Assembly (NCBI RefSeq): GCF_000317085.1
Contig: NC_019702.1
Coordinates: 774,394 to 838,393, forward strand
Length of the DNA: 64,000 nucleotides
Direction of reading: 5' to 3'
Origin: Synechococcus sp. PCC 7502
Lineage (GTDB): Bacteria; Cyanobacteriota; Cyanobacteriia; Pseudanabaenales; Pseudanabaenaceae
Shown here: in pieces, positions 1 through 64,000 of the stretch
How positions within the stretch are numbered: the first letter of the stretch is position 1
How the letters are laid out: each line of letters starts with the position of its first letter
Notes under the pieces: model-generated
What the model saw: only the letters and a program-made list of their open reading frames with translations
Databases searched by the model: none
What the model was told of the DNA's origin: nothing
Program-made: the position numbers and the translations under genes

Positions 1-447
1 TCTAACCGATCGCCCCTGTGGAGAGGTGGAGGCGTTATATTTGGACCTAAGCCTAGGGATTTTGACATTAAGATGAATCGCAAGGAAAGACGCTTAGCCA
101 TAACCACTGCACTAGCAGGAAGAGCAAGCGATCTAGTAGTAGTTCAAGACTTTAATGGGCAACTACCAAAGCCAAAAACCAAAGATTTGGTAAATGCTCT
201 AAGTCGATGGGGTGCAGAGCCACGTAAAAGAACTCTTTTGATAACCGATCAAAAGCATGAAAACATTGAACTGTCTGCTCGCAACGTTAGAAACTTAGTT
301 TTAATTACAGCTGATCAGTTAAATATCTTTGATATAGTCAATGCTCACAAACTAATTGTCACAGCGACTGCCCTCGATAAAATTCACTCTATCTATTCAG
401 CTAAAGTCACAAATAACGTACAACAAGAGGTAGAAAGTCATGGGTAG
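1..447 (+). CDS. rplD: 50S ribosomal protein L4, 5'-truncated by window edge
   Basis: The frame is open from base 1 and the first ATG at 73 is internal. The 24 codons before it encode the conserved L4 segment containing [15 protein letters not shown], so the true start lies outside the window. L4 binds 23S rRNA and its loop lines the peptide exit tunnel. The remaining 148 codons contain MNRKERR and the globular C-terminal part. The gene overlaps rplW by 8 bp, as expected for the second gene of an S10 operon. Identification is secure; completeness cannot be judged. Confidence 0.95.
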
Positions 448-757
448 AAAGCTTCAAAAAGTTTTTGATCAAAGAAGACTGCCAGATGTGATCCGTCGTC
501 CCCTAATCAACGAAAAAGCTACACTTTTACTTGAAAATAATCAATACACCTTTGACGTTATTCCTGACGCCAATAAGATCGAAATCAAGGTGGCTGTTGA
601 AACTCTGTTTTCAGTAAAGGTCAAATCTGTAAATACTCACACCCTTCCTGCTAAAGCTAGACGTGTCGGTAAATTTGCTGGCAAACGACCTCAATACAAA
701 AGAGCGATCGTGACCCTTGCTCAAGGCGACAAAATAACTCTATTCCCAGACGTATAA
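440..757 (+). CDS. rplW: 50S ribosomal protein L23
   Basis: L23 sits at the polypeptide exit of the large subunit, where it docks trigger factor and SRP. At 105 residues it has family length, with the typical N-terminal [13 protein letters not shown] segment and the basic loop [16 protein letters not shown] before the last strands. The start overlaps the end of rplD by 8 bp, indicating translational coupling, and rplB follows 11 bp downstream. It lies at the standard S10-operon position between L4 and L2. Confidence 0.96.
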
Positions 758-768
758 GGAAAAAATCA

Positions 769-1632
769 ATGGGCATCCGCATATACAAACCCTATACTCC
801 TAGCACCCGAGGGCTAACGGTATCCGACTTTAGCGAAATCACTAAATCAGAACCAGAAAAATCTCTAACCAAACATATTCACCGTGCGCAAGGACGTAAT
901 AACCGAGGAGTTATTACCAGTCGTCGCCGAGGTGGAGGTCATAAACGGCTCTATCGTATCATTGACTTTAAGCGCAACAAAACTAGTATCCCCGCCGAAG
1001 TTCTCGCCATTGAATATGATCCCAACCGTAATGCTCGTATTGCTTTAGTATCCTACGCAGATGGCGAAAAGCGATACATCCTTCATCCCAAAGGGCTACA
1101 AGTCGGAGCATCTATTCAATCTGGTGAATCTGCTCCCCTCGAAGTTGGGAATGCCTTGCCACTATTCAGTATTCCCCTAGGTACCATTGTTCATAATGTC
1201 GAACTGGTTCCTGGTAAAGGTGGGCAGTTGATTAGAGCTGCGGGTGGTGGTGCACAAATTGCCGCAAAAGAAGGTAACTTCGTTACGCTTAAACTCTCTT
1301 CTGGGGAAGTACGAATGATCCGAAGAGAATGTTACGCCACAATTGGACAGGTAGGTAATACCGAACAAAGTAACTTCACCTTGGGTAAGGCAGGGCGCAA
1401 TCGCTGGAAAAATCGCCGCCCAATGGTTCGTGGTTCAGCTATGAACCCTGTGGATCACCCCCATGGAGGTGGTGAAGGTTGTGCTCCAATCGGTCGTCCT
1501 GGACCAGTTACACCTTGGGGTAAACCAGCCCTAGGCTATAAGACTAGGAAGAAGAAAAAACTTAGTAGCTCATTGATTGTGCGTCGTCGCCGCAAGGGTT
1601 CCAAACGTGGTAAAGGAGGACGTAATGCTTAG
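769..1632 (+). CDS. rplB: 50S ribosomal protein L2
   Basis: L2 is a large-subunit protein next to the peptidyl-transferase centre, needed for subunit joining. The 287-residue product has the usual length. It shows [12 protein letters not shown] near residues 50-65 and the highly conserved HPHGGGEG motif around residue 230, followed by [13 protein letters not shown] and a Lys/Arg-rich tail. A GGAAAAA-type ribosome-binding site lies just upstream. The 60 bp to rpsS is one of the larger gaps inside the operon. Confidence 0.97.
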
Positions 1633-1692
1633 TAGTTTTGACAAACTTTTTGACAAATTTATGATTTTTAATCAAGACTTGAGGATACTTTT

Positions 1693-1971
1693 ATGTCTCG
1701 TTCGTTAAAGAAAGGTCCATTTGTGGCTGATAGTCTCCTTACTAAAATTGAAAATCTCAATGCTAAGGGTGAAAAAACGGTAATTAAAACTTGGTCGAGA
1801 GCTTCTACGATCTTGCCTCAAATGATTGGACATACTATCGCTGTTCATAATGGGAAACAGCATGTTCCAGTCTTTGTAACAGAGCAAATGGTTGGACATA
1901 AACTCGGAGAGTTTTCCCTAACTCGTACATTTCGTGGTCACGCTAAAGGTGACAAAAAGGCAAGGAGATAA
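1693..1971 (+). CDS. rpsS: 30S ribosomal protein S19
   Basis: S19 is in the small-subunit head, where it pairs with S13 and contacts tRNA. The 92-residue product begins [13 protein letters not shown] and contains [15 protein letters not shown] and the C-terminal [13 protein letters not shown], all diagnostic. It is followed by rplV after only 5 bp. Length and order (L2-S19-L22-S3) match the bacterial S10 operon. Confidence 0.97.
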
Positions 1972-1976
1972 AATAT

Positions 1977-2333
1977 ATGATCTTATCTGAGAATGAAGTT
2001 CCAGCCATAGTTAAGTTTATACGGATGTCTCCCCACAAGGTAAGACGAGTACTCGATCAAATTCGCGGTCGTAGCTACAGAGAGGCTCTAATCATACTTG
2101 AGTTTATGCCATATCGAGCTTGCGAACCAATATTAAAACTTTTACGGTCTGCAGCGGCAAATGCTGAACATAATAATGGATTTGATCGGGCTAACCTTGT
2201 AGTTAGTCAGGCCTATGCAGACATGGGAAGTAGTCTAAAGCGGTTTAGACCTCGAGCACAGGGTAGAGCCTATCAAATTCTTAAGCCCACCTGTAGTATC
2301 ACCATCACAGTTAAACCAATGGAGGAATCATAA
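1977..2333 (+). CDS. rplV: 50S ribosomal protein L22
   Basis: L22 lines the exit tunnel with its long beta-hairpin. The 118-residue product shows [20 protein letters not shown] near the N-terminus, [13 protein letters not shown] in the centre and the hairpin segment [11 protein letters not shown] near the end. Spacing is 5 bp from rpsS and 2 bp to rpsC, so it is part of one transcript. Function is secure from sequence and position. Confidence 0.96.
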
Positions 2334-2335
2334 CT

Positions 2336-3091
2336 ATGGGACAGAAAATTCATCCAACTGGTTTACGGCTTGGTATTGTCCAGCCTCATTTATCCAAATG
2401 GTTTGCTGATACTGATAGATACCCTATCTTAGCTGCAGAAGATTATGAAATTCGTCGTCATATCGAGAAAACCCTAAGTAGTGCCGGAATTTCCAGAATT
2501 CTAATTGATCGTAAAGCCGATCAAGCTGATATAGAAATTCGTACGGCTCGACCTGGTGTTGTGGTTGGAAGGCAGGGAACAGGTATAGACCAGCTTCGTA
2601 AAGGATTATTTGAATACCTAACTAAAGTAGGTAGTATTAAGAAGTCTGGTACCAGCCAAATTCGGATTAACGTTGTGGAAGTTGCTAAGGTTGATTCTGA
2701 AGCTCCTCTCATTGCTGAATATATTGCCCAACAATTGGAACGTCGCGTTTCCTTTCGTCGCATAGTCAGACAGGCAATTCAAAGAGCCCAACGAGCGGGA
2801 ATTGAAGGGATAAAAGTTCAAATTGGTGGTCGTCTTAATGGTGCTGAAATTGCTCGTAGCGAGTGGGTAAGAGAGGGGCGAGTACCCCTACATACTCTTC
2901 GCGCCGACATTGATTATTCCTATAAAACTGCCCAAACTATTTATGGAGTAATTGGAGTCAAGGTGTGGGTATTTAAAGGAGAAATTATTCCTGGAAGAGA
3001 GGAATCAACACTCCAACAGGAACAACCACGCCGCCGCCAGCAACGCCGTCGTACACAATTTGAAGATCGCTCAGGAGTTGGGGAGAGTTAA
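2336..3091 (+). CDS. rpsC: 30S ribosomal protein S3
   Basis: S3 forms part of the mRNA entry channel and helps unwind mRNA. The 251-residue product starts [13 protein letters not shown], has a KH-type RNA-binding segment [14 protein letters not shown] around residues 78-91 and the conserved [13 protein letters not shown] in the C-terminal domain. The tail is an Arg/Gln-rich low-complexity stretch (about residues 225-245), a variable region of the family. The gene starts 2 bp after rplV and ends 4 bp before rplP. Confidence 0.96.
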
Positions 3092-3095
3092 TTTT

Positions 3096-3509
3096 ATGTT
3101 AAGTCCTAAACGTACTAAATTTCGTAAAACTCAAAGGGGTAGAATGTCTGGTCCCGCAACAAGGGGTGCCAACATTGACTTCGGAGACTTTGCTATGCAA
3201 GCTCTAGAACCAGCCTGGATTACATCTAGACAGATTGAATCTAGTCGTAGAGCCATGAATCGCTACATTAAAAGAGGTGGCAAGATTTGGATTCGGATAT
3301 TTCCAGATAAATCAGTTACCCAACGTCCAGCAGATACTCGTATGGGTTCTGGTAAGGGAGCCCCAGAATATTGGGTATGTGTAGTCAAACCCGGACGGAT
3401 TATGTTTGAAGTTGCTGGAGTGACTGAAGAAACTGCTAAAGAAGCTATACGTCTTGCTGCAGCCAAAATGCCTATAAAAACAAGATTCATTAAACGTGAG
3501 AAGGAGTAA
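3096..3509 (+). CDS. rplP: 50S ribosomal protein L16
   Basis: L16 organises the A-site region of the large subunit. I place the start at the ATG at 3096, giving 137 residues beginning [11 protein letters not shown], the universal L16 N-terminus. The frame is open further upstream only because it overlaps rpsC. The conserved [13 protein letters not shown] is present at about residues 78-90. rpmC follows after 4 bp. Confidence 0.96.
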
Positions 3510-3513
3510 ATAA

Positions 3514-3732
3514 ATGTCACTCCCCAAAATTGAAAAAATTCGGGAATTATCTGATGCTGAAATATCCACTGAGATTTTGGCAATTAAAAGAGAGTTATTT
3601 GAATTAAGACTAAAAAAGGCAACTCGTCAACCGTTTAAGCCTAGTGATTTTGGCTTTGCCAAGCATCGTTTAAGTCAACTATTAACTATCGAAAATCAAC
3701 GTAAACAAGCTGTGAATGGAGGGCAAAACTAA
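3514..3732 (+). CDS. rpmC: 50S ribosomal protein L29
   Basis: L29 is a small helical protein at the tunnel exit beside L23. The 72-residue product has the typical [20 protein letters not shown] helix followed by the KKATRQP segment. Its stop codon shares one base with the rpsQ start (TAATG), indicating tight translational coupling. Length and position are standard. Confidence 0.93.
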
Positions 3733-3980
3733 TGGCTATTAAAGAGAAAGTCGGACTAGTTGTTAGTAATAAGATGGATAAAACAGTAGTTGTGGCTGTA
3801 GAAAATCGTTCATCCCACGGCAAATATGGAAAAATTGTGGTTCAAACTCGTAGGTTTAAAGCCCATGATGAGCTTAATGCCTGCAAAGAAGGTGACCAAG
3901 TCCGTATTCAAGAAACTCGCCCACTCAGTCGTACTAAGCGTTGGCAAGTGGTTAATGTAATCAATTCCACATCTACTTGA
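3732..3980 (+). CDS. rpsQ: 30S ribosomal protein S17
   Basis: S17 is a primary 16S rRNA-binding protein with an OB fold. The 82-residue product contains the signature [13 protein letters not shown] near residues 14-26, HGKYGKIV, and the [10 protein letters not shown] motif near the C-terminus. It begins within the stop codon of rpmC, and 25 bp separate it from rplN. Identification is secure. Confidence 0.95.
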
Positions 3981-4005
3981 TTTAAAGTTTATTTGATTAA
4001 AAGTC

Positions 4006-4374
4006 ATGATTCAACAAGAAAGTTACTTGAATGTAGCGGATAACAGTGGAGCTAAGAAGTTACTTTGTATCCGTGTCCTTGCTGGAGGAAGTCGTAAGTT
4101 TGCTGCGGTTGGAGATGTAATCATAGCAACTGTCAAGGATGCAACTCCTAATATGCCTGTTAAGAAGTCTGATGTGGTAAGAGCTGTGGTAGTTCGCACT
4201 AGGAATACAATTAGACGAGACTCGGGTATGAGCATCAGGTTTGATGATAATGCTGCTGTTATTATCAATGCTGAGGGTAATCCTAAAGGTACTCGCGTAT
4301 TTGGTCCCGTAGCTAGAGAGCTAAGGGATAAAAACTTTACCAAAATTATATCTCTGGCACCGGAGGTACTCTAA
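4006..4374 (+). CDS. rplN: 50S ribosomal protein L14
   Basis: L14 forms an inter-subunit bridge with 16S rRNA. The 122-residue product opens [18 protein letters not shown], the highly conserved L14 N-terminus, and contains [12 protein letters not shown] and FGPVARELR. The stop codon is followed immediately by the ATG of rplX with no gap. Length is exactly that of the bacterial family. Confidence 0.97.
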
Positions 4375-4734
4375 ATGTCTAAAAAATTACCAACATATCA
4401 AGGCAACGCTACATCTTTCAAGATGCATGTTAAAAAAGGTGATACTGTTCAGATTATATCTGGAAGCTATAAGGGAAAAGTGGCAAAAATTCTAGCTGTC
4501 TTCCCTAAGACTAGTACTGTTTTAGTTGAAGGCGTAAACCTCAAAACAAAGCATGTCAAACCTCAAGGTGAGTCTCAACCAGGGGAAATCGTTACCCGAG
4601 AGTTCCCGATTCACAGTTCAAAAGTGATGGTGTATTCAGATAAGGAAAAATTAGCAAGTCGCATTGGCTATACAGTCACTGAAGCAGGCAAAAAGGTCAG
4701 AACTCTGAAAAGAACCAACGAAATTCTCAGTTAA
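4375..4734 (+). CDS. rplX: 50S ribosomal protein L24
   Basis: L24 is an assembly-initiating large-subunit protein. The 119-residue product carries the KOW RNA-binding motif ([19 protein letters not shown], about residues 21-39) and [14 protein letters not shown]. It starts directly after the rplN stop. The next gene is 88 bp away, one of the longest gaps inside this operon, and I see no clear terminator there. Confidence 0.95.
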
Positions 4735-4822
4735 TTAAATTTCTGGATTAAATTACTGTTAAATTTCAATTTATTTTCCTGACCAAGACCAGGGTATCCA
4801 CTCAATTAGTTCATCAAAAGCA

Positions 4823-5377
4823 ATGTCAAATCGATTTAAAGATAGTTATTATAGCCAAGCTATACCAAAGTTGGTAGAGCAGTTTAAGTATACTAATGTA
4901 CATCAAGTACCTAAGTTTGAAAAAGTTGTTATTAATAGAGGCTTGGGGGAGGCAGCTCAAAATTCTAAGTCTTTAGAAGCATCTCTAGTTGAAATAGCTG
5001 CTATTGCTGGTCAAAAACCAGTAGTTACAAGAGCTAAAAAGGCGATCGCTGGCTTTAAAGTAAGACAAGGTGTTCCTGTTGGTATGATGGTGACCCTAAG
5101 ACGGGAACGGATGTACGCATTTTTAGATCGATTAATTAATTTTTCCTTACCTCGAATTCGTGACTTTCGTGGGGTTAGCCCTAAAAGTTTTGATGGTAGA
5201 GGTAACTATACTTTGGGTATACGCGAACAGCTAATCTTTCCAGAAATTAGCTATGACAGCATTGACCAAGTTAGAGGTTTAGATATTTCAATTATTACTA
5301 CAGCAAAGACAGATGAAGAGGGGCGAGCTTTGCTTAAGGCTATGGGTATGCCCTTTAGAGATCAAAAGGATCAATAG
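4823..5377 (+). CDS. rplE: 50S ribosomal protein L5
   Basis: L5 binds 5S rRNA and contacts the P-site tRNA. The 184-residue product has the family segments [13 protein letters not shown] (residues about 35-47), [19 protein letters not shown] and [19 protein letters not shown]. It is followed 9 bp later by rpsH, whose ribosome-binding site AGGAGG overlaps the rplE stop region. Identification is secure. Confidence 0.96.
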
Positions 5378-5386
5378 GAGGTAAAG

Positions 5387-5788
5387 ATGGCAACTAATGA
5401 TACTATTTCCGACATGCTTACAAGGATTCGTAACGCAACTAGTGCTAAGAACCAAGTTACAGCAATTCCTGCAACTAAAATGACTCAGAGTATTGCGCAG
5501 GTATTAAGACAAGAGGGCTATATCAGTGATTTTGAGGAAATTGGCGAAGGCATAGATCGACGTTTAATGCTTTCCCTAAAATATAAGGGTAAAAATCGCC
5601 AGCCGATTATAACTATGCTTAAAAGGGTTAGTCGTCCTGGTTTACGAGTTTATTCTAATCACAAGGATTTACCGAAGGTTTTAGGAGGAATTGGTATTGC
5701 CATTGTGTCAACGTCCAAGGGAATCATGACTGATCGCGAAGCCCGTAAGCAAGGTGTAGGTGGAGAAATACTCTGCTTTGTTTATTAA
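5387..5788 (+). CDS. rpsH: 30S ribosomal protein S8
   Basis: S8 is a primary 16S rRNA-binding protein and, in enterobacteria, the translational repressor of the spc operon. The 133-residue product begins with [13 protein letters not shown] and ends with the conserved [10 protein letters not shown] motif. It has a strong AGGAGG ribosome-binding site. No rpsN (S14) lies between L5 and S8, the usual cyanobacterial arrangement, with S14 encoded elsewhere. Confidence 0.96.
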
Positions 5789-5818
5789 TTTTAGTTTACT
5801 GAATTAGGAGTATCACTT

Positions 5819-6358
5819 ATGTCCAGAATTGGCAAGCGCCCAATCAATATTCCCCCTAAAGTTAGCGTGGCGATCGCAGGTCAAGATGTTACCGTCAAAG
5901 GGGCTAAAGGGGAGTTACATCGCACATTATCTCCCAAAATTGAAATAGTTCAGGATGGTAATAACTTACAGGTAAATCGTCGTGATGATTCAAGATCAGC
6001 AAGACAGCTACACGGTTTATCTCGTACGCTTGTGGCTAATATGATTGAGGGAGTCTCTAATGGCTTTCAGACTCGCCTAGAGATTCAAGGTGTGGGTTAT
6101 CGTGCTCAGGTACAAGGTACCACACTAGTTTTAAATGTTGGTTATAGTATTCCAGTGCAGATTAATCCTCCTTCTGGCATTGATATTAAAGTCGAAGGAA
6201 CTACCAACGTTATTGTCAGTGGTATTAATAAAGAAGTAGTTGGTAATGTCGCTGCCCAAATTCGCTCAGTCCGACCACCTGAAGTTTATAAAGGTAAAGG
6301 TATCCGCTATGCAGGTGAGGTTGTCCGTCGTAAAGCTGGCAAGACTGGGAAGAAGTAA
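5819..6358 (+). CDS. rplF: 50S ribosomal protein L6
   Basis: L6 is a two-domain protein near the factor-binding site of the large subunit. The 179-residue product begins MSRIGKRPINIPP, contains GVYSRAQ-like segment GVGYRAQVQG in the second domain and ends with KGKGIRYAGE and a basic tail. The start is preceded by an AGGAG ribosome-binding site. It is part of the same co-directional run, 30 bp after rpsH. Confidence 0.96.
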   Translation: MSRIGKRPINIPPKVSVAIAGQDVTVKGAKGELHRTLSPKIEIVQDGNNLQVNRRDDSRSARQLHGLSRTLVANMIEGVSNGFQTRLEIQGVGYRAQVQGTTLVLNVGYSIPVQINPPSGIDIKVEGTTNVIVSGINKEVVGNVAAQIRSVRPPEVYKGKGIRYAGEVVRRKAGKTGKK

Positions 6359-6394
6359 GTGAAATTAATATAATAATTTTGAGACGTTAAGGAT

Positions 6395-6757
6395 ATGAAA
6401 ACAAGTCATAAAGAGGCTACTCGTAGTAGACATAAGCGGATAAGACGGAAGCTTTCTGGCACTCCAGAGCGTCCTCGCTTATCAGTTTTTCGCTCAAACA
6501 AACATATAGTTGTGCAGATAATTGATGATGCCAATCAACATACTCTTGTTGCAGCATCTACCTTAGAGTCGGAGCTAAAAACTAGTCTAAGTTCCACCGC
6601 AAATTGTGAAGCCTCTGCTAAGGTGGGAGAGTTAATTGCCCAACGAGCGATCGCTAAAGGAATATCTCAAGTTGTATTTGATCGTGGCGGCAATCTTTAC
6701 CACGGACGTATAGAAGCATTGGCTGAAGCAGCACGGGCATCGGGACTAGTTTTTTAG
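6395..6757 (+). CDS. rplR: 50S ribosomal protein L18
   Basis: L18 binds 5S rRNA together with L5. The 120-residue product has a basic N-terminus ([20 protein letters not shown]), the central [12 protein letters not shown] strand and the C-terminal [19 protein letters not shown] signature (shown within 20 residues). Spacing to rpsE is 80 bp of AT-rich sequence holding short repeats of TTGAATTAGTTAAAT type. Confidence 0.95.
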
Positions 6758-6837
6758 TATCCTGTGAAGGTAAATAAACAGTAAGTAATTAGTTAAATTG
6801 AATCAGTAAATTGAATTAGTTAAATTGGTAAAGTAAA

Positions 6838-7464
6838 GTGGCAGAACGTAAAAATAAAGACAGTCGTAATAGCAGTCCTAGAGATGCTGGCACTCCAGAG
6901 GGTGGACGCGAAGATAAGCGTGGTAAAGGTAAGCGCGGCGAAACCAAAAAAGCCAATGATCGTAATGCTCGTGGGGAAAAAGAGTCCGAGTGGCAAGAGC
7001 GTGTTGTGCAAATCCGTCGTGTAACCAAGGTAGTAAAAGGTGGTAAAAAGCTTAGCTTTAGGGCGATCGTCATTGTTGGTAATGAAAAGGGACAAGTCGG
7101 TGTTGGTGTTGGCAAAGCCAGCGATGTAATTGGTGCCGTTAAAAAAGGCGTTGCCGATGGCAAGAAACACTTGATTGAAGTACCCATCACTAAATCTAAT
7201 TCGATTCCCCATCCCAGTCATGGAGTTGGGGGTGGCGCTCAAGTTATGATTCGTCCTGCCTCGGCTGGTACTGGAGTAATTGCTGGTGGTGCGGTCAGGA
7301 CTGTTTTAGAACTAGCTGGGGTAAAAAATATTCTTGCTAAGCAACTAGGTTCTGGTAATCCATTGAATAATGCTCGTGCTGCGATCAATGCTTTGTCCAC
7401 ATTACGGACTTTTAGTGAAGTTGCCAAGGCTAGAGATTTAACGCTAGAAAATTTATATACTTAA
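6838..7464 (+). CDS. rpsE: 30S ribosomal protein S5 with long charged N-terminal extension
   Basis: S5 acts in decoding fidelity and with S3/S4 at the mRNA entry. The product is 208 residues from a GTG start. Residues 1-50 or so are a highly charged Lys/Glu/Arg/Gly-rich extension, making it longer than the approximately 170 residues usual for S5. The conserved body starts at [13 protein letters not shown] and contains the [13 protein letters not shown]-type segment and [17 protein letters not shown]. No ATG in frame suits a shorter S5, so the GTG start is preferred. Confidence 0.94.
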
Positions 7465-7483
7465 TTAACATACTTAAACGGTT

Positions 7484-7927
7484 ATGAAATTAGAAGATTT
7501 AAAACCACAAGCAGGCTCACAGCATCGTAAGCGCAGAGTTGGAAGAGGTATTGCTGCTGGGCAGGGTGCAAGTTGTGGTGTGGGAATGCGGGGACAAAAA
7601 TCTCGATCTGGAAGACCAACCAGACCAGGATTTGAAGGTGGTCAAATTCCTTTGTATAGACGGATTCCTAAGCTTAAGCATTTTACGGTAATTAATAAGC
7701 GTGAATATACTCTTATCAATATTGCCAAACTTGAGCAACTAGCTCCTAACTCTGAGGTGTCCCTAGAGTCGCTAATTGCATCGGGAATTATTACTCAAAA
7801 TGACGGTGACTTAAAAGTTCTAGGAAATGGGGATATATCTATTCCCTTAACAGTTCATGCCAGTGCTTTTTCCGCAAGTGCTAAAGCCAAGATTGAAGCC
7901 GCAGGTGGAACTTGTGTTTTAGTTTAG
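7484..7927 (+). CDS. rplO: 50S ribosomal protein L15
   Basis: L15 is a late-assembly large-subunit protein. The 147-residue product starts [20 protein letters not shown] and has the glycine-rich extended region [13 protein letters not shown] followed by [14 protein letters not shown], typical of L15. The C-terminal domain ends in [15 protein letters not shown]. It precedes secY by 75 bp, as in most bacterial spc operons. Confidence 0.96.
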
Positions 7928-8002
7928 TATGATTAGATATAACTAATTTACTTTTTTACACTGGTTTTTATCTTGGTTTTATATTCAGAGGTAGGCTAAA
8001 TA

Positions 8003-9307
8003 ATGGTAGTCAGTAAAGGGAAAGCACCTTCTGCTCAAGAAACATTTATGCAAATGGCTCAAGCAAGTGGCTTAAGAGGTCGCCTGCTTGTAACTATAGG
8101 TATGCTAATTTTGGTAAGGTTAGGGATATTTTTGCCTCTTCCGGGTATTAATAGGGCGATCTTTGCTGAAGCTGTTAAGAATAACTCCGTAGTCAATTTT
8201 CTAGATATTTTCTCTGGAGGGGGATTGTCGGCTTTGGGTATTTTTGCCTTAGGAATTATTCCTTATATTAATGCCTCAATTATTATGCAGTTAATGACCA
8301 CTGCCCTGCCAACTCTGGAAAATCTTCAGAAAAATGAAGGAGAGGCAGGAAGAAGAAAAATATCTCAATATACAAGATATGTGGCGTTGGGCTGGGCATT
8401 ATTGCAGAGTTTTGGTATATCTATTTGGGTGCAGGGGACTGGTGCAGTTGTAAATCCAGGTATTGGATTTTCCCTTGAGACTATGGTTGCTTTAACAGCT
8501 GGTTCTATGTTTGTAATGTGGGCAGGCGAACTGGTTACGGAAAGAGGAGTTGGTAATGGTGCTTCTCTGCTAATATTTGTGAGTATTGTTTCTGGGTTAC
8601 CGCGATCCCTTGGCAGCACGATCGCCCTTGCTCAGGCAGATAGTTCTAGGGTTGGTGGTGTTCTCCTTTTATTATCAATCTTCTTAGTAATGATTGTATG
8701 TATCGTCTTTGTCCAAGAGGGTACCCGCAGAATTCCAATTATTTCCGCCCGTAGGCAGGTGGGGAGAAAGCTATATCGTGAGCAGTCTAGTTACTTACCC
8801 TTGAAGTTGAATCAGGGTGGAGTTATGCCAATTATCTTTGCTTCATCGGTTTTAATCCTGCCTTCTTTTATAGGGCAAACCTTTGCTAGTAACCAGATTG
8901 TTGCCTCAGTGACTAGTTTTCTCGCCCCTAATACTTGGGGATATGTTTTATTCTATCTAGTCCTAATTCTAGGGTTTAGCTATTTTTACTCTTCTTTAAT
9001 TGTTAACCCTGTGGACATGTCCCAGAACTTGAAAAAGATGGGTTCAAGCGTGCCAGGAATTCGTCCAGGTACTGCCACTTCTACTTATTTAACTAAAGTT
9101 TTGAATCGTTTAACTTTGCTGGGGGCGATCTTCTTGGGTGCGGTGGCAATTATTCCTACGGCGGTTGAAAGGGCGACAGGTGTGGCAACCTTTAGTGGGA
9201 TTGGGGCAACGACATTATTGATTTTGGTGGGTGTGGCGATCGAGACTTCCAAGCAAATTCAAACCTATGTGATTTCTCAAAAGTATGAGGGTATGGTTAA
9301 ACAATGA
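8003..9307 (+). CDS. secY: Preprotein translocase subunit SecY
   Basis: SecY is the channel subunit of the SecYEG translocon in the plasma membrane (and in thylakoids of cyanobacteria). The 434-residue protein has ten predictable hydrophobic segments. It also shows ERGVGNGASLLIF, the cytoplasmic-loop segment RRIPIISARRQVG, the LPLKLNQGGVMPIIFASS region and PGIRPGTATSTYL. The final four bases overlap the adk start (ATGA), so SecY and Adk are translationally coupled. Length matches the family. Confidence 0.97.
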   Translation: MVVSKGKAPSAQETFMQMAQASGLRGRLLVTIGMLILVRLGIFLPLPGINRAIFAEAVKNNSVVNFLDIFSGGGLSALGIFALGIIPYINASIIMQLMTTALPTLENLQKNEGEAGRRKISQYTRYVALGWALLQSFGISIWVQGTGAVVNPGIGFSLETMVALTAGSMFVMWAGELVTERGVGNGASLLIFVSIVSGLPRSLGSTIALAQADSSRVGGVLLLLSIFLVMIVCIVFVQEGTRRIPIISARRQVGRKLYREQSSYLPLKLNQGGVMPIIFASSVLILPSFIGQTFASNQIVASVTSFLAPNTWGYVLFYLVLILGFSYFYSSLIVNPVDMSQNLKKMGSSVPGIRPGTATSTYLTKVLNRLTLLGAIFLGAVAIIPTAVERATGVATFSGIGATTLLILVGVAIETSKQIQTYVISQKYEGMVKQ

Positions 9308-9885
9308 GTGTTTTAAACAACCCAATTAGAGTAATTTTAATGGGTCCTCCTGGTGCTGGGAAAGGAACTCAAGGAGAGATACTAGCAGCATTATGGCAAG
9401 TACCTCGAATTGCGCCAGGTGATATTTTTCGAGCAGAGATTAAGGCTGAGACTGAATTAGGACTTAAAGTTAAGGCTTTTAGTGATTCTGGTAAGCTCGT
9501 TCCCGATGAAACTGTGATTGAACTTATGCGATCGCGGCTTAATCAACCTGACACAAGTTCTGGCTGGATATTAGACGGATTTCCTCGAACTGTTGTCCAA
9601 GCTGAGTCCCTTGATATGTTACTAGCAGAGATGTCTCAAGTTTATGATTATGTGATCAATTTAGAGGTACCTGATCACATTTTAATTGAGAGGCTCTTAC
9701 TTCGAGCTAAACAGGATGGCAGAGTTGATGACACGGAAGATGTGATTAAAAATAGGCTTCAGGAATACTATGCAAAAACTAAACCTTTACTGGATTTTTA
9801 TGGTCAAAGGGTTATAGTTATTGATGGAACCCCAGTTCTTAGTGAAGTCACCAAAGATATTCAAAATAAGCTAGGCTCACTATAA
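9304..9885 (+). CDS. adk: Adenylate kinase
   Basis: Converts ATP plus AMP to two ADP. The 193-residue enzyme has the P-loop GPPGAGKGT at residues 14-22, the AMP-site motif DGFPRT around residues 97-102 and the LID-region QDGRVDD. The LID is short and without the four-cysteine zinc site, the short form usual in cyanobacteria. It starts inside the secY stop codon. Placement after secY and before infA is the standard spc-operon order. Confidence 0.96.
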
Positions 9886-9922
9886 ATTAGTATATTCATT
9901 CATATATTCGGAGAAAGATTTT

Positions 9923-10171
9923 TTGTCTAAAGAAGATTCAATTGAAATGGAAGGTACTGTGACTGAGTCACTGCCTAACGCTATGTTTAGGGTGGATTTA
10001 GATAATGGTTTTAATGTCTTGGCTCATATTTCTGGCAAGATTCGTCGTAACTATATTAAAATCCTGCCTGGTGATCGGGTTAAAGTTGAGTTAACCCCCT
10101 ATGATTTAACTAAAGGTCGAATTACCTATCGACTAAGAAATCAAGGGGGAGGAACTAAAAAGGGTATATAG
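9923..10171 (+). CDS. infA: Translation initiation factor IF-1
   Basis: IF-1 is an OB-fold protein that occupies the A site during initiation. The 82-residue product contains [18 protein letters not shown] and [18 protein letters not shown], nearly invariant in the family. The start is a TTG with GGAGAAAG upstream; the family N-terminus MSKED aligns exactly there. The tail GGGTKKGI is a few residues longer than usual. It is the last gene of the ribosomal run here: rpmJ, rpsM, rpsK and rpoA do not follow. Confidence 0.95.
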
Positions 10172-10188
10172 ATAATCTGACACTCAAC

Positions 10189-10944
10189 CTATATGGCGGA
10201 TAGAAGTTCTGCTTTAGGAGTACTATTTACTTTATCTATAAAACTTTTAAGATTGCTCATGAGTTGAGGGTCTTTATCTTGGGGCGTGAATACTTGTAAG
10301 ATCATTTCTGAACGGAGCTTGTAAATATCTTGGTTTTTCGGTTCAGTTTCGAGTTGATTAGTATATATACTCAAAGCATCAAACCAATATCCATACTGAC
10401 TATAGAGTTGAGCTTTTTCAATATTTGTCGTGGCTTTAGCGATCGCCTTCTGCATATCACCATCTAACCTACTTAGTAAGATTGAACCAACGGTTTGTAA
10501 ATTACTACTTGCTGTACTGCCTCGCATTCTTAATTGCCAGACGTATAGTTTATCAGGCTTTAAAGCTGGTGCGTTTTTGGGAAGAGTTAACTTATACAGT
10601 CCACTTTTTTCAGCGATCCCTTCTACTTTGAATAGAACATTGCCATCTCGATCTGTGGGGTCTTTTAATTCAAAAATAGTTTTATAGGGGAAATTAGCAC
10701 TATCAGCTAAATACCAATAAAAAGTGGGTCTTTCTGAGGCTGTTCTGCCGCCATCATCAGGAACCAAGGGAATTACCAGGGACGTATTAATGGAACGAAC
10801 AGCACCCCCAGTACCACTAGAAATAGGGATTCCCAGTCCGTAGGGCTTTTGAGTTGGGGCAGAAATTGCTACTCCACTTAGACTCAAGAACACGGATAAA
10901 ACTGAAGTAGCTAAGATTTGTTTAGTTTTTGATAGGTTATTCAT
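10189..10944 (-). CDS. DUF928 family secreted protein
   Basis: A 251-residue protein of the cyanobacterial DUF928 family, function unknown. An N-terminal signal peptide (hydrophobic stretch about residues 10-28, probable cleavage after AISA) points to export. The family block is recognisable in LVIPLVPDDGGRTASERPTF followed by YWYLADS. The C-terminal part (about residues 160-230) is helical and TPR-like in pattern. It is convergent with infA, only 17 bp from its stop, and so closes off the ribosomal operon. Confidence 0.85.
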   Translation of the reverse strand: MNNLSKTKQILATSVLSVFLSLSGVAISAPTQKPYGLGIPISSGTGGAVRSINTSLVIPLVPDDGGRTASERPTFYWYLADSANFPYKTIFELKDPTDRDGNVLFKVEGIAEKSGLYKLTLPKNAPALKPDKLYVWQLRMRGSTASSNLQTVGSILLSRLDGDMQKAIAKATTNIEKAQLYSQYGYWFDALSIYTNQLETEPKNQDIYKLRSEMILQVFTPQDKDPQLMSNLKSFIDKVNSTPKAELLSAI

Positions 10945-11225
10945 ATGGAAATCTCACTGAGATGAGTTTGGCTGTAAGCTATGACAATAATTGGGAGCTA
11001 TAGGTTGCCAGCTTGTGATGATTGCTGACTCTGAGTATAAATCTTAAGTCTGATCTGGATGATCTTAAATGATGATAATCACTATGGAGTAAATTCTTAA
11101 TCACTTAACTACAGTGATATTTTTTTATCCTAGCAAGATTAATATATCTATGATTTATTAATCTTGCTAGCAATATAGTTCCTAAAGCAAACTATAGAAT
11201 TAAGTATAGTTCTACAGCTAAGGCA
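10945..11225. promoter_or_regulatory. Divergent intergenic region with 15-bp perfect inverted repeat
   Basis: These 281 bp separate the leftward DUF928 gene from the rightward channel gene and must hold both promoters. The outstanding feature is a perfect inverted repeat: 15-bp arms at 11130-11144 and 11156-11170 (first arm CTAGCAAGATTAATA) with an 11-nt loop. There is no T-run on either side, so it does not look like a simple terminator. It could be an operator or a degenerate short mobile repeat. Confidence 0.5.
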
Positions 11226-13238
11226 ATGGGTGAACAAGTACCAAAAACTATGCAACCTTCTAATACTTTTATAGTATGTGGACTAGGGAGTCTCGGACAA
11301 AGTTGTGTGCAGGCAATCTGTGATTTTGGTGGTAGTGTTAGGGCGATCGAGCAGGCGCAACCATTGACATGGGAAATTCCAGAACTACCAGTATTGCTGG
11401 ATAAATTGGTTATTGGTGATTGTCGCCAAGCAAGAATTTTAGAGGAAGCGGGAATTTATGAGTGTAGGGCGATTTTGCTGGTTACTAGTAATGAAAGAGT
11501 TAACCTAGAGACGGCTTTTGCGGTGCGATCGCTTAATCCTGATATTCGTTTGATTGTGCGATCTGGTAAACAAAACTTAAATGATCTACTCCAAGAGCAC
11601 TTAGGTGATTTTATTGCCTTTGAACCCACTCAGCTACCTGCACCTACTTTTGCCTTAGCTGCTTTGAGTGATGAAATTGTCGGTTTTTTTACCTTAGATG
11701 ACCAATTAGTAAGAGTTGTGCAAAAGCAAATTGATCAAAGCCATAAGTGGGCAGAAGTAAGAATAATTTATGAACTCAATACCCGTAATCGCCAAATTTT
11801 AATACATAAATCCGCACAATTCTCTGATCAAGAAACAACAAATACCTTATTTAATCGCTTGGAATTAGATACCCGTATTAGGACTGGAGATACTTTAACC
11901 TATATTGAGTTAGCAGATTCCGATCTATTAGAGCGATCGCAGGCGAATCAAAAACAGGACGGAAGCCAAAAATTTGATTCCAACTTAATCTGGACAAATT
12001 TTCAAGCCAATTATATCAACTTTCAGCAGTGGCTTTCTGAGAGTCGAACCCGAATGGCAGCAGCGTTATGTGGGGTAGTAGTTATCGTATTGACTATAGT
12101 CGGGACTATTCTGTTTAGACTCTTCTATCCTGGGATTAGCCTTCATGACTCTTTCTTTACTACGATTTCATTAATCCTAAGTGGCTATGGAAATATTTAC
12201 AGCGCAATTGTAAGTACTGATCCTGGACCACAGTGGTTAAGATTTTTCGGGTTAATTCTTACTATAATTGGAACTGGACTTTTAGGTTTACTCTATGGGC
12301 TTTTGACAGAGAGCCTTTTAAGTGCAAGGTTTCAGTTTTTATCGCGCCGTCCGCCTATACCTGAAACAGACTATGTGATTTTGGTGGGTTTGGGAAGAGT
12401 GGGACAGAAAGTAGCAAAATTATTGCAGGAATTTAGTCAGCCCTTAGTTGCCATTACGAATTTAGAGATTGATCCCACGCTTTTACCTAATATTCCAGTG
12501 ATATTTGGCAATATCAATAGTGCTTTGGAAAAAATTAGCCTTACTAAAGCTAAGAGCCTAGTTGCTGTTACCGATGATGAAATGCTGAATTTAGAATTGG
12601 CAATGATGACCCATGCAGTAAATCCCCAAAGTCGCCTAGTAATTCGGACATTTGAACAAAGTTTTAGTAAAAATCTTGCCCAATTACTACCCTATGCTGA
12701 GGTTCTCTGTGCTAACTCAATTTCTGCGGAAGCATTTGCGGCGGCAGCCTATGGAGAAAATGTGATTAGTTTATTCCGGCTGCATAATCAAACGGTTCTG
12801 GTTACAGAGTACTTTGTGGAAACTGGTGACACTCTTAATGGCTTAATTTTGGCTCAAGTTAAGTATGGCTACGGGGTTGTACCTGTATTGCATCAGGAAC
12901 CTCATAGTACAGCTAAGTTCATGCCCAGTGATGATACAAGATTAAATCATAGCGATCGCTTGGTGGTTTTAGCTACGATTAAAAGTCTACAAGTAATTGA
13001 AGTAGGCACATTAATTGAACCAAATTGGTATGTGTATATTGAGAAGCCTATGAATAAAGAGGCAATATTTGAAGGCGCAAATGTGATTGTACGAGTTTGC
13101 AACTGTTCGATGCCTAGGGCAAGGGAAGTAATGGAAAATTTACCGAATCGTCTGAATTTTGCTTTATATAAGCTACAGGCTCAAAGGTTAGTACGAGAAT
13201 TGCTTAAAGCTCAGGTGACTGGATATATAATTATCTGA
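11226..13238 (+). CDS. Two-TM ion channel / double TrkA-N (RCK) protein
   Basis: A 670-residue membrane protein resembling CASTOR/Pollux-type and cyanobacterial potassium-channel NAD-binding proteins. An N-terminal Rossmann/RCK domain (VCGLGSLGQSCV near residue 18) is followed by one TM at about 275-300, a pore region, a second TM at about 340-365, and a second Rossmann domain (VGLGRVGQKVAK near 388). The pore sequence around residues 319-323 is SGYGN rather than the canonical TVGYG, so ion selectivity is uncertain. The protein probably gates cation flux in response to a nucleotide or ion bound by the RCK domains. It appears to be a single-gene unit. Confidence 0.8.
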   Translation: MGEQVPKTMQPSNTFIVCGLGSLGQSCVQAICDFGGSVRAIEQAQPLTWEIPELPVLLDKLVIGDCRQARILEEAGIYECRAILLVTSNERVNLETAFAVRSLNPDIRLIVRSGKQNLNDLLQEHLGDFIAFEPTQLPAPTFALAALSDEIVGFFTLDDQLVRVVQKQIDQSHKWAEVRIIYELNTRNRQILIHKSAQFSDQETTNTLFNRLELDTRIRTGDTLTYIELADSDLLERSQANQKQDGSQKFDSNLIWTNFQANYINFQQWLSESRTRMAAALCGVVVIVLTIVGTILFRLFYPGISLHDSFFTTISLILSGYGNIYSAIVSTDPGPQWLRFFGLILTIIGTGLLGLLYGLLTESLLSARFQFLSRRPPIPETDYVILVGLGRVGQKVAKLLQEFSQPLVAITNLEIDPTLLPNIPVIFGNINSALEKISLTKAKSLVAVTDDEMLNLELAMMTHAVNPQSRLVIRTFEQSFSKNLAQLLPYAEVLCANSISAEAFAAAAYGENVISLFRLHNQTVLVTEYFVETGDTLNGLILAQVKYGYGVVPVLHQEPHSTAKFMPSDDTRLNHSDRLVVLATIKSLQVIEVGTLIEPNWYVYIEKPMNKEAIFEGANVIVRVCNCSMPRAREVMENLPNRLNFALYKLQAQRLVRELLKAQVTGYIII

Positions 13239-13330
13239 TTGTGCTAATACTTAAGTATTTCAGGAACCTAAAAGTCTAACTTTCAAGTCTTATTTTTAGA
13301 GTCTTTGGGATTGCTAGTTATTTCTTGAAT

Positions 13331-14194
13331 ATGATGAAAAGTATTAAGCGACTGGTTGTATATGCCCTGCGTCGTTGTCGTAAATTTCTTTTGGCAGTAG
13401 TAATTACGACGTTGTTAGCAATTTTGGTCAATCCCTATTCAGCCCATTCATTGGATTTATCAGATTTATTACGCATTGTGCCTAGTGTAATTCAAGTAGT
13501 AGAGATTTCTAATATTTCCGATACCGATGAAGTTAAATTGGGTAGCCAGATTAATCGTAATATTTTGTCTCAGGTGCGTTTGAGTCGAAATCGGGAAGCT
13601 AATAATCTGGTTAAAAGCATTGGTGCGGAGTTAGTCCCTCAGAGCGATCGCCCCAATATTCCCTATACATTTCAAGTTGTAGATGATCCTGATATAAACG
13701 CTTTTGCCACGATGGGGGGCTTTGTCTATATAAATACTGGTACTATTGCCGCCGCAGATAATCGAGCGCAATTGGCTAGTGTGATTGCCCATGAGATGGG
13801 TCATATTGCGGGTAGGCATGCCCTAGAACAGGTGAAGCAACAGGCAATTACCCAAGGGATTGTGTCTATTGTGGGTGCTGATCGCAATCAGATTGTGAAT
13901 ATTGGCACTGAGTTGGCTTTGCGGTTACCTAATAGTCGAGAAGCAGAATTTGATGCCGATCGCCGTGGACTCCAAAACCTGAATAATGCCGATTATGCTG
14001 TGCAAGCTATGCCAGATTTTATGCAAAAGTTAGCACGGAGTTCTAATAATGCCCCTGATTTTTTAAATACACATCCTGCGGTTAAAGATCGAATTGTGGC
14101 TTTGAATCAAATGATTAGAGATAATAGCCTTCAGGGATACAAAGGTTTGGATAATACTGCATATCAAAAACGCTGGCGATCGGCGAGATTTTAG
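13331..14194 (+). CDS. M48 family zinc metalloprotease
   Basis: A secreted or periplasmic M48-type peptidase (HtpX/Ste24/BepA/Oma1-like clan). The zinc motif HEMGH is at residues 154-158 counted from the ATG at 13331, and the third ligand is expected in SREAEFDADRRG near residue 200. An N-terminal hydrophobic segment (about residues 17-37) serves as a signal or anchor. I prefer the ATG at 13331 over the TTG six bases upstream. The short C-terminal region lacks clear TPRs, unlike BepA. A role in envelope-protein quality control is inferred from the family. Confidence 0.85.
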   Translation: MMKSIKRLVVYALRRCRKFLLAVVITTLLAILVNPYSAHSLDLSDLLRIVPSVIQVVEISNISDTDEVKLGSQINRNILSQVRLSRNREANNLVKSIGAELVPQSDRPNIPYTFQVVDDPDINAFATMGGFVYINTGTIAAADNRAQLASVIAHEMGHIAGRHALEQVKQQAITQGIVSIVGADRNQIVNIGTELALRLPNSREAEFDADRRGLQNLNNADYAVQAMPDFMQKLARSSNNAPDFLNTHPAVKDRIVALNQMIRDNSLQGYKGLDNTAYQKRWRSARF

Positions 14195-14200
14195 GACAAT

Positions 14201-14389
14201 TTATTTGACATTACGTTCCGAACTCTCCCAGCCTGCGGGTGCCATGATAATTAATTCTCCCGTACTTGTTAACTCTAGGCGCAGATCGGGGTTTAGCTGA
14301 CACAAACGCTCAAATTGAGAGTGATCGGCATGGAGAACCATATCACTGACGTTTAATATTAAATCCGTTGGAGATTGAGCTACGGACAT
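14201..14389 (-). pseudogene. Truncated Uma2 family endonuclease (DUF820) remnant
   Basis: Only 62 codons remain. The segment FERLCQLNPDLRLELTSTGE followed by LIIMAP is the characteristic N-terminal part of the Uma2/DUF820 family, which is massively amplified in cyanobacteria and normally about 190 residues long. The whole catalytic PD-(D/E)XK core after the MAP motif is missing; the frame ends within seven bases of the protease gene stop. I infer a deletion remnant and no activity. Confidence 0.75.
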
Positions 14390-14424
14390 AGACCTAAGAG
14401 TATTTAATGGTTTAATTTTATATT

Positions 14425-15612
14425 TTAAAGAGTCTTAAGAACATCTACCAAAAGCTTAATATCATCCATAGTGTTGAGATATTGTAAAGAAGCCCTTAGG
14501 CAATCTGGCGTGGGAATTGAGCGGATAATAATTTGATGATTTGTCTCCAAATATTGAGAAACCTGAGCATGGGACTGATTAGCGATCGCAAAACTAACTA
14601 ATCCACATTTTGGTGGTTCCTTTTTAATACATTCTACGTTAGGAACTTCCTGTAAAGCTTCCCATAGATATTTACTGAGTTCGCAAATACGAGCATATCT
14701 TTCAGTCTGATTTCCAAAGGTATTCCCTTGGGCGATCGCTGTTTTTAAAGCTCCATAGAGAGGATAGGTAGAAGTTGCCACTTCAAATTTTTGAGCATCC
14801 TGTCTCCATGCCACTGTAGGAGAGCCATAAACCAAACTGCGCCAACCCGCAAACGTAGGCTGTGAACTAGCAAAAATGCGAGGATTAATATAAAGTCCAC
14901 CCACGCCTAAAGCTCCATTCCACCACTTATGACCAGTGAAGGCATAAAAATCCACATCTAAAGCTTGTAAATCTAAGGGTAAAACTCCCACGGACTGAGC
15001 CGCATCTATGGCTACTAGGACATCTTGAGCATGGCAAACCGTAATGATTTCTGCTAAAGGTAACACTTGTCCTGTATTCCAGCAGATATGACTAAACATG
15101 ACCATGCGAGTTTGCGGCTGGAGATGCTTTTGAATGGTCTCGATCGCCACGGACTGATCGGCATTTACAAATAATGGAAAATAGTCAACTTCAATGCCAA
15201 ACCGAGCTTGCAAAGATTTAGCGATCGCCAAAATACTAGGATGCTCACAATCAGAAATTAGTAACCGATCTCCTTTTTGCCACTTAAAACTCCACAGGGC
15301 AATATTACAGCCGTGGGTCGTATTTTCAGTGAGGGCAATGGTTTCAGGTTTTACATTAAGTTCGTGGGCGATCGCCGATTTTAATAAGCTAGTCTCTTGG
15401 TTTACCCAACTATTAGCAGCGATGGAAAAAGAACCAATGGATTCGACATAGGCAAAGTTTTCCGAAATTTTAGCTAAGACTTGATGAGATAAGACCCCTT
15501 GTCCTCCAAAGTTAAAATAGGTTTTGTTTGCTAGGGCGGGATAGAGCGATCGGATAGCTGCGAGGTTAAAAGTATGCGGGGCGGTCATTTTGAAAACTCC
15601 TGTGTCAGTCAC
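14425..15612 (-). CDS. L-cysteine/cystine C-S lyase (C-DES-like), class V aminotransferase fold
   Basis: A 395-residue PLP enzyme. The PLP lysine is Lys229 in FTGHKWW, and NTTHGCNIALW, SDCEHPS and SHICWNTGQVLPLAE match, as far as I recall the sequence, the Synechocystis C-DES enzyme that cleaves cystine to release persulfide for Fe-S assembly. This distinguishes it from SufS/IscS, since I see no mobile catalytic-cysteine loop. The start could also be the ATG eight codons in. It sits 29 bp from alr on the same strand and may be co-transcribed. Substrate assignment is from family resemblance. Confidence 0.75.
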   Translation of the reverse strand: MTDTGVFKMTAPHTFNLAAIRSLYPALANKTYFNFGGQGVLSHQVLAKISENFAYVESIGSFSIAANSWVNQETSLLKSAIAHELNVKPETIALTENTTHGCNIALWSFKWQKGDRLLISDCEHPSILAIAKSLQARFGIEVDYFPLFVNADQSVAIETIQKHLQPQTRMVMFSHICWNTGQVLPLAEIITVCHAQDVLVAIDAAQSVGVLPLDLQALDVDFYAFTGHKWWNGALGVGGLYINPRIFASSQPTFAGWRSLVYGSPTVAWRQDAQKFEVATSTYPLYGALKTAIAQGNTFGNQTERYARICELSKYLWEALQEVPNVECIKKEPPKCGLVSFAIANQSHAQVSQYLETNHQIIIRSIPTPDCLRASLQYLNTMDDIKLLVDVLKTL

Positions 15613-15641
15613 TGTCTAAGTCATATTTGTGATCTTTTCAG

Positions 15642-16817
15642 TTATCTTCGCATGAGCCTTGGTAGTCGGTGCTTAAAGCCACAGAGAATTTCCCAAGAAA
15701 TTGTACCGAGAATCTCTGCCCAGCGATCAGCATTATTGTCTTCACTATTTCCGAGGATCGTCACCACATCGCCAATCTTCACTTCAGGTACATCGGTCAC
15801 ATCGATTAAGCATTGATCCATCGTAATGGTGCCAACTTGAGCTACTGGTTCAGAGCGATCGCCCACAGTGACAAAAAGCTGATTAGATAAGCCCCTAGGC
15901 ACACCATCGGCATAACCGATCGCTACGGTGGCAATACGCATATCCTTAGGAGCAATAAAGGAATAGCCATAGCTAACTCCAGTACCAGCAGCAATATTTT
16001 TAACTTGAGTAACTCGAGCCTTTACCTGCATGGCGGGACGTAGGGATTCTTTTAACTGTGTTTTTAGATGTATTTTTAAATGAGGAGCAGGATAAAACCC
16101 ATATACACCTAGACCACAGCGTACTAAATCATAATGCAAATCTGAATTAGTCATCATGCCCGCCGTATTAGCAATGTGTATAAGATGGGGTTGAATATTA
16201 AACTCTTTGAGTAAACTAATTACCTGCTTAAATCTCTGGTGCTGAAGCCGCAAAATAGTCTGATCAGACTCATCCGCCGTTGCCAAATGGGAATAGATAC
16301 TATGAATTTTTAGGTAAGGCAAACTGTGAACCAGTTTTATAAAATCCTTTGCCTCCTGCCAAGAGGTTCCCAGACGAGACATACCCGTATCAATTTTAAG
16401 ATGAACTAGCACAGGAGAATTAATGACAGTACTAACAGAATGCTCCTCCCATGCTTCATTCAATATCTGGTTAAATGACAGTGCTTGATCAATGGTGCAA
16501 ATCGTGGGTTGTAATCGGTTCTCGGCGATCGCTTTAATTTCATCGGGACTATTAGTTGCTCCCAAAATTAAAATTGGGGCGGTAATTCCCGCATTGCGTA
16601 ACTGCACACCCTCGACAATTGTAGCTACCCCCAGCCAAGTTGCCCCTGCTTCTAATACGGCTTGACTAACAGCGATCGCTCCATGTCCATAGGCATCAGC
16701 TTTAACCACTGCCATTAATTCTTTGGAGTCAGATAATAAACTTTTTAAGGTGCGAATATTATGCCTAATTGCGGATAAATCAATCTCAACCCAAGCTCTA
16801 TAGTTTTGCTTTAGCAT
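15642..16817 (-). CDS. alr: Alanine racemase
   Basis: Makes D-alanine for peptidoglycan. The 391-residue protein shows the PLP-lysine motif VVKADAYGHGA with Lys39 as the Schiff-base residue, the HIANTAGM block, and GVSYGYSF carrying the second catalytic Tyr around residue 270. The C-terminal beta domain contains TMDQCLIDVTD. Start, length and motif set are all standard. Its neighbours rsmA and the C-S lyase lie on the same strand. Confidence 0.95.
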   Translation of the reverse strand: MLKQNYRAWVEIDLSAIRHNIRTLKSLLSDSKELMAVVKADAYGHGAIAVSQAVLEAGATWLGVATIVEGVQLRNAGITAPILILGATNSPDEIKAIAENRLQPTICTIDQALSFNQILNEAWEEHSVSTVINSPVLVHLKIDTGMSRLGTSWQEAKDFIKLVHSLPYLKIHSIYSHLATADESDQTILRLQHQRFKQVISLLKEFNIQPHLIHIANTAGMMTNSDLHYDLVRCGLGVYGFYPAPHLKIHLKTQLKESLRPAMQVKARVTQVKNIAAGTGVSYGYSFIAPKDMRIATVAIGYADGVPRGLSNQLFVTVGDRSEPVAQVGTITMDQCLIDVTDVPEVKIGDVVTILGNSEDNNADRWAEILGTISWEILCGFKHRLPRLMRR

Positions 16818-16873
16818 CAGCTTAAAATTATTTATTTTAGAAATTATTTATTTTAGATACTTACTTTACATAT

Positions 16874-17659
16874 TCACTTTATATATTCACTTAGTTGAAT
16901 CCACTGCTCCACACTGAGGTCTTCTGCCCGCACCTGTGGATTAATTTGGATTGCTTCTAAAATATTTACGAGACGATCGCGATCAATAATTGCCCCCAAG
17001 TTATTGCGTAACATTTTACGTTTAGTGGCGAATCCCAGCTTGATGATGGTTTCTAGGAATTTTGGATCAGAGGCAGGTTTAACAGGCGATCGCGGTAATA
17101 AACAGACTACGGCTGAATCAACCTTTGGCGGTGGGGTAAAAGCTTTGGCGGGAACATCACAAATAAAATGACATTCTGCCAGATACTGCACCCGCACACT
17201 CATCGCTCCGTATGCCTTATGTCCTGCCTTTGCCACTAGGCGATCGCCAATTTCTTTTTGGACTAATAATACAATTTGCTCAAACTGCGCCACGGGCTGA
17301 CTGATGGAGCCTAGAAGTTTTTCTAAAATTGGGCTAGTAATGTTGTACGGAATATTAGCAACGACTTTATTGCAATCTGGCAAAGGTAGGCTCAGAATAT
17401 CACCTTCAATTAGCTCTAATTTCTGTTCTAAAATTGGTTCAGCAAATCTATGGCGTAGGTTTTGGCACAGGTCACGATCAATTTCTACAGCAACAAGCGA
17501 TCGCACCAATGGTAAAAGTTTCACAGTTAAAATGCCCGTACCAGGTCCGATTTCTAAAATGCGATCGGTTAGTTGTAAATTTGCAGCTTGGAGAATTTTT
17601 GCCAAAGCCTTATCACTTTTTAGCCAATGCTGCCCAAATTGCTTACGAGGATGAATCAT
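16874..17659 (-). CDS. rsmA: 16S rRNA dimethyladenosine transferase
   Basis: RsmA (KsgA) dimethylates two adjacent adenines in helix 45 of 16S rRNA late in 30S assembly. The 261-residue protein begins HPRKQFGQHWLKS and shows the SAM-binding motif ILEIGPGTGILT (about residues 35-46). It also has the catalytic VANIPYNITSPI (NxPY type) and the C-terminal helical domain. It is upstream of alr on the minus strand and divergent from the GNAT gene. Confidence 0.95.
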   Translation of the reverse strand: MIHPRKQFGQHWLKSDKALAKILQAANLQLTDRILEIGPGTGILTVKLLPLVRSLVAVEIDRDLCQNLRHRFAEPILEQKLELIEGDILSLPLPDCNKVVANIPYNITSPILEKLLGSISQPVAQFEQIVLLVQKEIGDRLVAKAGHKAYGAMSVRVQYLAECHFICDVPAKAFTPPPKVDSAVVCLLPRSPVKPASDPKFLETIIKLGFATKRKMLRNNLGAIIDRDRLVNILEAIQINPQVRAEDLSVEQWIQLSEYIK

Positions 17660-17758
17660 GAATTAACGATACAATAAATACCTAAAATAAAGAATTAAAG
17701 CTAAGTTCAAGCTGAATCAGATTGAATCAGATCAAGCCGAATCAGAGTATCACACACA

Positions 17759-18361
17759 GTGGCAGATAAAAGCACAGATAAAAGGGCAGATAAAAACCCA
17801 GATAACAGTAAAAGTTCATCTTTTCAGATTCGTCTGGCGCACCAACGGGACGTACCCCACATTTCTCATATTTTAGTAACTAGCTTTTATCATCAATGTC
17901 CCCCGTTGCTTTATCCTTTAGCAGTATGGTCGATTTCCCTAGATTTAGGACTGAGGCTTTTAGACTATAGCCCCTACTATGCCTGCCTAGTTGCGACTTC
18001 AATTTTAAGTTCAGAAGCGATCGCCACCCTCGAAGTCAACCTTAAAGATATTCCCACCCTAAAATCGGGCAAATCTGACTATTGGTTCAACTGGCATACT
18101 ACCGAACAACCCTACATTTCCAATCTGGCAGTTCATCCCCATTGGCGAGGGCAGGGCATAGCCTTCAAACTATTGACTACCGTGGAATCTAAGGTGCGTT
18201 CGTGGGGATTTAAGTATGTTTACTTGCATGTCCTAGACAGTAATAATTCTGCCTTGAAACTGTATCAACTTTCGGGCTATCAAGTTTATAAGATTGATCC
18301 AGAATTTAGCTTTAATCCCTTTACCTCTGGGAAAAGACTATTAATGCGTAAAGCTCTGTAA
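17759..18361 (+). CDS. GNAT family N-acetyltransferase
   Basis: A 200-residue protein with a GCN5-related acetyltransferase fold. The acetyl-CoA pyrophosphate-binding motif A is visible as LAVHPHWRGQGIAFKLL (about residues 124-140), and NNSALKLYQLSGY is the typical motif B region. The GTG start at 17759 is followed by a repetitive hydrophilic leader with several ADK repeats, so the true start may lie further in. Similar proteins in cyanobacteria are annotated only as N-acetyltransferases, and the substrate is unknown. Confidence 0.8.
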   Translation: MADKSTDKRADKNPDNSKSSSFQIRLAHQRDVPHISHILVTSFYHQCPPLLYPLAVWSISLDLGLRLLDYSPYYACLVATSILSSEAIATLEVNLKDIPTLKSGKSDYWFNWHTTEQPYISNLAVHPHWRGQGIAFKLLTTVESKVRSWGFKYVYLHVLDSNNSALKLYQLSGYQVYKIDPEFSFNPFTSGKRLLMRKAL

Positions 18362-18520
18362 CTATCGGTAGTGCTATACAAAAGTGTAGGCAAATCTGTA
18401 ACACTTGCTGAAGCTTTTACAGGTAGTCATTTTTACACCATAAAGGCTAAAGCCCAAAAGCCTTGGTAAATGGACATACTACACATATCTGATGCACTAC
18501 CTAACTATATAACAAAGTCC

Positions 18521-19510
18521 TTATAGAGAAAATACCTGCCCATCATAGAGCAATCGAGTAATACCTTTTTGAGAAAGATGCGATCGAGTGGCGTAAATTA
18601 ACGAACTAGGGAACTTAATTACCTTTTGGTTAGGGGTAGAAAACCGCCGCGCCGACCTGTGATTATCAAAAACTGGTAGTGCCTGTAGATTAATTTCATC
18701 CGTTGGCACCTTACCTAAGTCCTTAAAATCTCGCATTGGTCTGGTCACAATTTCCGAGGCTTTATCAACCACAATGTAGCAGATATGAGATAGTTCGGCT
18801 TCCTCTAAGGGCAGAATCGAGAGAATATTGGCAACCGAATTTAGGTCAGGATTAATCAGACCAGAAGCTGAATCCTCATCAAATTCGTCATCCTCGGGGT
18901 CTAGTTCGTCGTCTTCATCAAATTCGTCATCAATAATATCTTCTTCATGGACTAAATCATGAACTAAATCTTCGACTACACTTTTCTGCTCATCAAAATC
19001 TTCTAAATCGTCACTATCACTAAAGTCACTAGGCAATTCTTCTTCAGTAATTTCTACTGGAGCTTCTTCAATAATTTCTTTAATAACTTCTTTAACTTTA
19101 ATAACTTCTTTAGTAAGAGGTGTAATTGGCATAGGTCTGATTGGGGCGGCGGGTCTGCCTAACTCAACCACAGCTTTGGGGCTTTCGGTCTCTTCTATCG
19201 CAGCTAATAGTTCTAAGTCAAGTTGGCTGGCTACTTGGTTAGTTGATTGAGTAATGGATTCAGATGCAATGGGTTTGCTCTGGTTCTTGATTTGTTTATT
19301 AGATTTTTGGGCAGATTTTGGAGATTTAGTTTGTTTTTTCTGCACAATTTCCTTGTATGCTTCGGGCGACATCATTTCTTGTAATAGGCGAAGGGTAGTA
19401 CTCGGACTTATGCCAAATTGTTTGGACAACTTAGCTGTAGATAGGTCAGTCTCACAGTACAGACGCAATATTTCTTGTTTGTCGGCGATCGCCAATTTGG
19501 AGGAACTCAT
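18521..19510 (-). CDS. HTH protein with long acidic linker
   Basis: A 329-residue protein of unknown function. Residues 8-50 form a transposase/Hin-like helix-turn-helix (KQEILRLYCETDLSTAKLSK, then QFGISPSTTLRLL). A Lys/Ser/Gln-rich linker follows, then an extremely acidic stretch (about residues 160-215, mostly D and E). The folded C-terminal domain of about 110 residues contains LSILPLEEAELSHICYIVVD. This resembles a DNA-binding protein with an acidic interaction arm; I do not recognise the C-terminal domain. It is a single gene divergent from comEC. Confidence 0.65.
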   Translation of the reverse strand: MSSSKLAIADKQEILRLYCETDLSTAKLSKQFGISPSTTLRLLQEMMSPEAYKEIVQKKQTKSPKSAQKSNKQIKNQSKPIASESITQSTNQVASQLDLELLAAIEETESPKAVVELGRPAAPIRPMPITPLTKEVIKVKEVIKEIIEEAPVEITEEELPSDFSDSDDLEDFDEQKSVVEDLVHDLVHEEDIIDDEFDEDDELDPEDDEFDEDSASGLINPDLNSVANILSILPLEEAELSHICYIVVDKASEIVTRPMRDFKDLGKVPTDEINLQALPVFDNHRSARRFSTPNQKVIKFPSSLIYATRSHLSQKGITRLLYDGQVFSL

Positions 19511-19698
19511 TTACACAGAAAAAATAAACAGAAAAAATTGAAGCTTCCTATTATATTAGCTCTTAGAACATGGGTTCTTACATTTTTATGTTGTTTTCCC
19601 GATGTTGTTTTCCCACAAATGCCGATCATAACTTGCTCTTAACAAATAAATTATGATCCTATGCTTAGATATTGATCAAACGGCAATGGATCAGGGTT

Positions 19699-21981
19699 AT
19701 GAATGTTCTGTTTCTCTTCATTTGGTCATTGGCTTTTATTGGTGGCTGCGGAGTTAGGACTTTTTTTGAGGGGACAAGCTTTCCTTGGTTAGCTGCTGTG
19801 ATTATGCTGGGACTGGGAGCGATCGGGGCGGGGCTGATCCCATTTAGGTTGATGATGGTTAATCGATGGGTGTGGCTGATGGCAGGGTTAATCGGAGCAT
19901 TTGCCACTTTTTATATCCAGTTTCGAGTTCCTCAACCTTTGCCCAATGATATTTCTAAACTGGCACCGCTAAATCAGGTAACGATTAGGGGAGAGTTGTT
20001 GGATTCACCCATGACTTCGGGTAGTGGCAGAGGTAAGTTTACCCTCGCAGCAAGGGAAATAAAACTAAGTTCGGGAGAGCAGAAATCTGTAGAAGGTAAA
20101 CTCTACGTTACTACCCCTTTGACCCAGGTTACGGGTTTAAGACCATCTCAAAGTATTGCCATCACGGGCAATTTATATTTACCTCAACCTCCTAATAATC
20201 CTAGTGGGTTTGACTTTAAGGCATTTTTGGGGCGATCGGGAATTTTTGCTGGACTTAGTGGCAAAAGTCTGAAGGTGCTGAGTGATCCGCCTATATTCGG
20301 TGATTGGTGGATTCGGAATCGAATTGTGCGTACCCACGTGACTGGGGCAGGAATGCCTGAAGGAGCCTTACTCAGTTCTTTGGTATTGGGAAATCGAACT
20401 ATAGATTTACCCTCAGATATAAAGCAAACATTTATCGAGGTTGGTTTAGCAGCAGCACTGGCAGCCTCAGGCTTTCAAGTTTCTATTATTTTGGGAACAG
20501 TTTTAGCAATTACCAGTGATAACTCTAATAGGCTTAAATTTATAGCTGGAACTATTAGCTTGGTGGGATTTTTGCTCCTAACTGGCGTGAGTCCATCGGT
20601 TTTACGGGCTGTGGTCATGGGTATGGGTACTTTGACAGGTTTAGTTATTGGTCGCCAAATTCGTCCCGTTGTGGGTTTAACTTTAGCGGCAATGATTTTG
20701 TTAATAATTCAACCCCTATGGATTAAAGATTTAGGATTTCAGTTAAGTTTTTTAGCTACCTTGGGTTTAGTAGTTAGTGCTGGGGCGATCGCCAAAAAAT
20801 TAGAATGGCTGCCACCTTTGCTTGCAACTTTATTAGCTGTACCGATCGCTGCTTATTTTTGGACTTTACCTCTGCAACTCTATGCCTTTGGCAAAATTAG
20901 TGCCTATAGTATTCTTGCCAACGTCTTAACTACGCCTTTAGTATCATTGGGAACCATAGTGGGGATAGTAAGCGGTCTGCTGGGGATATTTTTTGTACCT
21001 TTAGGGGCTGTAATTAGTTGGCTACTAACTGCTCCCATGTCATTAATGATAGCGATCGCTAATGGGATTCGGTCTTTACCTGGAGCTATTACCAATGCGG
21101 GATCAATTGCTCTATGGCAGGTACTACTAGGCTATGGCATTATTTTGGGGATTTGGCTTGTGCCTAGGGTTAAAAAACTATGGCTCCCTTTTTCTGTGAT
21201 TTTTCTAATGATTCTATTTATCCCCGGTGCTATCACTAGATCATCGTTATTTCAAGCTTTAGTAATCTCTAGCGATCGCACGCCTGTCATGCTAATTCAA
21301 GATCAAGGCAAGGTAGCTTTAATTAATAGTGGAGATCAGCAGATTGCCAATTTCACCCTAGTACCATTATTTCAAAAGGTGGGGATTAATCAAATTGACT
21401 GGGCGATCGCCACTGGTTCGGAGCGTAACATATCCGCAGGATGGCAGGTTATTAAGGATAAACCAATTCCGATTAAAAATTTTGCTAGTTCTGTACCTAT
21501 TAGCTTAACTGACTCTTTAGCCGATTCTGGTGCCAGTGTTACTGCTTTAAAATTAAACCAACCTTTAGAATTTACCAATCAGAGTCAAATTGAACTAATC
21601 AATCAAAGCCCCAACCTGATTCGGATTCAAACCGCTGATACTTCTTGGCTGCTAATGACTGATGCCAAACCAACTTCCCAAAAACAGTTACTTAATCAAG
21701 CTCAATTACTTCCCAAGCTAAAGGCAAAAATATTCTGGTGGACGGGAGAAGATTTAATTCCAGAATTATTAGAAGCAGTTCAACCTACTACAGCGATCGC
21801 TTCTACTTCCAGTCAAAATAAGGCAAATCAGAATAAAGTTACAATTTCTGCCGACACTATTAGTAAATTAAAAGCTGCCAATATTGATTTCTATCAAACT
21901 AATACCGATGGGGCGATCTCATGGACAAATAATCAAGTTCAGGCACTTAAGGATCGAGATGATACTGAATCCCCAATTTAA
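19699..21981 (+). CDS. comEC: ComEC/Rec2 family competence membrane protein with degenerate beta-lactamase-like domain
   Basis: ComEC forms the inner-membrane channel for single-stranded DNA during natural transformation. About 760 residues from the ATG at 19699, which has AGGG upstream; a TTG at 19672 is the alternative. An N-terminal DUF4131/OB segment (GELLDSPMTSGSGRG) is followed by the competence domain with multiple TMs (about residues 210-500; LAASGFQVSI is the signature). The C-terminal region (about 515-760) should be a metallo-beta-lactamase-like nuclease domain. The expected HxHxDH metal ligands are absent: the equivalent of THxHxDHxGG reads ATGSERNISAGW. Confidence 0.8.
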   Translation: MNVLFLFIWSLAFIGGCGVRTFFEGTSFPWLAAVIMLGLGAIGAGLIPFRLMMVNRWVWLMAGLIGAFATFYIQFRVPQPLPNDISKLAPLNQVTIRGELLDSPMTSGSGRGKFTLAAREIKLSSGEQKSVEGKLYVTTPLTQVTGLRPSQSIAITGNLYLPQPPNNPSGFDFKAFLGRSGIFAGLSGKSLKVLSDPPIFGDWWIRNRIVRTHVTGAGMPEGALLSSLVLGNRTIDLPSDIKQTFIEVGLAAALAASGFQVSIILGTVLAITSDNSNRLKFIAGTISLVGFLLLTGVSPSVLRAVVMGMGTLTGLVIGRQIRPVVGLTLAAMILLIIQPLWIKDLGFQLSFLATLGLVVSAGAIAKKLEWLPPLLATLLAVPIAAYFWTLPLQLYAFGKISAYSILANVLTTPLVSLGTIVGIVSGLLGIFFVPLGAVISWLLTAPMSLMIAIANGIRSLPGAITNAGSIALWQVLLGYGIILGIWLVPRVKKLWLPFSVIFLMILFIPGAITRSSLFQALVISSDRTPVMLIQDQGKVALINSGDQQIANFTLVPLFQKVGINQIDWAIATGSERNISAGWQVIKDKPIPIKNFASSVPISLTDSLADSGASVTALKLNQPLEFTNQSQIELINQSPNLIRIQTADTSWLLMTDAKPTSQKQLLNQAQLLPKLKAKIFWWTGEDLIPELLEAVQPTTAIASTSSQNKANQNKVTISADTISKLKAANIDFYQTNTDGAISWTNNQVQALKDRDDTESPI

Positions 21982-22093
21982 CGAGATTGACGTTGTGCAG
22001 TTAAAATTTGGGCTAGAGCCTGTTGAATTTCCTCTGATGTCATAGAATTTTCCTGAGGATCAAAATTATCTTAGCCCAGTCCAAGGTAGTAAT

Positions 22094-23242
22094 TTAATCC
22101 TGAGAGACAAATCCGCGATCGCTATCCAAAAATGCCACAGGTTCAGTTAAGGTAAATTCTCCTGCTAAAATCCATGATTTCAAAGCTTCAGCTACTTGTT
22201 CCGAGCGATAAATACTGGCAACTGGCGCAGTTCTTACATTTATGCCATCAATTCTAATTGTTCCAGACTTCAATGCCGCATAGCTTACAGTCCCAAAGGA
22301 GGGTTTAACTCGGCGGGCGATTGCAAAATCAAACACCGAAGTCACAATCTCCGAGTCTGGAACCGCAGCTTTAGCCACAACTTCTTCATCAATCACTGGT
22401 AAAGGAATCCCCACACCTAGCATCAGCGATGAGCCATAATTACGAAAATAGCAACCCCTTACCCATTCAGGCTGCATTTGCTTAGCATCACCGATTAGAG
22501 CTAAAGTTGCAGCAGGAGCTACAGGTGTACGATTCGGTAGGCGTTTTTGTAAAGGAAAATGTTGAGTTCCTTCCCATGCCACATAGCCAATACCACCGCC
22601 CATAAAAATTTTGGTACCAATACCAATTAGGCGTAAATCTGGATCATTCCATAATGGCGCGATCGCTCCCGGATTAGCATAGACAGCATTACCTAAACGG
22701 GGATTTAATGCCCCCAGATAAGTATAAAGAATCTGATCTCCACTGTTTACACCCACAATAAAATTTTGATATAAGTTACGCGGATTAAATAGGTAAAACT
22801 GATTAATACTATCTTTAGTAATTGTTGTCTCAAAACTGGCACGAGGATAACAGTCATTAGGCTTACCAAGTACCTTAAGATTTACAGATTTACCAGCAAT
22901 CAAGTCGGCAATAATATGACCACCTCCACGATTGACCGTCATCTCACTATCAGGTTCTTGACTTGCTCCTAAATATAAATCTACGGCTCCTAAGCCTCCA
23001 TAAACTGATACCCCATCTAGCCAGCAGCTACGAATTTTAATCGGTGGATCGGTCTGTCCCAAGTTAATAACTGCTCCAGAAGATTCCATCGGCTCAAAGG
23101 TACCTGTGGTAATTACATCGACTTGGGTAGTAGCCTGTTTAACCCCAACTTCCAGCACTAGTTGCTTTAGTTCTGTAACAGTAAGTACCTTAGCTGTAAG
23201 GTTTTGAATCTTGGCATTAATTTCGGCAACGGTTTGAGCCAT
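22094..23242 (-). CDS. Homocysteine biosynthesis (HcyBio/DUF39) family protein
   Basis: A 382-residue protein of the DUF39/HcyBio family, which in methanogenic archaea is implicated in making homocysteine from aspartate semialdehyde and sulfide. Recognisable blocks are EPMESSGAVINLGQTDPPIK, GGGHIIADLIAGK, CYPRASFETTI and GIGTKIFMGGGIGYVAWEGT. No ferredoxin/NIL-domain partner, such as the archaeal protein uses, lies nearby. The start region repeats KxxNLTAKVLTVTELKQLV, an amphipathic helix. The gene stands alone. Function in cyanobacteria is inferred from the family, not shown by context. Confidence 0.78.
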   Translation of the reverse strand: MAQTVAEINAKIQNLTAKVLTVTELKQLVLEVGVKQATTQVDVITTGTFEPMESSGAVINLGQTDPPIKIRSCWLDGVSVYGGLGAVDLYLGASQEPDSEMTVNRGGGHIIADLIAGKSVNLKVLGKPNDCYPRASFETTITKDSINQFYLFNPRNLYQNFIVGVNSGDQILYTYLGALNPRLGNAVYANPGAIAPLWNDPDLRLIGIGTKIFMGGGIGYVAWEGTQHFPLQKRLPNRTPVAPAATLALIGDAKQMQPEWVRGCYFRNYGSSLMLGVGIPLPVIDEEVVAKAAVPDSEIVTSVFDFAIARRVKPSFGTVSYAALKSGTIRIDGINVRTAPVASIYRSEQVAEALKSWILAGEFTLTEPVAFLDSDRGFVSQD

Positions 23243-23367
23243 AGAAATAACTCTTTACATTTTTGTTTACACTTTTTTAACAAAGTTTCTGTATCAAAAG
23301 CTACTATTAGTGTTATATTAAATTAGTAGCAATACACACAGAAACTTATAACTTAAAAGAGCTTAAT

Positions 23368-23526
23368 ATGAACGACACTCAAAAACAAAGAAAGGTTGAA
23401 GCCTCCTTAAACCACAAGGCTAACATTGCTGCTTCTCTAAAACACCGCTTGGAAGTAGCCAAGAATAATAAAGACAAAAATCTTATTAGCCTATTAGAGC
23501 AAGAAATGAACCAAGTTGGTATCTAG
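23368..23526 (+). CDS. Small conserved charged protein (52 aa)
   Basis: ATG at 23368 with AAAGAGC upstream opens a 52-codon frame ending TAG at 23524-23526. The product is very hydrophilic and helical, starting MNDTQKQRKVEASLNHK and containing LKHRLEVAKNNKDKNLISLL. It is followed 40 bp later by an excellent terminator, so it is a complete small transcription unit. I recall similar small proteins in other cyanobacteria but no function for them. Coding status rests on the terminator, the ribosome-binding site and the regular heptad-like pattern. Confidence 0.7.
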   Translation: MNDTQKQRKVEASLNHKANIAASLKHRLEVAKNNKDKNLISLLEQEMNQVGI

Positions 23527-23566
23527 GTAGTCTATACCGAAGTAGTTAGTAACTTAGTTACGAAGA

Positions 23567-23590
23567 GCCGCCAACCTAGGGCGGTTTTTT
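23567..23590 (+). terminator. Rho-independent terminator
   Basis: CCGCC at 23568-23572 pairs with GGCGG at 23580-23584 across a 7-nt loop and is followed by six Ts. It lies 40 bp after the 52-aa gene and ends that transcript. Confidence 0.85.
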
Positions 23591-23740
23591 CATGTCAATG
23601 TTGATCTTAAACTGTTGATCTGAAATAGCTGCTAAAGCCAGTTGAAATTGTAACCTAAATACTTTGATCCATACTTGCTAAAGCACAGCCTATAATTAGT
23701 CCAGAGAATTATCAAGAAATTATCCAGATCATTAAGAGCC

Positions 23741-24070
23741 ATGCCCCAAACCTATTACTTCATTGCTGCTAGTCGTAAATTTTTGGTTGAGCAAGAACCA
23801 TTAAGTGAATTCCTGAAAGAAAGGGCTAAAAATTATAGCGATCGCCGCAAAGAAATTGACTTTTGGTTTATTGAAAATCCTGCCTTTCTCGAAGCTCCAG
23901 AATTAGCTGCAATTAGAAATATTTGTCCATCCCCCTCTGCCGCAGTTATCTCTACTGACCCCCAAGTGATCCGTTGGCTCAAGCTAAGATTAGAATTTGT
24001 CGCTGTGGGTGAATTCATAGCTCCAAGTACATCCATACCCGATCCCTTAGCTGTATTAAGCTTTAGTTAA
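23741..24070 (+). CDS. ycf54: Ycf54 homologue, MgPME-cyclase complex family protein
   Basis: Ycf54 assists the aerobic Mg-protoporphyrin IX monomethyl ester cyclase (AcsF/CycI) in chlorophyll synthesis. The 109-residue protein matches the family throughout: TYYFIAASRKFL, EIDFWFIENPAFLEAPELA and STDPQVIRWLKLRLEFVAVG, ending IPDPLA. Length is normal. It is a single gene with its own promoter region, with no chlorophyll genes adjacent. Confidence 0.9.
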   Translation: MPQTYYFIAASRKFLVEQEPLSEFLKERAKNYSDRRKEIDFWFIENPAFLEAPELAAIRNICPSPSAAVISTDPQVIRWLKLRLEFVAVGEFIAPSTSIPDPLAVLSFS

Positions 24071-24165
24071 CCTTATAAATTATAAATTTTGATCACTAGC
24101 CAATACTAGGTAGGGAATATCAGGAATGATAAAATTAGGCTAAACAAGTAATAACCCTCAAATCC

Positions 24166-24422
24166 ATGACTATAGAAGAACTAGACATACGACTGTATAG
24201 AATTACTGCCCTGACAGAGGCAAATACCGCAAATATTGCAAAACTTGAGGTGGAATCAAAAAAGTGGGATGAAAGATTCTTTCAACTGATCCGAGATACG
24301 CTAAATTTCTCCCGCAATATTCCCGCAATATTATAGTCACGGCGGCTGTGGTTACTGTAGTAACACCTTTGCTTAAAGAGTCGGTAACTTTTGCTCTACA
24401 ACTGATTAGGGAAGCACGATAA
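24166..24422 (+). pseudogene. Small membrane-protein gene frameshifted by an 11-bp tandem duplication
   Basis: ATG at 24166 opens a frame (TIEELDIRLYRITALTEANT and onward) that stops at 24334-24336. CCCGCAATATT occurs twice in tandem (24311-24321 and 24322-24332). Removing one copy restores the frame through VTAAVVTVVTPLLKESVTFA to a TAA at 24420-24422, giving about 81 residues with a coiled N-terminal half and one C-terminal TM. I infer a recent slippage event. Reversible phase variation cannot be excluded. Confidence 0.7.
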
Positions 24423-24551
24423 CAGAATTCCAATCGGAGCAGGAATCATCTCCCCACGACTATCTAGAATTTGTACCAAAACCAAGTAGCCCACTCCCAA
24501 CAAAATGGCAATAGCCCCCGTAAACACTGCTAACCATTGCGATCGCTGCAT
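24396..24551 (-). CDS. Small single-TM membrane protein (51 aa)
   Basis: ATG at 24551 on the minus strand opens a 51-codon frame. It has one strong TM (AVFTGAIAILLGVGYLVLV, about residues 8-26) followed by QILDSRGEMIPAPIG, a pattern I recognise from short conserved cyanobacterial membrane proteins. The 3' end overlaps the convergent decayed gene by 27 bp, and the last 12 residues may be a read-on tail. It lies 40 bp after the end of the solute-binding protein gene and may be read from its transcript. Confidence 0.55.
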   Translation of the reverse strand: MQRSQWLAVFTGAIAILLGVGYLVLVQILDSRGEMIPAPIGILLSCFPNQL

Positions 24552-24590
24552 AATTACCTCAAATTTATCTCTGAAATATATTGAATTTAT

Positions 24591-25664
24591 CTAGGCTTGG
24601 CGCAGATTTTCCCATAGCTGTTTATATTCTTGATTACTAGTTTCTGACAAAGGCAAAATCAATTCACTTTTAGCTAAAATCTGATCAGGTGGAAACTTAA
24701 GTATATTACTCGTAACACTTTTCGGGAGTTTTCCTAGATCAGGATTAGTGGCAGTGGCATCGGTTAGGGCAGTAATTTGATTGGCGATCGCTGGTGTTAA
24801 ACATAAATCCAACCAATCTTGACCAAAAATTTGATTTTCTGGACGGTTAACTCGCTGGGGGAATACCCAAAGATCACTCCAGAGAGCAGTTCCCTCCGCA
24901 GGAATTACCACCTTAATATCAGAATTTTGTTCTGCGGTATTAACTATGTCCTGAGACCAGCCCACTGCTAACCAGCTATCACCAATTAAGAGAGGTTGCA
25001 AATAGCTATCAGAGGTATAGGTTAAGACCTGTTGATTTAATGCCTGTAATGCTGGTGTTAATGGAGCGATCGCCTTAATATTGGCAGTATTGTAGGAATA
25101 TCCTAGCTTTTTTAAGGTTAAGCCAATTACTTCACGAGGATCATTAGGTAGGGTGATTTTTCCTTTTAGCTCCGTCCGCCATAGATCAGCCCAGCCATTA
25201 ATCGGTATATCCAGCTTATCTGAACGATAGGCGATCGCCGTTAGTCCCCAACGATAGGGAATACCCCACACTTTACCATTACGCGTAACTGCTTGCTTCC
25301 ATAGAGGCGATAGGTTTTGCCATTGGGGAATTGAAGTTATAGTAAGAGGAGAAATTAGGTGCTGGGCGATCGCTAAATCTAGCCAAGCATCACCCAAACT
25401 GGCAACATCAGGCACTTTAACTGGTTCTACCGTATCTTTCAGGAATTTCCAAATGGCATCGGGAGTAGGTTCAGTTTTCAGTTCCGTCGGCTTATTAAAC
25501 TGGGTTTCAAAGGCTTTAACTATCCGACTGGGAATTGCCCCTGCTAATCCTAATATTCTTAATCGCTTTGGATCGGCAAATAGGTCACAGCCGCTTAATC
25601 CTCCCCCTAGAGTGATCGCTGCCCCACCAATTAATACATCTCTTCTCCGCATAACTCTAGTCAT
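24591..25664 (-). CDS. Extracellular solute-binding protein (PotD/polyamine-like), lipoprotein
   Basis: A 357-residue ABC-transporter substrate-binding protein of the spermidine/putrescine type. The N-terminus has a twin-arginine-like RRRDVLIGG followed by a lipobox LSGC at about residues 23-26, so it is exported and lipid-anchored. The body shows PDVASLGDAWLDLAIAQHL and GIPYRWGLTAIAYRSDKL, typical of the family. The start codon is two bases after the stop of the TPM-domain gene, so the two are coupled. No permease or ATPase gene is adjacent. Confidence 0.82.
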   Translation of the reverse strand: MTRVMRRRDVLIGGAAITLGGGLSGCDLFADPKRLRILGLAGAIPSRIVKAFETQFNKPTELKTEPTPDAIWKFLKDTVEPVKVPDVASLGDAWLDLAIAQHLISPLTITSIPQWQNLSPLWKQAVTRNGKVWGIPYRWGLTAIAYRSDKLDIPINGWADLWRTELKGKITLPNDPREVIGLTLKKLGYSYNTANIKAIAPLTPALQALNQQVLTYTSDSYLQPLLIGDSWLAVGWSQDIVNTAEQNSDIKVVIPAEGTALWSDLWVFPQRVNRPENQIFGQDWLDLCLTPAIANQITALTDATATNPDLGKLPKSVTSNILKFPPDQILAKSELILPLSETSNQEYKQLWENLRQA

Positions 25665-25666
25665 AA

Positions 25667-26473
25667 TTAAGGAGCTTTAGGAGGAGTTGAACGCCTTGTA
25701 ATCGGGATTAAATAAGCAATAATTGCTCCACCGATAAAACCTGCAACATTACGAGTAATTGGCAACCAATCTGCGGTGCGACTAATCACTGGGGCGATAC
25801 CAAATGCTACAAATAGCATTCCCCACAGAGGTGTAAGAATTAATGCCCAACGCAGAGCAAAGGTTTCCCCTTCCCGTCGAGGTTGACCTGCAAAGCCAAA
25901 AATTAAGCCGCCTAAAATCGAAGTTAATAAAGTTAAAACCCATTGCTCCTGAGGTAGTCCCGGTACAACATTACAGCCATCCTGTGCCAAGCAAGTGGTA
26001 ATTGCCGCTAAAGATGCCAGAATTGCCTGATCCTGCCCCTGTTCTCTAACAAAAAACTGATTGCCATAGCGTGACTGCAACTCAATCCAAAATCCCCTAG
26101 GCAGAAGGCTGTACACCTCATCACCCACATTGAAATTGAGAAGATTGCGATCGCGGGAATCTGCGACTAACAAAACACTGCGCTCATTCAAATCCCAAAA
26201 ATCTTTTACTGCCCGTCCCGGAGTCAGATCAACTTGGGTAAGTACTCGCAATTTCCAACCCGTCTTGGCTTCAAATTCGGTAATGTCCTTATTTAACTTA
26301 GTCTCTTGAAAATCACTTAAAAACTTACCTAAGTCAATCACATTGGTCATTTGTTGAGGCAATAGTTCGGGTGCATCAATAGCATAGGAAGAATTAGGAC
26401 TACTAAGGGTGATGATTAGCACTGCTAAACAGGCGATCGCCAAAGCCAGATAACGATGGAGGAAATTGAACAT
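25667..26473 (-). CDS. TPM domain protein, Psb32-like
   Basis: A 268-residue membrane protein with a signal sequence (about residues 9-31, cleavage near SYA) and a TPM/Psb32 domain. The domain runs from NVIDLGKFLSDFQETKLN to VNFNVGDEVYSLLP-like NVGDEVYSLLPRGFW. Two or three C-terminal TMs follow (about residues 178-260). Psb32 homologues protect or repair photosystem II, and the architecture with C-terminal TMs fits. It is the first gene of a two-gene unit with the solute-binding protein. Confidence 0.8.
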   Translation of the reverse strand: MFNFLHRYLALAIACLAVLIITLSSPNSSYAIDAPELLPQQMTNVIDLGKFLSDFQETKLNKDITEFEAKTGWKLRVLTQVDLTPGRAVKDFWDLNERSVLLVADSRDRNLLNFNVGDEVYSLLPRGFWIELQSRYGNQFFVREQGQDQAILASLAAITTCLAQDGCNVVPGLPQEQWVLTLLTSILGGLIFGFAGQPRREGETFALRWALILTPLWGMLFVAFGIAPVISRTADWLPITRNVAGFIGGAIIAYLIPITRRSTPPKAP

Positions 26474-26654
26474 AAACAGCTTTATTAAATTAAGGATGAA
26501 TTAATAGTGAAATAGCAGAAATAGATAGTTTTAATAAATCTTTACTTAATTGTAGGCTCAAACCTATCCCTATGGGACACTTCTACCAGATTAAAGTCCC
26601 AATCTTGCGGTAAATTGTGAACAGTCCATTACATAAATCATAATTTCAACCCTA

Positions 26655-27485
26655 ATGAAGGCATATCTAGCAGCAGCCATACAAATGACCAGTCTTCCCG
26701 ACTTACACAAAAATCTGGCACAAGCCGAAGAATTAATCCAACTTGCCGTCAATCGTGGGGCTGATCTGGTGTGTTTACCAGAAAACTTTTCTTTTTTAGG
26801 GGACGAAGAGGCTAAAACCCAACAGTCACAAGAAATTGCTGAGCAAAGCATGAAGTTTTTGCAAACCATGGGAAAACGCTATCAAATTACGTTACTCGGC
26901 GGCGGTTTTCCCGTACCTCAAAATACCAATAATCCCAAATCTGGCAAACTTTTTAATACGGCGGTCTTAATTGGTAAAGACGGACAGGAACTGGCTAGGT
27001 ACCATAAAATGCACCTATTTGATGTAAATCTACCCGATGGTAATACCTACCAAGAATCAGAGACGATCGAGGCGGGTTCCATTGCGCCACCAATTTATTA
27101 CTCTGAAGAATTAGGGAATTTAGGCTTATCGGTTTGTTACGATGTCAGATTCCCTGAACTCTATCGCTACCTCTCCCTTCATGGTGCCAATGTTTTATTT
27201 GTCCCCGCCGCATTTACTGCCTATACAGGTAAAGATCACTGGCAAGTTTTGTTACAGGCACGGGCGATCGAAAATACTTGCTATGTAATTGCTCCCGCTC
27301 AGGTGGGTCGTCATAATCCCCGCCGCCAGTCCCACGGTCATGCCATGATAGTTGATCCTTGGGGGGTAATTTTAGCGGATGCTGGAGATCAGCCCGGGGT
27401 AGCGATCGCCCCCATAGAACCATCTCGATTAGAACAAGTCCGCAGGCAAATGCCTTCTCTCCAACATCGGGTATTTAAAAACTAG
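26655..27485 (+). CDS. Carbon-nitrogen hydrolase (Nit2/omega-amidase-like)
   Basis: A 276-residue nitrilase-superfamily amidase. The catalytic triad is visible: Glu in LPENFSF (about residue 43), Lys in KMHLFDV (about 118) and Cys in CYDVRFPEL (about 159). QARAIENTCYVIAPAQ and SHGHAMIVDPWG match the Nit1/Nit2 branch, which deamidates alpha-keto-acid amides or deaminated glutathione. Cytosolic. The stop is 14 bp from the convergent aroE. Confidence 0.88.
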   Translation: MKAYLAAAIQMTSLPDLHKNLAQAEELIQLAVNRGADLVCLPENFSFLGDEEAKTQQSQEIAEQSMKFLQTMGKRYQITLLGGGFPVPQNTNNPKSGKLFNTAVLIGKDGQELARYHKMHLFDVNLPDGNTYQESETIEAGSIAPPIYYSEELGNLGLSVCYDVRFPELYRYLSLHGANVLFVPAAFTAYTGKDHWQVLLQARAIENTCYVIAPAQVGRHNPRRQSHGHAMIVDPWGVILADAGDQPGVAIAPIEPSRLEQVRRQMPSLQHRVFKN

Positions 27486-27499
27486 GAAATGCCAGATTC

Positions 27500-28351
27500 C
27501 TATAACCCTAACGCCTCTGCCATAACTGCAATCGGGGCTGGTTTTTCTATCCAAAACTCCAAAGCGATCGCTCCTTGATGCAGTAACATTTTTAAGCCAT
27601 CTATGGTAACTAAACCCTGAGCCTCAGACATTTGCAAAAACTTAGTCGGACGGGGTGTATAAATTAAATCGTAGGCGATCGCCCCTTGGGGAATTAAACC
27701 TAACTGAGATGCAGTCAAAGGTGAACCTAAATCATGCCCCATTCCAATAGGCGTACTATTAACCACTAATCCTGCTGAAGGTAATAAATGCTCAAGATCA
27801 TGCCAAGTATGTACCCGTAAATCATCTACCTGAAGTTGCTCCGTCATAGCTCGCCTAAATTCCCGTAGTTTAAGTTGATCCCGTCCAATTACATGCACCA
27901 CAGGACAACCCAGTTTCAAGCAGCCTGCCACCACCGCCTTTGCTGCCCCGCCATTCCCTAAAATCACCACGGGTATACTTTGCCAATCTCGATCAAGGAT
28001 TTGTAAAGGCACTAAAAAACCATGCACATCGGTATTAGTCCCAATCCAGCCCCGTTCAGTGCGTTTAACCGTATTCACAGCCCCCACTGCCCTAGCTACT
28101 TCCGTAATTTCATCTAGTAACGGGATAATTTCTTGCTTATGGGGAATTGTCAAATTAAAGCCAAGGACAGAAGTGATCGCACCTAAACCCTTAAATGCTA
28201 TTGCCAAGTTCTCAATCTTTACTGGCAACGGTATGTATACATAGTCCAAACCTATGGCTGCGATCGCCGCATTATGCATTACTGGAGATAAACTATGACT
28301 CACTGGATCACCAATGATGCCTAAAATTTTAGTAGTTCCTACAACTGTCAT
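27500..28351 (-). CDS. aroE: Shikimate 5-dehydrogenase
   Basis: Reduces 3-dehydroshikimate to shikimate with NADPH in aromatic amino acid synthesis. The 283-residue protein shows the substrate-site motif GDPVSHSLSPVMHN (residues about 13-26), NLTIPHKQ with the catalytic Lys, GAVNTV, and the nucleotide-binding VVILGNGGAAKAVV. The C-terminal MLLHQGAIALEFW is also diagnostic. It is monocistronic here. Confidence 0.94.
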   Translation of the reverse strand: MTVVGTTKILGIIGDPVSHSLSPVMHNAAIAAIGLDYVYIPLPVKIENLAIAFKGLGAITSVLGFNLTIPHKQEIIPLLDEITEVARAVGAVNTVKRTERGWIGTNTDVHGFLVPLQILDRDWQSIPVVILGNGGAAKAVVAGCLKLGCPVVHVIGRDQLKLREFRRAMTEQLQVDDLRVHTWHDLEHLLPSAGLVVNSTPIGMGHDLGSPLTASQLGLIPQGAIAYDLIYTPRPTKFLQMSEAQGLVTIDGLKMLLHQGAIALEFWIEKPAPIAVMAEALGL

Positions 28352-28555
28352 TTTTTAGCTATTCAATTTAACTTTTCTGCTTTCTAATATTGTTTTAGCA
28401 GCAATAAACATTAATAAGACAGTAAATAACCCGATCCAAAGTTAAAAACCTTCAAAGAAATTTCATAAAATCAAATTTTTTACTAAATAAATGCTATGTA
28501 AATATATCTACGATAGAATAAGCCCTAAGTATGTTTAACATAAAGGAGTGGTGTG

Positions 28556-29272
28556 ATGCGTAATCTTTATCTAGCAACGATTTTTCTGTCCACAGTTTGG
28601 CTGGGGGCTTGTACAACTGACAGTGGAGTTACTATTAAATGTACCATTAAGGGAGAAACCAAAGAATTTGTAACATCTCCCGGCAGAGAGGACTGCGATA
28701 AAATTAGAGCGAGCGGTCAAACTGATACCCCCGGACCTGTTACGACAACGACTGCACCTGCCAAAACAGAGCCAGACAAAAAAGAACCTCCCATCTTTGC
28801 TAATCCTGTAGTCTCGAAAACACCCATTAGTTTTGTGGAACCTACCAACAAAAAACAAAGACAAGATGAACTAGTATCCAAAGTTACAGGTATAGAGCGA
28901 GACCCATTTATTACTATTCCTGGTAGTGAACCAGCCCCCGCAGTCTCTGTCCCCCGCCCTGTTATCCGTTCCACCAATCGTCCTCAAATATCGATAAAAC
29001 CAGTGGAGCCGCCCTCTACAGCTGAAGCCAGTGCTGTTCTTGTCAGTGGAATTTTAGATATTGCTGATGGTAAGTATGCGATCGTCAATGCTCCCGGTGA
29101 GCCAACATCTCGCCCCATCTCTCTAGGGCAAACCTTTGCAGGAGGTAAGGTATTATTCAAACGGGTTGAAGATATCTCAGGAACTACCTTTGTAATTCTT
29201 GAGCAAAATGGGGTCGAAGTTTCAAGACCAGTAGGTAAGCAAACTGTCGCTGAAGCCCCAAAACCAAAATAA
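28556..29272 (+). CDS. Proline-rich lipoprotein of unknown function
   Basis: About 238 residues from the ATG at 28556 (AAGGAG 7 bp upstream; a GTG directly before it is the alternative). The N-terminus is a lipoprotein signal with lipobox LGAC around residue 19. A Pro/Thr/Lys-rich region (about 60-160) leads to a compact C-terminal domain of about 75 residues (ILDIADGKYAIVNAPGE, then GQTFAGGKVLFKRVED). That domain resembles periplasmic pilus-assembly or type II secretion accessory domains in pattern only. Function unknown; likely a periplasm-facing lipoprotein. Confidence 0.65.
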   Translation: MRNLYLATIFLSTVWLGACTTDSGVTIKCTIKGETKEFVTSPGREDCDKIRASGQTDTPGPVTTTTAPAKTEPDKKEPPIFANPVVSKTPISFVEPTNKKQRQDELVSKVTGIERDPFITIPGSEPAPAVSVPRPVIRSTNRPQISIKPVEPPSTAEASAVLVSGILDIADGKYAIVNAPGEPTSRPISLGQTFAGGKVLFKRVEDISGTTFVILEQNGVEVSRPVGKQTVAEAPKPK

Positions 29273-29325
29273 ATCTGCAATTCTGGTTTTATTCAACCAA
29301 CTTGAAGAGCAACTCTAAAATCAAG

Positions 29326-29356
29326 TGGGGAGAGCTTTCTACCCCATAGTTTTTTT
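29326..29356 (+). terminator. Rho-independent terminator
   Basis: A TGGGGAGA arm pairs with TCTACCCCA (one bulged A), followed closely by a run of seven Ts. It lies 54 bp after the lipoprotein gene and before the convergent infC. Confidence 0.75.
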
Positions 29357-29375
29357 GACTTACTTTCTTTTTATC

Positions 29376-29897
29376 TTATTTTTTAGGAGCCATTAACATG
29401 GTGATATTACGTCCTTCTCGCTTAGGAGCCTGTTGAATTTCAGCGATCGGTCCTAGGTCAACTGCCATACGGTTCAATAGTTCTTCAGCAAGATCAGCAT
29501 GTTGGATTTCTCGCCCCTTAAACATTACGGTTGCTTTAACCTTATCTCCTTCTTTTAAAAATCTTTCGGCATGATTAATTCTCACTTGATAGTCATGCTC
29601 TTCAATTTTGTAGCGCATCTTAACTTCTTTGACATCAACTGTATGCTGCTTTTTACGAGCCTCACGGGCTTTCTTTTCCTGCTCAAACTTAAACTTGCCA
29701 TAGTCCATAATCCGACAGACAGGGGGATCGGCTTTATCACTTACCAACACTAAATCCAGCTCTTTTTCCTCAGCTAGTTTAGATGCTTCACGCGGGGTCA
29801 TAATTCCTAGTTGCCCGCCATCGGCATCGATGACACGGACTTTTGGGAAGCGAATACGTTCGTTGATTGTGGGTAGATCTCTGGTCGGTTTTTTCAT
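29376..29897 (-). CDS. infC: Translation initiation factor IF-3
   Basis: IF-3 prevents premature subunit joining and checks the initiator tRNA. The 173-residue protein contains [20 protein letters not shown], the family signature [15 protein letters not shown] in the linker helix, and the C-terminal domain starting [15 protein letters not shown]. The start is an ATG rather than the rare AUU used in enterobacteria. It stands alone; rpmI and rplT are not adjacent. Confidence 0.95.
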
Positions 29898-31116
<1,219 letters not shown>

Positions 31117-31149
31117 TTCTAATCTTTGATTAAAAATAAAAAAAGCTAT

Positions 31150-31174
31150 GGGGAGGGTTAATCTTCCCCTTTTT
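31150..31174 (+). terminator. Rho-independent terminator after petH
   Basis: GGGGA at 31150-31154 pairs with TCCCC at 31165-31169 and is followed by five Ts. It lies 33 bp after the petH stop. Confidence 0.7.
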
Positions 31175-31195
31175 AATATTTATCAACCAGATCAA

Positions 31196-31981
31196 CTAGA
31201 ACTGCTTTTTCCCAAATACTAAAATGGCGATCGCCAAAACTAAAAGGGCATAACTCAAGATATAAATTCCATTGCTAAAGAGATCGGTTAAAGGGGGCAG
31301 AACTCCATAGACAGCTTCGTTTTTAAGATTGGCACGGGACAGATCGGGCAGAACCAAATAAATGATCCGAGTCACCGTTTGTAGGCTTTCATTTTTAGAA
31401 ATTTCCCCCAAAGCTAATAAATCTCGACTAAAGTTGCCCATTAGATAGGTAGCAAAGGTCAGAAAAGCTGCTAGTAAAGAACTACTAAATGTACCAAATA
31501 GGATGGCGATCGCTCCTAGTAACATTAACTGCCCAAATATATAGAAATTGGCAACTAAAATTGAGTAAATGGGTAAGGAAATCTTGGCTAAACTTAGTAC
31601 TACCACATAAATTACTGTCATTATCCCAACGATCAGAGCTAAAACTGAGGTAATACCTAAATGCTTACCCAAAATAAACTCGGCACGACTCATGGGTTTA
31701 GCAATCAACACAAAGATGGTGCGCTTATCAATCTCTTTATTCACCAACGTCGTACCCACAAATACTGCTACAATCAGCCCGACTATTTCAATTGCGGCAA
31801 TGCCAACATCAATAATTATCTTTTTTTCGCCGCTAGCGGAAAGCTGGGGCAGGAGATTAACAGCAGCTACTAAGATTAAAGTAAATAATAAAGTTAGGTA
31901 TAGTACCTGTTCGCGCAAGGTTTCACGAAAAACATTGAAAGCAATGACGCTAATTCGACCTAAATTCATAATTCCGTGCAA
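31196..31981 (-). CDS. ABC-2 type transporter permease
   Basis: A 261-residue integral membrane protein with about six TMs and the ABC-2 permease pattern. TLVNKEIDKRTIFVLIAKPM after the second TM is the typical cytoplasmic segment with coupling helix. Starts are possible at the first Met or four codons later (NLGRISVIAFN). The ATPase partner is not adjacent; in cyanobacteria the two are often unlinked. Substrate unknown. Confidence 0.8.
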   Translation of the reverse strand: MHGIMNLGRISVIAFNVFRETLREQVLYLTLLFTLILVAAVNLLPQLSASGEKKIIIDVGIAAIEIVGLIVAVFVGTTLVNKEIDKRTIFVLIAKPMSRAEFILGKHLGITSVLALIVGIMTVIYVVVLSLAKISLPIYSILVANFYIFGQLMLLGAIAILFGTFSSSLLAAFLTFATYLMGNFSRDLLALGEISKNESLQTVTRIIYLVLPDLSRANLKNEAVYGVLPPLTDLFSNGIYILSYALLVLAIAILVFGKKQF

Positions 31982-32053
31982 TTTGTAGTTTACTTAAGAT
32001 AGATTTTAAGCATTTAGTTGCACCAATTTTTTAAATCCTTACAGGGTATTTTT

Positions 32054-33184
32054 ATGATCACGGAGATAGAGCCAATAAACCCACTAAATCCGCAGGTAAC
32101 CACGATCGCATCTAATAACGAGAATCCAGAGCCTAATCAGCCAACTAATCTCAAAAATAAGTTAATTAATAGATTACTGATCGGCATAACTTTTCCTTTA
32201 ATTATTATTAATGGTTGGTTGGGGCTAGAGTTTTTTCGATTTTTTCAGCCTATTTTCAGCATTCTCATTGCCGCCTCGATTTTGGCATTTTTATTAAATT
32301 ATGCAGTGGGCTTGGTAACTTCTACCCTAGGCATGAAGAGAGGTAGTGCTGTTTTATTGGTGTTTTTATTGGCAGTTTCGGTGTTGGCTGCGGTGGCAGT
32401 GGTGCTAGTCCCGATCGCCTTAACCCAGCTTAATGAATTAGTAAAAGGTTTACCGAGTTTAATTGAGTCGGGTAATCAGCAGTTAAATAGCTTGCAACTG
32501 TGGTATCAAGAGCAGAATATTGATGTGAATATCCGTGGCATTGCCATTCAGCTTACTGATCGCCTGTCGGGACAGTTACAGTCACTGACGGGAAAAGTCT
32601 TGGGATTTGCCCTAGATACCGCAGGGAGTGTTGTTAATCTGTTATTGATTTTAGTAATGACCTATTACCTGTTATCCTATGGCGATCGGATTTGGGCGGG
32701 TATTTTTAGTTGGTTTCCCAATAGCTGGGGTGGACAGGTACAAAAATCCTTACGGCAAAACTTTAAAAATTATTACATTGGACAAGCTACATTAGCATCC
32801 CTTAGTGGCAGTTCTGTGACTCTGGCATTTCTAGCGATGAATGTGCCTTTTAGTATTTTATTTGGCTTGGCGATCGGAATTATGGGTTTAATTCCCTTTG
32901 GTGGTGCCTTAACTGTAAGTATTATTTCGTTTGTATTGGCACTGCAAAATTTTTGGCTAGGGGTAAAGGTTTTAGCGACGGTAATTATAATTGACCAAAT
33001 TATTGCTAATGTGATTGCCCCCAGAATTTTAGGAGATTTGACGGGTTTAAACCCTGTATGGATTTTAATTTCTCTGTTTGTGGGCTTGCAAATTGGTGGC
33101 TCTTTAGGTTTAGTAATTGCTGTACCGTTGGCGAGTGCGATTAAAAGTACAGTCGATAGCCTTAGAAGTCTTCCAAGTAATTAA
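32054..33184 (+). CDS. AI-2E family transporter
   Basis: A 376-residue membrane protein of the AI-2E/PerM/TqsA family. I use the ATG at 32054 (AGGG upstream) rather than the TTG at 32018. It has about eight TMs, the cytoplasmic-helix region after TM3, and the conserved GLIPFGGALTVSIISF and DLTGLNPVWILISLFVGLQI-type segments (each shown in part). The superfamily exports AI-2, other small molecules or sodium ions; the substrate here cannot be read from sequence. Confidence 0.85.
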   Translation: MITEIEPINPLNPQVTTIASNNENPEPNQPTNLKNKLINRLLIGITFPLIIINGWLGLEFFRFFQPIFSILIAASILAFLLNYAVGLVTSTLGMKRGSAVLLVFLLAVSVLAAVAVVLVPIALTQLNELVKGLPSLIESGNQQLNSLQLWYQEQNIDVNIRGIAIQLTDRLSGQLQSLTGKVLGFALDTAGSVVNLLLILVMTYYLLSYGDRIWAGIFSWFPNSWGGQVQKSLRQNFKNYYIGQATLASLSGSSVTLAFLAMNVPFSILFGLAIGIMGLIPFGGALTVSIISFVLALQNFWLGVKVLATVIIIDQIIANVIAPRILGDLTGLNPVWILISLFVGLQIGGSLGLVIAVPLASAIKSTVDSLRSLPSN

Positions 33185-33192
33185 ATTTATAA

Positions 33193-33492
33193 TTAACTTT
33201 TTTTAACTTGATCTAGGCTGGATTTAAGTCCAATCACCAACAAAATATTAGTAATAGTCAAGAAAGACTCAGCCCCACCATGCAGCCAATCCACATTAGC
33301 TAAAGAAGTGCCATAGACAGTTTGAGCGTAAATCCCCGCAGGAATGGTAATTGCTACAAATACGAGGGTACCGTAAAAACCCCAGAGTGATAGTTTTGGT
33401 AATCTTTTCGATCTGGTAATGAAAAACAAAAATAGCAAATAGGGAAAAAGGGATAAACCGAACAGAGATTCTTTTGTCATTAGGCTTTTCAT
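33193..33492 (-). CDS. DUF3593 family membrane protein
   Basis: A 99-residue protein with three TMs, from a family conserved in cyanobacteria and plant plastids. The family core WGFYGTLVFVAITIPAGIYA and NVDWLHGGAESFLTITNILL are clearly present. The likely start is the Met five codons in (TKESLFGLSLFPYLL). No function is established. It is convergent with the AI-2E transporter, 8 bp from its stop. Confidence 0.85.
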   Translation of the reverse strand: MKSLMTKESLFGLSLFPYLLFLFFITRSKRLPKLSLWGFYGTLVFVAITIPAGIYAQTVYGTSLANVDWLHGGAESFLTITNILLVIGLKSSLDQVKKS

Positions 33493-33595
33493 TCAATATA
33501 GAGTTTACAATCATACGGAATTAATCCGCTTTGTAGCAATCTCTTAAAATATAGGGAGTATAGCGAGTTGCAAATATGGAGGAGCAAATAAAATC

Positions 33596-33793
33596 ATACC
33601 TACAGCAGAACAAAAAACTCGATGTTATGTTTTATGTTGCTGGTTTACTTAGTTTTACTTGCCCGTAAACATAGTTCGCATGGATGAGCGTACAGGAAAT
33701 ATATTCTTCCTTGCTGGTGAGGAGAATATTATAGAGAGATATCCCAACGATAATTGGAGGTACATTGGACGAATAAGCCCAATTTTCAAGTAA
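33596..33793 (+). pseudogene. DUF6888-like gene with in-frame stop
   Basis: Reading from 33596 gives PTAEQKTRCYVLCCWFT, then TAG at 33650-33652, then FYLPVNIVRMDERTGNIFFL followed by AGEENIIERYPNDNWRYI and a TAA at 33791-33793. The part after the stop is the clear DUF6888 core. The expected ATG before PTAEQ reads ATA, although a GGAGGAG ribosome-binding site is in place. Both lesions indicate inactivation; a 37-residue fragment could restart at the ATG at 33680. Confidence 0.7.
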
Positions 33794-33990
33794 TGAGTCG
33801 AAAAGAGTTGCATAGTTATGTTCTCGATCACCGAGAAGATCAAGAGGCATTTTATATATATGTAGATAAACTTCACGCAGAAGCCAACTGGGTTGAGATG
33901 CCAGCAGTAGAATCTTTGGAGGATTTGGAAAAATACCCAGAATTTACTAGACATTTTCAGCGCGGTTCTGGGGTAAAAAATAACGCCTAA
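33754..33990 (+). CDS. DUF6887 family protein
   Basis: A 78-residue acidic protein with NKPNFQVMSRKELHSYVL, REDQEAFYIYVDKL and HAEANWVEMP, the DUF6887 pattern. The first in-frame start is TTG at 33754; ATG at 33793 would cut off the conserved NKPNFQ. In many cyanobacteria DUF6888 and DUF6887 genes are adjacent and overlapping, as here (40-bp overlap). I infer a toxin-antitoxin-like or otherwise coupled pair, but no activity is known. Here the partner is broken. Confidence 0.7.
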   Translation: MEVHWTNKPNFQVMSRKELHSYVLDHREDQEAFYIYVDKLHAEANWVEMPAVESLEDLEKYPEFTRHFQRGSGVKNNA

Positions 33991-34013
33991 ACATAATTTT
34001 TGAATATAGCTTA

Positions 34014-35060
34014 ATGACTCGATCGCTCACAGTATTATTAATTATTCCCACTGGGATTAAAGCGGCAATTGGTGGCTATGCTGGAGATGCTTTACCTGTG
34101 GCAAGGGCGATCGCTGCGGTGGCAGATACTGTGATTACCCACCCTAATGTCTTAAATGGGGCAAGTTTATTTTATCCCATGCCCAATGTTTTGTATGTGG
34201 AGGGCTATGGGTTAGATCAAGTCGCTTTGGGAAATTGGGGGCTACAGCCAGTGCATTCCAACCGAATTGGGGTAATTTTAGACCGAGGTATAGAACCAGA
34301 ATTAGAATTACGACATCGACAGGCGATCGCTGCGGCTCAAGCAACTTTGGGATTAACTATTACTGATACTGTAATTACCGATCAAAATTTGGGAGTAGAA
34401 CTACAAATTGGTAAATCGGGCGCAACCTGGGGAACCATTGCTCATCCTGATAGTTTGCTTCGGGCTGCTGATTATTTAGTAAATGTTTGTAAAGTGCAGG
34501 CGATCGCCGTAATCACGAGATTTCCTGATGATACTGATAGCCTAGCATTACAAAATTATCGCCAAGGACGGGGAGTAGATGCCCTAGCAGGTGCTGAGGC
34601 GGTAATTAGTCATTTACTTGTACGGGAGTTTGCCATTCCCACTGCCCATGCTCCAGCCTTATCTCCATTACCCCTTGATCCTAGTGTTTCAGCTCGGGCG
34701 GCGGCGGAAGAACTAGGCTATACGTTTTTACCCTGTGTTCTGGTGGGGTTAAGCAAAGCACCTCAGTTTATTACTACTAAGGGAAATACTGATTTAGTTA
34801 TAAATTTAACAAAAGCGATCGCCCGAAATCATATTGATGTCATTATTACCCCAGAAAGTGCCTGCGGGGGAACAGCAATTTTAGCTTTGCAAAAACTTAA
34901 TCATATTCACTACATTTTTGTACGAGAAAACACTACAGCGTTGCAGGTGTATCCCCAAATGTTGGGCTTAACGGGAACTACTGTGAATGGATATTTAGAA
35001 GCGATCGGGGTTTTAGCCGCAATTAAAGCTGGTGTTAATCCACAGGCACTGAGATGTTGA
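34014..35060 (+). CDS. DUF3326 family protein
   Basis: A 348-residue cytosolic protein of the DUF3326 family found in cyanobacteria and plastids; no function is known to me. It begins VLLIIPTGIKAAIGGYAGDA and contains THPNVLNGASLFYPMPN, AITVITRFPD-like VITRFPDD, GAEAVISHLLVREF and TPESACGGTAILALQ. Length is as expected. Glycine-rich loops suggest a nucleotide or cofactor fold, but this is inference. It is convergent with a methyltransferase whose stop immediately follows. Confidence 0.85.
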   Translation: MTRSLTVLLIIPTGIKAAIGGYAGDALPVARAIAAVADTVITHPNVLNGASLFYPMPNVLYVEGYGLDQVALGNWGLQPVHSNRIGVILDRGIEPELELRHRQAIAAAQATLGLTITDTVITDQNLGVELQIGKSGATWGTIAHPDSLLRAADYLVNVCKVQAIAVITRFPDDTDSLALQNYRQGRGVDALAGAEAVISHLLVREFAIPTAHAPALSPLPLDPSVSARAAAEELGYTFLPCVLVGLSKAPQFITTKGNTDLVINLTKAIARNHIDVIITPESACGGTAILALQKLNHIHYIFVRENTTALQVYPQMLGLTGTTVNGYLEAIGVLAAIKAGVNPQALRC

Positions 35061-35975
35061 TTATATTTTGTGGGCAACATGAAAAGCAGATACGAAGGAG
35101 AGATGGAGGCGATCGCCTCGATGATGATGTAATATTTTTCGTAACTGAGCAAAGAGGTTAATTCTGGTCTCGGTAGTTAGGGCAATGTATGGAGATAGAG
35201 TACTTAATAGCAAAAGATAGTCATCGAGGCTATAAACAACTTCGTAAATGGAGGAGTCATAGCTCAGATGGTTAAAATAGCCAGAATCAATAATAATTTG
35301 ACTAAATTTTAGAAAATCGGCTTGATGATTTATTCTACTTTCATATCGCGCATAGACAGGGATAGAGGGTGCTAAAGCCTGATAAGTGTTATTAACTAAC
35401 TGATAGGTTTCTTCGTCTACCTGTGGTGGAGTATTCCATAATAGGATAAGACTGCCTTTGGGTTTTAATGCTGCTGCTGATTTTGCATAGGCGATCGCAG
35501 GATCAATCCAATGCCATGATGTGGCGGCGAGGACAGCATCGAAGTAATTAGATTTCAGTTCCCATTCCTCAAAAGCCAAATTTTGGATTTCCACAAGCGG
35601 ATAATTCGCACAGTTCTGTTTTGCCAATTCTGCGGCTTCATTATTTGGCTCCAGACTCAATAACGAAAACCCCAGCTTCGCAAAGTCGACAGTGGCGATC
35701 GCTGGACCACAGCCTAGTTCCAAAATTTGAGCATGGGGTGGCAGTTGGGCAAGTTCAATTGTGCGGTCAATAATTTCTGATGGATAGCGAGGTCTCACCC
35801 GATTATAGGCATCGGCAACTGAACCATGCCAAGTCTTTCTTTCATCTAAATTTTTTCCAGCATATTCCTTAGCTACCTCTGTCCAACTTTTTTGATCACC
35901 ACTCTGATCACCATGAATTGTAGTAGTATCGGTCATTTTAGCTTTCGGACTGGATAAATTTTGCAAATCAGTCAT
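35061..35975 (-). CDS. Class I SAM-dependent methyltransferase
   Basis: A 304-residue protein with the Rossmann-like methyltransferase fold. Motif I is ILELGCGPAIATVDFA (about residues 90-105), followed by LEPNNEAAELAK and the post-II segment FDAVLAATSWHWIDP, typical of methyltransferase type 11/25 proteins. The N-terminal about 50 residues carry Lys/Asp-rich sequence before RVRPRYPSEII. The start may be the second Met at about residue 14. Substrate unknown. Stop codon abuts the DUF3326 stop. Confidence 0.82.
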   Translation of the reverse strand: MTDLQNLSSPKAKMTDTTTIHGDQSGDQKSWTEVAKEYAGKNLDERKTWHGSVADAYNRVRPRYPSEIIDRTIELAQLPPHAQILELGCGPAIATVDFAKLGFSLLSLEPNNEAAELAKQNCANYPLVEIQNLAFEEWELKSNYFDAVLAATSWHWIDPAIAYAKSAAALKPKGSLILLWNTPPQVDEETYQLVNNTYQALAPSIPVYARYESRINHQADFLKFSQIIIDSGYFNHLSYDSSIYEVVYSLDDYLLLLSTLSPYIALTTETRINLFAQLRKILHHHRGDRLHLSFVSAFHVAHKI

Positions 35976-36343
35976 AAAATTGACTTTAGCTAGTAATGCT
36001 AGTTTACTACTTCTTAATCGCAGCTATTTACAACCCCATTTAAGTAAACAATAAGCATTGCGATCAAAATCCTAGGCTTAAAGTGTATTTTGGAGCTTTT
36101 AATACCAGAGAACAAAGTCCAGTAATAGAGGCTGATAAAATTTGCGATCGCCTTGACTAAGTATTAACACTGACGAGTCTTTGCTCAAATATAGCTTCAA
36201 ATATAAATTTTGAAGACATAGGCTTAACATCCGTTAATTAAGTTCATGGACGTAACCTTAATATTTTAGAATTGCTTCAATATAAATAGTAAATAAGCTT
36301 TGGGTGCAGCAAATTTTATGCGCCTTCATGGAAAAAATAATAT
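35976..36343. other. Intergenic region before GH57 gene
   Basis: 368 bp, divergent promoters expected. It contains one HIP1-like GCGATCGC, a TTGACT hexamer around 36152 and a short inverted repeat CTTCAAA/TTTGAAG (36195-36201 and 36209-36215). No gene or RNA is apparent. Confidence 0.4.
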
Positions 36344-37933
36344 ATGACTATTGGATACCTTGCCCTAGTTCTACACGCTCACCTTCCCTTTGTACGGCAT
36401 CCAGAAAGTGACTATGTTTTAGAAGAAGAGTGGCTATACGAGGCAATTACTGAAACCTATATCCCTTTATTAAAAGTTTTTGAAGGCTTAAAGCAGGATG
36501 GTATCGACTTTAAAATTACCATGAGCATGACTCCGCCCCTGATTTCTATGCTCAGCGATCCTTTATTACAAGAACGCTACGATCTACATTTAGCCAAGTT
36601 GCAAAAGCTAGTTCAAACTGAGTATGAAGTTAATAATCATGGGCATTTGCGTTATCTAGCTGATTACTATGTCCAAGAATTTGCCGAAGTGCGATCGCTC
36701 TGGGAAAAATATAAGGGTAACTTAGTTATTGCCTTTAAACAATTTGTCGATAGCAATAATCTGGAAATCATTACCTGTGGGGCGACTCACGGCTATTTAC
36801 CCCTGATGCAAATGTATCCACAAGCAGTGTGGGCACAGTTAAAAGTGGCAGTCGATCATTATGAAGCGGCGTTTGGCAGACCTCCCAATGGGATTTGGCT
36901 CCCTGAATGTGCTTACTTTGATGGCTTAGAGCGTATGATTGCCGATGTGGGCTTACGCTACTTTCTCACCGATGGACATGGCATTTTATATGGAAAACCC
37001 CGCCCCCGTTATGGTACCTATGCCCCCATTTTTACGGAAACTGGTGTAGCAGTATTTGGACGAGATCACGAATCCTCGCAACAGGTATGGTCATCGGAGG
37101 TAGGTTATCCGGGCGATCCAGTATATCGAGAATTTTATAAAGACCTTGGTTGGGAAGCAGACTACGAATATATTAAACCCTATATCATGCCCAATGGACA
37201 GCGCAAAAATACGGGGGTTAAGTATCATAAAATTACTGGTCGTGGTATGGATTTGAGTGCAAAGCAACTGTATGATCCTTACTGGGCAAGGGAAAAAGCT
37301 GCCGATCATGCCAGCAATTTTGCTTTTAACCGTGAGCGTCAGGTGGAATATTTACACAAAGTCATGGGACGCAACCCGATTGTAGTTTCTCCCTATGATG
37401 CTGAACTATTTGGGCATTGGTGGTACGAAGGCCCTTGGTTTATTGACTATCTAATCCGTAAGTCTCACTTTGATCAAAGCACCTTTAGTATGACCCACCT
37501 TGCAGACTATTTACGCCAAAATCCAAATCAACAAGTAGCTCGACCTGCCCAGTCTAGTTGGGGTTATAAGGGCTTCCACGAATATTGGCTGAATGAAACT
37601 AATGCCTGGGTTTATCCCCATTTGCATAAAGCGGCTGAACGCATGATTTCCTTATCCCATCGGGAGCCTGTCGATGAATTGGAATTAAAGGCACTAAATC
37701 AAGCAGCGCGAGAACTTTTGTTGGCACAGTCTTCGGATTGGGCATTTATTATGCGAACTGGGACTATGGTTCCCTATGCTGTCCGCCGTACCCGATCGCA
37801 TTTATCCAGATTTAATCAACTATTTGACGATATTAACGCTGGCACCATAGATAGTGGCTGGTTAGAAAAGGTGGAATTTATGGATAATATTTTCCCTGAA
37901 ATTGACTATAGGGTTTATCGCCCCTTGGTATAG
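36344..37933 (+). CDS. GH57 1,4-alpha-glucan branching enzyme-like protein
   Basis: A 529-residue GH57 enzyme with a C-terminal DUF1957 helical domain, the architecture of the archaeal and bacterial GH57 branching enzymes acting on glycogen. The N-terminus GYLALVLHAHLPFVRHPE is diagnostic. The catalytic Glu is in IWLPECAY (about residue 190) and the Asp in SPYDAELFGHWWYEG (about 350). The substrate-side WGYKGFHEYWLN lies in the C-terminal domain. It is a single gene with a long upstream region. Glycogen branching is the likely activity; amylase activity is the alternative. Confidence 0.88.
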   Translation: MTIGYLALVLHAHLPFVRHPESDYVLEEEWLYEAITETYIPLLKVFEGLKQDGIDFKITMSMTPPLISMLSDPLLQERYDLHLAKLQKLVQTEYEVNNHGHLRYLADYYVQEFAEVRSLWEKYKGNLVIAFKQFVDSNNLEIITCGATHGYLPLMQMYPQAVWAQLKVAVDHYEAAFGRPPNGIWLPECAYFDGLERMIADVGLRYFLTDGHGILYGKPRPRYGTYAPIFTETGVAVFGRDHESSQQVWSSEVGYPGDPVYREFYKDLGWEADYEYIKPYIMPNGQRKNTGVKYHKITGRGMDLSAKQLYDPYWAREKAADHASNFAFNRERQVEYLHKVMGRNPIVVSPYDAELFGHWWYEGPWFIDYLIRKSHFDQSTFSMTHLADYLRQNPNQQVARPAQSSWGYKGFHEYWLNETNAWVYPHLHKAAERMISLSHREPVDELELKALNQAARELLLAQSSDWAFIMRTGTMVPYAVRRTRSHLSRFNQLFDDINAGTIDSGWLEKVEFMDNIFPEIDYRVYRPLV

Positions 37934-38034
37934 CTTATGCCATTGCTAGTGCCTAGGGTAAAGATAAAATGTTAGGGTATAGTCAAATCTAGTCAAATAG
38001 ATAAGTAGTCAAACAGTAAGAGTAAATTGATTCT

Positions 38035-38532
38035 ATGGCTCGTCGTCGCAGTTCATCCCCTAATTCTCCTAATTCCTTCACATCCTCTGGTATGAGTTCA
38101 GGGGTAAAGTTAGCGATCGCTGCCGCTATTTTTGCCTTAGGACTTGGCTTAGGAGTGGCACTATCTACCCTTAACCCTACGCCCCAAACCATTGATGCCA
38201 TTAGTTTAGATGTAAATGCTCCCAGTCGGGATTTTTGTAATAACTATGGAGCTTCGGCAATGGTGATGACAAGCCACGTCTATGTTACCTTGAATCCCTT
38301 TAATGTTTATGTCAGCCAAGCAAAAGCTGTACCTGGCTGTGTGGTTTTACCTAACAACTGGAACTTACTTTTACAAAGAAATGCCATTAGCGATCAAGAT
38401 ATACGCGACTGTAAAGATCGGATGAATACCTTTGGCTATACCGGTGATTTAGAAAAAAGTCCCCGTGTGGAGTGTGTGTATGAGAGCAAAGATGCTAAAA
38501 AACAGCTAACGGGGAATAATATTGCTCAGTAA
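38035..38532 (+). CDS. DUF3172 family membrane protein
   Basis: A 165-residue protein with a Ser/Pro-rich cytoplasmic N-terminus, one TM (about residues 25-45, AIAAAIFALGLGLGVAL) and a conserved soluble domain. That domain contains SRDFCNNYGASAMVMTSHVY, VYVSQAKAVPGCVV and NAISDQDIRDCKDRMNTFGY, all characteristic of DUF3172 in cyanobacteria and plastids. Three cysteines in the domain could form disulfides if it faces the lumen. Function unknown. Confidence 0.85.
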   Translation: MARRRSSSPNSPNSFTSSGMSSGVKLAIAAAIFALGLGLGVALSTLNPTPQTIDAISLDVNAPSRDFCNNYGASAMVMTSHVYVTLNPFNVYVSQAKAVPGCVVLPNNWNLLLQRNAISDQDIRDCKDRMNTFGYTGDLEKSPRVECVYESKDAKKQLTGNNIAQ

Positions 38533-38561
38533 TATTAACTATGGTTGAGAAATTGGTAGAG

Positions 38562-38909
38562 TTAGCGCAGAAAATTATTAACCAGTCTTCTTTGCAGCTT
38601 GCCAGAGTCAGAACCATTCCCAGTTACTAAAAATAAAACAACTCCCTTGTCACTGATACATCTAATGGCAGCTCTGTAGTCATCATTAACGCCAAAGGTG
38701 GAAACATCGGGAGAAGTGCCTACGGTTTCAACACTATCATTAAATCCTGCATCTCTAATGGCAGAGTCAGCCCGATCAAGGCATTGTCTATGACTAATTC
38801 GTACTTCTCTCCATGTCCAAGACATCCCCGGAGCATCGGCTGCGGCTTTAGGAGTTGTCATTGTCATCATCACTGCGGCTAAGGGAATCAAACCGAAAAG
38901 CTTTTTCAT
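38562..38909 (-). CDS. Small secreted protein of unknown function
   Basis: A 115-residue protein with a signal peptide (hydrophobic about residues 4-20, cleavage near AAADA) and a mature domain containing REVRISHRQCLDRADSAIRD and RAAIRCISDKGVVLFLVTGN. The two cysteines are placed to form one disulfide. The fold pattern (helix, then beta strands) is common among short periplasmic proteins of cyanobacteria. I do not recognise a named family. Confidence 0.65.
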   Translation of the reverse strand: MKKLFGLIPLAAVMMTMTTPKAAADAPGMSWTWREVRISHRQCLDRADSAIRDAGFNDSVETVGTSPDVSTFGVNDDYRAAIRCISDKGVVLFLVTGNGSDSGKLQRRLVNNFLR

Positions 38910-39204
38910 ATTCTGACTAAGGTTAATTAAATTAAACTGGGTAATTTTTCCTAAAATTTTACTCTATGTGATCGGGATTTTAAACGATCTAAATCACCCA
39001 CAGTCAGTGCTTTTCACTCTTTGTCCATCTTCGGAAGTAAAAATATAGGAATTACGCAAATACAAACCAAAACCTTGATATTAAGTGGGGCGCAGCCCTC
39101 AAACTCCCTTAAATATATAGATTCTAAAAAAGAAAAAATAAAGACTAAAAAAAGGGAAGTTTATAAAAGCTCCCCTTAGTTTGATGTAACTATTAAAGAA
39201 TTGA
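38910..39204. other. Intergenic region downstream of psaK
   Basis: 295 bp without a gene. Its right part holds the psaK terminator (minus strand). The remainder is AT-rich with no feature I can support. Confidence 0.4.
39144..39175 (-). terminator. Terminator of psaK
   Basis: On the minus strand a GGGGAGCTTTTAT arm is followed by ATAAACTTCCC and then seven Ts, giving a hairpin with one mismatch and a U-tract. It starts about 30 bp past the psaK stop. Confidence 0.7.
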
Positions 39205-39465
39205 TTATAGTAATCCAGCTTGCCCTAAACCCAGAATCAGCCCTATTCCCAAAATATGTCCAAAGCTAGTTACAGCCAATAACTCAGCCACGCCAAAACC
39301 CTGAAATAATCCGGGTAATTGTATAGGTAAGCTGGGACCAACGCCTTTAACTTGGATGGCTTTGCTACCGATCGCCAGTACAAAAAGATTAGCGGTAATC
39401 ATAATCAGGGCAACACTAAAAGACCAAGTAGGGGTAGCAGGAACTGCTGCAAGTAAATTAAGCAT
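39205..39465 (-). CDS. psaK: Photosystem I reaction centre subunit PsaK
   Basis: PsaK is a two-TM peripheral PSI subunit that binds chlorophyll and helps couple antennae. The 86-residue product has a short lumenal N-terminus (AVPATPTW), TM1 at about 17-33, the basic loop with IGSKAIQVKGVGPSLP, and TM2 around TSFGHILGIGLILGLGQ. Length is typical. Monocistronic, with its own terminator. Other copies of psaK may exist elsewhere in the genome. Confidence 0.9.
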   Translation of the reverse strand: MLNLLAAVPATPTWSFSVALIMITANLFVLAIGSKAIQVKGVGPSLPIQLPGLFQGFGVAELLAVTSFGHILGIGLILGLGQAGLL

Positions 39466-39618
39466 AGTGTTATGTAAATATTAAAAATTTTATGAAAATA
39501 TCCTATGCCGATTTGTCATGCTTTCCTAAAAATGGGTATGCACTCTCAACTTAAATTAATTAATCTTTGTATTTCTCAAAAATATTGATTGCTTAAATTT
39601 TTAATATTGCTGAAGCTC

Positions 39619-40083
39619 CTAATCTTCAGGCAAATAATCTTCATCAAGAGTCTGTTCTGGTGTAAATGGAGTATTTATAGGAAAAGTTGCGATCGCAATA
39701 CCAGTTTCCACACTGGCAAGTTTCCTAGCACCTTTATAGCAATCAGCAAATTCTTGTAAAAAATATCTTTTCAGACTTGGACTAGTTTTGAAAGCCTCAT
39801 CTAAGCGGCGGCGATGTTCCAGTAAAGTATAACGCCAACTGTTAGATCGCTTTTCAGACTGATATTTATACTTTAATAGGTGCATCAAAATAATTTCTAA
39901 GTTGCTTTTAACTGCTTGTCTTTCACTTCTCCCCATGCTTTCAACTTCTTCGATTAAACTGTCTATGTCGATCGCCCCTAAATTTCCTTCTCTCAATAAT
40001 TGTGCGGTTTGCTCTAGCCACAGAGAGAAATCTTGTTCATAGAGTGTATTTTGGGAAGTTGCCCTGAGAGACAAAGTATCCAT
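39619..40083 (-). CDS. DUF29 family protein
   Basis: A 154-residue protein of the DUF29 family, abundant and multi-copy in cyanobacteria, function unknown. The pattern LYEQDFSLWLEQTAQLLREG, LIEEVESMGRSERQAVKSNL and HLLKYKYQ is diagnostic. All-helical and cytosolic by composition. It is monocistronic; amplification of the family suggests horizontal spread, but nothing mobile is seen next to this copy. Confidence 0.88.
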   Translation of the reverse strand: MDTLSLRATSQNTLYEQDFSLWLEQTAQLLREGNLGAIDIDSLIEEVESMGRSERQAVKSNLEIILMHLLKYKYQSEKRSNSWRYTLLEHRRRLDEAFKTSPSLKRYFLQEFADCYKGARKLASVETGIAIATFPINTPFTPEQTLDEDYLPED

Positions 40084-40143
40084 AGGTTATTCCTATCAAG
40101 TTCTAAATAAACTATATCTGGAGTATTAATCAGCAAATTTATC

Positions 40144-40491
40144 CTACTTTTTAGGATTAGCTCCATCCACCAAAATCGGATTAGTTACCCCTAACTGCTG
40201 ACGTTGCTGCTTGCGAAATTGTAAACTTGCCTCATCAAGAGTCTCTTTCTGTCCCACAGTAACCTCTTTAGCCGACTTCCCCTCAAGCAAACTAGCACTT
40301 TGAATTAGCTGCAACAGGTTTAAACCACTACCACTATTACCAATCGCAAAGTTAGATTGAGCAGGCTGCTGAAATTCCTGTAAGCTCTGTTGAGAAGCAA
40401 GGGGTGGTGGAGTTTGGGCGATCGCTATATTACTAAAGCCAGAAATTCCCACAACCGTAAGGGCAGAAACAAAAAACTTGGGGTATTTCAT
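40144..40491 (-). CDS. Small secreted protein at the end of the surface-protein cluster
   Basis: A 115-residue protein with a signal peptide (VSALTVVGISGFSNIAIAQ; cleavage after the AIAQ). The mature part is Gln/Ser-rich and contains GKSAKEVTVGQKETLDEASL and RKQQRQQLGVTNPILVDGAN. No family is recognised. It lies 84 bp downstream of the 882-aa gene on the same strand, so it may be the last gene of that unit. Confidence 0.6.
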   Translation of the reverse strand: MKYPKFFVSALTVVGISGFSNIAIAQTPPPLASQQSLQEFQQPAQSNFAIGNSGSGLNLLQLIQSASLLEGKSAKEVTVGQKETLDEASLQFRKQQRQQLGVTNPILVDGANPKK

Positions 40492-40575
40492 ATTAATCTC
40501 CTTCTAATTTTCTTCCAATCTCCTTAATTGTCGCTAATATCAGGTAACAAACCTAGTCCAATGAAAGTTGTTTGA

Positions 40576-43224
40576 CTATATTTGAAAGCGGACATTTCCC
40601 TTAATTCTTACTTCAATGTTACCATCGCTAGAACCTAATTGGGTTTCAATAGATACAGGAGTAGCAGGAACTTGATAACGCAAACTCACCCCATAATTAG
40701 AAGCGGTTTCACGGGTATCAATACCTTGATTAATATCAGTAAAGTTTTTATAAAATGCCCCAACTGTAAAGTTAGGAGTAAGTTGTTGAGTTCCCTCAAA
40801 TGACCAAAAGGTATTTTGATCAAATTCCACACTAGAGCGAAATCTTAGTCCATTCCCTATATCTATACTGCCTTGAACAAAACTTATGGTTCTATAACTT
40901 GTCTTTTGATCTGCCACCGTTACCCCAGGGGTAATAGAAAAGCTAAAGCCCGGAATCTGGCGAGAAAACGTGCAAGATAGACTATAGGTGGATGAATTAT
41001 TAGAATTTGGAGAACTATTCCATGCCAGTCTGAGCAAAGGTGAAATCGTCATAACCGATAGTGGATTATTTTTATCATCTCGTTCCACCATAGTTGAGTT
41101 AAATGTCAGAAAAGCATTGGCATAGACCCCAACGGACGGTTCTGAAGTCCCCAAGGTATTATTTTCCACGTTTCCTGCATTATTTGGTGCAGTATTGAAC
41201 CACAAACCTGACGTAACGCCATAATTTAGACCTTCATTAGAACCATTCCAACCCAACTCGACACTAGGTAAAGATACATAACCAGAATAAACAAAAAATT
41301 TACTAGTCTGGCGATCGCGGCGGGTAAGTTCAATGCGATCAAAAGCTAACTCTGCTCGTTTAATACCTATGGGAATTGCCACAAGTCCGGGATCACTAGA
41401 GTTAATATTCTGGACAAACTGCCTACCATCAGGAGCAGTCAGAACCACCTGAGAGGCAAAGGCTTCATTGGCAGGAATACCCGTCACGTTGCGGGGAATG
41501 TTACTACCAATAAAGGTTAAAGGACCAAAATTTTCAAAGGAGACACGGGCAACGGAAACAGTCGTATCACCTTTAATTACTTCACCGATTTCACTGCCCA
41601 CAAACTGCACAGCCCGCCGATATAAACCTGTCCTCACTTGAAACACATCAGAACTTGTGGGGGCAATATTACTAGCAAAGGTGAGGGTGCCAGATACTTG
41701 TTCTAGGCTACTGCCTAGGGTGCTATAAAACAGGCTGCTATTCAAGCGTTGGTTAATTTGCTGTCTTTGTTCAGATGTAGCGACAGTAACTAGGGGTGTA
41801 AACTTAGCCTTTTCATCTCGTAATTGCTTTGCCTGATCCACCTGTCCTTGAAGATTTTGCGGATCAGCGAATAAAAAAGTCCCACCGAGCAGCATCCCAA
41901 TCGTGCTGTTTAGTGACTGTTGGTAGTTAAATTTGCCCGTATCGTTGGAATAGCTAACGGAAACTCCCAGATTGATAAAGCGATTATTGTAGGTGGCTCT
42001 AATTTCCTTTGGATCATAGCTAATTAGGGTTTGATTGACAGGTCGGCTAAGATAAATGCGCTGCCACGAATTTGTTGTTTGAGTTTGAGTAGTACTAACT
42101 AACGGCTGGCGAATGCCCAAATCTGACCAAAAAAGGGAATTTAGGTAATAGAACTCTCTATCACTCCTGCTTAAAAAGGGATTAGTTAAAATTTGCAGTA
42201 AATCCTGATTATCAAATCTATTAAGCTGCAAAATTTTGAGTCCGGGCGATGAAGTTGTCCCCCCCAAGGTGTTATTTGGATTATTGGGACTATTAAATGA
42301 GAGTCCAAGGGGTAAAAGATTTGCCTCTGGAATCACCGATCCCACAGCTATGGGAATTGCGCCATTGCCAAATAGACTTTGCAAATTATTAGTTGGAAAG
42401 CCTTGGAGAACTTGAGGGGTATTATTCGGCTCCAAATTACCAAAGTTGGAACCACCACCTTGGCTATTATTAGTTGAGCCAACACCAGCACTGATAACCG
42501 TAACATTGGGGCTGTTCAGATTAATTCCCGTATTCAAAACAATGGGGGGGGCGGGAATCCCGGGCGGGTTAAATACCTCTGCAGAAGTGGATTGAATGGT
42601 AAATGTAGATGGATTTATATCTTTGGTAATTTCCGCAAAATTTTCGGGCAGAGTTGTAACTACCTGCCTACCTGACAGCGCCCTAGTAAATGTCACAGTT
42701 TGGCTAACGGTAATATCTGTACCCGAACCCTGTTGCAAAACCCCGCCTTGAAAGCCTTGGGTCTCAAAAATCACACGGTTGTCGGGCAGTACCCAATAAA
42801 ACTGTTCGCTGCGAGGGAAATATCCGTATGTTAGCTTTTCAATGGTGGGATTCTTTTTAGCAAAACGAATATCCGATTCAGAGTAGTTATTGGCATCAGA
42901 GGGATTAAAGGTGCTGGGACTAAATGTTAATCTATCGCTAGGATTTGCCAAAAACGGATAACGAACCGCAGTAGTAGTGATAGCAAAACGAATAATCTCA
43001 TCAATTTGATTGCTATCAAACTTTATTTGGGGTGTTTCTGGAGTGGGATTAAGAAGGTTATTTTGCTGTTGGATTTGATCGGGAATTTTACCAGGGTCAA
43101 GGGGAATAGTTTGAGTAATCGACTGTGCTTGTAATTTACTGGGCAGAGTGAAAATAGCGCAGCAAGACAAGATTAAGTAAAAAAGTCCTCTAACCCTGAC
43201 GGATTTTACCTGCAATTCGGTCAT
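40576..43224 (-). CDS. Large probable outer-membrane beta-rich protein (882 aa)
   Basis: 882 residues with a signal peptide (LFYLILSCCAIFTLPSKLQAQ region, about 14-34). After an Asn/Pro-rich section (about 230-330), the C-terminal half is built of alternating amphipathic strands (for example FSFSITPGVTVADQKTSYRT, LRFRSSVEFDQNTFWSFEG) and ends GNVRFQI, like an outer-membrane barrel terminus. The size is similar to ushers and large porins, but I recognise neither. It is downstream of three secreted paralogues on the same strand, which suggests it exports or anchors them (inference). Confidence 0.65.
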   Translation of the reverse strand: MTELQVKSVRVRGLFYLILSCCAIFTLPSKLQAQSITQTIPLDPGKIPDQIQQQNNLLNPTPETPQIKFDSNQIDEIIRFAITTTAVRYPFLANPSDRLTFSPSTFNPSDANNYSESDIRFAKKNPTIEKLTYGYFPRSEQFYWVLPDNRVIFETQGFQGGVLQQGSGTDITVSQTVTFTRALSGRQVVTTLPENFAEITKDINPSTFTIQSTSAEVFNPPGIPAPPIVLNTGINLNSPNVTVISAGVGSTNNSQGGGSNFGNLEPNNTPQVLQGFPTNNLQSLFGNGAIPIAVGSVIPEANLLPLGLSFNSPNNPNNTLGGTTSSPGLKILQLNRFDNQDLLQILTNPFLSRSDREFYYLNSLFWSDLGIRQPLVSTTQTQTTNSWQRIYLSRPVNQTLISYDPKEIRATYNNRFINLGVSVSYSNDTGKFNYQQSLNSTIGMLLGGTFLFADPQNLQGQVDQAKQLRDEKAKFTPLVTVATSEQRQQINQRLNSSLFYSTLGSSLEQVSGTLTFASNIAPTSSDVFQVRTGLYRRAVQFVGSEIGEVIKGDTTVSVARVSFENFGPLTFIGSNIPRNVTGIPANEAFASQVVLTAPDGRQFVQNINSSDPGLVAIPIGIKRAELAFDRIELTRRDRQTSKFFVYSGYVSLPSVELGWNGSNEGLNYGVTSGLWFNTAPNNAGNVENNTLGTSEPSVGVYANAFLTFNSTMVERDDKNNPLSVMTISPLLRLAWNSSPNSNNSSTYSLSCTFSRQIPGFSFSITPGVTVADQKTSYRTISFVQGSIDIGNGLRFRSSVEFDQNTFWSFEGTQQLTPNFTVGAFYKNFTDINQGIDTRETASNYGVSLRYQVPATPVSIETQLGSSDGNIEVRIKGNVRFQI

Positions 43225-43301
43225 GGTTCATCAGATTTTAGGGGCAAGATTAATTTGGTAATTCGATTAAAGCTAGTTAATAAACTAAACTAATATTTTG
43301 A

Positions 43302-43790
43302 TTAATCTAAACCGTTAATCCCAGCCCCTGCTTTGATGACGGCAGCAACCGAGTCAATATTATTTTTAATACTTGCACTACCATTTGCTGCATTTAAAAG
43401 AGTTTCAGCCGCCGCCCGATTAAAAGTGGAATTAGGGGATACAACCGTGAGAGTACCGGGGTTTATGGTTAGAGTTTGAACCACATTACCCACACCTGCG
43501 GTAGTACCATAAGTAGGACTAACAGTAACACTACCGCTAAAAAAGTAACCTTGGGGTAAAACAGTTTCGCCAGACACCGAGCTAGTATAACCTCCACTAC
43601 TGATGGTTTGGATAACACCGTTGGTGATGGTTGTGGTTATAGTGGGATTGATAGTCAAGGTTGAGGAACCTGAAGCACTAGCAACTTGGGCAGAGACAGA
43701 ATCATAACTAAATAACGTAGAACCAGCCGCAAGCCCCAGTAATATCATGATTTTTAACTTGCGTTTGGTGTAAATAAATTGGTTTAGCAT
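43302..43790 (-). CDS. Secreted paralogue C (162 aa) with C-terminal AGAGINGLD motif
   Basis: 162 residues with a signal peptide (about 12-35, cleavage near VSAQ). The mature protein is Ser/Thr/Gly-rich and beta-prone, contains GYTSSVSGETVLPQGYFF and STFNRAAAETLLNAA, and ends AAVIKAGAGINGLD. The same three blocks occur in the two genes upstream, so this is a divergent member of the family. It sits 77 bp before the 882-aa gene on the same strand. I do not know a function. Confidence 0.65.
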   Translation of the reverse strand: MLNQFIYTKRKLKIMILLGLAAGSTLFSYDSVSAQVASASGSSTLTINPTITTTITNGVIQTISSGGYTSSVSGETVLPQGYFFSGSVTVSPTYGTTAGVGNVVQTLTINPGTLTVVSPNSTFNRAAAETLLNAANGSASIKNNIDSVAAVIKAGAGINGLD

Positions 43791-43919
43791 AGTTAAAGAT
43801 TGTTAATTATTAAAATTAAAGGCTAAAGTTTTCTCAAAAAAATAGGAGATACGACTTAACCATACCTCCATGTACTTTTACCACCTAATTTCTTAAGTAA
43901 ATATAGAACTTAAGAATAA

Positions 43920-44468
43920 TTAGTCTAAGCCGTTAACACCAGCACCAGCTTTGATGATCGCAGAGATGAAGTCGATGTTTGCAGAAGCATAGGTTGTACC
44001 AGCAGCAGTCCCGTTACCAGTAGTTCTACCATTATCAACCAGAAAAGTAGTACCCTGAGCAATTGCAGCAGCAGCATCGGTTAAGACTCTAGCAGCGGCT
44101 TGATTGAAGGATGCAGGGAAAGTAGTTGGAGCAACAGCACCACTGGAAGCAACTTGCAAGGACTCAGCAGCAACTGAGAAACCTTGTAAGGAGAATTGAG
44201 GAAGAACGATCACATCGGGGGTAGCCAAAGAAGCCTTGGCACCAAATGGGTTTGCCGCTGTAGGGTTAGTAGAACCAGTCAAGACAGAACCAGCTGTACC
44301 GAATTGAAATCCAGAAGCAAGAACAGACTCGCCACTTGTGGTGGAAGTAAAACCAGCAGGGGAAATAAAGGTGGCAGAGCCAGAAATAGAACCGGGGGTA
44401 CCAGCAAAGGCAGGTGCGGCAAAGGCACTAGCGATTACGGTGACAAGACCTAAAGTTGATAGACGCAT
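43920..44468 (-). CDS. Secreted paralogue B (182 aa) with C-terminal AGAGVNGLD motif
   Basis: 182 residues starting MRLSTLGLVTVIASAFAAPA, a signal peptide cleaved near AFAG. Shared blocks: SGSATFISPAGFTSTTSGES, PQFSLQGFSVAAESLQV, ASFNQAAARVL, and the end FISAIIKAGAGVNGLD. It is closest to the next gene upstream, and even the leader AGAGAATCTCC just upstream of the two start codons is conserved, which indicates a recent tandem duplication. Confidence 0.7.
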   Translation of the reverse strand: MRLSTLGLVTVIASAFAAPAFAGTPGSISGSATFISPAGFTSTTSGESVLASGFQFGTAGSVLTGSTNPTAANPFGAKASLATPDVIVLPQFSLQGFSVAAESLQVASSGAVAPTTFPASFNQAAARVLTDAAAAIAQGTTFLVDNGRTTGNGTAAGTTYASANIDFISAIIKAGAGVNGLD

Positions 44469-44542
44469 TAGAGAATCTCCAAAAAATGTAATTAAGTTAG
44501 TTGAATTAAGGCATCATCACTCAATGGATGAAAAAGCGGAAA

Positions 44543-45193
44543 TTAGTCTAAGCCGTTTACACCAGCGCCAGCTTTGATGATGGCAGAAATGAAGTCGATG
44601 TTGCCAGAAGCATATACTGTACCTGTAACAGAACCACCAACTACTACGTTTCCACTACTATCAAGACGAACAGTTCTACCATTAGCAGCCAAGATAGCAA
44701 GATCACCAGCAGAACCATCTCCAGCAGTTGCTCGAGCAGCATTAGCCAAAACAATAGCAGCAGCTTGATTAAAGGATGCAGGAGTAACTGTTGCAGTAGG
44801 AGCGACACTAGAACCTATTGATAATGATTCAGCAGCGATCGAGAATCCTTGTAAGCTGAATTGAGGTAACACGTTCACTGCAGAACCATCGGTAGCAGGA
44901 AGAGTAGCACCAGCATCAGGATTGGTTAAAGATGCCTTAGTACTAAATGTGGGAGTAGCCCCACCAGCAACAGCAATAGAATTAGTGACTGTACCAGAAC
45001 CATACAATGTGGCTCCTAGGGTATTATAAATCAGTCCAGAAGGAAGAACTGATTCACCACTTACGGTAGAGGTAAACCCAGCAGGGGAAATAAAGGTGGT
45101 AGAACCAGAAATGGAAGCAGGTGTTCCAGCAAAGGCAGGAGCAGCAAAGACACTTGCGATTAGGGTAATTAAGCCTAGATTTGATAGACGCAT
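44543..45193 (-). CDS. Secreted paralogue A (216 aa) with C-terminal AGAGVNGLD motif
   Basis: 216 residues, first gene of the cluster. The signal peptide MRLSNLGLITLIASVFAAPA is nearly identical to that of paralogue B. Shared blocks are GFTSTVSGESVLPSG, PQFSLQGFSIAAESLSIGS and the end IDFISAIIKAGAGVNGLD. About 35 extra residues in the middle (Gly/Ala/Thr-rich) account for the length difference. Low-complexity and lacking cysteine, it looks like a secreted structural or surface protein. Upstream lie over 300 bp of AT-rich DNA with the likely promoter. Confidence 0.7.
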   Translation of the reverse strand: MRLSNLGLITLIASVFAAPAFAGTPASISGSTTFISPAGFTSTVSGESVLPSGLIYNTLGATLYGSGTVTNSIAVAGGATPTFSTKASLTNPDAGATLPATDGSAVNVLPQFSLQGFSIAAESLSIGSSVAPTATVTPASFNQAAAIVLANAARATAGDGSAGDLAILAANGRTVRLDSSGNVVVGGSVTGTVYASGNIDFISAIIKAGAGVNGLD

Positions 45194-45699
45194 TAGAGAA
45201 TCTCCAAAAAATTTTGTAGTTAGTAGTTTTGGCTACGAAATCATACTATCTGAACAAATGCAACTTGTCTATTGCTAAATGAACAAAATATAGTAGTTTT
45301 TTTAAGAATTTTTAAGAGATTGTGATCTAAAACACAACTAATTCTTAATTTATTTAATTGCCAATAGCATTAGTTAGTTCTTAGTATTTTTTAGACTCAA
45401 TTTTAGAAATTCAGCCGTATTTGAATGTTTTTAATGATTAAAGTAAATTAAATCCATAGATCGTCTTGTATTTTGACAGAGTAAAAACTCATATCTATTT
45501 AATATTTAATTAACCTTTTAGAAAATAATAATATTTAGTTAATAATTGAGTTTGGAGCTACAAATTTATATCACAAATTAGACTTAATTCAATATTCAAT
45601 CTGGGCTGGGTATGTGTTTGGCAGGGCAATCGTACAAGTTTCTTAACAAACCAGTCAACATTTTTTAATAAAGAAGAAATGCTAAAGACTAAACGGGAG
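45194..45699. other. AT-rich intergenic region upstream of the secreted-paralogue cluster
   Basis: About 500 bp, strongly AT-rich, with many TTAATTAA-like tracts and no convincing gene. It must contain the promoter for the leftward cluster. The right part merges into the decayed transposase. No inverted repeat or terminator stands out. Confidence 0.4.
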
Positions 45700-45807
45700 A
45701 ATTGCATATTCACAGTTGCTGGTCTTCCTACCTTGAATGCTTTTGGCAAAATTGGCGCTTGTTTCCCATTCTTGATCTGTTAAGTCAGTATCGTAAGGTG
45801 GGCGCAT
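45700..45807 (-). pseudogene. IS5-type (DUF4096) transposase N-terminal remnant
   Basis: ATG at 45807 reads RPPYDTDLTDQEWE and, after a frame change, LPKAFKVGRPATVNM. Both halves are the standard N-terminus of the IS5-family DUF4096 transposase, and a region between them has been lost. Downstream of VNM, homology ceases. This is a dead fragment of an insertion sequence; I found no inverted ends or second ORF. Confidence 0.75.
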
Positions 45808-45864
45808 TTTTTTATTGGTAATATTCTCTCAATGCTAAGTAGAAATACTTTCTTAAATAGATTC

Positions 45865-46479
45865 TTAAGGCTTTGCCAAAACCCCATTGAGGAAAATATC
45901 TGAGACCCCCTCAGCCATAGCTTTTAGCTCCATTGCTGAATCACTAGCAGTCAAGGTTTCATTACTAAACCCTGCTACTGCAAACATCCCCACAAAAACT
46001 TTAGCAATAACTTTAGGACTTAAAGACTTTCTATATATACCTTTAGCGATCGCCTCTTCAAAATACACCTCAGCAATATCCGTCATTTTATCCACCACTT
46101 CTAACTGAATCTGATCCCGTAGTTCGGGGTGAAATTGTACCTCCATAAAGCAAACTTTCATCATGTCAAGGTTCTCTGCCATATTTAGCATGCGCCGTTG
46201 CATCATTTGAGCGATCGCTTTATAACTCCCCATTTCACTAAGTTCGGTCAACAGATCAGTCAACAAATTAATCCAGCCCTGGGTAGCAACTTCAATAAGG
46301 ATTGCTTTTTTATTGGCAAAATGTCGAAAGATTGTACCTTCAGCTACCCCAGAGGCGATCGCTAAGTCTTTAGTTGTAGTACCATCAAAACCTCTACGGG
46401 CAAACAATTTTTGAGCGGATTGTAAAATTTTGGTCTTCGCATCTAGTTCAACTTGGACTGGAGGATTAAAAAGTTTCAT
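45865..46479 (-). CDS. TetR/AcrR family transcriptional regulator
   Basis: A 204-residue regulator. The N-terminal HTH (ILQSAQKLFARRGFDGTTTK, LAIASGVAEGTIFRHFANK) is the TetR signature at about residues 17-60, and the C-terminal ligand domain follows with NETLTASDSAMEL near the end. The gene is separated from gyrA by 99 bp on the same strand. Its target is not evident from context; upstream of it in transcription is gyrA, which is unlikely to be regulated. Confidence 0.9.
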   Translation of the reverse strand: MKLFNPPVQVELDAKTKILQSAQKLFARRGFDGTTTKDLAIASGVAEGTIFRHFANKKAILIEVATQGWINLLTDLLTELSEMGSYKAIAQMMQRRMLNMAENLDMMKVCFMEVQFHPELRDQIQLEVVDKMTDIAEVYFEEAIAKGIYRKSLSPKVIAKVFVGMFAVAGFSNETLTASDSAMELKAMAEGVSDIFLNGVLAKP

Positions 46480-46578
46480 GAGATAGTTAAAGTAATAGGC
46501 GAAGTAAACAAATTCTTACCTACTTATTTAAATTTTGTTTAATCCTGAATAATTTCTTTATTAATTAACGAGAGCTAT

Positions 46579-49248
46579 TTACTCTTCAACCGTTTGTTCA
46601 GTAACTACAGTCACCGCCGTTTCTCCGCTCGGAACTGAACTTAATTCAGGCACAATTGTATTTTCTTCAATAGCCGCAGGAACTAAAGTGACATCAGCGA
46701 TCGCATCATCGGCATCTAGTCTTTGCAGTCTAACTCCACGGGCGGTACGAGATTGGCAGGCGATCGCATTGGTAGCTTGGCGCATCACAATCCCTCGGCT
46801 CGTCACAATCATTAACTCTTCATCAGCATCAACTAGTTTGAGAGCAGCTAATTGATCTTGCCCAGACTTAAATTTTGTAGCTCTAATACCTTTGCCAAAG
46901 CGCTTTTGAATCCGAAACTGTCCTACAGGCACTTTTTTCCCGTAACCACCCTGAGTTACAACTAAAACCCAAGGAGCCATACTTTTATCGTCACAAAGCT
47001 CTTCGGTAAGTTCTTCAGGGGTATCAGTAATTTCTGACTCTTCTACTTCGGAGACAGAAAGATTATCGGTCGTTTCCACATCTTCAATTTCTGCTAATCC
47101 TGCGGGCAGAATATCCATGCCCACGATTTCATCATTTTCACTTAAACGCATTGCCCTTACCCCTCTGGTATCTCTACCCATAGGTCGCAGTTGCTGATCA
47201 TCGGTACGAAACCTGATCGCCATACCCTGTTTAGAGCCAATGATAATGGTGTTATTCACCTTTGCTCGCCTTACCCAGCGTAGTTGATCATTATCTTCTA
47301 GGAAAATTGCAATTAAGCCGTTACTGCGAATATTGGCAAAGGCTGACAATTTAGTTTTTTTGATATAGCCGCCTGCGGTTAACATGACCAAAAATTCATC
47401 ATCGGTAAATTCACTGATCGCCAATACGGAAGTAATTTTCTCTTCACTGGAAATCGGCAACATTTGCACGATCGCTCCACCTCTGGCAGTACGACTAGAT
47501 TCAGGAATTTCATAACCTTTGAGACTATAAACCTTACCGCGATCGCTAAAAAAGAGAACTGAATCATGGCTGCGACAGGCAAAGAAGTGATCAATAGCAT
47601 CATCATCCTTCATGTTGGTACTGGATTTACCCCTAGTGGCACGACTTTGAGCAACAAAGGTATCTACGGGCATCCGCTTAATGTAGCCCTGTTCAGTCAC
47701 AAGGACGATGGTTTCACGATTAGCGATTAAATCGGCGGTATTAATATCTCCTTCTCCATCTAGGATGATGGTACGGCGAGGAGTGGCAAATTCGGCTTTT
47801 ATTGCTTCTAGTTCAGTTCTGGTAATTGCTAATACCCGTTGGCGATCGCTCAAAATATTATTTAAGTCCGCAATTTCAACTACTAATTCTTCATGTTCCT
47901 TTTGAATCTTGTCCGCTTCTAGGGCAGTCAGGCGGCGAAGTTGCATTTGCAGGATTCCGTCTGCCTGTACTTCCGATAGTCCATAGGTTTCAATTAGTCC
48001 TAATTTGGCACTGGCGGTATCATCTGCCCCTCGAATTAAAGCAATAATTGCGTCTAGGTGAGATAGAGCAGTTAACAAGCCCTGTAATAAATGATCCCGT
48101 TCTTGAGCTTTACGCAGTTGAAATTGAGTGCGGCGAGTAATAACTTCAGAACGAAAGTCGAGGAATACCTGTAGGGCTGATTTCAGGGTTAAAACCTGAG
48201 GCGCACCATCCACGATCGCCAACATATTACAGCCAAAATTCGATTGTAAAGGCGTAGTCTTAAATAAATTATTCAAAACCACTTTGGGATAAGCATCCCG
48301 CTTCAGTTCAATTACCAATCTCATGCCGTTGCGATCGCTTTCATCCCGAATATCGGAAATACCATCTAAACGCTTTTCATTGACTAATTCAGCAATCTTT
48401 TCAATTAAGGCTGCCTTATTAGTTTGATAGGGCAGTTCCGTAATAATAATTGCTTCACGATCTTGGCGCCCCGGATTAGAGATTACTTCAAAATCTGCTA
48501 CCGCCCGCATCGTCACAGAGCCACGCCCTGTGGTGTAGGTTTCTCTGATTGCCTCTCTACCTAAAATTAATGCCCCAGTCGGGAAATCTGGACCTTGCAC
48601 ATATTGCATTAACTCCAAATCCGTTAAGTCTGGATTAGCGATCAAAGCTACTAACCCATCCACTAATTCACCTAGATTATGGGAAGGAATATTTGTTGCC
48701 ATCCCCACCGCAATACCCGAAGAGCCATTGAGTAATAGTTGGGGAATTCTTGCAGGTAAAACTAGGGGTTCTTCTTGGGAACCATCATAGTTATCACCAA
48801 AGTTAACGGTTTCGGCATCTATATCTTGAATTAAGCCAACTTGAGCCACACGGGTCAGACGACACTCGGTATATCGCATCGCTGCCGCAGGATCATTATC
48901 CACACTGCCAAAATTGCCATGTCCATCCACAAGCCGTTCGCGCATGGAAAAATCCTGAGCCATCCGTACCAATGCTTCATACACCGAAGAGTCACCGTGG
49001 GGATGATATTTACCGATCACGTCACCAACTACACGGGCGCATTTCCGAAAAGGGCGTTCTGGGGTTAACCCTAACTCGTGCATAGCATATAAAATCCGAC
49101 GGTGCACTGGTTTTAAGCCATCCCTTGCGTCAGGTAATGCCCGCCCCACGATTACGCTCATGGCATATTCTAAATACGACCTCGACATCTCACCTCGCAG
49201 ATCAGTTGGCACAATGCGATCGCTTTGATTTGCAGTTGAGTTGGTCAT
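46579..49248 (-). CDS. gyrA: DNA gyrase subunit A
   Basis: 889 residues, subunit A of the type II topoisomerase that introduces negative supercoils. The catalytic Tyr126 lies in AMRYTECRL and the quinolone-region [14 protein letters not shown] is intact. The C-terminal beta-pinwheel has six blade repeats, and the GyrA-box position reads QSRATRGKS instead of QRRGGKG. An acidic insertion ([16 protein letters not shown]) interrupts the pinwheel at about residue 740, and the tail is Glu/Val-rich. Length is slightly above the usual 820-860. Confidence 0.95.
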
Positions 49249-49645
49249 AGTTATTTATTTAAGTCCAGTCTTGGCGGTCTAGTCAGTTATGATCTATTTT
49301 AACCTATGTGCTACCCCCCCCGCCTTGAATCAAGATAAACCATGGCTATAATTCTTAGCTGATTGGTACTATATTTTGTCCCCTTTTCTTGTAAAAAATC
49401 CAACAATTATCCACAATGCTCCAATAGCAGCGAGCACATATATACCCTTGTACCTGAACCATCACAGTAAATTATCAAAGAAATTATCAAGTACTTTAAA
49501 TGCCCATGCGCCTAACTACGAATAGACTGATCACTGCGGCAATGGTATAAGTATTTCCCTTGATTTCATAAATTAGATATTTGCAGATAATTTACGAATT
49601 GACTATATTTCCAATTCCCAAAAGATTCTTAAACAGAGTTTTAAA
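49249..49645. other. Intergenic region between gyrA and the integrated element
   Basis: 397 bp of chromosomal sequence, AT-rich apart from a run of eight Cs at about 49313-49320. It should contain the gyrA promoter. No gene is seen. The integration site begins directly after it. Confidence 0.4.
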
Positions 49646-49703
49646 ATGGGGGAAGAGGGACTTGAACCCTCACGACTTATAAGGTCAACGGATTTTAAGT
49701 CCG
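49646..49703. repeat. attL: left 58-bp direct repeat (tRNA-Leu 3' fragment)
   Basis: Identical over 58 bp to 60100-60157. It carries the 3' part of tRNA-Leu from the anticodon stem to the acceptor end and lacks the 5' part, so it is not a tRNA gene. It is the original chromosomal 3' end displaced by integration. Confidence 0.92.
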
Positions 49704-49812
49704 ATGTACAAATCATAAAAATAGCTTTGAAATAAGAATCTTAGAGATTATTAATTTATAAGTTCTTAAATTTTGCCTTAGAATTTAGGCATGATATTAA
49801 AGGCTAAACAAA

Positions 49813-50118
49813 ATGACAGCAATCACACTATCTACAGACATCCCATCAAACATCACAACACTTGAGCAGCTCCATGTCTGGACATCGGTAGCTTTAGCAA
49901 CCTGCAACCCAACAAAGCAGATAGTCGAGTCAGAAAATAGTACCGAATTTACTTGTCGATATTTTGTTGCACTTGCCTATGACGCAACTACTAGGTGTGT
50001 TGATCGAATAAGCATCCCTATCGATCCGACTTATGTATCAGACAAGAGTAAAAAATTCTGGATGTTTGCCAATCCTATTTCAGATACTGCCTTACCATCA
50101 ACTTTCAAAGCTAACTAG
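49813..50118 (+). CDS. Hypothetical protein, first gene of the unknown block
   Basis: 101 residues, from an ATG with AAAGG 13 bp upstream. The product is beta-prone with three cysteines (TCNPTK, FTCRYFVAL, RCVDRISIPI) and no TM. The stop TAG abuts the ATG of the next gene (TAGATG), so the two are translationally coupled. I recognise no family. Its place at the head of a block ending in lysis genes suggests a structural or virion role, which is inference only. Confidence 0.55.
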   Translation: MTAITLSTDIPSNITTLEQLHVWTSVALATCNPTKQIVESENSTEFTCRYFVALAYDATTRCVDRISIPIDPTYVSDKSKKFWMFANPISDTALPSTFKAN

Positions 50119-52164
50119 ATGTTTGCAGCCCCTGCACTGCCATTAGTTCCACCCGTGCCGGTTGTGCCAACGCCGACGGCACCAAATTCTAATTATTCTT
50201 TGCCAGATTTACCACCAATCCCAGCCCCTAATATCCCCGGTCTATCTAACTTAACCAGTGGCACTCAAAAGCTATTAGATTCTTTATTTGGGACACCGCC
50301 GGCGGCAGCCCCAACATTGCCAAGAGACTTTAAGGATCGGAAGTTTATAAGTCCTGCTCCTGCAACCCCTGATAGTTTAGGAAAATTACCATTTAGAGGC
50401 GGTCAAAGTGTAGGCGTTAACTACACTGTAAATTACAGTTATATATATACTCGCCCCGGTATTAACCCTCAAAGTGGGAGTACTGCAGTAGTTGTAGTAG
50501 GTCCACTAAGCGCATTTGAAGTTATTGACGGACCGCCTGACTCATCCCAAATCTCACTAAAAGTAGTTGATAGGGATGGCACAAGATATTTTCTGACTAG
50601 GACTGGTAAAGCAGTTGATCCAGCAATTACACTAACCGTTACGATAATTAGTATTACCAGAAATGATAACCAACCTGATACAGGGGGGAATCCGCCTGCT
50701 GTTGGTGGTAATCCTGCTGGTGTAGGTAATCAATTAACACCACCACAGGTTTATGGTTTTGGTCCGACTACAGCCCCGCCAGTTCCAAAGACAGCCCCTA
50801 AAAGGAAACCACCCATAACACCAAGACCTGATGAGAAACCAGACGAAAGAATAAAGCCATTCCCACGCCCCGGCACACCTAACGAAAAACCTAAAAATCC
50901 ACCTGCTAAACCAGAAACACCAAAAGAACCACCAGCTAAACCGGGAGAGAAACCGGGGACACCTAAAGCTCCACCTTTAGACCCACCAACATTACCCCCT
51001 GTTAGCCCACCTAAGCCAGATACAACACCTAAACGAGAAACACCGTCTAAACCTGCTGACGACCCAAATACTAAACCAGATGCACCAACCAAGCCACTAG
51101 ATAACCCTAAGATAGATCGTCCTGAGACTCCAAATCAAAGACCCGATCCTGTTAGGATTCCTCCATTAATTCCTTCTCAGACTCCCCAAGAGCCGCAGCA
51201 AGACCAAGAAAAAGAGAAGGTAGGAATTCCACCTGCTTTACCAACTCCACCCACAATTACCCCGGGTACAAACCAACCAACTCCACCAACAATTATCTCA
51301 CCTCCACAATTACCACCGGGTAGTAATCCACCGGGGTCTAGTAATGGTGGTCAAATCACTACAGGTAATCAAAATTCTGGAAATAACAACAATAATTCTA
51401 ATAATGGCAGTGGTCCAGGGATTGATGAAGTTAGCCAACAAATTAAGGATTTAGACCGCAAAATTGGCTCACTCACGGGTAATAACGTCACCAACATCAC
51501 TAATATCAATAATCAAGGCATGACCTGCCAAGAGCTTAAAGATTGCCTATCTGGTAATACAGAGACTGCCAACATCAAGAAGTTCAAACAATGTAACTTA
51601 ACCACTGGGGAACCTGAGTTTGAGACTGTGCAGATACAGGTTAACAAGGGTGATAAGGCTGCTATTGAAGCTATTGCGGAAAGATTAGCTAATGTTGAAG
51701 GTCAACAATGTAAAGAGTGTGATGCTGTTGCACTAGTTCCTGAATGGTGGCAAGTCAGAACAGGTCAAAGACCACAATTAGTTGTGAGGTTTCAAAATAT
51801 TAAAGAGGATGGGACTATTGGTGATTCCAAATGGTCATTATCTATTCCACATTACAACAGAGATCAAAATTTTAAACCTAGGTTTCCTAATTATAAAAAA
51901 GGTGATATTCAAGGAATATTAGTACTTGATGATAATAGTAAGGTTATTGTTAATTGCTTTAATATAACTGAAGCAAAAAGGGTAATAGCGGCTATAAAAC
52001 AATATATTGATCCAAACTTTTTAAAAAATAGTTATGAAAAGTATGGTGAGAGAAAAGGTAACGCATTTAGTCAAGTTCAAGTTAAAGCTATATTTGCAAA
52101 ATATTTCCCAGATGGACAAAAAAATACTACTCCTGAATGGACTATAAAGTTGGTTGGAGATTAA
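50119..52164 (+). CDS. Proline-rich, multi-domain protein (681 aa), candidate adsorption/virion protein
   Basis: 681 residues in three parts. An N-terminal region (1-190) has Pro-rich segments and a beta domain (GVNYTVNYSYIYTRPG onward). A very Pro/Lys-rich linker (about 200-420) is followed by an Asn/Ser/Gly stretch. The Cys-containing C-terminal part (about 430-681) has a coiled-coil segment SQQIKDLDRKIGSL, CxxC-like QQCKECD and a compact domain with LVPEWWQVRTGQRPQLVV and SLSIPHYNR. No signal peptide or TM. The domain-linker-domain plan resembles surface-attachment proteins of phages (inference); no family recognised. Confidence 0.6.
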   Translation: MFAAPALPLVPPVPVVPTPTAPNSNYSLPDLPPIPAPNIPGLSNLTSGTQKLLDSLFGTPPAAAPTLPRDFKDRKFISPAPATPDSLGKLPFRGGQSVGVNYTVNYSYIYTRPGINPQSGSTAVVVVGPLSAFEVIDGPPDSSQISLKVVDRDGTRYFLTRTGKAVDPAITLTVTIISITRNDNQPDTGGNPPAVGGNPAGVGNQLTPPQVYGFGPTTAPPVPKTAPKRKPPITPRPDEKPDERIKPFPRPGTPNEKPKNPPAKPETPKEPPAKPGEKPGTPKAPPLDPPTLPPVSPPKPDTTPKRETPSKPADDPNTKPDAPTKPLDNPKIDRPETPNQRPDPVRIPPLIPSQTPQEPQQDQEKEKVGIPPALPTPPTITPGTNQPTPPTIISPPQLPPGSNPPGSSNGGQITTGNQNSGNNNNNSNNGSGPGIDEVSQQIKDLDRKIGSLTGNNVTNITNINNQGMTCQELKDCLSGNTETANIKKFKQCNLTTGEPEFETVQIQVNKGDKAAIEAIAERLANVEGQQCKECDAVALVPEWWQVRTGQRPQLVVRFQNIKEDGTIGDSKWSLSIPHYNRDQNFKPRFPNYKKGDIQGILVLDDNSKVIVNCFNITEAKRVIAAIKQYIDPNFLKNSYEKYGERKGNAFSQVQVKAIFAKYFPDGQKNTTPEWTIKLVGD

Positions 52165-52239
52165 CCACGAACTGAACTTACTTGTCTTTAACTATTAGAA
52201 AACATAGGCTTTAGATGTTCACTCACACATGAAAATCTA

Positions 52240-52749
52240 ATGTCAACATTTACCCCCGGAACTGGTGGAACTTTAGAATCTACTAATTTACCATCTGCTT
52301 TTCTTGAAGTATCAAGAGTTCTAGTTCAAGCCGAAAATACCCGTAATGCTGCTAACTCTGGCGTAGCTCCTATTAACAACATCACTGCTAGTTTAAGTAT
52401 TGATGGTGGAGTTGCTTCCATAGCCGCTACTATTCCTATTGCTCCAACTTTATCTACCAGTGGAGTCCCAACAATTGCCGCTCAAAATTATCTCGGTTCA
52501 ACTTACACAACTTTTGCTCCCGGTACAGGTGGAACTCTTAAAAGCACTAATACCATTGCCGCATTTTTAGAAACTGCTCAATTATTAGCCAGTGCAGAAA
52601 AAGCAGTAACCCCTGTGGAAAATCAGCCTAACAACATCCAAATTACCTATGATTTGGAAGCTTCTCAAGCTACTATTTCCGCTAATTTACCTTTTAGTTC
52701 CACATCTGTTAGCGGTGATATTACTATTGAAGCTCTCGACTACTTGTAA
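52240..52749 (+). CDS. Duplicated-repeat protein (169 aa), candidate structural protein
   Basis: 169 residues consisting of two tandem copies of about 82 residues. STFTPGTGGTLESTN near the start matches TTFAPGTGGTLKSTN at about 89-103, and QNYL at about 81-84 matches the terminal LDYL. Each unit has a helical segment rich in Ala (LEVSRVLVQAEN, LETAQLLASAEK) followed by alternating beta residues ending in AATIPI or SANLPF. No Cys, no TM. This suggests a multimeric building block. Family unknown to me. Confidence 0.6.
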   Translation: MSTFTPGTGGTLESTNLPSAFLEVSRVLVQAENTRNAANSGVAPINNITASLSIDGGVASIAATIPIAPTLSTSGVPTIAAQNYLGSTYTTFAPGTGGTLKSTNTIAAFLETAQLLASAEKAVTPVENQPNNIQITYDLEASQATISANLPFSSTSVSGDITIEALDYL

Positions 52750-52805
52750 ACCTAATTTCAGGAATTTAATTAACTCAAATTAGCAAAAAATAAGTAGGTG
52801 AAATT

Positions 52806-53228
52806 ATGGCAACAACAACTAAAAGAGCAAAGGTTGGACCTAGAGCATCGGTTGTAATTGGCACTGTTAAAAAGACCATTGGCGGTAAATCTAAAACCGT
52901 TAAATTGGTTAGTTACATGGCTAAATCTACTGCTGATTTCTTTGGATTCAAGACGGAAGCGGTAAAGAGTACGGCGACTAAAAGCGCAGGTGGTAAGACC
53001 GTAGCTCCACGTTTAATTCGTGGCTCTATCGGTGCTGGATCGATCAAGGTTCCAGCAGGCAAAACTAGCGCAGCTAAGGGTGGTGTGCAAAAATTTAAGC
53101 AGATTCCTATCCCTAGCGGTGCTACTAATGTCCAGATTGAGGCATTTCTCAAGACTGCCACTAAAAACAAGCCTACAAGCTTTGTTTCGAGGGATGGTAG
53201 GACTTATGCAGTAAGCGGTACTAAATAG
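52806..53228 (+). CDS. Basic protein (140 aa), candidate nucleic-acid-binding or capsid component
   Basis: 140 residues with high Lys content (more than 25 Lys) and few acidic residues, giving a very basic protein. The N-terminus TTTKRAKVGPRASVVIGTVK and repeated Lys-Ser/Thr-Ala patterns precede a small domain with PSGATNVQIEAFLKTATKN and VSRDGRTYAVSG. A putative ribosome-binding site AAGTAGGTG lies upstream. The stop overlaps the next start. Basic small proteins in this position often bind DNA in virions; the assignment is inference. Confidence 0.55.
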   Translation: MATTTKRAKVGPRASVVIGTVKKTIGGKSKTVKLVSYMAKSTADFFGFKTEAVKSTATKSAGGKTVAPRLIRGSIGAGSIKVPAGKTSAAKGGVQKFKQIPIPSGATNVQIEAFLKTATKNKPTSFVSRDGRTYAVSGTK

Positions 53229-53530
53229 TGTTTATCTATAGGCAAAGTTTCACTAGGCTTGATTCTTTGCCTATTTATATTCCTGTTTTAATCGACAGCG
53301 ATCGCATTGTTTTTGGCATTGAAGTAGAAAATCAGCTACGAACATGGAACCGTGCGGGTACTTTAACCAGAAAGGTTTTATTAGATGGGATTGGTTTTGC
53401 TGTCGAAGAGCCTAAAACCTTAGCGATCGCTAAAAATATTTTAGAGTTCCAACCAGAGGGTAACTATCGGCTCGAATTTACCCCTTTTAAGTGGATTCAA
53501 AATTACACCATATCAATCTGGAAGTTATGA
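53228..53530 (+). CDS. Hypothetical protein (100 aa)
   Basis: Begins at a GTG that shares its first base with the preceding stop (TAGTG). The 100-residue product is beta-rich and slightly acidic (LPIYIPVLIDSDRIVFGIEV, LEFQPEGNYRLEFTPF). No TM and no recognised family. It overlaps the following gene by four bases (ATGA). Because of coupling on both sides it is surely part of the block; the function is unknown. Confidence 0.55.
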   Translation: MFIYRQSFTRLDSLPIYIPVLIDSDRIVFGIEVENQLRTWNRAGTLTRKVLLDGIGFAVEEPKTLAIAKNILEFQPEGNYRLEFTPFKWIQNYTISIWKL

Positions 53531-53775
53531 CAAGTTCCCAAATCCCAGAACCACAAAATTCTAAAGCTATTCAGTTCCATCAAATCGCTAATATCATCTT
53601 AACTGTGATTTTGGGAGGTGCTATAACATCATGTGCATCATTCATAATTCAGACAAATAACTCTCTGATTTTGCTATCGGAAAAGATGCAAGTTTTATCA
53701 AGTGTGACATCTAAACTATCGGATAAGATAGATAAATTTGATGATAGGTTGAGAACTCAGGAGATGAGAAAATAG
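53527..53775 (+). CDS. Small single-TM protein with coiled coil, holin/spanin-like
   Basis: I place the start at the ATG at 53527, overlapping the previous stop as ATGA; a GTG 36 bases earlier is in frame but less likely. The 82-residue product has a cytoplasmic N-terminus, one TM (IANIILTVILGGAITSCASF, about 20-39) and a coiled-coil tail (LLSEKMQVLSSVTSKLSDKI). This topology directly before the endolysin gene is what one expects of a holin or membrane-linked lysis helper. Identity is inferred from position. Confidence 0.6.
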   Translation: MTSSQIPEPQNSKAIQFHQIANIILTVILGGAITSCASFIIQTNNSLILLSEKMQVLSSVTSKLSDKIDKFDDRLRTQEMRK

Positions 53776-53777
53776 TT

Positions 53778-54407
53778 ATGATTAATCTTTTAGACGTAGT
53801 TAAATACTTTAAGTCACAATCTCATCAAATAAAGGCTTTGCAGATTCTCAATAACAAGATTGCGAGTTCTTATCCTGAACTATTAGATGATTCTCAAGAA
53901 TGGGTAAAGGAATGGAGAAGTGTTAATAATTTCTCTTTGACTGATTCAAAAAGCGAAGGTATCAATTCTAATCTTAAAGCTTTCCTTTTAGCGATAAGAG
54001 TACATGAGGGAACTAGTGGAAGTGATGGGTATAATTTGATTTTTACGGGTAAATATCTTTCTGATTTTTCCGATCATCCCAGACAAGAATATTGTGCTGG
54101 GGATTTATGCAGTGATGCTGCTGGGGCATACCAATTTCTAAGCACTACATGGGATGTGGTCAAAAAAAGGTTAAACCTTAGAGATTTTTCACCACAAAAC
54201 CAAGACCTTGGGGCAATTGAGTTAATTAAAATGCGGGGTGCTTATGATTTTGTGATCAAGGGTGATTTACCCAATGCGTGCGATCGCTGTTCTTGGGAAT
54301 GGGCAAGTATGCCAGATCGTAATGGTAATGGCAGATATGGACAACCTAACTGTAGCTTTGCTGAGTTTAGGAAATTGTTTATAAAATATGGTGGTAAGCC
54401 TTTATGA
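53778..54407 (+). CDS. GH104 (lambda R-type) endolysin
   Basis: 209 residues. From about residue 70 it follows phage lambda R lytic transglycosylase: LAIRVHEGTSGSDGYNLIF with catalytic Glu77, then FSDFSDHPR-like DFSDHPRQEY, AGAYQFLSTTWD (115-126), LRDFSPQNQDLGAIELI and the C-terminal DRCSWEWASMP. It cleaves the peptidoglycan glycan strand. The N-terminal about 65 residues are an unrelated helical extension. No signal peptide, so a holin is needed. It starts 2 bp after the TM protein and overlaps the next gene by 4 bp. Confidence 0.88.
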   Translation: MINLLDVVKYFKSQSHQIKALQILNNKIASSYPELLDDSQEWVKEWRSVNNFSLTDSKSEGINSNLKAFLLAIRVHEGTSGSDGYNLIFTGKYLSDFSDHPRQEYCAGDLCSDAAGAYQFLSTTWDVVKKRLNLRDFSPQNQDLGAIELIKMRGAYDFVIKGDLPNACDRCSWEWASMPDRNGNGRYGQPNCSFAEFRKLFIKYGGKPL

Positions 54408-54565
54408 ATTCCCGTATGCCAGTAATTTTAAGCTTGGCTGTTTGTACTTTCTGCTTAGTTATGATTGCAAGTGGTAAAAATGAGGCTCAATATTGGAGTA
54501 CAGTTACAGGAATTTTAGGTTATTGGATGCCTCAACCTTTAGCAAATACACCTAAAAGGGATTAA
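54404..54565 (+). CDS. Small membrane protein (53 aa), holin candidate
   Basis: ATG at 54404 overlaps the endolysin stop (ATGA). The 53-residue product has a TM at about 5-22 (MPVILSLAVCTFCLVMIAS) and a second short hydrophobic stretch (TVTGILGYWMPQP). Two hydrophobic segments in a very small protein next to an endolysin fit a class II-like holin. The stop overlaps by three bases the end of the CAP-domain gene on the other strand. It was too short for simple ORF thresholds but is well supported by coupling. Confidence 0.7.
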   Translation: MNSRMPVILSLAVCTFCLVMIASGKNEAQYWSTVTGILGYWMPQPLANTPKRD

Positions 54566-55167
54566 TTATTCTGACAGTCGCCCTGAATCCTGTCTTTTGA
54601 GCTTGTGATAAATGCACATACTGAACCATGACAGCCAATAGCCCCAGTAACGTGATATTCCCTAAGAATATAATCTTTCATTGAATATCTGGGATTATTA
54701 ACATAACTTTCAAAGACTTGCTGCAAAGACATTCCATATCCTTTAGCCATACCACCGCCCCCGAAGGGATAATAGTATGACATTGTTGTTTCAAAAACCT
54801 GCTCATCTTCATTAAAGCCAAATTGCTTTTTTAGGGTTATTGCACATATCCCAGTTTTAGGATTTGTATCTGCTATGTAGCCCTCGGTGTCCATATCTTT
54901 TGCACGAGCAACTGCAAGACTATATGCTCTGTCATCCCACATAATGGGTTTTAATCCTTTTTTGGCTCTCAGAGAGTTTATATATTCCATGTTTTTATCT
55001 GATTCTTGCCAAGAACTAAAGATATAAGCTCCATCAGGTCGATAGTCATAAGCAGTAGTTCTATTGGGAATAGACTGCATATAAGCTGCACATCCAAGTC
55101 CCAAAAAAATAAACCCAAAAGCTAATTTCTTTTGAGTATTTGTACTAATTCTGTCTTTTATTCTCAT
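54562..55167 (-). CDS. Membrane-anchored CAP/SCP-like domain protein
   Basis: 201 residues with an N-terminal TM anchor (LAFGFIFLGLGCAAYMQS, about 15-32). The mature domain resembles the CAP/SCP fold of cyanobacterial and phage secreted proteins: NSLRAKKGLKPIMWDDRAY, then LAVARAKDMDTEGYIADTNPK, with conserved Cys pairs near the end (IGCHGSVCAF). Transcribed opposite to the lysis block and in the same direction as the repressor, so it may be expressed in the lysogen. A moron/cargo role in altering the host surface is plausible but unproven. Confidence 0.65.
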   Translation of the reverse strand: MRIKDRISTNTQKKLAFGFIFLGLGCAAYMQSIPNRTTAYDYRPDGAYIFSSWQESDKNMEYINSLRAKKGLKPIMWDDRAYSLAVARAKDMDTEGYIADTNPKTGICAITLKKQFGFNEDEQVFETTMSYYYPFGGGGMAKGYGMSLQQVFESYVNNPRYSMKDYILREYHVTGAIGCHGSVCAFITSSKDRIQGDCQNN

Positions 55168-55169
55168 CT

Positions 55170-55526
55170 TTACCCCACGCTTTCTGCGATCGCATACAAT
55201 CTATCAGAAACAGCCCGACCTAATAAAGCTAAATCCTTTGCAGGCATATATCTCACCTCTGCAACAAGTCTTTCTACAGATATATTGGAATCTCTTTGAC
55301 TATCTTTAGAGTTTCCTTCAAGGTAATCCATTAATTCAGTAAGTGTATAACCGCCCTCACTAGCTATTTTAGAAAGGTTCCCAGACCCCGGGGTTACTTC
55401 TCCATTTTCCCAAGATTGAATAGCACCATGAGTTACCCCCAAACGCTTAGCAAATTCTTTTTGAGTTTGATTACCCCTTAGTTGCTTTACTAAGTTCGCA
55501 AGTTTTAATTTTGACGAGTGGTTCAT
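55170..55526 (-). CDS. Xre/Cro-C1 family repressor
   Basis: I place the start at the ATG at 55526 (NHSSKLKLANLVKQLRG). An upstream extension is open but runs through the operator and promoter DNA. The 118-residue product has the HTH_3 domain QTQKEFAKRLGVTHGAIQSW, ENGEVTPGSGNLSKI (about residues 20-55) and a C-terminal helical part. It ends 2 bp before the CAP-domain gene and is divergent from the CopG-like gene across a 16-bp palindrome, the classical lysogeny-control layout. Confidence 0.82.
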   Translation of the reverse strand: MNHSSKLKLANLVKQLRGNQTQKEFAKRLGVTHGAIQSWENGEVTPGSGNLSKIASEGGYTLTELMDYLEGNSKDSQRDSNISVERLVAEVRYMPAKDLALLGRAVSDRLYAIAESVG

Positions 55527-55657
55527 AGGTATCCACAAATACACATAAACATATATATGTTTTACCACATTTACACATATCTGTATTTGCGAAATTCTGT
55601 ATTGACACATTTATGTATATGCGTTAATAAATATATATCAGTCTAAGAAATATATTT
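55527..55657. promoter_or_regulatory. Divergent lysogeny control region
   Basis: 131 bp between the repressor and the rightward genes. It has a perfect 16-bp palindrome AAACATATATATGTTT at 55547-55562, and a good rightward promoter: TTGACA (55602-55607), 17-bp spacer, TAATAA (55625-55630). Further imperfect ACAYATNTRTGT-like copies lie between (around 55569-55582 and 55605-55622). The palindrome is about 20 bp from the repressor start, where autorepression would act. Confidence 0.65.
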
Positions 55658-55846
55658 ATGTACACTAAATCCAGATTTAACCTTGTCCTAGATGAAGACC
55701 TTGACCTACAAGTCAGGCTCAAAGCCACAGAGAACCGTCAAACCATCAGCGACTTTGTGGCTGAGGCATTGCGGCACTACCTAAAAAACTACGCCCGCAT
55801 TCAAAAGCAGGCACAAAAAAATAAAGAGCCTGAGATTGAGTACTAA
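55658..55846 (+). CDS. Ribbon-helix-helix (CopG-like) protein
   Basis: 62 residues. RFNLVLDEDLDLQVRLKATE followed by NRQTISDFVAEALRHYLKNY is a ribbon-helix-helix pattern with an N-terminal strand and two helices, common in small plasmid and phage regulators. The remaining residues are a Lys/Gln/Glu tail. First gene rightward of the control region, so it may govern the replication operon. Dimeric DNA binding is inferred from the family. Confidence 0.7.
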   Translation: MYTKSRFNLVLDEDLDLQVRLKATENRQTISDFVAEALRHYLKNYARIQKQAQKNKEPEIEY

Positions 55847-55897
55847 CCAGTCTTTGCTCTTTATTAAGTTGTAAATTTACCTAACTAATTAAACATC

Positions 55898-56146
55898 ATG
55901 AAACCAATTAACCACTACACAACAATTAGCGAATATACAGAACAAGTTATAAACAATTTAGATCGATCCCAAAAAATATCTCTAATGTTTTGGATACTCT
56001 CTAAATTGGTGATTGTGTCAGAAGCTTCTGGTTTTTATTTACTTTCAAAATCCAAAATTGAAATCCAAGAACTAAGTCTTAATGAATCACTGGGTTTAAT
56101 TAAAGCACTAGCTGACCAGTGCCAAGAAACCCTAATTTCAAAATAA
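55898..56146 (+). CDS. Small helical protein of unknown function
   Basis: 82 residues, acidic and helical (YTTISEYTEQVINNLDRSQK, LIVSEASGFYLLSKSKIEIQ-like pattern). No recognised domain. It lies between the RHH gene and a terminator-like hairpin, in the early rightward operon. Coding probability is supported by its ATG with spacing to a stop-free frame and by the position. Confidence 0.5.
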   Translation: MKPINHYTTISEYTEQVINNLDRSQKISLMFWILSKLVIVSEASGFYLLSKSKIEIQELSLNESLGLIKALADQCQETLISK

Positions 56147-56152
56147 ATCACT

Positions 56153-56195
56153 GGCGATCGCCCTGATGACTTGGGAGCGATCGCCCTTTTTTTTT
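56153..56195 (+). terminator. Terminator-like hairpin built from two HIP1 octamers
   Basis: GGCGATCGC at 56153-56161 can pair with GCGATCGCC at 56177-56185, followed by nine Ts at 56187-56195. The two HIP1 copies thus form the arms of a terminator in the early operon, so it may attenuate expression of the downstream primase-helicase. Confidence 0.6.
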
Positions 56196-56207
56196 ACCTA
56201 AAAACCT

Positions 56208-56420
56208 ATGGAAGACAAACTAAATCAAGCATCAACCCAAATCCTGATCAATCAAATGATTGGGATATACAACGATCCTAACAAAGACTGTTTTGATAAA
56301 TATTGCGCTGCACGGGCAATAAATCAGGCATTAGGTCAAAACCATGAAGGGCAAAAGCTCAAATATTGGTTTTTAGCATTTTTACTTGAACACAATCAAC
56401 CTCAAACGGACTTATTTTAG
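56208..56420 (+). CDS. Small protein of unknown function preceding primase-helicase
   Basis: 70 residues: EDKLNQASTQILINQMIGIY, then NDPNKDCFDKYCAARAINQA with two cysteines, ending in LFLEHNQPQTDLF-like sequence. All-helical and slightly acidic. It ends 2 bp before the primase-helicase ATG, so it is likely translationally coupled and may be an accessory of replication. No family recognised. Confidence 0.5.
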   Translation: MEDKLNQASTQILINQMIGIYNDPNKDCFDKYCAARAINQALGQNHEGQKLKYWFLAFLLEHNQPQTDLF

Positions 56421-56422
56421 CC

Positions 56423-58705
56423 ATGTTCAAAATTACAGACCATATCGAATTTGACCCCAAGGGCAGAGCATCATGCCCAGTATGTGAAGCAAAGAAAGGT
56501 AAACCAAATAAAAATCTTGCATTGATACCTAATAGTGATGGTGCTTATAAATGCCACAACACATCATGTACTACAGATCTGATTAGAGAGGCAATAGGAC
56601 AACCTAAAGACCAGATTATTCCCAGTGCGATCGCTAAGGCTAAACCAATCAAATACCATGATCAAGAACGCATAGATATAAACAATGAAAAGCTGTTTAA
56701 CGATTCAAAAATAGCTAAAAAGTGGCTCACAGATAGAGGTATTAGCTTATATCTCATACAAAAATTCAAATTAGGCATTGCACTCAGAGAAATCAAAAAA
56801 TATGAACAAGGTAAGTTAGTTGAGAGTAAAGCTTTACCCTGTATCACAGTTCCCTATCAGTACCCAGAAGGATACTTACAGAAATACTTTGTAGCTCCTT
56901 GGCTAACCAGTGAAGAACGATTAGATACCAGAATGATTCAAGATAGTGGGCTTGCTGCTAGATGGTGGTTTACCCAAAAATCAGACTCTAAAGAGGTTTG
57001 GATCTGTGAAGGTGAATGGGATGCAATGTTGATGTCTGAAATTATTAATTGTTCTGAAATTGCTGATTGTGATGTGGCAACCTCAACGGCTGGATCGGGC
57101 AATGTTCCCCAAGACCTTAGACCTCTTGACCAATACGATCACATATTTATCTGGTATGACCTCGATCCTGCTGGAGAGGCTGGAGCCGAAAAATTAGCAA
57201 AAGCAATTGGTAATAGAGCTAAAATTGCCACGGTTCCATATACGGTAGACGCTAAGTTAGGCTGGGATATTAGCGATGCAATAGTTAATGGCTTTAGTTA
57301 CTCTGATTTTGCCAAGGCTAGGGATAATGCTAAGTGTGTTGAAATTCAACCAACGCCAGGAAAGAATAAATTAGCAGATAGACTAATAACCACTGCCGAA
57401 CTAATGGCACGGGCAAAGGATTATACCGATTGGCTGATTGATGAAATATTACCCATCAATGAACTAATACTTTTAGCAGCTTCACCAAGAGCGGGTAAAT
57501 CTTTGATGGCAATGAATATTGCTCAGTGTGTGGCAAGTGGAACTAATTTTTTAGATCGGCCCGTAACACAAGGTTCAGTAATCTATGTCCAGTGTGAGGA
57601 CTCAGAAACTAAGACGAAACAGAGAGCGATCGCCCAAGGTTGGGATGAGAATCTCCCAGTTTACTGGTTAGAAAAATTCAAAATGTCCGAGCTCGCTGAA
57701 CTAATCGAACTGGCAAGAAAGATCGAGCCAAGACTAATCGTATTAGATACTTTGTCCAGGGTGCGTGATGATAACACCACAGAGTCAAGCGCAGAGATGT
57801 CTAGAATTTTGGAACCACTCCAAGAATTTGCCCGTGATCACAATTGCTGTATCCTACCAATTCACCACACAGGCAAAATTAAATTAGAAAATGCCGATGC
57901 CTTAGATGTTTTTGACACTATTAGGGGTAGCAGTGCCATCCGTGCTACTTGCCGTGGAACCTTAGTAATTGCGGCAAATGATCAGGGTTATCGTCTCTGT
58001 GTCGAAAACGGGTATAACAAGCAAGACTTAAAAGTTAGCCTAGACCTAAACTCTCTCACATGGAAACTTTTAGGTAAATGGGGCGTACAAGCTGATGCCT
58101 CCCAATCTGATCAGATATTGGGATTTTTAACAAAAGTACAGTCTGCAACCCTTGAACAACTGTATGAATTTACCAACATAAATAAAGCAAGTTTGTACAA
58201 GGTACTCTCTAGGCTTGTTCATGATAATAGAATCTCCAAAACTGGCTCTAGGAAAGCAGTTGTGTATTCAAAACTGCAAATCGAGCAGCCTAAAACCCAA
58301 TCTGACATATCAGACATGTCAGATACGTTGTCAGATTCCGAAATCCAGACAGAGACAAGCTTAGAGGTGTTATCTGACAAAAATAATATTTTATATATAT
58401 CTGACAACATGGTTAGTAATTTATCAACACATATATCTAACACAGGTGAAGCAAATTTGTCAGATTGTCAGATAAGTACCTCAAATCAAGACACAGCAGG
58501 CGATACCGAATCTGACAAGCAATCTGACAAACCCGTTTTTGTCAGATACAAAGTAGGTTGTCAGGTTGAAATCTTGACTGGTAGGTTCGCTGGCATGAAG
58601 GCTGAAGTCATTGATATACAAGGCGATGAGGTTGAGGTTAAGGCTAAAAAATGGGTGGTTACTCGTTGCTATCCAACTATGTCGTTAAAACTACTTGTCA
58701 GATAA
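56423..58705 (+). CDS. Primase-helicase replication protein (zinc ribbon, TOPRIM, RecA-like helicase, KOW-like tail)
   Basis: 760 residues: zinc ribbon (C18, C21, C44, C49), TOPRIM primase core (EGEWDA at 196-201, DLDPAGE at 246-252), RecA-like ATPase with Walker A SPRAGKS (354-360), Walker B IVLDT (439-443) and HHTGK sensor (481-485), then a winged-helix-like segment (about 550-600). A Ser/Asp-rich linker (about 610-700) encodes the iterons, and the last about 45 residues resemble a KOW domain (GRFAGMKAEV). It should prime and unwind DNA for replication, in the manner of satellite and plasmid primase-helicases. I could not assign it to a named subfamily. Confidence 0.85.
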   Translation: MFKITDHIEFDPKGRASCPVCEAKKGKPNKNLALIPNSDGAYKCHNTSCTTDLIREAIGQPKDQIIPSAIAKAKPIKYHDQERIDINNEKLFNDSKIAKKWLTDRGISLYLIQKFKLGIALREIKKYEQGKLVESKALPCITVPYQYPEGYLQKYFVAPWLTSEERLDTRMIQDSGLAARWWFTQKSDSKEVWICEGEWDAMLMSEIINCSEIADCDVATSTAGSGNVPQDLRPLDQYDHIFIWYDLDPAGEAGAEKLAKAIGNRAKIATVPYTVDAKLGWDISDAIVNGFSYSDFAKARDNAKCVEIQPTPGKNKLADRLITTAELMARAKDYTDWLIDEILPINELILLAASPRAGKSLMAMNIAQCVASGTNFLDRPVTQGSVIYVQCEDSETKTKQRAIAQGWDENLPVYWLEKFKMSELAELIELARKIEPRLIVLDTLSRVRDDNTTESSAEMSRILEPLQEFARDHNCCILPIHHTGKIKLENADALDVFDTIRGSSAIRATCRGTLVIAANDQGYRLCVENGYNKQDLKVSLDLNSLTWKLLGKWGVQADASQSDQILGFLTKVQSATLEQLYEFTNINKASLYKVLSRLVHDNRISKTGSRKAVVYSKLQIEQPKTQSDISDMSDTLSDSEIQTETSLEVLSDKNNILYISDNMVSNLSTHISNTGEANLSDCQISTSNQDTAGDTESDKQSDKPVFVRYKVGCQVEILTGRFAGMKAEVIDIQGDEVEVKAKKWVVTRCYPTMSLKLLVR

Positions 58706-58724
58706 GGAAATTAATATGTCAGAT
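58300..58724. repeat. Iteron cluster: twelve exact TGTCAGAT copies, candidate replication origin
   Basis: TGTCAGAT forward at 58317, 58329, 58458, 58466, 58540, 58696 and 58717; reverse (ATCTGACA) at 58300, 58372, 58399, 58510 and 58522. Near-copies at 58309 and 58559. An AT-rich tract lies at 58379-58400 between two reverse copies, and a DnaA-box-like TTATCAACA is at 58421. Copies occur in all three reading frames and continue into the next gene, so they are a DNA, not a protein, repeat. Confidence 0.8.
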
Positions 58725-58925
58725 GAAATTTTAACCACCAAGGAAATGGCAAGTAAACTCAAGGTTTCTACCGATCATTTACTTGATTTATGCAAAGATG
58801 GCACTCTACAGCCCCAAATTCACTTTATTGACATCAGGAAACAAAGTAGTTCTAAACCCTGCTATAGATTCAAAATGCAAGCCTGTTTAGAGCGTTTTGC
58901 TATCCCTGCTGATGTTCGGAGCTAG
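58716..58925 (+). CDS. Excisionase/AlpA-like helix-turn-helix protein
   Basis: 69 residues from the ATG at 58716 with AAGGA upstream; the frame also opens at a TTG seven codons earlier. The pattern ILTTKEMASKLKVSTDHLLD followed by LCKDGTLQPQIHFIDIR resembles the MerR-like/HTH_17 fold of excisionases. Its 3' end overlaps the end of the integrase gene on the opposite strand by 39 bp. Placement beside the integrase supports a recombination-directionality role. Two iterons overlap its start. Confidence 0.65.
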   Translation: MSDEILTTKEMASKLKVSTDHLLDLCKDGTLQPQIHFIDIRKQSSSKPCYRFKMQACLERFAIPADVRS

Positions 58926-60038
58926 TGGGCGATCGCTTCGATTCATCAACAGATCGTAAGCTTTTTGATGATGGCGATCGCTAATCCAATGATGATATTG
59001 CTCTGAGTGTACCTGTACTGAATGTCCCATTTGTTGAGCAGCTAGGCTAATATCCAGTCCAAACTCTAAAGTCCTAATAGCCCAACAGTGCCGTAGGTCA
59101 TAGGGTTTAAAGCTAAGTTCATATCTTGAAAATGCCTTAGTAACTCTGCTACCTAACTCTGTATTATTTTTGCCTGTTACCACTGGGAGTTTAATATTTT
59201 GCAAATCAAAATCTACTGCCCATTCAGGGTAACAAGCCCATACCCTACGGCGATCAGTTTTAGTCCCATCTGTAATTGTGGCGATCGGGAAGTCTGCAAA
59301 GTCTAAGTAAAATATTTCGTGAGGTCTTAACCCGTATGTTGCCAGTACACCATATACCCATTGCCATTGTGGATTTTTAATTTTATAAAAGGTTTCGGCA
59401 ATCAAGCGATCGTCTGGTAAGTTTCTGGGTGTTGCTCGCTTGGGGGAGTAGTTGCCGCTAAGTTGGGATAAGTCAATATCGATGTGAGCAAACTTAGCTA
59501 AGGCTCCTAGAGCCATGCAATATCGCTTTCTAGTTCTGGTATCTGGGGTAGTTGTAAGAACCAAGTTCTTAATTATCTCTGCATTAAGGGCTTGATTTGG
59601 CAGATGTTTAAATACTTCTAGGTAATCTTTTGCCCATGTAGTTTCAGATTTTGGTGATCGCTGTCTGCGAGTGAAATAATCTTGCTCAAATTTTGTTACC
59701 CAGTCTTTCCCAAGTTCAGTATTTATAGCCTGTTTTAGGTAAGGTTCCCAAGAAAATTGCTCTAGGTCTAATAATGCCCCTATCTTTCTTGCCTGTGCCT
59801 CAGCAGTAGATACACCAGCCCCGTTAGCATGAACCCCAAGAGCTAATTTTTGTTGATGTTGTTGTTTTATTTTTGAAGTTGGCTTAGGCGGGAAAGTTGC
59901 CTGTAAATATAGCCTATTTCCTTTCAATATGATTGATACGCCGACTTTTGCCGCTTTTAATCTGCCATTTGCCTGTGAAATTTTACCCTCAATCACGGTT
60001 CTTAAATTTTGCCTTAAAAAAATAGCGGTATATACCAA
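58887..60038 (-). CDS. int: Tyrosine recombinase (integrase)
   Basis: 383 residues from a TTG at 60038; a GTG at 59996 (residue 15) is an equally plausible start and fits the family N-terminus. Catalytic residues: Arg238 in GLRPHEI, Arg316 in YDLRHCWA, His339 in MGHS and the nucleophile Tyr348 in SEQYHHW. The first position of the HxxR box is Tyr313. N-terminal residues 15-60 form an arm-binding-type domain. It lies against attR, in the usual position for a tRNA-targeting integrase. It should insert and, with the adjacent small HTH protein, excise the element. Confidence 0.93.
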   Translation of the reverse strand: MVYTAIFLRQNLRTVIEGKISQANGRLKAAKVGVSIILKGNRLYLQATFPPKPTSKIKQQHQQKLALGVHANGAGVSTAEAQARKIGALLDLEQFSWEPYLKQAINTELGKDWVTKFEQDYFTRRQRSPKSETTWAKDYLEVFKHLPNQALNAEIIKNLVLTTTPDTRTRKRYCMALGALAKFAHIDIDLSQLSGNYSPKRATPRNLPDDRLIAETFYKIKNPQWQWVYGVLATYGLRPHEIFYLDFADFPIATITDGTKTDRRRVWACYPEWAVDFDLQNIKLPVVTGKNNTELGSRVTKAFSRYELSFKPYDLRHCWAIRTLEFGLDISLAAQQMGHSVQVHSEQYHHWISDRHHQKAYDLLMNRSDRPLAPNISRDSKTL

Positions 60039-60069
60039 GATAAACCACTATAAACCGTTATTAACCAGT
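60030..60069. repeat. Four tandem 10-bp repeats, candidate integrase arm sites
   Basis: ATATACCAAG, ATAAACCACT, ATAAACCGTT and ATTAACCAGT lie in direct register at 60030, 60040, 60050 and 60060. The array is immediately inside attR and overlaps the upstream integrase start. It resembles the arm-type binding sites of lambda-like integrases and could link integrase autoregulation to recombination. Confidence 0.65.
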
Positions 60070-60099
60070 ATCAAGATATTGGATTTACTGGATTTTAAG

Positions 60100-60157
60100 A
60101 TGGGGGAAGAGGGACTTGAACCCTCACGACTTATAAGGTCAACGGATTTTAAGTCCG
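60100..60157. repeat. attR: right 58-bp direct repeat
   Basis: Identical to attL at 49646-49703. It supplies the 3' part of the tRNA-Leu gene, so the tRNA remains functional after integration. Confidence 0.92.
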
Positions 60158-60184
60158 CAGCGTCTACCATTCCGCCACTCCCCC
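60101..60184 (-). tRNA. tRNA-Leu (anticodon UAA), intronless
   Basis: 84 nt on the minus strand, acceptor stem GGGGGAG/TTCCCCC with discriminator A. The T arm has GAGGG-TTCAAGT-CCCTC, and a long variable arm (class II) is present. The anticodon loop CTTAAAA gives anticodon UAA. In many cyanobacteria this tRNA carries a group I intron after U34, but here the loop is uninterrupted. CCA is not encoded. The 3' 57 nt belong to the attR repeat. Confidence 0.93.
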
Positions 60185-60292
60185 TTAGTAGAGCTTTGTT
60201 ATTCTACTGCAAACTTAGGCTATTTCAACATAATTTTTTTCTTGGAATTATGTTAAGTTTAACGAGTGCCGATTTGCAAATTTAATAAGAAT

Positions 60293-60544
60293 ATGATTAA
60301 TCCATCTCTACGGGCAGAAAAGAGAAATAAGCCTGCTGCCATCATCTCCTCCACCCAACAGATTTCGATTTTAGATTGGTTGGCATCTACAGGTCGCCTC
60401 ATTGCCCGTGAGTCAAACGCTTTTGACTATAGAGAAGATGTTGAAGACTTACAAGAATTAATAGTTGGCGATGATGCTAGCTATTTAGACGAGGAAGAAG
60501 AAGATGAAGATATGGGTGCCGATGATGATGAAGATTTAGACTAA
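60293..60544 (+). CDS. DUF3134 family protein
   Basis: 83 residues from the ATG at 60293. The family segment INPSLRAEKRNKPAAII, then TQQISILDWLASTGRLIARE is clear, and the tail is almost entirely Asp/Glu (last 30 residues). DUF3134 is restricted to cyanobacteria, function unknown. It is followed 14 bp later by mraY on the same strand, so they may be co-transcribed. Confidence 0.8.
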   Translation: MINPSLRAEKRNKPAAIISSTQQISILDWLASTGRLIARESNAFDYREDVEDLQELIVGDDASYLDEEEEDEDMGADDDEDLD

Positions 60545-60558
60545 GGCTATTTCCAATC

Positions 60559-61674
60559 ATGTCAAATTCAGAGCCAAATTCTTCACAGTCACAGCTTTCT
60601 AGCCCAATCGCCAAGTTTCCTACAGGGACACAGTTATCTGGTTTTGCTGTGGTTATGGTTTTAGCTTTGGCTTTTGTTGGACAGTTGGTCATTGAGTCTT
60701 TGCCATTAGTCTCTACATTTGTAGCGGTAGTTATAGCTGGGTACTTTGCCGTACCAATTTTGCAGCAAATGAAGGCGGGACAGGTAATCCGAGAGGATGG
60801 ACCTGAGGCTCATCTTAAAAAAGGTGGCACTCCAACTATGGGAGGAATTTTTGTGGTTCCCGTGGGTTTGGTGATGTCATTGCTATGGTCAGGGTTTAAC
60901 TTTGATGTCATTGCCGCTTGTGGTTTAACCTTGGGGTTTGGATTGGTTGGCTGGTTAGATGATTGGCAAATTTTACGTTACAAGTCTAATAAAGGAATTT
61001 CACCACGCACCAAACTTGGACTACAAGCTTTATTTACCCTTGCTTTTTGCCTTTGGGTTGGGTTTACGCATTCGGAACTGACTACTGTTAATTTACCGTT
61101 TATATTGGTTCTGCCCTTAGGGATTTTATTTTTTCCCCTTGCTGCTTTTGTATTGTTGGGTGCTAGTAATTCTACGAATTTAACTGATGGTTTAGATGGT
61201 CTAGCGGGTGGTACGGGGGCGATCGCTTTGATGGGTATAGGATGTTTACTAGCTCAGGCTCCATCTTCTAATTTGGAGTTAGCAGTTTTTTGTAGTTGCA
61301 TGAGTGGTAGTTATCTAGGATTTTTATGGCATAACCGCAATCCTGCTCGGGTATTTATGGGAGATACGGGTTCATTGGCTTTGGGGGGAGCGATCGCCTC
61401 CGCTGCAATTCTCGGTAATATGCTCTGGGGACTATTGATTATTGGGGCAATTTTTGTATGGGAAGCGATTTCGGTAATCCTCCAAGTTAGCTACTACAAA
61501 CTCACCAAAAATGATCAAGGCGTGGGTAAAAGATTATTTAAAATGGCTCCCTACCATCACCACCTAGAGTTAAGTGGCTGGAAGGAAACTCAAGTTGTTG
61601 GAATTTTTTACATTACTCAGGCTTTATTAGTTTTAGTAGCGATCGCCCTTAATTTCGTTTCTAAAGCCCATTAA
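60559..61674 (+). CDS. mraY: Phospho-N-acetylmuramoyl-pentapeptide transferase
   Basis: Makes lipid I for peptidoglycan synthesis in the plasma membrane. The 371-residue protein has about ten TMs, GGTPTMGGIFVVP, the Asp-rich FGLVGWLDDWQ and NLTDGLDGLAGG, and the C-terminal FKMAPYHHHLELSGW. The N-terminus (about 1-35) is a hydrophilic extension. It overlaps by 14 bp the convergent TolC-family gene. Confidence 0.95.
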   Translation: MSNSEPNSSQSQLSSPIAKFPTGTQLSGFAVVMVLALAFVGQLVIESLPLVSTFVAVVIAGYFAVPILQQMKAGQVIREDGPEAHLKKGGTPTMGGIFVVPVGLVMSLLWSGFNFDVIAACGLTLGFGLVGWLDDWQILRYKSNKGISPRTKLGLQALFTLAFCLWVGFTHSELTTVNLPFILVLPLGILFFPLAAFVLLGASNSTNLTDGLDGLAGGTGAIALMGIGCLLAQAPSSNLELAVFCSCMSGSYLGFLWHNRNPARVFMGDTGSLALGGAIASAAILGNMLWGLLIIGAIFVWEAISVILQVSYYKLTKNDQGVGKRLFKMAPYHHHLELSGWKETQVVGIFYITQALLVLVAIALNFVSKAH

Positions 61675-63052
61675 CTGCCTTTTTTAGGTTTGATATTGCC
61701 TGGTTATAACCAATAATTGCCTGAGTGCGGTTGACATCAGCCTGGGTAAGAGAATTTTCAGCATTAATCACCTCTAACTGCGTACCTACCCCAGCACTAA
61801 GCCGCAGACGAGCTAAACGTAAAGCTTCAGTTGATTGCTCCACCGCTTTAGTGGCAGTATCTATTTGCTTAGAGCGAGATTGGGAGTTAATAAATGCCTG
61901 TTCCACATCAAACCGAACTTGATTGGCAGCCTGTTGAAATTGACTTTCGGCAAGAGCCTGATCAGCTTTGAATTGATCTACTTGAGCACTGGCAACCCCA
62001 CCATCAAATAGACTAATGCTGACATTTACCCCAACTCTATAGCCAAGAGCGAATCCACCTGCTTGATTGAAATTATCAGCAGTATCGAGATTTCCAGTTA
62101 AGGCTATTTGCGGCCCAAGGCGAGCAATACTAGCACGGGCGCGTTCTCGAGCCACCTCGCGTTGCAATTTCTGGGTATCTAGTTCTGTTCGATTTTTTAA
62201 AGCTAGCAGAATTGTATCTTCTATGGTCAGTTTCCAAGGCTCAACGGGGGCAATTTTATCCGCCGCCGCTAGGTCAAGGTTATTGGGATATTCGATTTGA
62301 CGAGCTAATTCTCTACGGGCAATAAGTTGGCTGGCTTGGGCATCGAGAAGTGCCTGCTGAGCATTCGCTAACTGTACTTGGGCTGTTAATACGTCAAACT
62401 TTGTTCCTACTCCTGCCCGTTCCAATGCTGTTGTATCTCTGAGGCTGACTTGGTTATTTTCTACGGACTTTTGTTGAATTCTCACGTTTTCGTCCGTATT
62501 TTGAAGATTGTAATAGGCGGTAATTACAGCGATTTTGACGGTTTGAGTAACTTGGTTTAGTGCCAGTTCGGAAATGCGTAGCTGATTTTCAGCAGCTTTA
62601 ATATTTGCTTCGACTAGCCCAGAGGTATAGATGTTGTAGTTGAGTCCAACGGTACCAGATACAGGTTGAGTGATTGTACTACTACTACCAAAGCCATTGG
62701 CAGAGGCAAAGCCACTGGATATATTACCTAATCGGGCTTGAGCAGAGTCATTAAATGTATAACTGCCAGAGGCAGTAACGGTGGGCAGTCTTGCTGCTTC
62801 GGCTTCCCTAAGGGAGGCTCTATTTCGATCTACGGTAATTCGGGCTTGAATAATATCTCGGTTACTACGATTGGCGATCGCTATGGCTTCTTCTAGGGTA
62901 ATGGGTTGTGTGCGTTCGATTTTGACTTGGCTAGGAGTTGTAGGGACAGTTAAAGGAGCCGCAGTGGGAAGATCATTGTTAAAAAATAGTTGGGCGTGAG
63001 CAGATGGGGTCAAAATTAAGCCCAGACCAAGGCTAATAATGGAAAGACGCAT
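61661..63052 (-). CDS. TolC family outer-membrane efflux protein
   Basis: 463 residues with a signal peptide (about 1-20, cleavage at SAHAQ) and two OEP repeats of the TolC fold: LEEAIAIANRSNRDIIQARI in the first and IEDTILLALKNRTELDTQKL in the second. Alpha-helical barrel segments carry the typical LTAQVQLANAQQALLDAQAS pattern (shown to 20). It forms an outer-membrane channel. On the same strand lies the DevA ATPase gene, so it is the likely exit duct of that exporter, as HgdD is for DevBCA in Nostoc. Confidence 0.88.
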   Translation of the reverse strand: MRLSIISLGLGLILTPSAHAQLFFNNDLPTAAPLTVPTTPSQVKIERTQPITLEEAIAIANRSNRDIIQARITVDRNRASLREAEAARLPTVTASGSYTFNDSAQARLGNISSGFASANGFGSSSTITQPVSGTVGLNYNIYTSGLVEANIKAAENQLRISELALNQVTQTVKIAVITAYYNLQNTDENVRIQQKSVENNQVSLRDTTALERAGVGTKFDVLTAQVQLANAQQALLDAQASQLIARRELARQIEYPNNLDLAAADKIAPVEPWKLTIEDTILLALKNRTELDTQKLQREVARERARASIARLGPQIALTGNLDTADNFNQAGGFALGYRVGVNVSISLFDGGVASAQVDQFKADQALAESQFQQAANQVRFDVEQAFINSQSRSKQIDTATKAVEQSTEALRLARLRLSAGVGTQLEVINAENSLTQADVNRTQAIIGYNQAISNLKKAVNGL

Positions 63053-63183
63053 AAATTATTATTTGTTACTCCTCAATAAGTTTAGTTTACCAGTACAAAT
63101 AGGCTATTCATTTCTCAGTTTTACTTTGCTGCAAAGCTCTTCCAAGGAAATTTGTAATTATCATGGCTTTGGAATATCTGTAA

Positions 63184-63894
63184 TTAATGAGCAGGAATTA
63201 AAGCAAGCGCGGCATCTTTGGCAAGATAACCATCTTCCATGTGGACAATGCGATCGGCTATGTCTAAAATTCGATTATCGTGGGTCACCATCAAAATTGT
63301 GCAGCCTTGTTCTTTTGCCAGTGTTTGCATTAAATTAACCACATCTCGTCCAGATTTACTATCTAAAGCAGCAGTGGGTTCATCTGCTAATACTAACTTG
63401 GGATGACTAACTAAGGCACGGGCGATCGCTACTCTTTGTTTCTGTCCGCCAGATAGATTATCGGGATAATAATTAACTCTTTCTCCTAGTCCAACTTCGC
63501 TTAAAATCGCTTCGGCTCTAAGACTAGCTTCATGATAGGAAAACTGACTATGGAGTTCTAAGGGCATTTGCACATTTTGTTTAGCAGTGAGGGAACCTAA
63601 AAGGTTATGTGCCTGAAAAATATATCCAATATTTCGACGTATTTCTACCATTTTCGTTTTAGTTGCCCCTAAAAGCTCTTGTCCGAGGATTTTCATACTG
63701 CCTTCTTGGAGCGATCGCAAGCTACCAATTAAAGTTAAAAGTGTAGTCTTACCTGAGCCAGAAGGTCCTGTCATAATCACAATTTCACCTGCATTGATTT
63801 CTAAATTAATATCAAATAAAATCTGCTTTTTTAAGACTCCCTGCCCATAGTAGAAGTTCAAATTTTGAATAGAAATAACTGGTTCTAAGCTCAT
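63184..63894 (-). CDS. devA: DevA/LolD-family ABC transporter ATP-binding protein
   Basis: 236 residues of the MacB/LolD/DevA ATPase family. Walker A GPSGSGKTT (about residues 38-46), Q-loop YIFQAHNLLGSLTA, signature LSGGQKQR and Walker B VLADEPTAALDS are all intact. The segment QAHNLLGSLTAKQNV is typical of DevA proteins that, with DevB and DevC, export glycolipids or other substrates. DevB and DevC should lie to the right but only a partial gene is visible. The symbol is by family, since heterocysts cannot be inferred. Confidence 0.82.
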   Translation of the reverse strand: MSLEPVISIQNLNFYYGQGVLKKQILFDINLEINAGEIVIMTGPSGSGKTTLLTLIGSLRSLQEGSMKILGQELLGATKTKMVEIRRNIGYIFQAHNLLGSLTAKQNVQMPLELHSQFSYHEASLRAEAILSEVGLGERVNYYPDNLSGGQKQRVAIARALVSHPKLVLADEPTAALDSKSGRDVVNLMQTLAKEQGCTILMVTHDNRILDIADRIVHMEDGYLAKDAALALIPAH

Positions 63895-63900
63895 GGTTTA

Positions 63901-64000
63901 TTACTCCTGATGTAAGTCTTTATGTAAATAGGTAGCAAATTTTTGTTTTTGATCTGGCTTAAGGCGATAGGGCTGCATGGTGTCTGGATCAGCAAATATT
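63901..64000 (-). CDS. Partial C-terminus of the gene upstream of devA
   Basis: The minus-strand frame is open from the window edge to a TAA at 63901-63903, six bases before the devA start. It encodes about 32 residues (ADPDTMQPYRLKPDQKQKFA, and so on), which do not match the usual DevC C-terminus. A GGAG ribosome-binding site for devA lies in its last codons, so the two are in one operon. Gene identity cannot be determined from this fragment. Confidence 0.5.
   Translation of the reverse strand, partial: IFADPDTMQPYRLKPDQKQKFATYLHKDLHQE

Follow-up and report, generated by a model that had tools for sequence, protein, structure and literature searches.

The window, i.e., the whole stretch of 64,000 nucleotides of Synechococcus sp. 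PCC 7502 that was analyzed (NC_019702.1, positions 774,394 to 838,393, forward strand), contains at 49,646-60,157 a complete-looking element of 10.5 kb, which is seated in a tRNA-Leu(TAA) gene and encodes 16 proteins. It is bounded by a direct repeat (49639-49703 and 60093-60157) with 64 of 65 bases identical, the final 58 of which match perfectly and represent the att repeats (left, 49646-49703; right, 60100-60157). The right repeat lies within the 3' part of the intact target gene (60101-60184, minus strand). A 22-bp repeat at 49762-49783, with a 21/22 match to 59998-60019, is a possible arm site of the integrase. This tyrosine integrase (58887-60038, minus strand; phrog_1, E 4.7e-17) is adjoined by an excisionase (Xis)-like HTH protein (58695-58925, plus strand; phrog_2907, E 1.2e-6). 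Regulation would be exerted by an Xre-type repressor (55170-55610, minus strand; PF01381, E 4.9e-11) and an RHH/Arc-type regulator (55658-55846, plus strand; phrog_582, E 2.9e-4, below the Pfam cut-off). The primase-helicase (56423-58705, plus strand) is composed of a zinc-ribbon-like start, a Toprim, and an AAA_25 domain (phrog_239, E 2.4e-40; AAA_25, E 2.9e-30); no other protein of the window element was seen to contain a P-loop. The motif TGTCAGAT or its reverse complement occurs 14 times in the window; 12 of these copies, in either orientation, form an iteron cluster at 58300-58724, which spans the last part of the primase gene plus the stretch just behind it and is probably the origin of replication. 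Judged from these matches, the element possesses the temperate-virus traits of site-specific integration with Int and Xis, a repressor switch, and replication of its own.

The lysis group comprises three genes on the plus strand. The endolysin (53778-54407; phrog_90, E 6.4e-35) is by sequence a clear member of the phage lambda lysozyme family; it matches the solved chains 3d3d and 1am7 at E about 5e-26 and its Glu-Gly-Thr aligns to the same stretch of 1am7, while differing from the family in about 60 extra N-terminal residues. It is not a constant component of related elements, being absent among the PHROG families listed for the relative L070 (25 of 28). The flanking genes g6 (53491-53775, 94 amino acids, with coiled-coil-like matches; weakly holin- or spanin-like) and g8 (54404-54565, 53 amino acids; a weak holin candidate) each encode one hydrophobic segment. 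The preliminary description had recorded the 58-bp repeats at tRNA-Leu, the integrase and Xis-like gene, the Xre/RHH switch, the primase-helicase with iterons, and the lambda-type endolysin, all of which are borne out by the data above. Its two holin-like neighbors stand as far as the hydrophobic segments are concerned; beyond these, there are weak matches of g6 (Rz-like spanin phrog_739, E 0.03; DUF7365, E 0.007). The genes it named are present, but it had omitted a CAP-domain protein with an N-terminal hydrophobic segment (54562-55167, minus strand; PF00188, E 7.5e-7) and two small plus-strand ORFs of 82 and 70 amino acids (55898-56146 and 56208-56420), to which Pfam and PHROG searches assigned no family.

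The left part of the element is occupied by five plus-strand genes, g1 to g5, for which no known family had been claimed; none of them has a Pfam or PHROG match at the threshold of E ≤ 0.01, the best match short of it being that of g3 to phrog_37482 (function not annotated, E 0.016). In other elements, the position of g1 (49813-50118, 101 amino acids) is taken by related genes. The 681-amino acid protein g2 (50119-52164), proposed to be a spike or stalk, combines a Pro-rich middle with a conserved C-terminal domain of about 210 amino acids; the presumed stalk is Pro-rich in the window and Ala-rich and coiled-coil-like in Nostoc relatives. The acidic g3 (52240-52749, 169 amino acids, pI 4.1) consists of two copies of a unit of about 80 amino acids with a helix and three strands and is proposed as a shell protein. 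For the very basic g4 (52806-53228, 140 amino acids, pI 11.1), a role as a DNA-binding core protein is proposed; all 25 of 25 proteins at the g4 position have a pI of 9.6-11.1. The gene g5 (53228-53530, 100 amino acids) is conserved in relatives. Structure prediction covered g3 and g4, and neither model gave a significant Foldseek match. The block is conserved and under purifying selection, with dN/dS values of 0.03-0.20 (12 pairs from g3, g4, and g5). Relatedness is detectable neither between the g4-position families d4 and d5 nor between the g1-position families d6 and d7, so "g4" and "g1" denote positions rather than single families.

The window element is a member of a cyanobacteria-wide family and not a one-off. 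Of 388 cyanobacterial genomes from 160 genera, 32 (in 22 genera) match a g3 profile; seven of the 32 had supplied the profile, and the remaining 25 are independent of its building. The g2 C-terminal profile matches 14 of 386 genomes, and g2 is found in 7 of 38 genomes of the window's order, its own genome counted. Among 51 loci assembled via g2, g3, or element-DNA matches, a gene at the g4 position is present in 39, one of the g5 type in 38, and an integrase in 29. The 42 g3 loci include a g2-class gene in 41 cases, a g4-position gene in 35, a g5-type gene in 33, and a g1-position gene in 25; an integrase lies within 8 kb in 22 of them. A second att-to-att element of 13.4 kb (L070, from Goleter; contig of 13471 bp, the first 46 bases being equal to the last 46) carries an integrase, a DnaB-type primase, and the g1-g5 block. 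Two circular relatives of 20.8 kb are filed as "plasmids", namely NC_019743.1 (pMIC7113.08; g3 match, E 1.5e-30; short integrase, E 3e-64) and NZ_CP064893.1 (the Tolypothrix circle), which has 33% identity over 97% to the g2-class protein of locus L059 (E 9e-69).

The preliminary description had suggested looking in tRNA-Leu of other genomes for an identical gene arrangement, and this led to Pseudanabaena "Roaring Creek", where a relative begins next to a copy of the window's att sequence. A second contig of this organism carries, between tRNA-Leu(TAA) and a conserved flank gene, a primase that matches the window primase at E 7e-284, along with a g1-like gene, CAP, Xre, and RHH. The preliminary description had also named what would speak against it, namely a match of the five genes to a known satellite or virus family, or decay without related elements elsewhere; g1-g5 match no such family, and related elements exist in other cyanobacteria. 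The window g4 is 54% identical to that of Myxacorys versus 20-23% to those of two Pseudanabaena of its own family, and g3 is 60% identical to that of Anabaena catenula versus 46-50% to those of three Pseudanabaena; on these identities, element genes appear to have been exchanged across cyanobacterial orders. In the regions retrieved for four of the Pseudanabaena relatives (L010 and L013-L015), no integrase was found, which speaks against a viral nature. A broken copy of the element is found in genome G627 (L147), and a g1 fragment lies at another place in the window's own genome.

Several relatives encode fibre-type proteins, i.e., L051 (705 amino acids; phrog_13173, E 9e-27), L055 (500 amino acids; Phage tail repeat PF12789, E 5e-20), and L057 (596 amino acids; tail spike phrog_29706, E 3e-7); in L070, the fibre-type protein is the g2-class protein itself. 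These tail-fibre matches fall on repetitive, coiled-coil-like sequence, again to the disadvantage of a viral reading. Some Pseudanabaena relatives have a separate fibre gene, not in the window and without a Pfam match, which in our reading of the alignment may resemble a receptor-binding tip.

Recognized virion machinery, reported as absent in the preliminary description, is indeed not seen; at the sequence level, Pfam and PHROGs reveal no large terminase subunit, portal, major capsid, or Zot in any of the 16 window-element proteins. The sole match with a packaging label is to a small-terminase family (phrog_57, E 0.0019) and comes from the HTH portion of the Xre protein. Large terminase, portal, and major capsid are likewise lacking among the matches listed for L070 (17 proteins; 25 of 28 PHROGs) and among the listed genes of pMIC7113.08 (29 of 30 annotated) and the Tolypothrix circle (27 of 30); labels seen across these three are tail-type, plus a single "virion structural protein" and a single "minor tail protein". 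None of 8 element-bearing genomes contained the large terminase phrog_2; the control was positive in 6 of 14 known genomes. Of the hallmarks of PRD1/PM2-like viruses (Varidnaviria), neither a jelly-roll capsid nor an FtsK/HerA-type packaging ATPase is present in the window element by sequence, fold prediction being limited to g3 and g4. A membrane P-loop ATPase lies in or by L068, L125, L152, and L224 and about 7 kb from the L053 core, with weak FtsK and HerA matches (E 2e-4 and 4e-4) below the cut-off; confined to some relatives, it would be superfluous for a motor-less virion and thus counts against the mechanism proposed below. From the gene content of the window element, assignment to tailed phages (Caudoviricetes; large terminase, portal, and HK97-type capsid all missing) and to Inoviridae, which encode a coat protein that is short and hydrophobic along with a Zot/pI-type ATPase (no Zot match at the sequence level; the hydrophobic g8 of 53 amino acids belonging to the lysis group), would not be appropriate. 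Nor does the window element fit an integrative conjugative or mobilizable element (no relaxase or transfer genes among the 16 proteins) or a cfPICI (no phage-type capsid and packaging genes of its own in Pfam and PHROGs).

One CRISPR spacer directed at the family was found. In G023, a cyanobacterium related to the window's host, an array with 32 repeats contains a spacer (number 8) that matches the integrase of an element in G030 at 35/35 positions, the G016 element at 31/31, and the window integrase at 28/29 (58960-58988, inside the gene). The G030 element also carries g2-class, g4-type, and g5-type genes. The scores are 69.9, 61.9, and 50.1 bits, compared with at most 36.2 bits for 930 shuffled spacers; the targeted gene, an integrase, could also occur in other elements, which weakens the match as family-specific evidence. 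No relatives were found in the INPHARED phage records or in IMG/VR, virome contigs included. A collection chosen by known viral markers would miss the family.

The shared gene set may encode virus particles of a new type. That the family consists of temperate, probably double-stranded DNA viruses, with a particle of no described kind, has in our estimation an even chance of being correct. We infer particle formation from the conserved block, the fibres of relatives, the one CRISPR spacer, and the circular relatives. Upon induction of the Xre/RHH switch, Int and Xis would excise a circle, which would replicate from the iterons via the primase-helicase. The g1-g5 block would then give rise to an extracellular particle, with its DNA condensed by the very basic g4, its shell made of the acidic tandem-repeat g3 together with g5 and g1, and its spike formed by g2, which would be composed of a stretchable stalk and the conserved 210-amino acid domain. 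The separate fibres of several relatives would bind the host, and g6/g8 plus the lysozyme would open the cell. Since neither of the two att-delimited elements revealed a packaging motor, the particle would form around the genome rather than be filled by pumping. More tentatively, the family could represent DNA viruses of a new, high-ranking group, known to date from cyanobacteria only. Their particles would be built from folds not described before (the g3 tandem of helix/three-strand units, the basic g4, and the g2 spike); the smallest members would do without a packaging motor, their genome being condensed by g4 and enclosed as the particle assembles. Such viruses would reside in tRNA genes or as circles of about 20 kb filed as cryptic plasmids and would be missed by standard virus finders.

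A less probable reading, though one to be taken seriously, is that of a phage satellite, which would excise and replicate by itself and be packaged by a tailed helper, the block serving as a replacement adsorption apparatus (spike, fibres, base) that, with its own lysis genes, shifts the host range of the helper particle. Sizes of 10.5-13.4 kb, tRNA integration, a primase with iterons, and the lack of capsid, portal, and large terminase all fit, as does the absence from virus collections, and fibre-like proteins would suit re-targeting. However, published satellites are described in PMC11389934 as being without their own means of lysing the cell, unlike the window element with its endolysin; genes for capsid remodeling or redirection of packaging are not seen among the 16 window proteins, and a family so wide would require an equally wide helper. 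The phrog_2 result also speaks, if only indirectly, against a satellite, with a helper from outside or with another terminase family still being possible. The balance between satellite and virus shifts to virus because the block is widespread, conserved, and self-contained, several relatives have fibre-like proteins, free circular relatives exist, and phrog_2 was not found in the element-bearing genomes.

It is unlikely that the family represents integrative plasmid-like elements with the block as a surface, adhesion, or lysis-release system, transferred through vesicles, natural competence, or conjugation in trans. In favor of this, two relatives are deposited as plasmids, a further one (L144, on a 178 kb contig) lies about 1.7 kb from a relaxase-like gene called by eye, Pro-rich, coiled-coil, and carbohydrate-binding proteins can sit on a surface, and the CAP protein has a hydrophobic start. 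Yet the 16 window proteins give no relaxase or secretion-system match, the lambda-type lysozyme, the Xre/RHH switch, and the Xis adjoining Int are phage-like, and a very basic g4 is hard to account for at the cell surface. Least of all do we expect the decayed remains of an ordinary tailed prophage from which the genes for head and packaging have disappeared; the tail-fibre-type matches, the broken copy in G627, and the g1 fragment would agree with it, but every open frame is intact between intact att sites, the gene set recurs in the 22 genera under purifying selection, and a single gene order across cyanobacterial orders would not survive decay. The virus and satellite readings are now testable, because strains that harbor relatives are available from culture collections (Tolypothrix sp. 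PCC 7601, Allocoleopsis PCC 7113). Should g1-g5 indeed encode a particle, an entire lineage of viruses of cyanobacteria, absent from the searched collections, would have been recorded as nothing more than hypothetical genes and cryptic plasmids.

Among known systems, Inoviridae, PRD1/PM2-like viruses, Pleolipoviridae, and Plasmaviridae have small genomes and spike or fibre proteins; some integrate, and some are without a packaging motor. The window element resembles them in its small genome, integration, and proposed spike, and its relatives in their fibre-like proteins; it differs in having no match to a Zot-type ATPase, jelly-roll capsid, or packaging ATPase and in its g3 and g4 models, for which Foldseek gave no significant match. 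With phage satellites (P4-like, PICI, PLE, PICMI) it shares size, tRNA or fixed-site integration, its own primase and origin, and the absence of recognized virion genes; it is distinguished by its endolysin, the fibre-like proteins of relatives, the occurrence of g1-g5 in many cyanobacterial genera, and the lack of a known remodeling or packaging gene. Tycheposons and VEIMEs of marine bacteria are also integrative, some of them in cyanobacteria, and are proposed to travel in phage particles; their descriptions, as far as consulted, do not mention a g1-g5 block. The cfPICI make recognizable phage-type capsids (PMC11389934, PMC10803314), a gene for which is not seen in the window element, while the latter would, like them, supply part of its own particle. 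Should the element be a satellite, it would bring its own host-recognition and lysis genes, unlike the satellites described in the literature consulted.

The element is bounded by the perfect 58-bp att repeats of the preliminary description, located at 49646-49703 and 60100-60157; upon extension to 65 bases, 64/65 positions of this direct repeat are identical. It covers the 3' portion of a tRNA-Leu(TAA) gene, itself intact, and the two copies set the element length at 10.5 kb. A 22-bp inner repeat, one copy inside each end at 49762 and 59998 (21/22 identical), may constitute the integrase arm sites. The right-hand part encodes an integrase, an excisionase-like protein, a primase-helicase, two small unknown proteins and an RHH regulator, and is followed by a minus-strand pair of an Xre repressor and a CAP-domain protein; the integration, replication and switch genes assigned earlier are thus all present. 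Also the iterons are real: TGTCAGAT occurs 14 times in the window, counting both orientations, and 12 of these occurrences fall within 58300-58724. The left-hand part is the co-directional series g1-g2-g3-g4-g5-g6-endolysin-g8, in which the endolysin, described as lambda-type, matches phage lambda lysozyme at E 5e-26, and g1-g5, described as of no known family, gave no Pfam or PHROG match at E <=0.01. The CAP-domain gene (54562-55167) stands back to back with the repressor gene, and related CAP genes are found in several relatives (L011, L059, L176 and L182). Promoter and terminator scans returned fewer sites than shuffled sequences. PADLOC gave no sign of a defence island, with no match for nine of ten proteins and a DnaG-like entry for the primase (E 3.8e-5).

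The element is not isolated, relatives being found in many cyanobacterial genomes, among them Anabaena catenula, Nostoc, Calothrix, Goleter, Stenomitos, Myxacorys and Pseudanabaena. Relatives of g2 occur in 7/38 genomes of the order and matches to the g2 C-terminal domain profile in 14/386 genomes of the phylum, the own genome being counted in both cases, while a profile derived from seven g3 sequences matches in 32/388 genomes of the class (22/160 genera), 25 of them beyond the source set. A census was made of 51 distinct, annotated loci, which had been collected through similarity to g2, g3, the integrase, the primase or the element DNA. At most 8 kb from a core gene, the g2 class, which by single linkage also takes in adjacent stalk proteins, was present at 49 loci and g3 at 42, both counts being inflated by the mode of collection; a g4-position gene was present at 39, a g5-type gene at 38, an integrase at 29, a g1-position gene at 27, a small membrane protein (two families) at 14 and the window-cluster primase at 10, all as lower bounds, since contig ends cut many loci. 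Left out of the counts were L052, where no core gene was called, and loci on contigs identical to those of others (L225 and L227 to L067 and L069; L071-L075 to L046, L010, L014, L047 and L012). The g1 and g4 positions are each occupied by more than one sequence family, without detectable kinship between the families.

A second att-to-att member is L070 of Goleter apudmare (contig JAHHHF010000062.1, 13471 bp), whose first 46 bases equal its last 46; by eye, this repeat resembles a tRNA 3' end, and ARAGORN found no whole tRNA. It carries the window-cluster integrase, a DnaB-type primase, small regulators, g1-type and g2-class genes, an HTH-fused g3, g4, g5 and membrane genes. Two further members are circular, with almost every gene annotated as hypothetical: pMIC7113.08 of Allocoleopsis PCC 7113, filed as a plasmid of 20803 bp, which has a short integrase (E 3e-64), g3 (E 1.5e-30) and genes of the g2 class and g5 type, and an unnamed 20757-bp plasmid of Tolypothrix sp. 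PCC 7601 (g2 class, E 9e-69; g4- and g5-type genes; census protein family d20).

Further insertions at tRNA-Leu(TAA), the place proposed for a search for relatives, were found in Pseudanabaena 'Roaring Creek' and in a third genus, and this gene is a recurrent integration target. In 'Roaring Creek', a 57-bp sequence with 88% identity to the window's att precedes the start of an element by about 140 bp, and another contig has a g1-like gene and a primase (E 7e-284) with tRNA-Leu(TAA) on one side and a conserved flank gene on the other; in the third genus, a retained integrase fragment (E 8e-100) adjoins tRNA-Leu(TAA). Members at L179 and L183 adjoin tRNA-Thr(TGT). For L010 and L013-L015, the search for att sites gave no convincing repeat (12-15 bp only). 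An empty integration site could not be demonstrated in the sole same-genus genome compared, because its tRNA-Leu lies 248 bases from the contig start and has a left neighbour unlike the window's left flank. The window g4 is 54% identical to that of Myxacorys and 20-23% to those of two Pseudanabaena, and g3 is 60% identical to that of Anabaena catenula, 46-50% to those of three Pseudanabaena and 55% to that of one further Pseudanabaena; judged from these values, closeness within the family cuts across the kinship of the hosts. Broken copies exist at L147 and in the window's own genome, where a second, truncated g1-like copy (G000:C3:2974164-2974448; L174, 8206-8367; 85% identical DNA) with transposase genes close by is a trace of a related insertion. 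At L065 (~1000-6500 and 12960-14300), 985-bp tandem-repeat copies lie on both sides of an element that encodes an integrase together with g1, g2, g4 and g5-type genes, which may reflect insertion into an array or an assembly effect. In L014 and L015, the element is immediately followed at the right end (17.2-20.0 kb) by another primase-type copy in inverted orientation, as though two elements adjoined. A relaxase-like gene (L144, 4725-6713), called by eye, lies near an element on a 178 kb contig of genome G521.

A CRISPR array directed in part against the family integrase is present in G023, a related cyanobacterium (L178, G023:C33:6500-10500; 37-nt repeat, 32 exact copies). Its 35-nt spacer 8 matches the integrase gene in the element of G030, an element with g2-class, g4-type and g5-type genes, at 35/35 positions, the G016 element at 31/31 and the window at 28/29 (58960-58988), with scores of 69.9, 61.9 and 50.1 bits, respectively, versus at most 36.2 bits in 930 shuffled spacers. 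Hosts accordingly treat carriers of the family integrase as invaders, a result that does not demonstrate a virion. Spacer 13 (42 bits, 21/21, several Pseudanabaena loci) was not counted, because it matches more than one place per locus in repeated intergenic sequence, and spacer 10 (18/18) scored at control level. In Nostocaceae genomes, eight short sequences matching the L070 block were compared with CRISPR arrays, and none lies in one.

Purifying selection acts on g3, g4 and g5, with dN/dS values of 0.03-0.20 across 12 pairs and the lowest ones for g4 (0.03-0.10). The g4-position proteins are basic in 25/25 cases (pI 9.6-11.1), while 29/31 g3-cluster proteins have a pI of 6.1 or lower. The g3 protein is a tandem of an ~80-amino acid unit, found singly in some elements, and AlphaFold models each unit as a helix and three strands (pLDDT 75.9, pTM 0.76); some g4-position proteins, read off the alignment, are likewise single or double. 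In g2, a conserved C-terminal domain follows a stalk of varying composition, Pro-rich in the window and Ala-rich, coiled-coil-like in Nostoc relatives. Comparison with known folds gave for the g3 model a best E of 0.11 (Foldseek, PDB), a best Z of 3.5 on re-comparison and a best E of 0.025 in a viral library, and for the g4 model (pLDDT 69.9, pTM 0.61) a best E of 2.3 and no Z >=2 among 53 chains; against solved structures, the best E values were 0.51 for the g4 profile and 0.058, to antibody chains, for the g2 C-terminal profile. Further proteins of several relatives match phage tail-fibre families or a phage tail repeat, which would indicate a fibre more than a tail, because the matches fall on repetitive sequence. 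Nostocaceae loci, among them L066 (9518-10528) and L070 (5092-6111), encode g3 as the rear part of a fusion, whose preceding ~170 amino acids resemble a small HTH-type gene beside g3 in other elements.

From the purifying selection, the opposite charge of g4 and g3, the tandem g3, the g2 stalk with its conserved domain and the fibre-type matches, we infer a particle, which would have a basic core, a small-protein shell, a spike and a fibre, and which the lysis genes would accompany. Judged from the two att-delimited members, where no real P-loop protein other than the primase-helicase turned up, such a particle would be devoid of a motor; a motif scan of L070 yielded, besides the primase, one chance match in a g1-type protein. 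A conserved membrane P-loop ATPase of ~390 amino acids, hydrophobic near its N-terminus and weakly matching FtsK and HerA, was seen in L068 (10408-11565), L125 (13323-14513), L152 (5282-6442) and L224 (344-1566; split over two frames), and also ~7 kb from the core of L053. It was rejected as a constant family part, since such matches occur in 16/38 element-bearing genomes, mostly away from the elements, and not in the window's genome; in some members it may serve in packaging or partition.

That the element is an autonomous virus has, in our estimation, an even chance. Against it speak the presence of this ATPase in some relatives and the phage records, where no relative of the g2 class or g3 was found and the primase gave 260 weak, partial matches, as well as IMG/VR scans, which gave no confirmed member. 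Moreover, four Pseudanabaena relatives (L010, L013-L015) have no integrase within the fetched stretches, the separate fibre gene of L010 and its kin is absent from the window element, and the endolysin is not constant, being replaced by an amidase in L068 (PF01520, E 3.7e-28). The g3 profile also matches engineered tandem cyanovirin-N dimers (E 4e-4; natural cyanovirin-N, E 0.44-0.72, residues 14-68), which is taken as chance because the predicted g3 unit is a long helix with three strands.

A phage satellite, to which size, tRNA site, primase and lack of capsid or terminase would be suited, is less likely: the element has its own endolysin, while satellites are described, in passages of PMC11389934, as being without means of lysing the cell; no remodelling or packaging gene was recognised; large terminase phrog_2 was found in 0/8 element-bearing genomes (the control was positive in 6/14 known genomes); and the class-wide range would call for an equally wide helper. 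An integrative element forming no virion is improbable, and a decayed prophage highly so, g1-g5 having been considered as tailed-phage remnants and rejected.

Compared with known systems, the family, with its putative particle, would represent a new kind of element, because at the sequence level it belongs neither to the tailed phages, cfPICI and inoviruses nor to the conjugative elements, and because the open literature, exclusive of subscription papers and preprints, yielded no description of it. The comparison with PRD1/PM2-like viruses draws on sequence plus the two folded proteins, g3 and g4.

Follow-up and report, generated by a model that had tools for sequence, protein, structure and literature searches.

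Sequence analysis of Synechococcus sp. PCC 7502 revealed that its tRNA-Leu gene holds a discrete 10,454-bp element bounded by 65-nt att repeats. We lean towards reading five adjacent genes of this element, at 49813-53530 of the window (the whole 64,000-nt stretch of DNA analysed), as the operon for particle and fibre proteins of an element that is complete at 10.45 kb, temperate and virus-like. It would belong to a cyanobacteria-wide family in which, on the same cautious footing, no particle gene can be recognised as shared with known phages. The element has the look of a whole small dormant virus or a virus satellite, and since the putative particle proteins are unlike any known phage protein, it may be a bacterial virus of a kind not recognised so far.

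The left border, attL (49639-49703), is a 65-nt copy that carries the 3' part of tRNA-Leu and is a 98% identical direct repeat of attR (60093-60157), which overlaps the intact tRNA-Leu gene (60101-60184, minus strand); the two are spaced 10,454 bp apart. In G001, a genome of the same genus, the tRNA-Leu side aligns, and no clean empty site was obtained because the gyrA side lies on a different contig. Between the borders, the five genes are followed on the plus strand by an 82-aa membrane protein in a holin- or spanin-like position (53527-53775; hydropathy peak 2.31), an endolysin of the lambda-lysozyme type (53778-54407; phrog_90, E 6.4e-35; PDB lysozymes 1am7 and 3d3d, E ~5e-26) and a 53-aa one-helix membrane protein that is a possible holin (54404-54565; hydropathy peak 2.33). 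The 82-aa protein starts at 53527 rather than at the GTG initially called, and a longer form of its ORF gave a weak PHROG match to an Rz-like spanin (E 0.03). A CAP-domain protein (54562-55167, minus strand; PF00188, E 7.5e-7) is cargo adjoining an XRE/RstR-like repressor (55170-55610, minus strand), which matches the NCBIfam RstR subfamily at E 2.6e-8, below the family cut-off, and has homologues in the relatives. A primase-helicase (56423-58705, plus strand; phrog_239, E 2.4e-40; Pfam AAA_25) is the only ORF of the element with a Walker A motif, and a tyrosine integrase (58887-60038, minus strand; phrog_1, E 4.7e-17) lies next to attR.

The five ORFs of the block, all on the plus strand, were found where the first-pass annotation had placed them: p101, an acidic 101-aa protein (49813-50118; pI 5.15) with relatives in the corresponding position of other elements; p681, the proposed attachment fibre (50119-52164; 681 aa); p169, the candidate coat or shell subunit (52240-52749; 169 aa); p140, a candidate nucleic-acid-binding coat partner (52806-53228; 140 aa); and p100, a candidate fibre-base domain (53228-53530; 100 aa). 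That annotation described a coupled block in the virion-gene position, with most genes abutting or overlapping and an endolysin at its end. The junction motifs it named are present, namely TAGATG (p101/p681), TAGTG (p140/p100) and ATGA (p100/82-aa membrane protein), but only two of the four junctions inside the block abut or overlap, the others being gaps of 75 nt (p681-p169) and 56 nt (p169-p140). A lysozyme gene does lie downstream, but one gene further on and outside the block. The virion-gene position itself is supported by the phage-like integrated element, by the lambda-type lysozyme and small membrane proteins that follow, and by relatives in which the block is conserved as a module and accompanied by tail-fibre-type proteins. 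The statement that nothing in the block resembles a known phage family also held: the five proteins had no match in Pfam or NCBIfam and no informative PHROG match, and neither p169 nor the tested p681 types had a relative in 50,697 phage records or in six IMG/VR pattern scans.

As proposed earlier, p681 is Pro-rich (16% Pro) and modular. It comprises an N-terminal part with a conserved region at about residues 90-190 (modelled with low confidence), a Pro-rich rod and a globular C-terminal domain (479-681); this domain of about 200 aa is the only well-modelled part and is conserved in homologues. The homologues differ mostly in the rod, which is collagen-like in 4 of 14 and Pro/Gly-rich or, as assigned by eye, coiled coil in the remainder. 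Strongly hydrophobic stretches, reaching 2.58 on the KD scale, occur in 4 of the 14; the PCC 7502 protein has none (maximum 1.24). Split forms of p681 in relatives contain long heptad-like repeats and hydrophobic segments, and a 305-aa protein of one related element (L014) gave a weak match to a tape-measure PHROG (E 0.024). With its variable rod and conserved C-terminal domain, p681 behaves like an elongated attachment protein.

The internal duplication reported for p169 was clearly recovered, the profiles of its halves matching with an hhalign probability of 99.7 (E 2.9e-25). The unit repeated in tandem consists of a helix plus three strands and also occurs singly, in homologues of about 80 aa; p169 thus consists of two fused copies of an acidic ~80-aa unit. 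The protein is acidic (pI 4.05, and 4.05-4.93 in all six tested), and the adjoining protein is basic (pI 9.36-11.10 in 15 of 15 tested); p140 itself is as basic as had been noted, with pI 11.1 and 27 K+R against 4 D+E. When relatives are compared with PCC 7502, p169 ranks first in conservation among the proteins compared in six of seven rows; in close pairs that exclude PCC 7502, it does not rank first in five of seven. From these sequence features, p169 behaves like a repeated structural subunit and p140 like a putative nucleic-acid-binding partner, p140 being equated with the basic proteins of other lineages solely from position and charge; in hhalign, the p140 set showed no homology to either of the other two sets. 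A single paralogous coat family uniting p101, the p109 family, p169 and the basic proteins was also considered, and was dropped because hhalign gave no cross-family support except for the pair basic_p101/basic_228 (probability 63.7). Domains related to p100 precede, or form part of, fibre-type proteins in other elements, which makes p100 a candidate fibre-base domain. The attachment, structural and DNA-binding roles proposed in the first-pass annotation are partly supported, by a fibre-like p681, a subunit-like p169 and a very basic p140; p169 is absent near some p681 domains.

Fold comparisons were uninformative and are no demonstration of new folds. The p169 model (pLDDT 74, pTM 0.73), searched against PDB and BFVD and by VIA-align, gave best Foldseek E values of 0.27 and 0.033 and a best Z of 3.5, and the p681 model, usable only in its C-terminal domain, gave a best E of 0.86 and a best Z of 4.0, all at noise level; accompanying profile searches of PDB sequences returned E values above 0.05 only. 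Adhesin and conjugation folds, the non-virion matches to be looked for, were thus not found above noise with the usable models.

The p169 profile matches 36 of 388 cyanobacterial genomes and the p681 C-terminal domain 43 of 388. The p681 domain is present at most 10 kb from 26 of the 45 p169 places; p169 is missing within 10 kb at 11 of 35 strong p681-domain places and is therefore not universal. Two mapped elements (L053 and L057) lack it and have two basic proteins in its place. The module kept in relatives consists of p681, small partners (p169 and the basic protein) and p100, to which relatives add phage-tail-repeat, tail-fibre and minor-tail matches and an amidase endolysin. In genome G305, the chromosomal element has a 50-nt repeat at both ends, overlapping tRNA-Cys, and is 100% identical to a separate contig of 18,288 nt, which looks like the excised circle of the integrated element; no lysin appeared among its 15 Pfam families or the 25 listed of its 67 PHROG families. 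In another relative (L035; 13,471 nt), the two 46-nt ends are identical and resemble, by eye, the 3' part of a tRNA, consistent with a complete element, and the complete relative L058 carries a VapE-like primase. For the Pseudanabaenaceae relatives G017, G024, G025 and G036, the mapped stretches contained no homologue of the window integrase, and end repeats, sought in two of the four, were short or imperfect. We found no earlier description of a p169/p681 element family in the literature searched.

The element was compared with several known virus classes. No family match was found for the large terminase subunit of tailed phages (Caudoviricetes), for an HK97-fold major capsid or portal protein (Pfam, PHROG and NCBIfam) or for the double-jelly-roll capsid protein of Varidnaviria, and a Varidnaviria packaging ATPase is absent, the sole Walker A motif belonging to the primase-helicase. 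The ORFs of at least 170 aa are p681 and four assigned ones (lysozyme, CAP protein, primase-helicase and integrase), and therefore a self-made shell would consist of small unknown proteins or of p681; this argument against capsid, portal and double-jelly-roll proteins uses their usual sizes. A pI-like ATPase of filamentous phages (Tubulavirales), a marker of filamentous prophages in the part of PMC11630473 consulted, likewise had no match in the element.

The main rival, which we consider rather doubtful, is a phage satellite that integrates, replicates and lyses the cell itself but has its DNA packaged into a tailed helper's head; the block would then contribute the satellite's own fibres and adaptor proteins for adsorption, by which the stolen particle is refitted or directed to another target. 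A VapE-like primase such as that of L058 is of a type known from satellites and plasmids, and the lack of terminase, portal and capsid matches in the PCC 7502 element also suits a satellite. To our knowledge, however, a conserved module plus lysozyme is more than satellites carry. No resident tailed helper was seen, because matches to phrog_2 and PF03237 (Terminase_6N) number zero in the PCC 7502 genome and none or one weak in G305, which has no convincing terminase and yet holds the separate contig; moreover, parts fitting a tailed helper would not usually be without relatives among phage records. As for the features of PICI-like satellites, a size within 7-20 kb, att sites, integrase, regulator and replication genes were all found; as for the lack of own structural genes expected of a satellite, relatives carry fibre-type proteins and the element an unassigned, structural-looking module. 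The 10-18 kb size, att sites, integrase, XRE regulator and primase-helicase fit the satellite description used for comparison, as far as the consulted part of PMC13376191 goes.

A headless tail-like or injection device, serving as satellite or weapon, with p169 as tube subunit and p681 or its split forms as tape measure or needle, is improbable. The heptad-like repeats and hydrophobic segments of the split forms, the tape-measure match in L014 and the fibre proteins in relatives would suit it, but no sheath, tube, baseplate or hub family was matched in the element (Pfam, PHROGs), collagen-like and Pro-rich rods are more in keeping with a fibre on the outside than with a tape inside, and p169 reached only Z 2.0-2.7, noise level, against baseplate or neck/tail chains in VIA-align. 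Quite improbable, too, is a pleomorphic enveloped virus of plasmavirus type, in which p140 and p169 would form a DNA-protein core within a vesicle bearing a p681 spike: Plasmaviridae (PMC12662186) likewise integrate at tRNA genes, have a similar genome size and lack a regular capsid, and some p681 homologues have strongly hydrophobic stretches, but p681 of PCC 7502 has none, and the lysozyme points to lysis. Least probable of all is an integrative element of non-viral nature that presents adhesins or other proteins at the surface. The Pro-rich and collagen-like proteins and the CAP-domain protein would fit; against this, no signal peptide was seen by eye at the starts of p681, p169, p140 or p100, no relaxase or conjugation family was matched among the element proteins scanned (Pfam, PHROG, NCBIfam), the operon contains a lysozyme and no adhesin fold was matched.

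Under the favoured reading of a virus-like element with its own particle, release of the repressor would let the integrase excise a circle, which the primase-helicase would replicate. Acidic p169 and basic p140 would coat the DNA by co-assembly, without a packaging motor, the small membrane proteins and lysozyme would lyse the host, and p681, as an elongated fibre, would with p100 attach the particle to the next cell. Several observations speak against this reading: the absence of a packaging ATPase, p681 places that lack p169, the G305 element without a lysin match, the lack of relatives in phage records and the lower rank of p169 in most close pairs. More tentatively, and as a serious possibility, the family could be a lineage of temperate bacterial viruses that is new at realm level, seen to date in cyanobacteria only, without known capsid fold or packaging motor, in which p169 (a fused dimer, acidic helix-beta) and very basic partners would cover 10-18-kb DNA. 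Its particle would possibly be a rod whose length follows genome size, and an extended Pro-rich, collagen-like or coiled-coil fibre would serve for attachment.

Prophage curation, as presented in the consulted part of PMC11630473, depends on marker genes, namely those for a terminase, for an HK97 or double-jelly-roll capsid or for a pI-like ATPase. A mobile family without them in about one tenth of 388 cyanobacterial genomes, and not met with in the phage records or viral-contig scans searched, would be a blind spot of viromics; it could also reveal a novel capsid architecture or a novel way of life for a satellite. The family is testable because the hosts of relatives include named Anabaena, Nostoc and Pseudanabaena strains.

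Among known systems, PICI-like satellites share size, tRNA att sites, integrase, XRE regulator and primase-helicase with the element, which differs by its own lysozyme, by a conserved fibre/coat-like module without phage-record relatives and by residing, as in G305, in a genome without a convincing terminase. The small tailless (corticovirus-like) and filamentous prophages of Vibrio have in common with it a size of 6-15 kb, site-specific integration and accessory genes, but are defined, in the consulted part of PMC11630473, by having either a double-jelly-roll capsid or a pI-like ATPase; no match to either was found in the PCC 7502 element. Plasmaviridae are temperate, with ~12-kb dsDNA, tRNA integration and no regular capsid, and their integrase is the only protein in common with other viruses; they differ by budding without lysis from a wall-less host (PMC12662186), whereas the PCC 7502 operon has a lysozyme. 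The 20.8-kb plasmid pMIC7113.08 of Allocoleopsis franciscana PCC 7113, for which we found no mention by name in the literature searched, carries a p169 homologue, split p681-type proteins, a malectin-domain protein and a short integrase, but is larger, is recorded as a plasmid and has most of its block genes annotated as hypothetical. Charybdis elements, as described in the consulted part of a preprint (PMC12324425), are small, circular, sometimes tRNA-adjacent and virus-like, lack virus hallmark proteins and carry a putative structural module with receptor-binding-like proteins, their status as virus or satellite being unresolved there. By the same description they are set apart by a size of ~4.6 kb, an archaeal host and a double-Greek-key Gp3, whereas the present family, compared with them by description, spans 10-18 kb in cyanobacteria and has a lysozyme and a primase-helicase.

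The element that carries the block is bounded by two 65-nt direct repeats that are 98% identical (49639-49703 and 60093-60157), the second of which overlaps a tRNA-Leu gene (60101-60184); it spans 49639-60157, with a repeat-to-repeat length of 10,454 bp. From the tRNA end the order is integrase, primase-helicase, XRE repressor and CAP-domain protein, the five-gene block (p101, p681, p169, p140 and p100; 49813-53530), then the genes for a lysozyme and for two small membrane proteins. Among solved structures, the lysozyme matches 1am7 and 3d3d, the lysozymes of lambda (E about 5e-26). The CAP/SCP-domain protein (54562-55167, minus strand) has an N-terminal hydrophobic stretch, adjoins the repressor, has a homologue within the G019 element (L023 2092-2802) and is possibly a lysogenic-conversion or exclusion factor. 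Outside the element, 43920-45193 (minus strand) holds two tandem paralogous secreted-looking proteins (182 and 216 aa) that begin almost identically.

Within the block, p101 runs directly into p681, an overlap of 1 base joins p140 to p100 and one of 4 bases joins p100 to the membrane gene behind it, and the two other gaps are 75 and 56 nt. For the block proteins, Pfam and NCBIfam gave no significant match and PHROG no informative one. The internal duplication that the first-pass annotation had proposed for the 169-aa protein, p169, was borne out, its halves matching each other with an hhalign E of 2.9e-25. Since other elements hold single-unit homologues of ~80 aa, this true internal duplicate can be read as a fused dimer; its predicted model has two helix-plus-three-strand units (pLDDT 74, pTM 0.73). 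The pI is 4.05 for p169 and 11.1 for p140. Among the proteins compared, p169 ranks first in conservation in six of the seven comparisons with the window and p140 in the seventh, and p169 is first in only 2 of the 7 comparisons without the window.

In a set of 14 homologues that counts the window's own, the C-terminal 200 residues of p681 (50119-52164) are conserved. The middle part is collagen-like in 4 of these 14, with GXY runs of up to 318 residues, and in others it is Pro/Gly-rich or, judged by eye, coiled-coil. p681 is most simply read as an elongated fibre whose end domain is fixed. The four collagen-like homologues of the 14 also have a hydrophobic stretch exceeding 2.0 on the KD scale; window p681 itself gave none above this value.

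Every named relative is a cyanobacterium, which places the window there as well. In a protein search, p169 turned up in 11 of the 145 relatives; among 388 genomes of the class, its profile matched 36 and the p681 C-terminal domain 43 (the window's genome counted each time). After neighbouring matches were merged, and with a limit of 10 kb, a p681-domain match lies near 26 of 45 p169 places and p169 near 24 of 35 strong p681-domain places. Of the 19 p169 places lacking a domain match, several carry a split p681 form (mapped in G107, G204, G262, G284 and G305). Many of the weakest p681-domain matches lie within open frames of about 480-550 aa; the ones that were mapped come from a second lineage of these elements, where p681 gives way to a pair of proteins (about 490-810 and 470-550 aa). 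In two mapped elements without p169 (L053 and L057), two small basic proteins occupy its position.

In the relative G305, an 18,288-nt contig is 100% identical to a chromosomal stretch between copies of a 50-nt repeat overlapping tRNA-Cys, and the separate contig passes through the repeat once, the pattern that an excised circle sequenced alongside the integrated form would give. In this complete element the Walker A ORFs are a 764-aa primase and one of 94 aa. Minor-tail and tail-fibre matches are present; no capsid, portal or large terminase, and no recognisable lysin, was found among all 15 Pfam and the best 25 of 67 PHROG families. In G017 (L016/L027) and G036 (L018/L029), two different family elements are seemingly joined inverted at their primase ends; each side ends in a related 102/115-aa protein, and no homologue of the window integrase was seen in the mapped stretches. 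In G332 (L052 1-4478), a head-to-tail array with a ~985-bp unit of three small ORFs adjoins a second integrase gene copy. A partial module copy (short integrase, small proteins, 215-aa and 795-aa genes) lies at L041 8161-12758 on plasmid CP150887.1, which is 178 kb and typed with a relaxase and MPF_T.

Phage-type genes were sought in 113 proteins from ten loci (best 25 of 55 and best 25 of 36 families) and in a further 41 proteins (all 11 families in one table, best 25 of 52 in the other), some loci also including neighbouring chromosomal genes. Among the matches listed, the 113 proteins gave endolysins, Amidase_3, a tail-fibre family, Phage tail repeat and malectin, with one member each, and the 41 gave Phage tail repeat and several tail-fibre and minor-tail families. 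One of the 113 matched a terminase-small-subunit family (E 1.1e-6); such subunits are helix-turn-helix proteins. The families listed for this set include no large subunit. FHA-domain proteins repeatedly adjoin the block (L058 505-1119, L052 10257-10859, L056 10740-11333 and L014 13103-13879), and three of the four have a Pro-rich linker as well as a hydrophobic segment at the C-terminus. Domains of CBASS-like defence, SAVED and a DncV-like nucleotidyltransferase, each occur in one of the 113 proteins, within relatives or beside them.

What the sequences show is the att-bounded element, the lysozyme, the conservation of the module and the identical separate copy in a relative. The block may encode the element's own particle, with a coat assembled without a motor from acidic p169 and basic p140, attachment by p681 with p100, and then lysis. 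The main competing reading is a satellite of a tailed helper phage, with its own fibres. Terminase_6N (PF03237) and phrog_2, terminase families used as marks of tailed phages, had no match in the window's genome; G305 had no Terminase_6N match and one weak phrog_2 match (E 2.2e-4, open frame of 720 aa). Terminase_6N was matched in 6 of 23 tested genomes, all with p169 or p681-domain matches, and phrog_2 in 8 of the same 23 (E 1.5e-13 or better). A resident tailed helper is therefore not the rule. The evidence fits both readings; we weigh an own particle above a satellite because resident terminases are mostly absent and 50,697 phage records gave no relative of the module proteins tested. Counted against an own particle are that p169 is not universal, that no lysin was recognised among the families listed for the G305 element, and that scans of viral contigs, a collection assembled from predictions, found nothing; this last result fits a virus overlooked by hallmark-based mining and an unpackaged element equally.

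The only window-element ORFs of at least 170 aa are p681, the lysozyme, the CAP protein, the primase-helicase and the integrase. HK97 or double-jelly-roll capsid proteins, portals and large terminases all exceed 170 aa, so none of them can be one of the small unassigned genes. Should the element build a shell of its own, the subunit must be either p681 or one of the small unassigned proteins, p169, p140, p101 and p100 foremost.

Virus-like elements free of hallmarks are a recognised puzzle, as the Charybdis elements show (PMC12324425). Compared with those elements, the cyanobacterial family is larger and bacterial, with a lysozyme and cultured hosts. We call it categorically new among prophage kinds, since the markers of known kinds, when tested, were not found in the window element; if it is a satellite, the kind itself is already known and the form is new.

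Follow-up and report, generated by a model that had tools for sequence, protein, structure and literature searches.

The locus analysed here raises the question of what a dense cluster of 8-mers is doing inside the end of a primase-helicase gene. It also bears on a wider open question, namely how an initiator and its origin can switch specificity together without dying in between, given that a change in the reader has to be matched simultaneously at about ten sites. We analysed a window of 64,000 nt from Synechococcus sp. PCC 7502 (GCF_000317085.1, NC_019702.1, positions 774,394-838,393, forward strand), and all coordinates below are positions in this window. A first-pass annotation had proposed that the cluster is an iteron origin nested in the gene of its own initiator.

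The iteron array and the gene that contains it

The gene (56423-58705, plus strand) encodes a 760-aa primase-helicase that matches phrog_239, DNA primase/helicase, at 2.4e-40. The protein comprises, in order, zinc-finger-like cysteines (C18-C21-C44-C49, which are invariant), a Toprim domain, an AAA_25 helicase, a winged helix, a linker, and a KOW-like C-terminus, and thus combines, within a single polypeptide, a Toprim primase domain with a RepA-like helicase of the RecA fold (Pfam AAA_25, 2.9e-30; Toprim_2, 5.5e-5). Profile and fold comparison indicated that the helicase core is RSF1010 RepA-like and the Toprim part T7 gp4-like. In an AlphaFold2 model of modest quality (ten input sequences, pLDDT 68.7, pTM 0.37), the winged helix occupies codons 559-617 (58097-58273, plus strand; pLDDT about 80), with K593 in the recognition helix (588-600) and R610 in the wing, and its assignment also draws on profile matches to the winged-helix proteins AspA and Z-alpha and on the covariation described below. 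Codons 620-707 (58280-58543, plus strand), which the iteron array encodes, form a linker predicted to be disordered (pLDDT about 25-35), followed by a small beta domain at residues 714-760; the KOW-like part of this domain, codons 714-739 (58562-58639, plus strand), lies beyond the main array, and its KOW match is below the curated cut-off.

Twelve exact copies of TGTCAGAT, seven forward and five reverse, fall within 58300-58724 and occupy all three reading frames, as the first-pass annotation had reported. The left outer block (58300-58336) consists of iterons at 58300-58307 (minus), 58309-58316 (minus, one mismatch), 58317-58324 (plus), and 58329-58336 (plus). Across a 35-bp facing-pair spacer (58337-58371) lies a segment (58372-58406) with an inward iteron at 58372-58379 (minus), an AT-only tract at 58380-58400, and an iteron at 58399-58406 (minus). 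Two abutting plus-strand iterons (58458-58473) open the right arm and are followed by a 36-bp facing-pair spacer (58474-58509) and the right outer block (58510-58547), with iterons at 58510-58517 (minus), 58522-58529 (minus), and 58540-58547 (plus). Two extra plus-strand iterons (58696-58724) bear out the earlier observation that the copies reach beyond the stop codon: that at 58696-58703 overlaps the stop codon itself, and that at 58717-58724 runs into the opening codons of the following gene, whose ATG is at 58716. The tract between two copies, previously described as AT-rich, is 100% A+T and represents a probable unwinding element.

Outside the array, only two copies of TGTCAGAT occur in the 64 kb, with 1.69 expected per whole window from dinucleotide shuffles. 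Genome-wide counts were obtained by pattern search, and in the 3.58-Mb genome a same-strand pair within 30 bp was found at the array alone. Chance as the source of the array was ruled out by the shuffles, the genome search, and the comparison of homologues below. Coding sequence contains 11 of the 12 iterons, 10 of which fall in the linker at codons 626-709, coinciding with the disorder in the model, and the coding cost appears to be tolerated because what the array encodes is an unfolded linker. Eight of the 11 coding copies encode Ser-Asp, since TCA-GAT and TCT-GAC both read SD, and the earlier claim that protein repetition does not explain the array therefore needed testing. When codons were shuffled synonymously with the protein kept, any 8-mer reached at most five copies (mean 2.7), compared to 10 observed in the same coding stretch, indicating that the repetition is a DNA feature and is not driven by the protein. 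The conclusion of the first-pass annotation consequently stands, although its argument from reading frames is weakened by the recurrent Ser-Asp.

The array belongs to a 10.45-kb element that is integrated at the 3' end of tRNA-Leu(TAA) and bounded by 65-bp direct repeats, attL (49639-49703) and attR (60093-60157), which are 98% identical; attR overlaps the tRNA gene (60101-60184, minus strand). Downstream of the primase-helicase gene are an excisionase-like (Xis-like) HTH_17 gene (58716-58925, plus strand; phrog_2907, HTH_17 below the curated cut-off) and a tyrosine integrase (58887-60038, minus strand; phrog_1, profile match below the curated cut-off), and a CI/Cro-like repressor, identified by profile and PHROG matches, lies upstream (55170-55610, minus strand). 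The left half of the element (49813-54407) carries an endolysin-like gene and genes without PHROG matches (101, 681, 169, 140, 100, and 94 aa). Two of the latter families, those of 101 and 681 aa (clusters c4 and c14), recur beside the same primase-helicase in other cyanobacteria, which suggests an undescribed group of small temperate phages or satellites. Outside the element, small neighboring genes at 43300-45212 share common repeats (91 nt, 63-87%; 178 nt, 84%) and are apparently tandem paralogues.

Array layout and motif switching among relatives

For comparison, about 26 homologues were drawn from cyanobacterial genomes; searches at the family, order, and phylum levels added none. Every homologue with a complete 3' end carries clustered 8-mers in the same region, mostly a different 8-mer (TGTCAGAC, TGTTGAAT, TGTTGAAC, TGTCCAAT, TGTTGGAG/TTGGAGAA, TGTTGGCG, TGTTAGGA, TGTTTGAG, or TTGATAGG), and in one homologue from a different lineage (L038) TGTCAGAT appears again, as TGTCAGATGA. 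In L042, an array is absent for the reason that the contig ends before its position. The first-pass annotation had counted homologous genes that lack the 8-mer and keep the linker as evidence against an origin; most homologues do lack TGTCAGAT, but this agrees with that expectation in letter only, as another 8-mer stands in the same array. The equally sized stretch directly upstream of the arrays shows no cluster, with two to four copies of any 8-mer, except in L039, where the array begins further upstream.

The layout is shared by most homologues: an outer block, a facing pair about 36 bp apart, directly followed by an AT-rich tract, a middle of at least about 100 bp, a second facing pair of about 36 bp, and an outer block, with 36 bp as the mode of the facing-pair spacer. 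AT content in the 20 bp that follow the left arm is 74%, compared to 47% for the gene, and exceeds that of the gene in 25 of 25 homologues. Sequence conservation within the 36-bp spacer is inseparable from conservation of the encoded protein and was left out of the evidence. In most of the cyanobacterial set, about 160-400 nt of the reading frame remain between the main array and the stop, and the C-termini past the array vary even among close relatives. Two further features of these loci were observed. One homologue (L049) has a frameshifted reading frame, yet its iteron array, from position about 3150, has the usual layout. Six others (L009, L024, L037, L040, L045, and L046) carry AAGTGATCA / TGATCA palindromes between the arms, possibly a second type of site.

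We placed the arrays on a tree built on the first 640 residues. The gene in this window (L006), with 12 copies of TGTCAGAT and none of TGTCAGAC, is sister to L007, with 2 of TGTCAGAT and 11 of TGTCAGAC. L046, with 11 copies of TGTTGAAT and 2 of TGTTGAAC, is placed inside the TGTTGAAC clade, and L043, which carries TGTCCAAT, falls in the TGTTGAAT group. From these counts on the tree, it follows that arrays switch motif as a unit, in nearly all of their copies. A scan of all aligned winged-helix columns for covariation with the motif found that T versus C at base 8 is split by exactly one column, R610 (n=12) versus Q (n=6), and that C versus T at base 4 is likewise split by exactly one, K593 (n=4) versus E/N/T/V (n=22). 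For each base, random splits of the same size yielded any separating column in 26 of 2000 trials, a frequency to be read with the facts that the covariation was found post hoc and that the sequences are related and hence non-independent. Despite both, each base switched about three times on the tree, and we therefore regard the case that the winged helix reads these repeats, as these sequence patterns suggest, as strong though not final.

Repeats within the gene are also present in relatives carried by the plasmids pANACY.03 and Nostoc HK-01 plasmid3, as well as in two other AAA_25 genes (L017 and L018). The GC skew of the two plasmids, both of them mosaic, has its extremes away from the arrays and is uninformative as a separate line of evidence for an origin. 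A search for close relatives in IMG/VR and phage records gave partial, distant matches only. More distant relatives on viral contigs (21-29% identity over the matched part) often carry similar short repeats, many of the TGTNNNNN form, across or just past the stop codon. The simplest reading is that the cyanobacterial origin was internalised, such that an origin at the gene end would have become coding once C-terminal sequence was added past the repeats. Viral TGTTGAAT/TGTTGAAC pairs 35-38 bp apart were rejected as chance matches, with none of the examined loci having five copies in 600 bp.

Several observations lie beside this series. Distant AAA_25 primase-helicase genes on IMG/VR contigs L124, L126, L141, L150, L151, and L153 have TGTNNNNN-type repeats that span the stop codon or directly follow it, and such repeats could offer a general means of locating origins in these phages. 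In separate Toprim-type Pseudanabaena genes of about 1000 aa (L025, 8503-8729; L026, 8545-8690), the 3' ends contain about eight copies of GAATCAAA, making these arrays a candidate for another nested origin. Finally, L072 (G017:C11, 14285-15178 and 18320-20479) holds two related Toprim-bearing replication genes about 3 kb apart, one of them about 1000 aa.

Probable origin function and alternative readings

Based on the data presented above, the array at 58300-58547, together with the copies at 58696-58724, is very probably the replication origin of the tRNA-integrated element, with the product of the primase-helicase gene very probably acting as the initiator. The proposal of an origin nested within its initiator gene thereby gains support from the conserved position and layout, the predicted winged helix preceding the linker, the covariation of two residues, and the repeats at the 3' ends of phage genes. 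In the mechanism we envisage, the winged helices of several protein copies would bind the TGTCAGAT sites; the two arms, with sites facing across about 36 bp, would seat RecA-fold helicase rings beside the AT-only tract; the tract would open and the helicase would then load; and the zinc-finger/Toprim part would prime synthesis. Every step from binding through melting and helicase loading to priming, as well as origin activity itself, is modelled on SaPI Rep, Cch2, and lambda O and inferred by analogy with these systems.

Three other accounts of the array have to be weighed. Plasmid iterons often serve also as control sites, and the extra copies overlap the start of the next gene, so binding of the initiator to the array might serve no more than copy-number control, partition, or autoregulation, with replication starting elsewhere. 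We consider this unlikely, given that the sites lie at the 3' end, distant from the promoter of the gene, that the AT-rich tract keeps a constant position within the array at 25 of 25 loci, and that the equivalent 3' repeats in SaPI and Cch2 are origins or putative origins (PMC7581432). It is also quite improbable that the array consists of arm-type or excisionase sites of the integrase/Xis module that shape attP recombination and have no part in replication. The integrase and Xis-like genes adjoin the array, two copies overlap the xis start, and many homologues likewise end close to an integrase and a tRNA; however, the array goes with the helicase gene, while the integrase clusters vary, and in L082 a cluster c4 gene, and no integrase, comes next. 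This account is weakened in particular because similar nested arrays occur in plasmid genes without an annotated integrase within about 4 kb, and because the iterons covary with the winged helix of the helicase itself.

The remaining account, in which a protein linker rich in Ser-Asp gives rise to the repetition as a side effect, is hardly credible. Ser-Asp is indeed what most coding copies encode (8 of 11), in a linker modelled as disordered, but the synonymous shuffles fall far short of the observed copies (at most 5 versus 10), other reading frames and the sequence beyond the stop also hold copies, and at the same place homologues with other motifs encode different residues, such as LNS and QQ.

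With the array read as the origin, we lean towards a broader interpretation, that of a mobile-element family where a single open reading frame encodes primase, helicase, and DNA reader and also contains the target array, and where replicon identity may evolve by rewriting all 8-mer copies in step with single reader residues (base 4 with K593, base 8 with R/Q610). Through the addition of varied C-termini, the array would have been internalised from the gene end, and each gene would amount to a complete replicon, compatible with the others, whose specificity code can be read. In relation to the question raised at the outset, the putative reader and its sites lie in one gene, and apparent intermediates exist, namely the sister pair (12/0 versus 2/11) and a one-base switch in a close clade with two residual old copies. 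The putative two-residue code is direct and testable, suggests a way in which such elements and plasmids may coexist, and might provide orthogonal replicon parts for cyanobacteria, where few Rep systems are known.

Comparison with known systems

In phage P4, the alpha protein alone provides origin recognition, helicase, and primase activities, using an archaeo-eukaryotic primase (AEP) and an SF3 helicase, and its sites at ori-crr lie outside the gene. The comparison with P4 alpha drawn by the first-pass annotation holds as a functional parallel, in that recognition (here predicted), helicase, and primase are joined in one protein, but not as kinship, as the present protein is built of Toprim and RecA-fold domains. 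Its putative sites, in addition, lie inside the gene.

Origins within initiator genes have been described in other systems. In lambdoid phages, ori-lambda places iterons and an AT-rich tract in the middle of the O gene, and iteron number changes protein length (PMC7466680). Iterons and AT-rich tract thus lie inside the initiator gene in both cases; however, lambda O is neither a helicase nor a primase, whereas the putative reader, helicase, and primase are here one protein, and the present array is two-armed and made of 8-mers. No search of the primase-helicase linked it to O. The Rep boxes of pSK41 are central in rep (RepA_N, 319 aa), and the part encoded by the origin is an interdomain linker (PMC5703833), similar to the linker-coding iterons found here. 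In contrast, pSK41 Rep belongs to another family, and no RepA_N domain was matched by Pfam in the primase-helicase.

For SaPI Rep and SCCmec Cch2, which are initiator helicases, a C-terminal domain recognises, as established or proposed, short repeats at the 3' end of their own gene (PMC7581432). This resembles the predicted DNA-binding winged helix that follows the helicase core here, with the array at the 3' end of the gene, but their repeats are downstream of the gene and not inside it, and the helicases are of the Cch/Cch2 type as opposed to Toprim plus AAA_25. Covariation of reader domain and origin, which swap as a module, is known for V. cholerae PLE RepA, with two specificity groups (PMC8263062); there, however, the origin is intergenic with iterons of about 30 bp, and the protein has a RepA_N domain. 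Among cyanobacterial replicon proteins, CyRepA2/CyRepA1 combine the Toprim-related DUF3854 with a DEXDc helicase (PMC10899382, PMC10079941, PMC9978351), and the described Reps (CyRepA1, CyRepA2, and CyRepX) differ from the primase-helicase in domain make-up; a word search found no use of "iteron" in these three papers. In the literature searched, which under-represents subscription journals, we found no description of a nested array combined with a primase-helicase reader. Origins nested in a gene have precedents in lambda O and pSK41 rep, and helicases that read the origin through a C-terminal domain have one in SaPI Rep; the combination of the two, the motif-switching series, and the putative two-residue code appear to be new.
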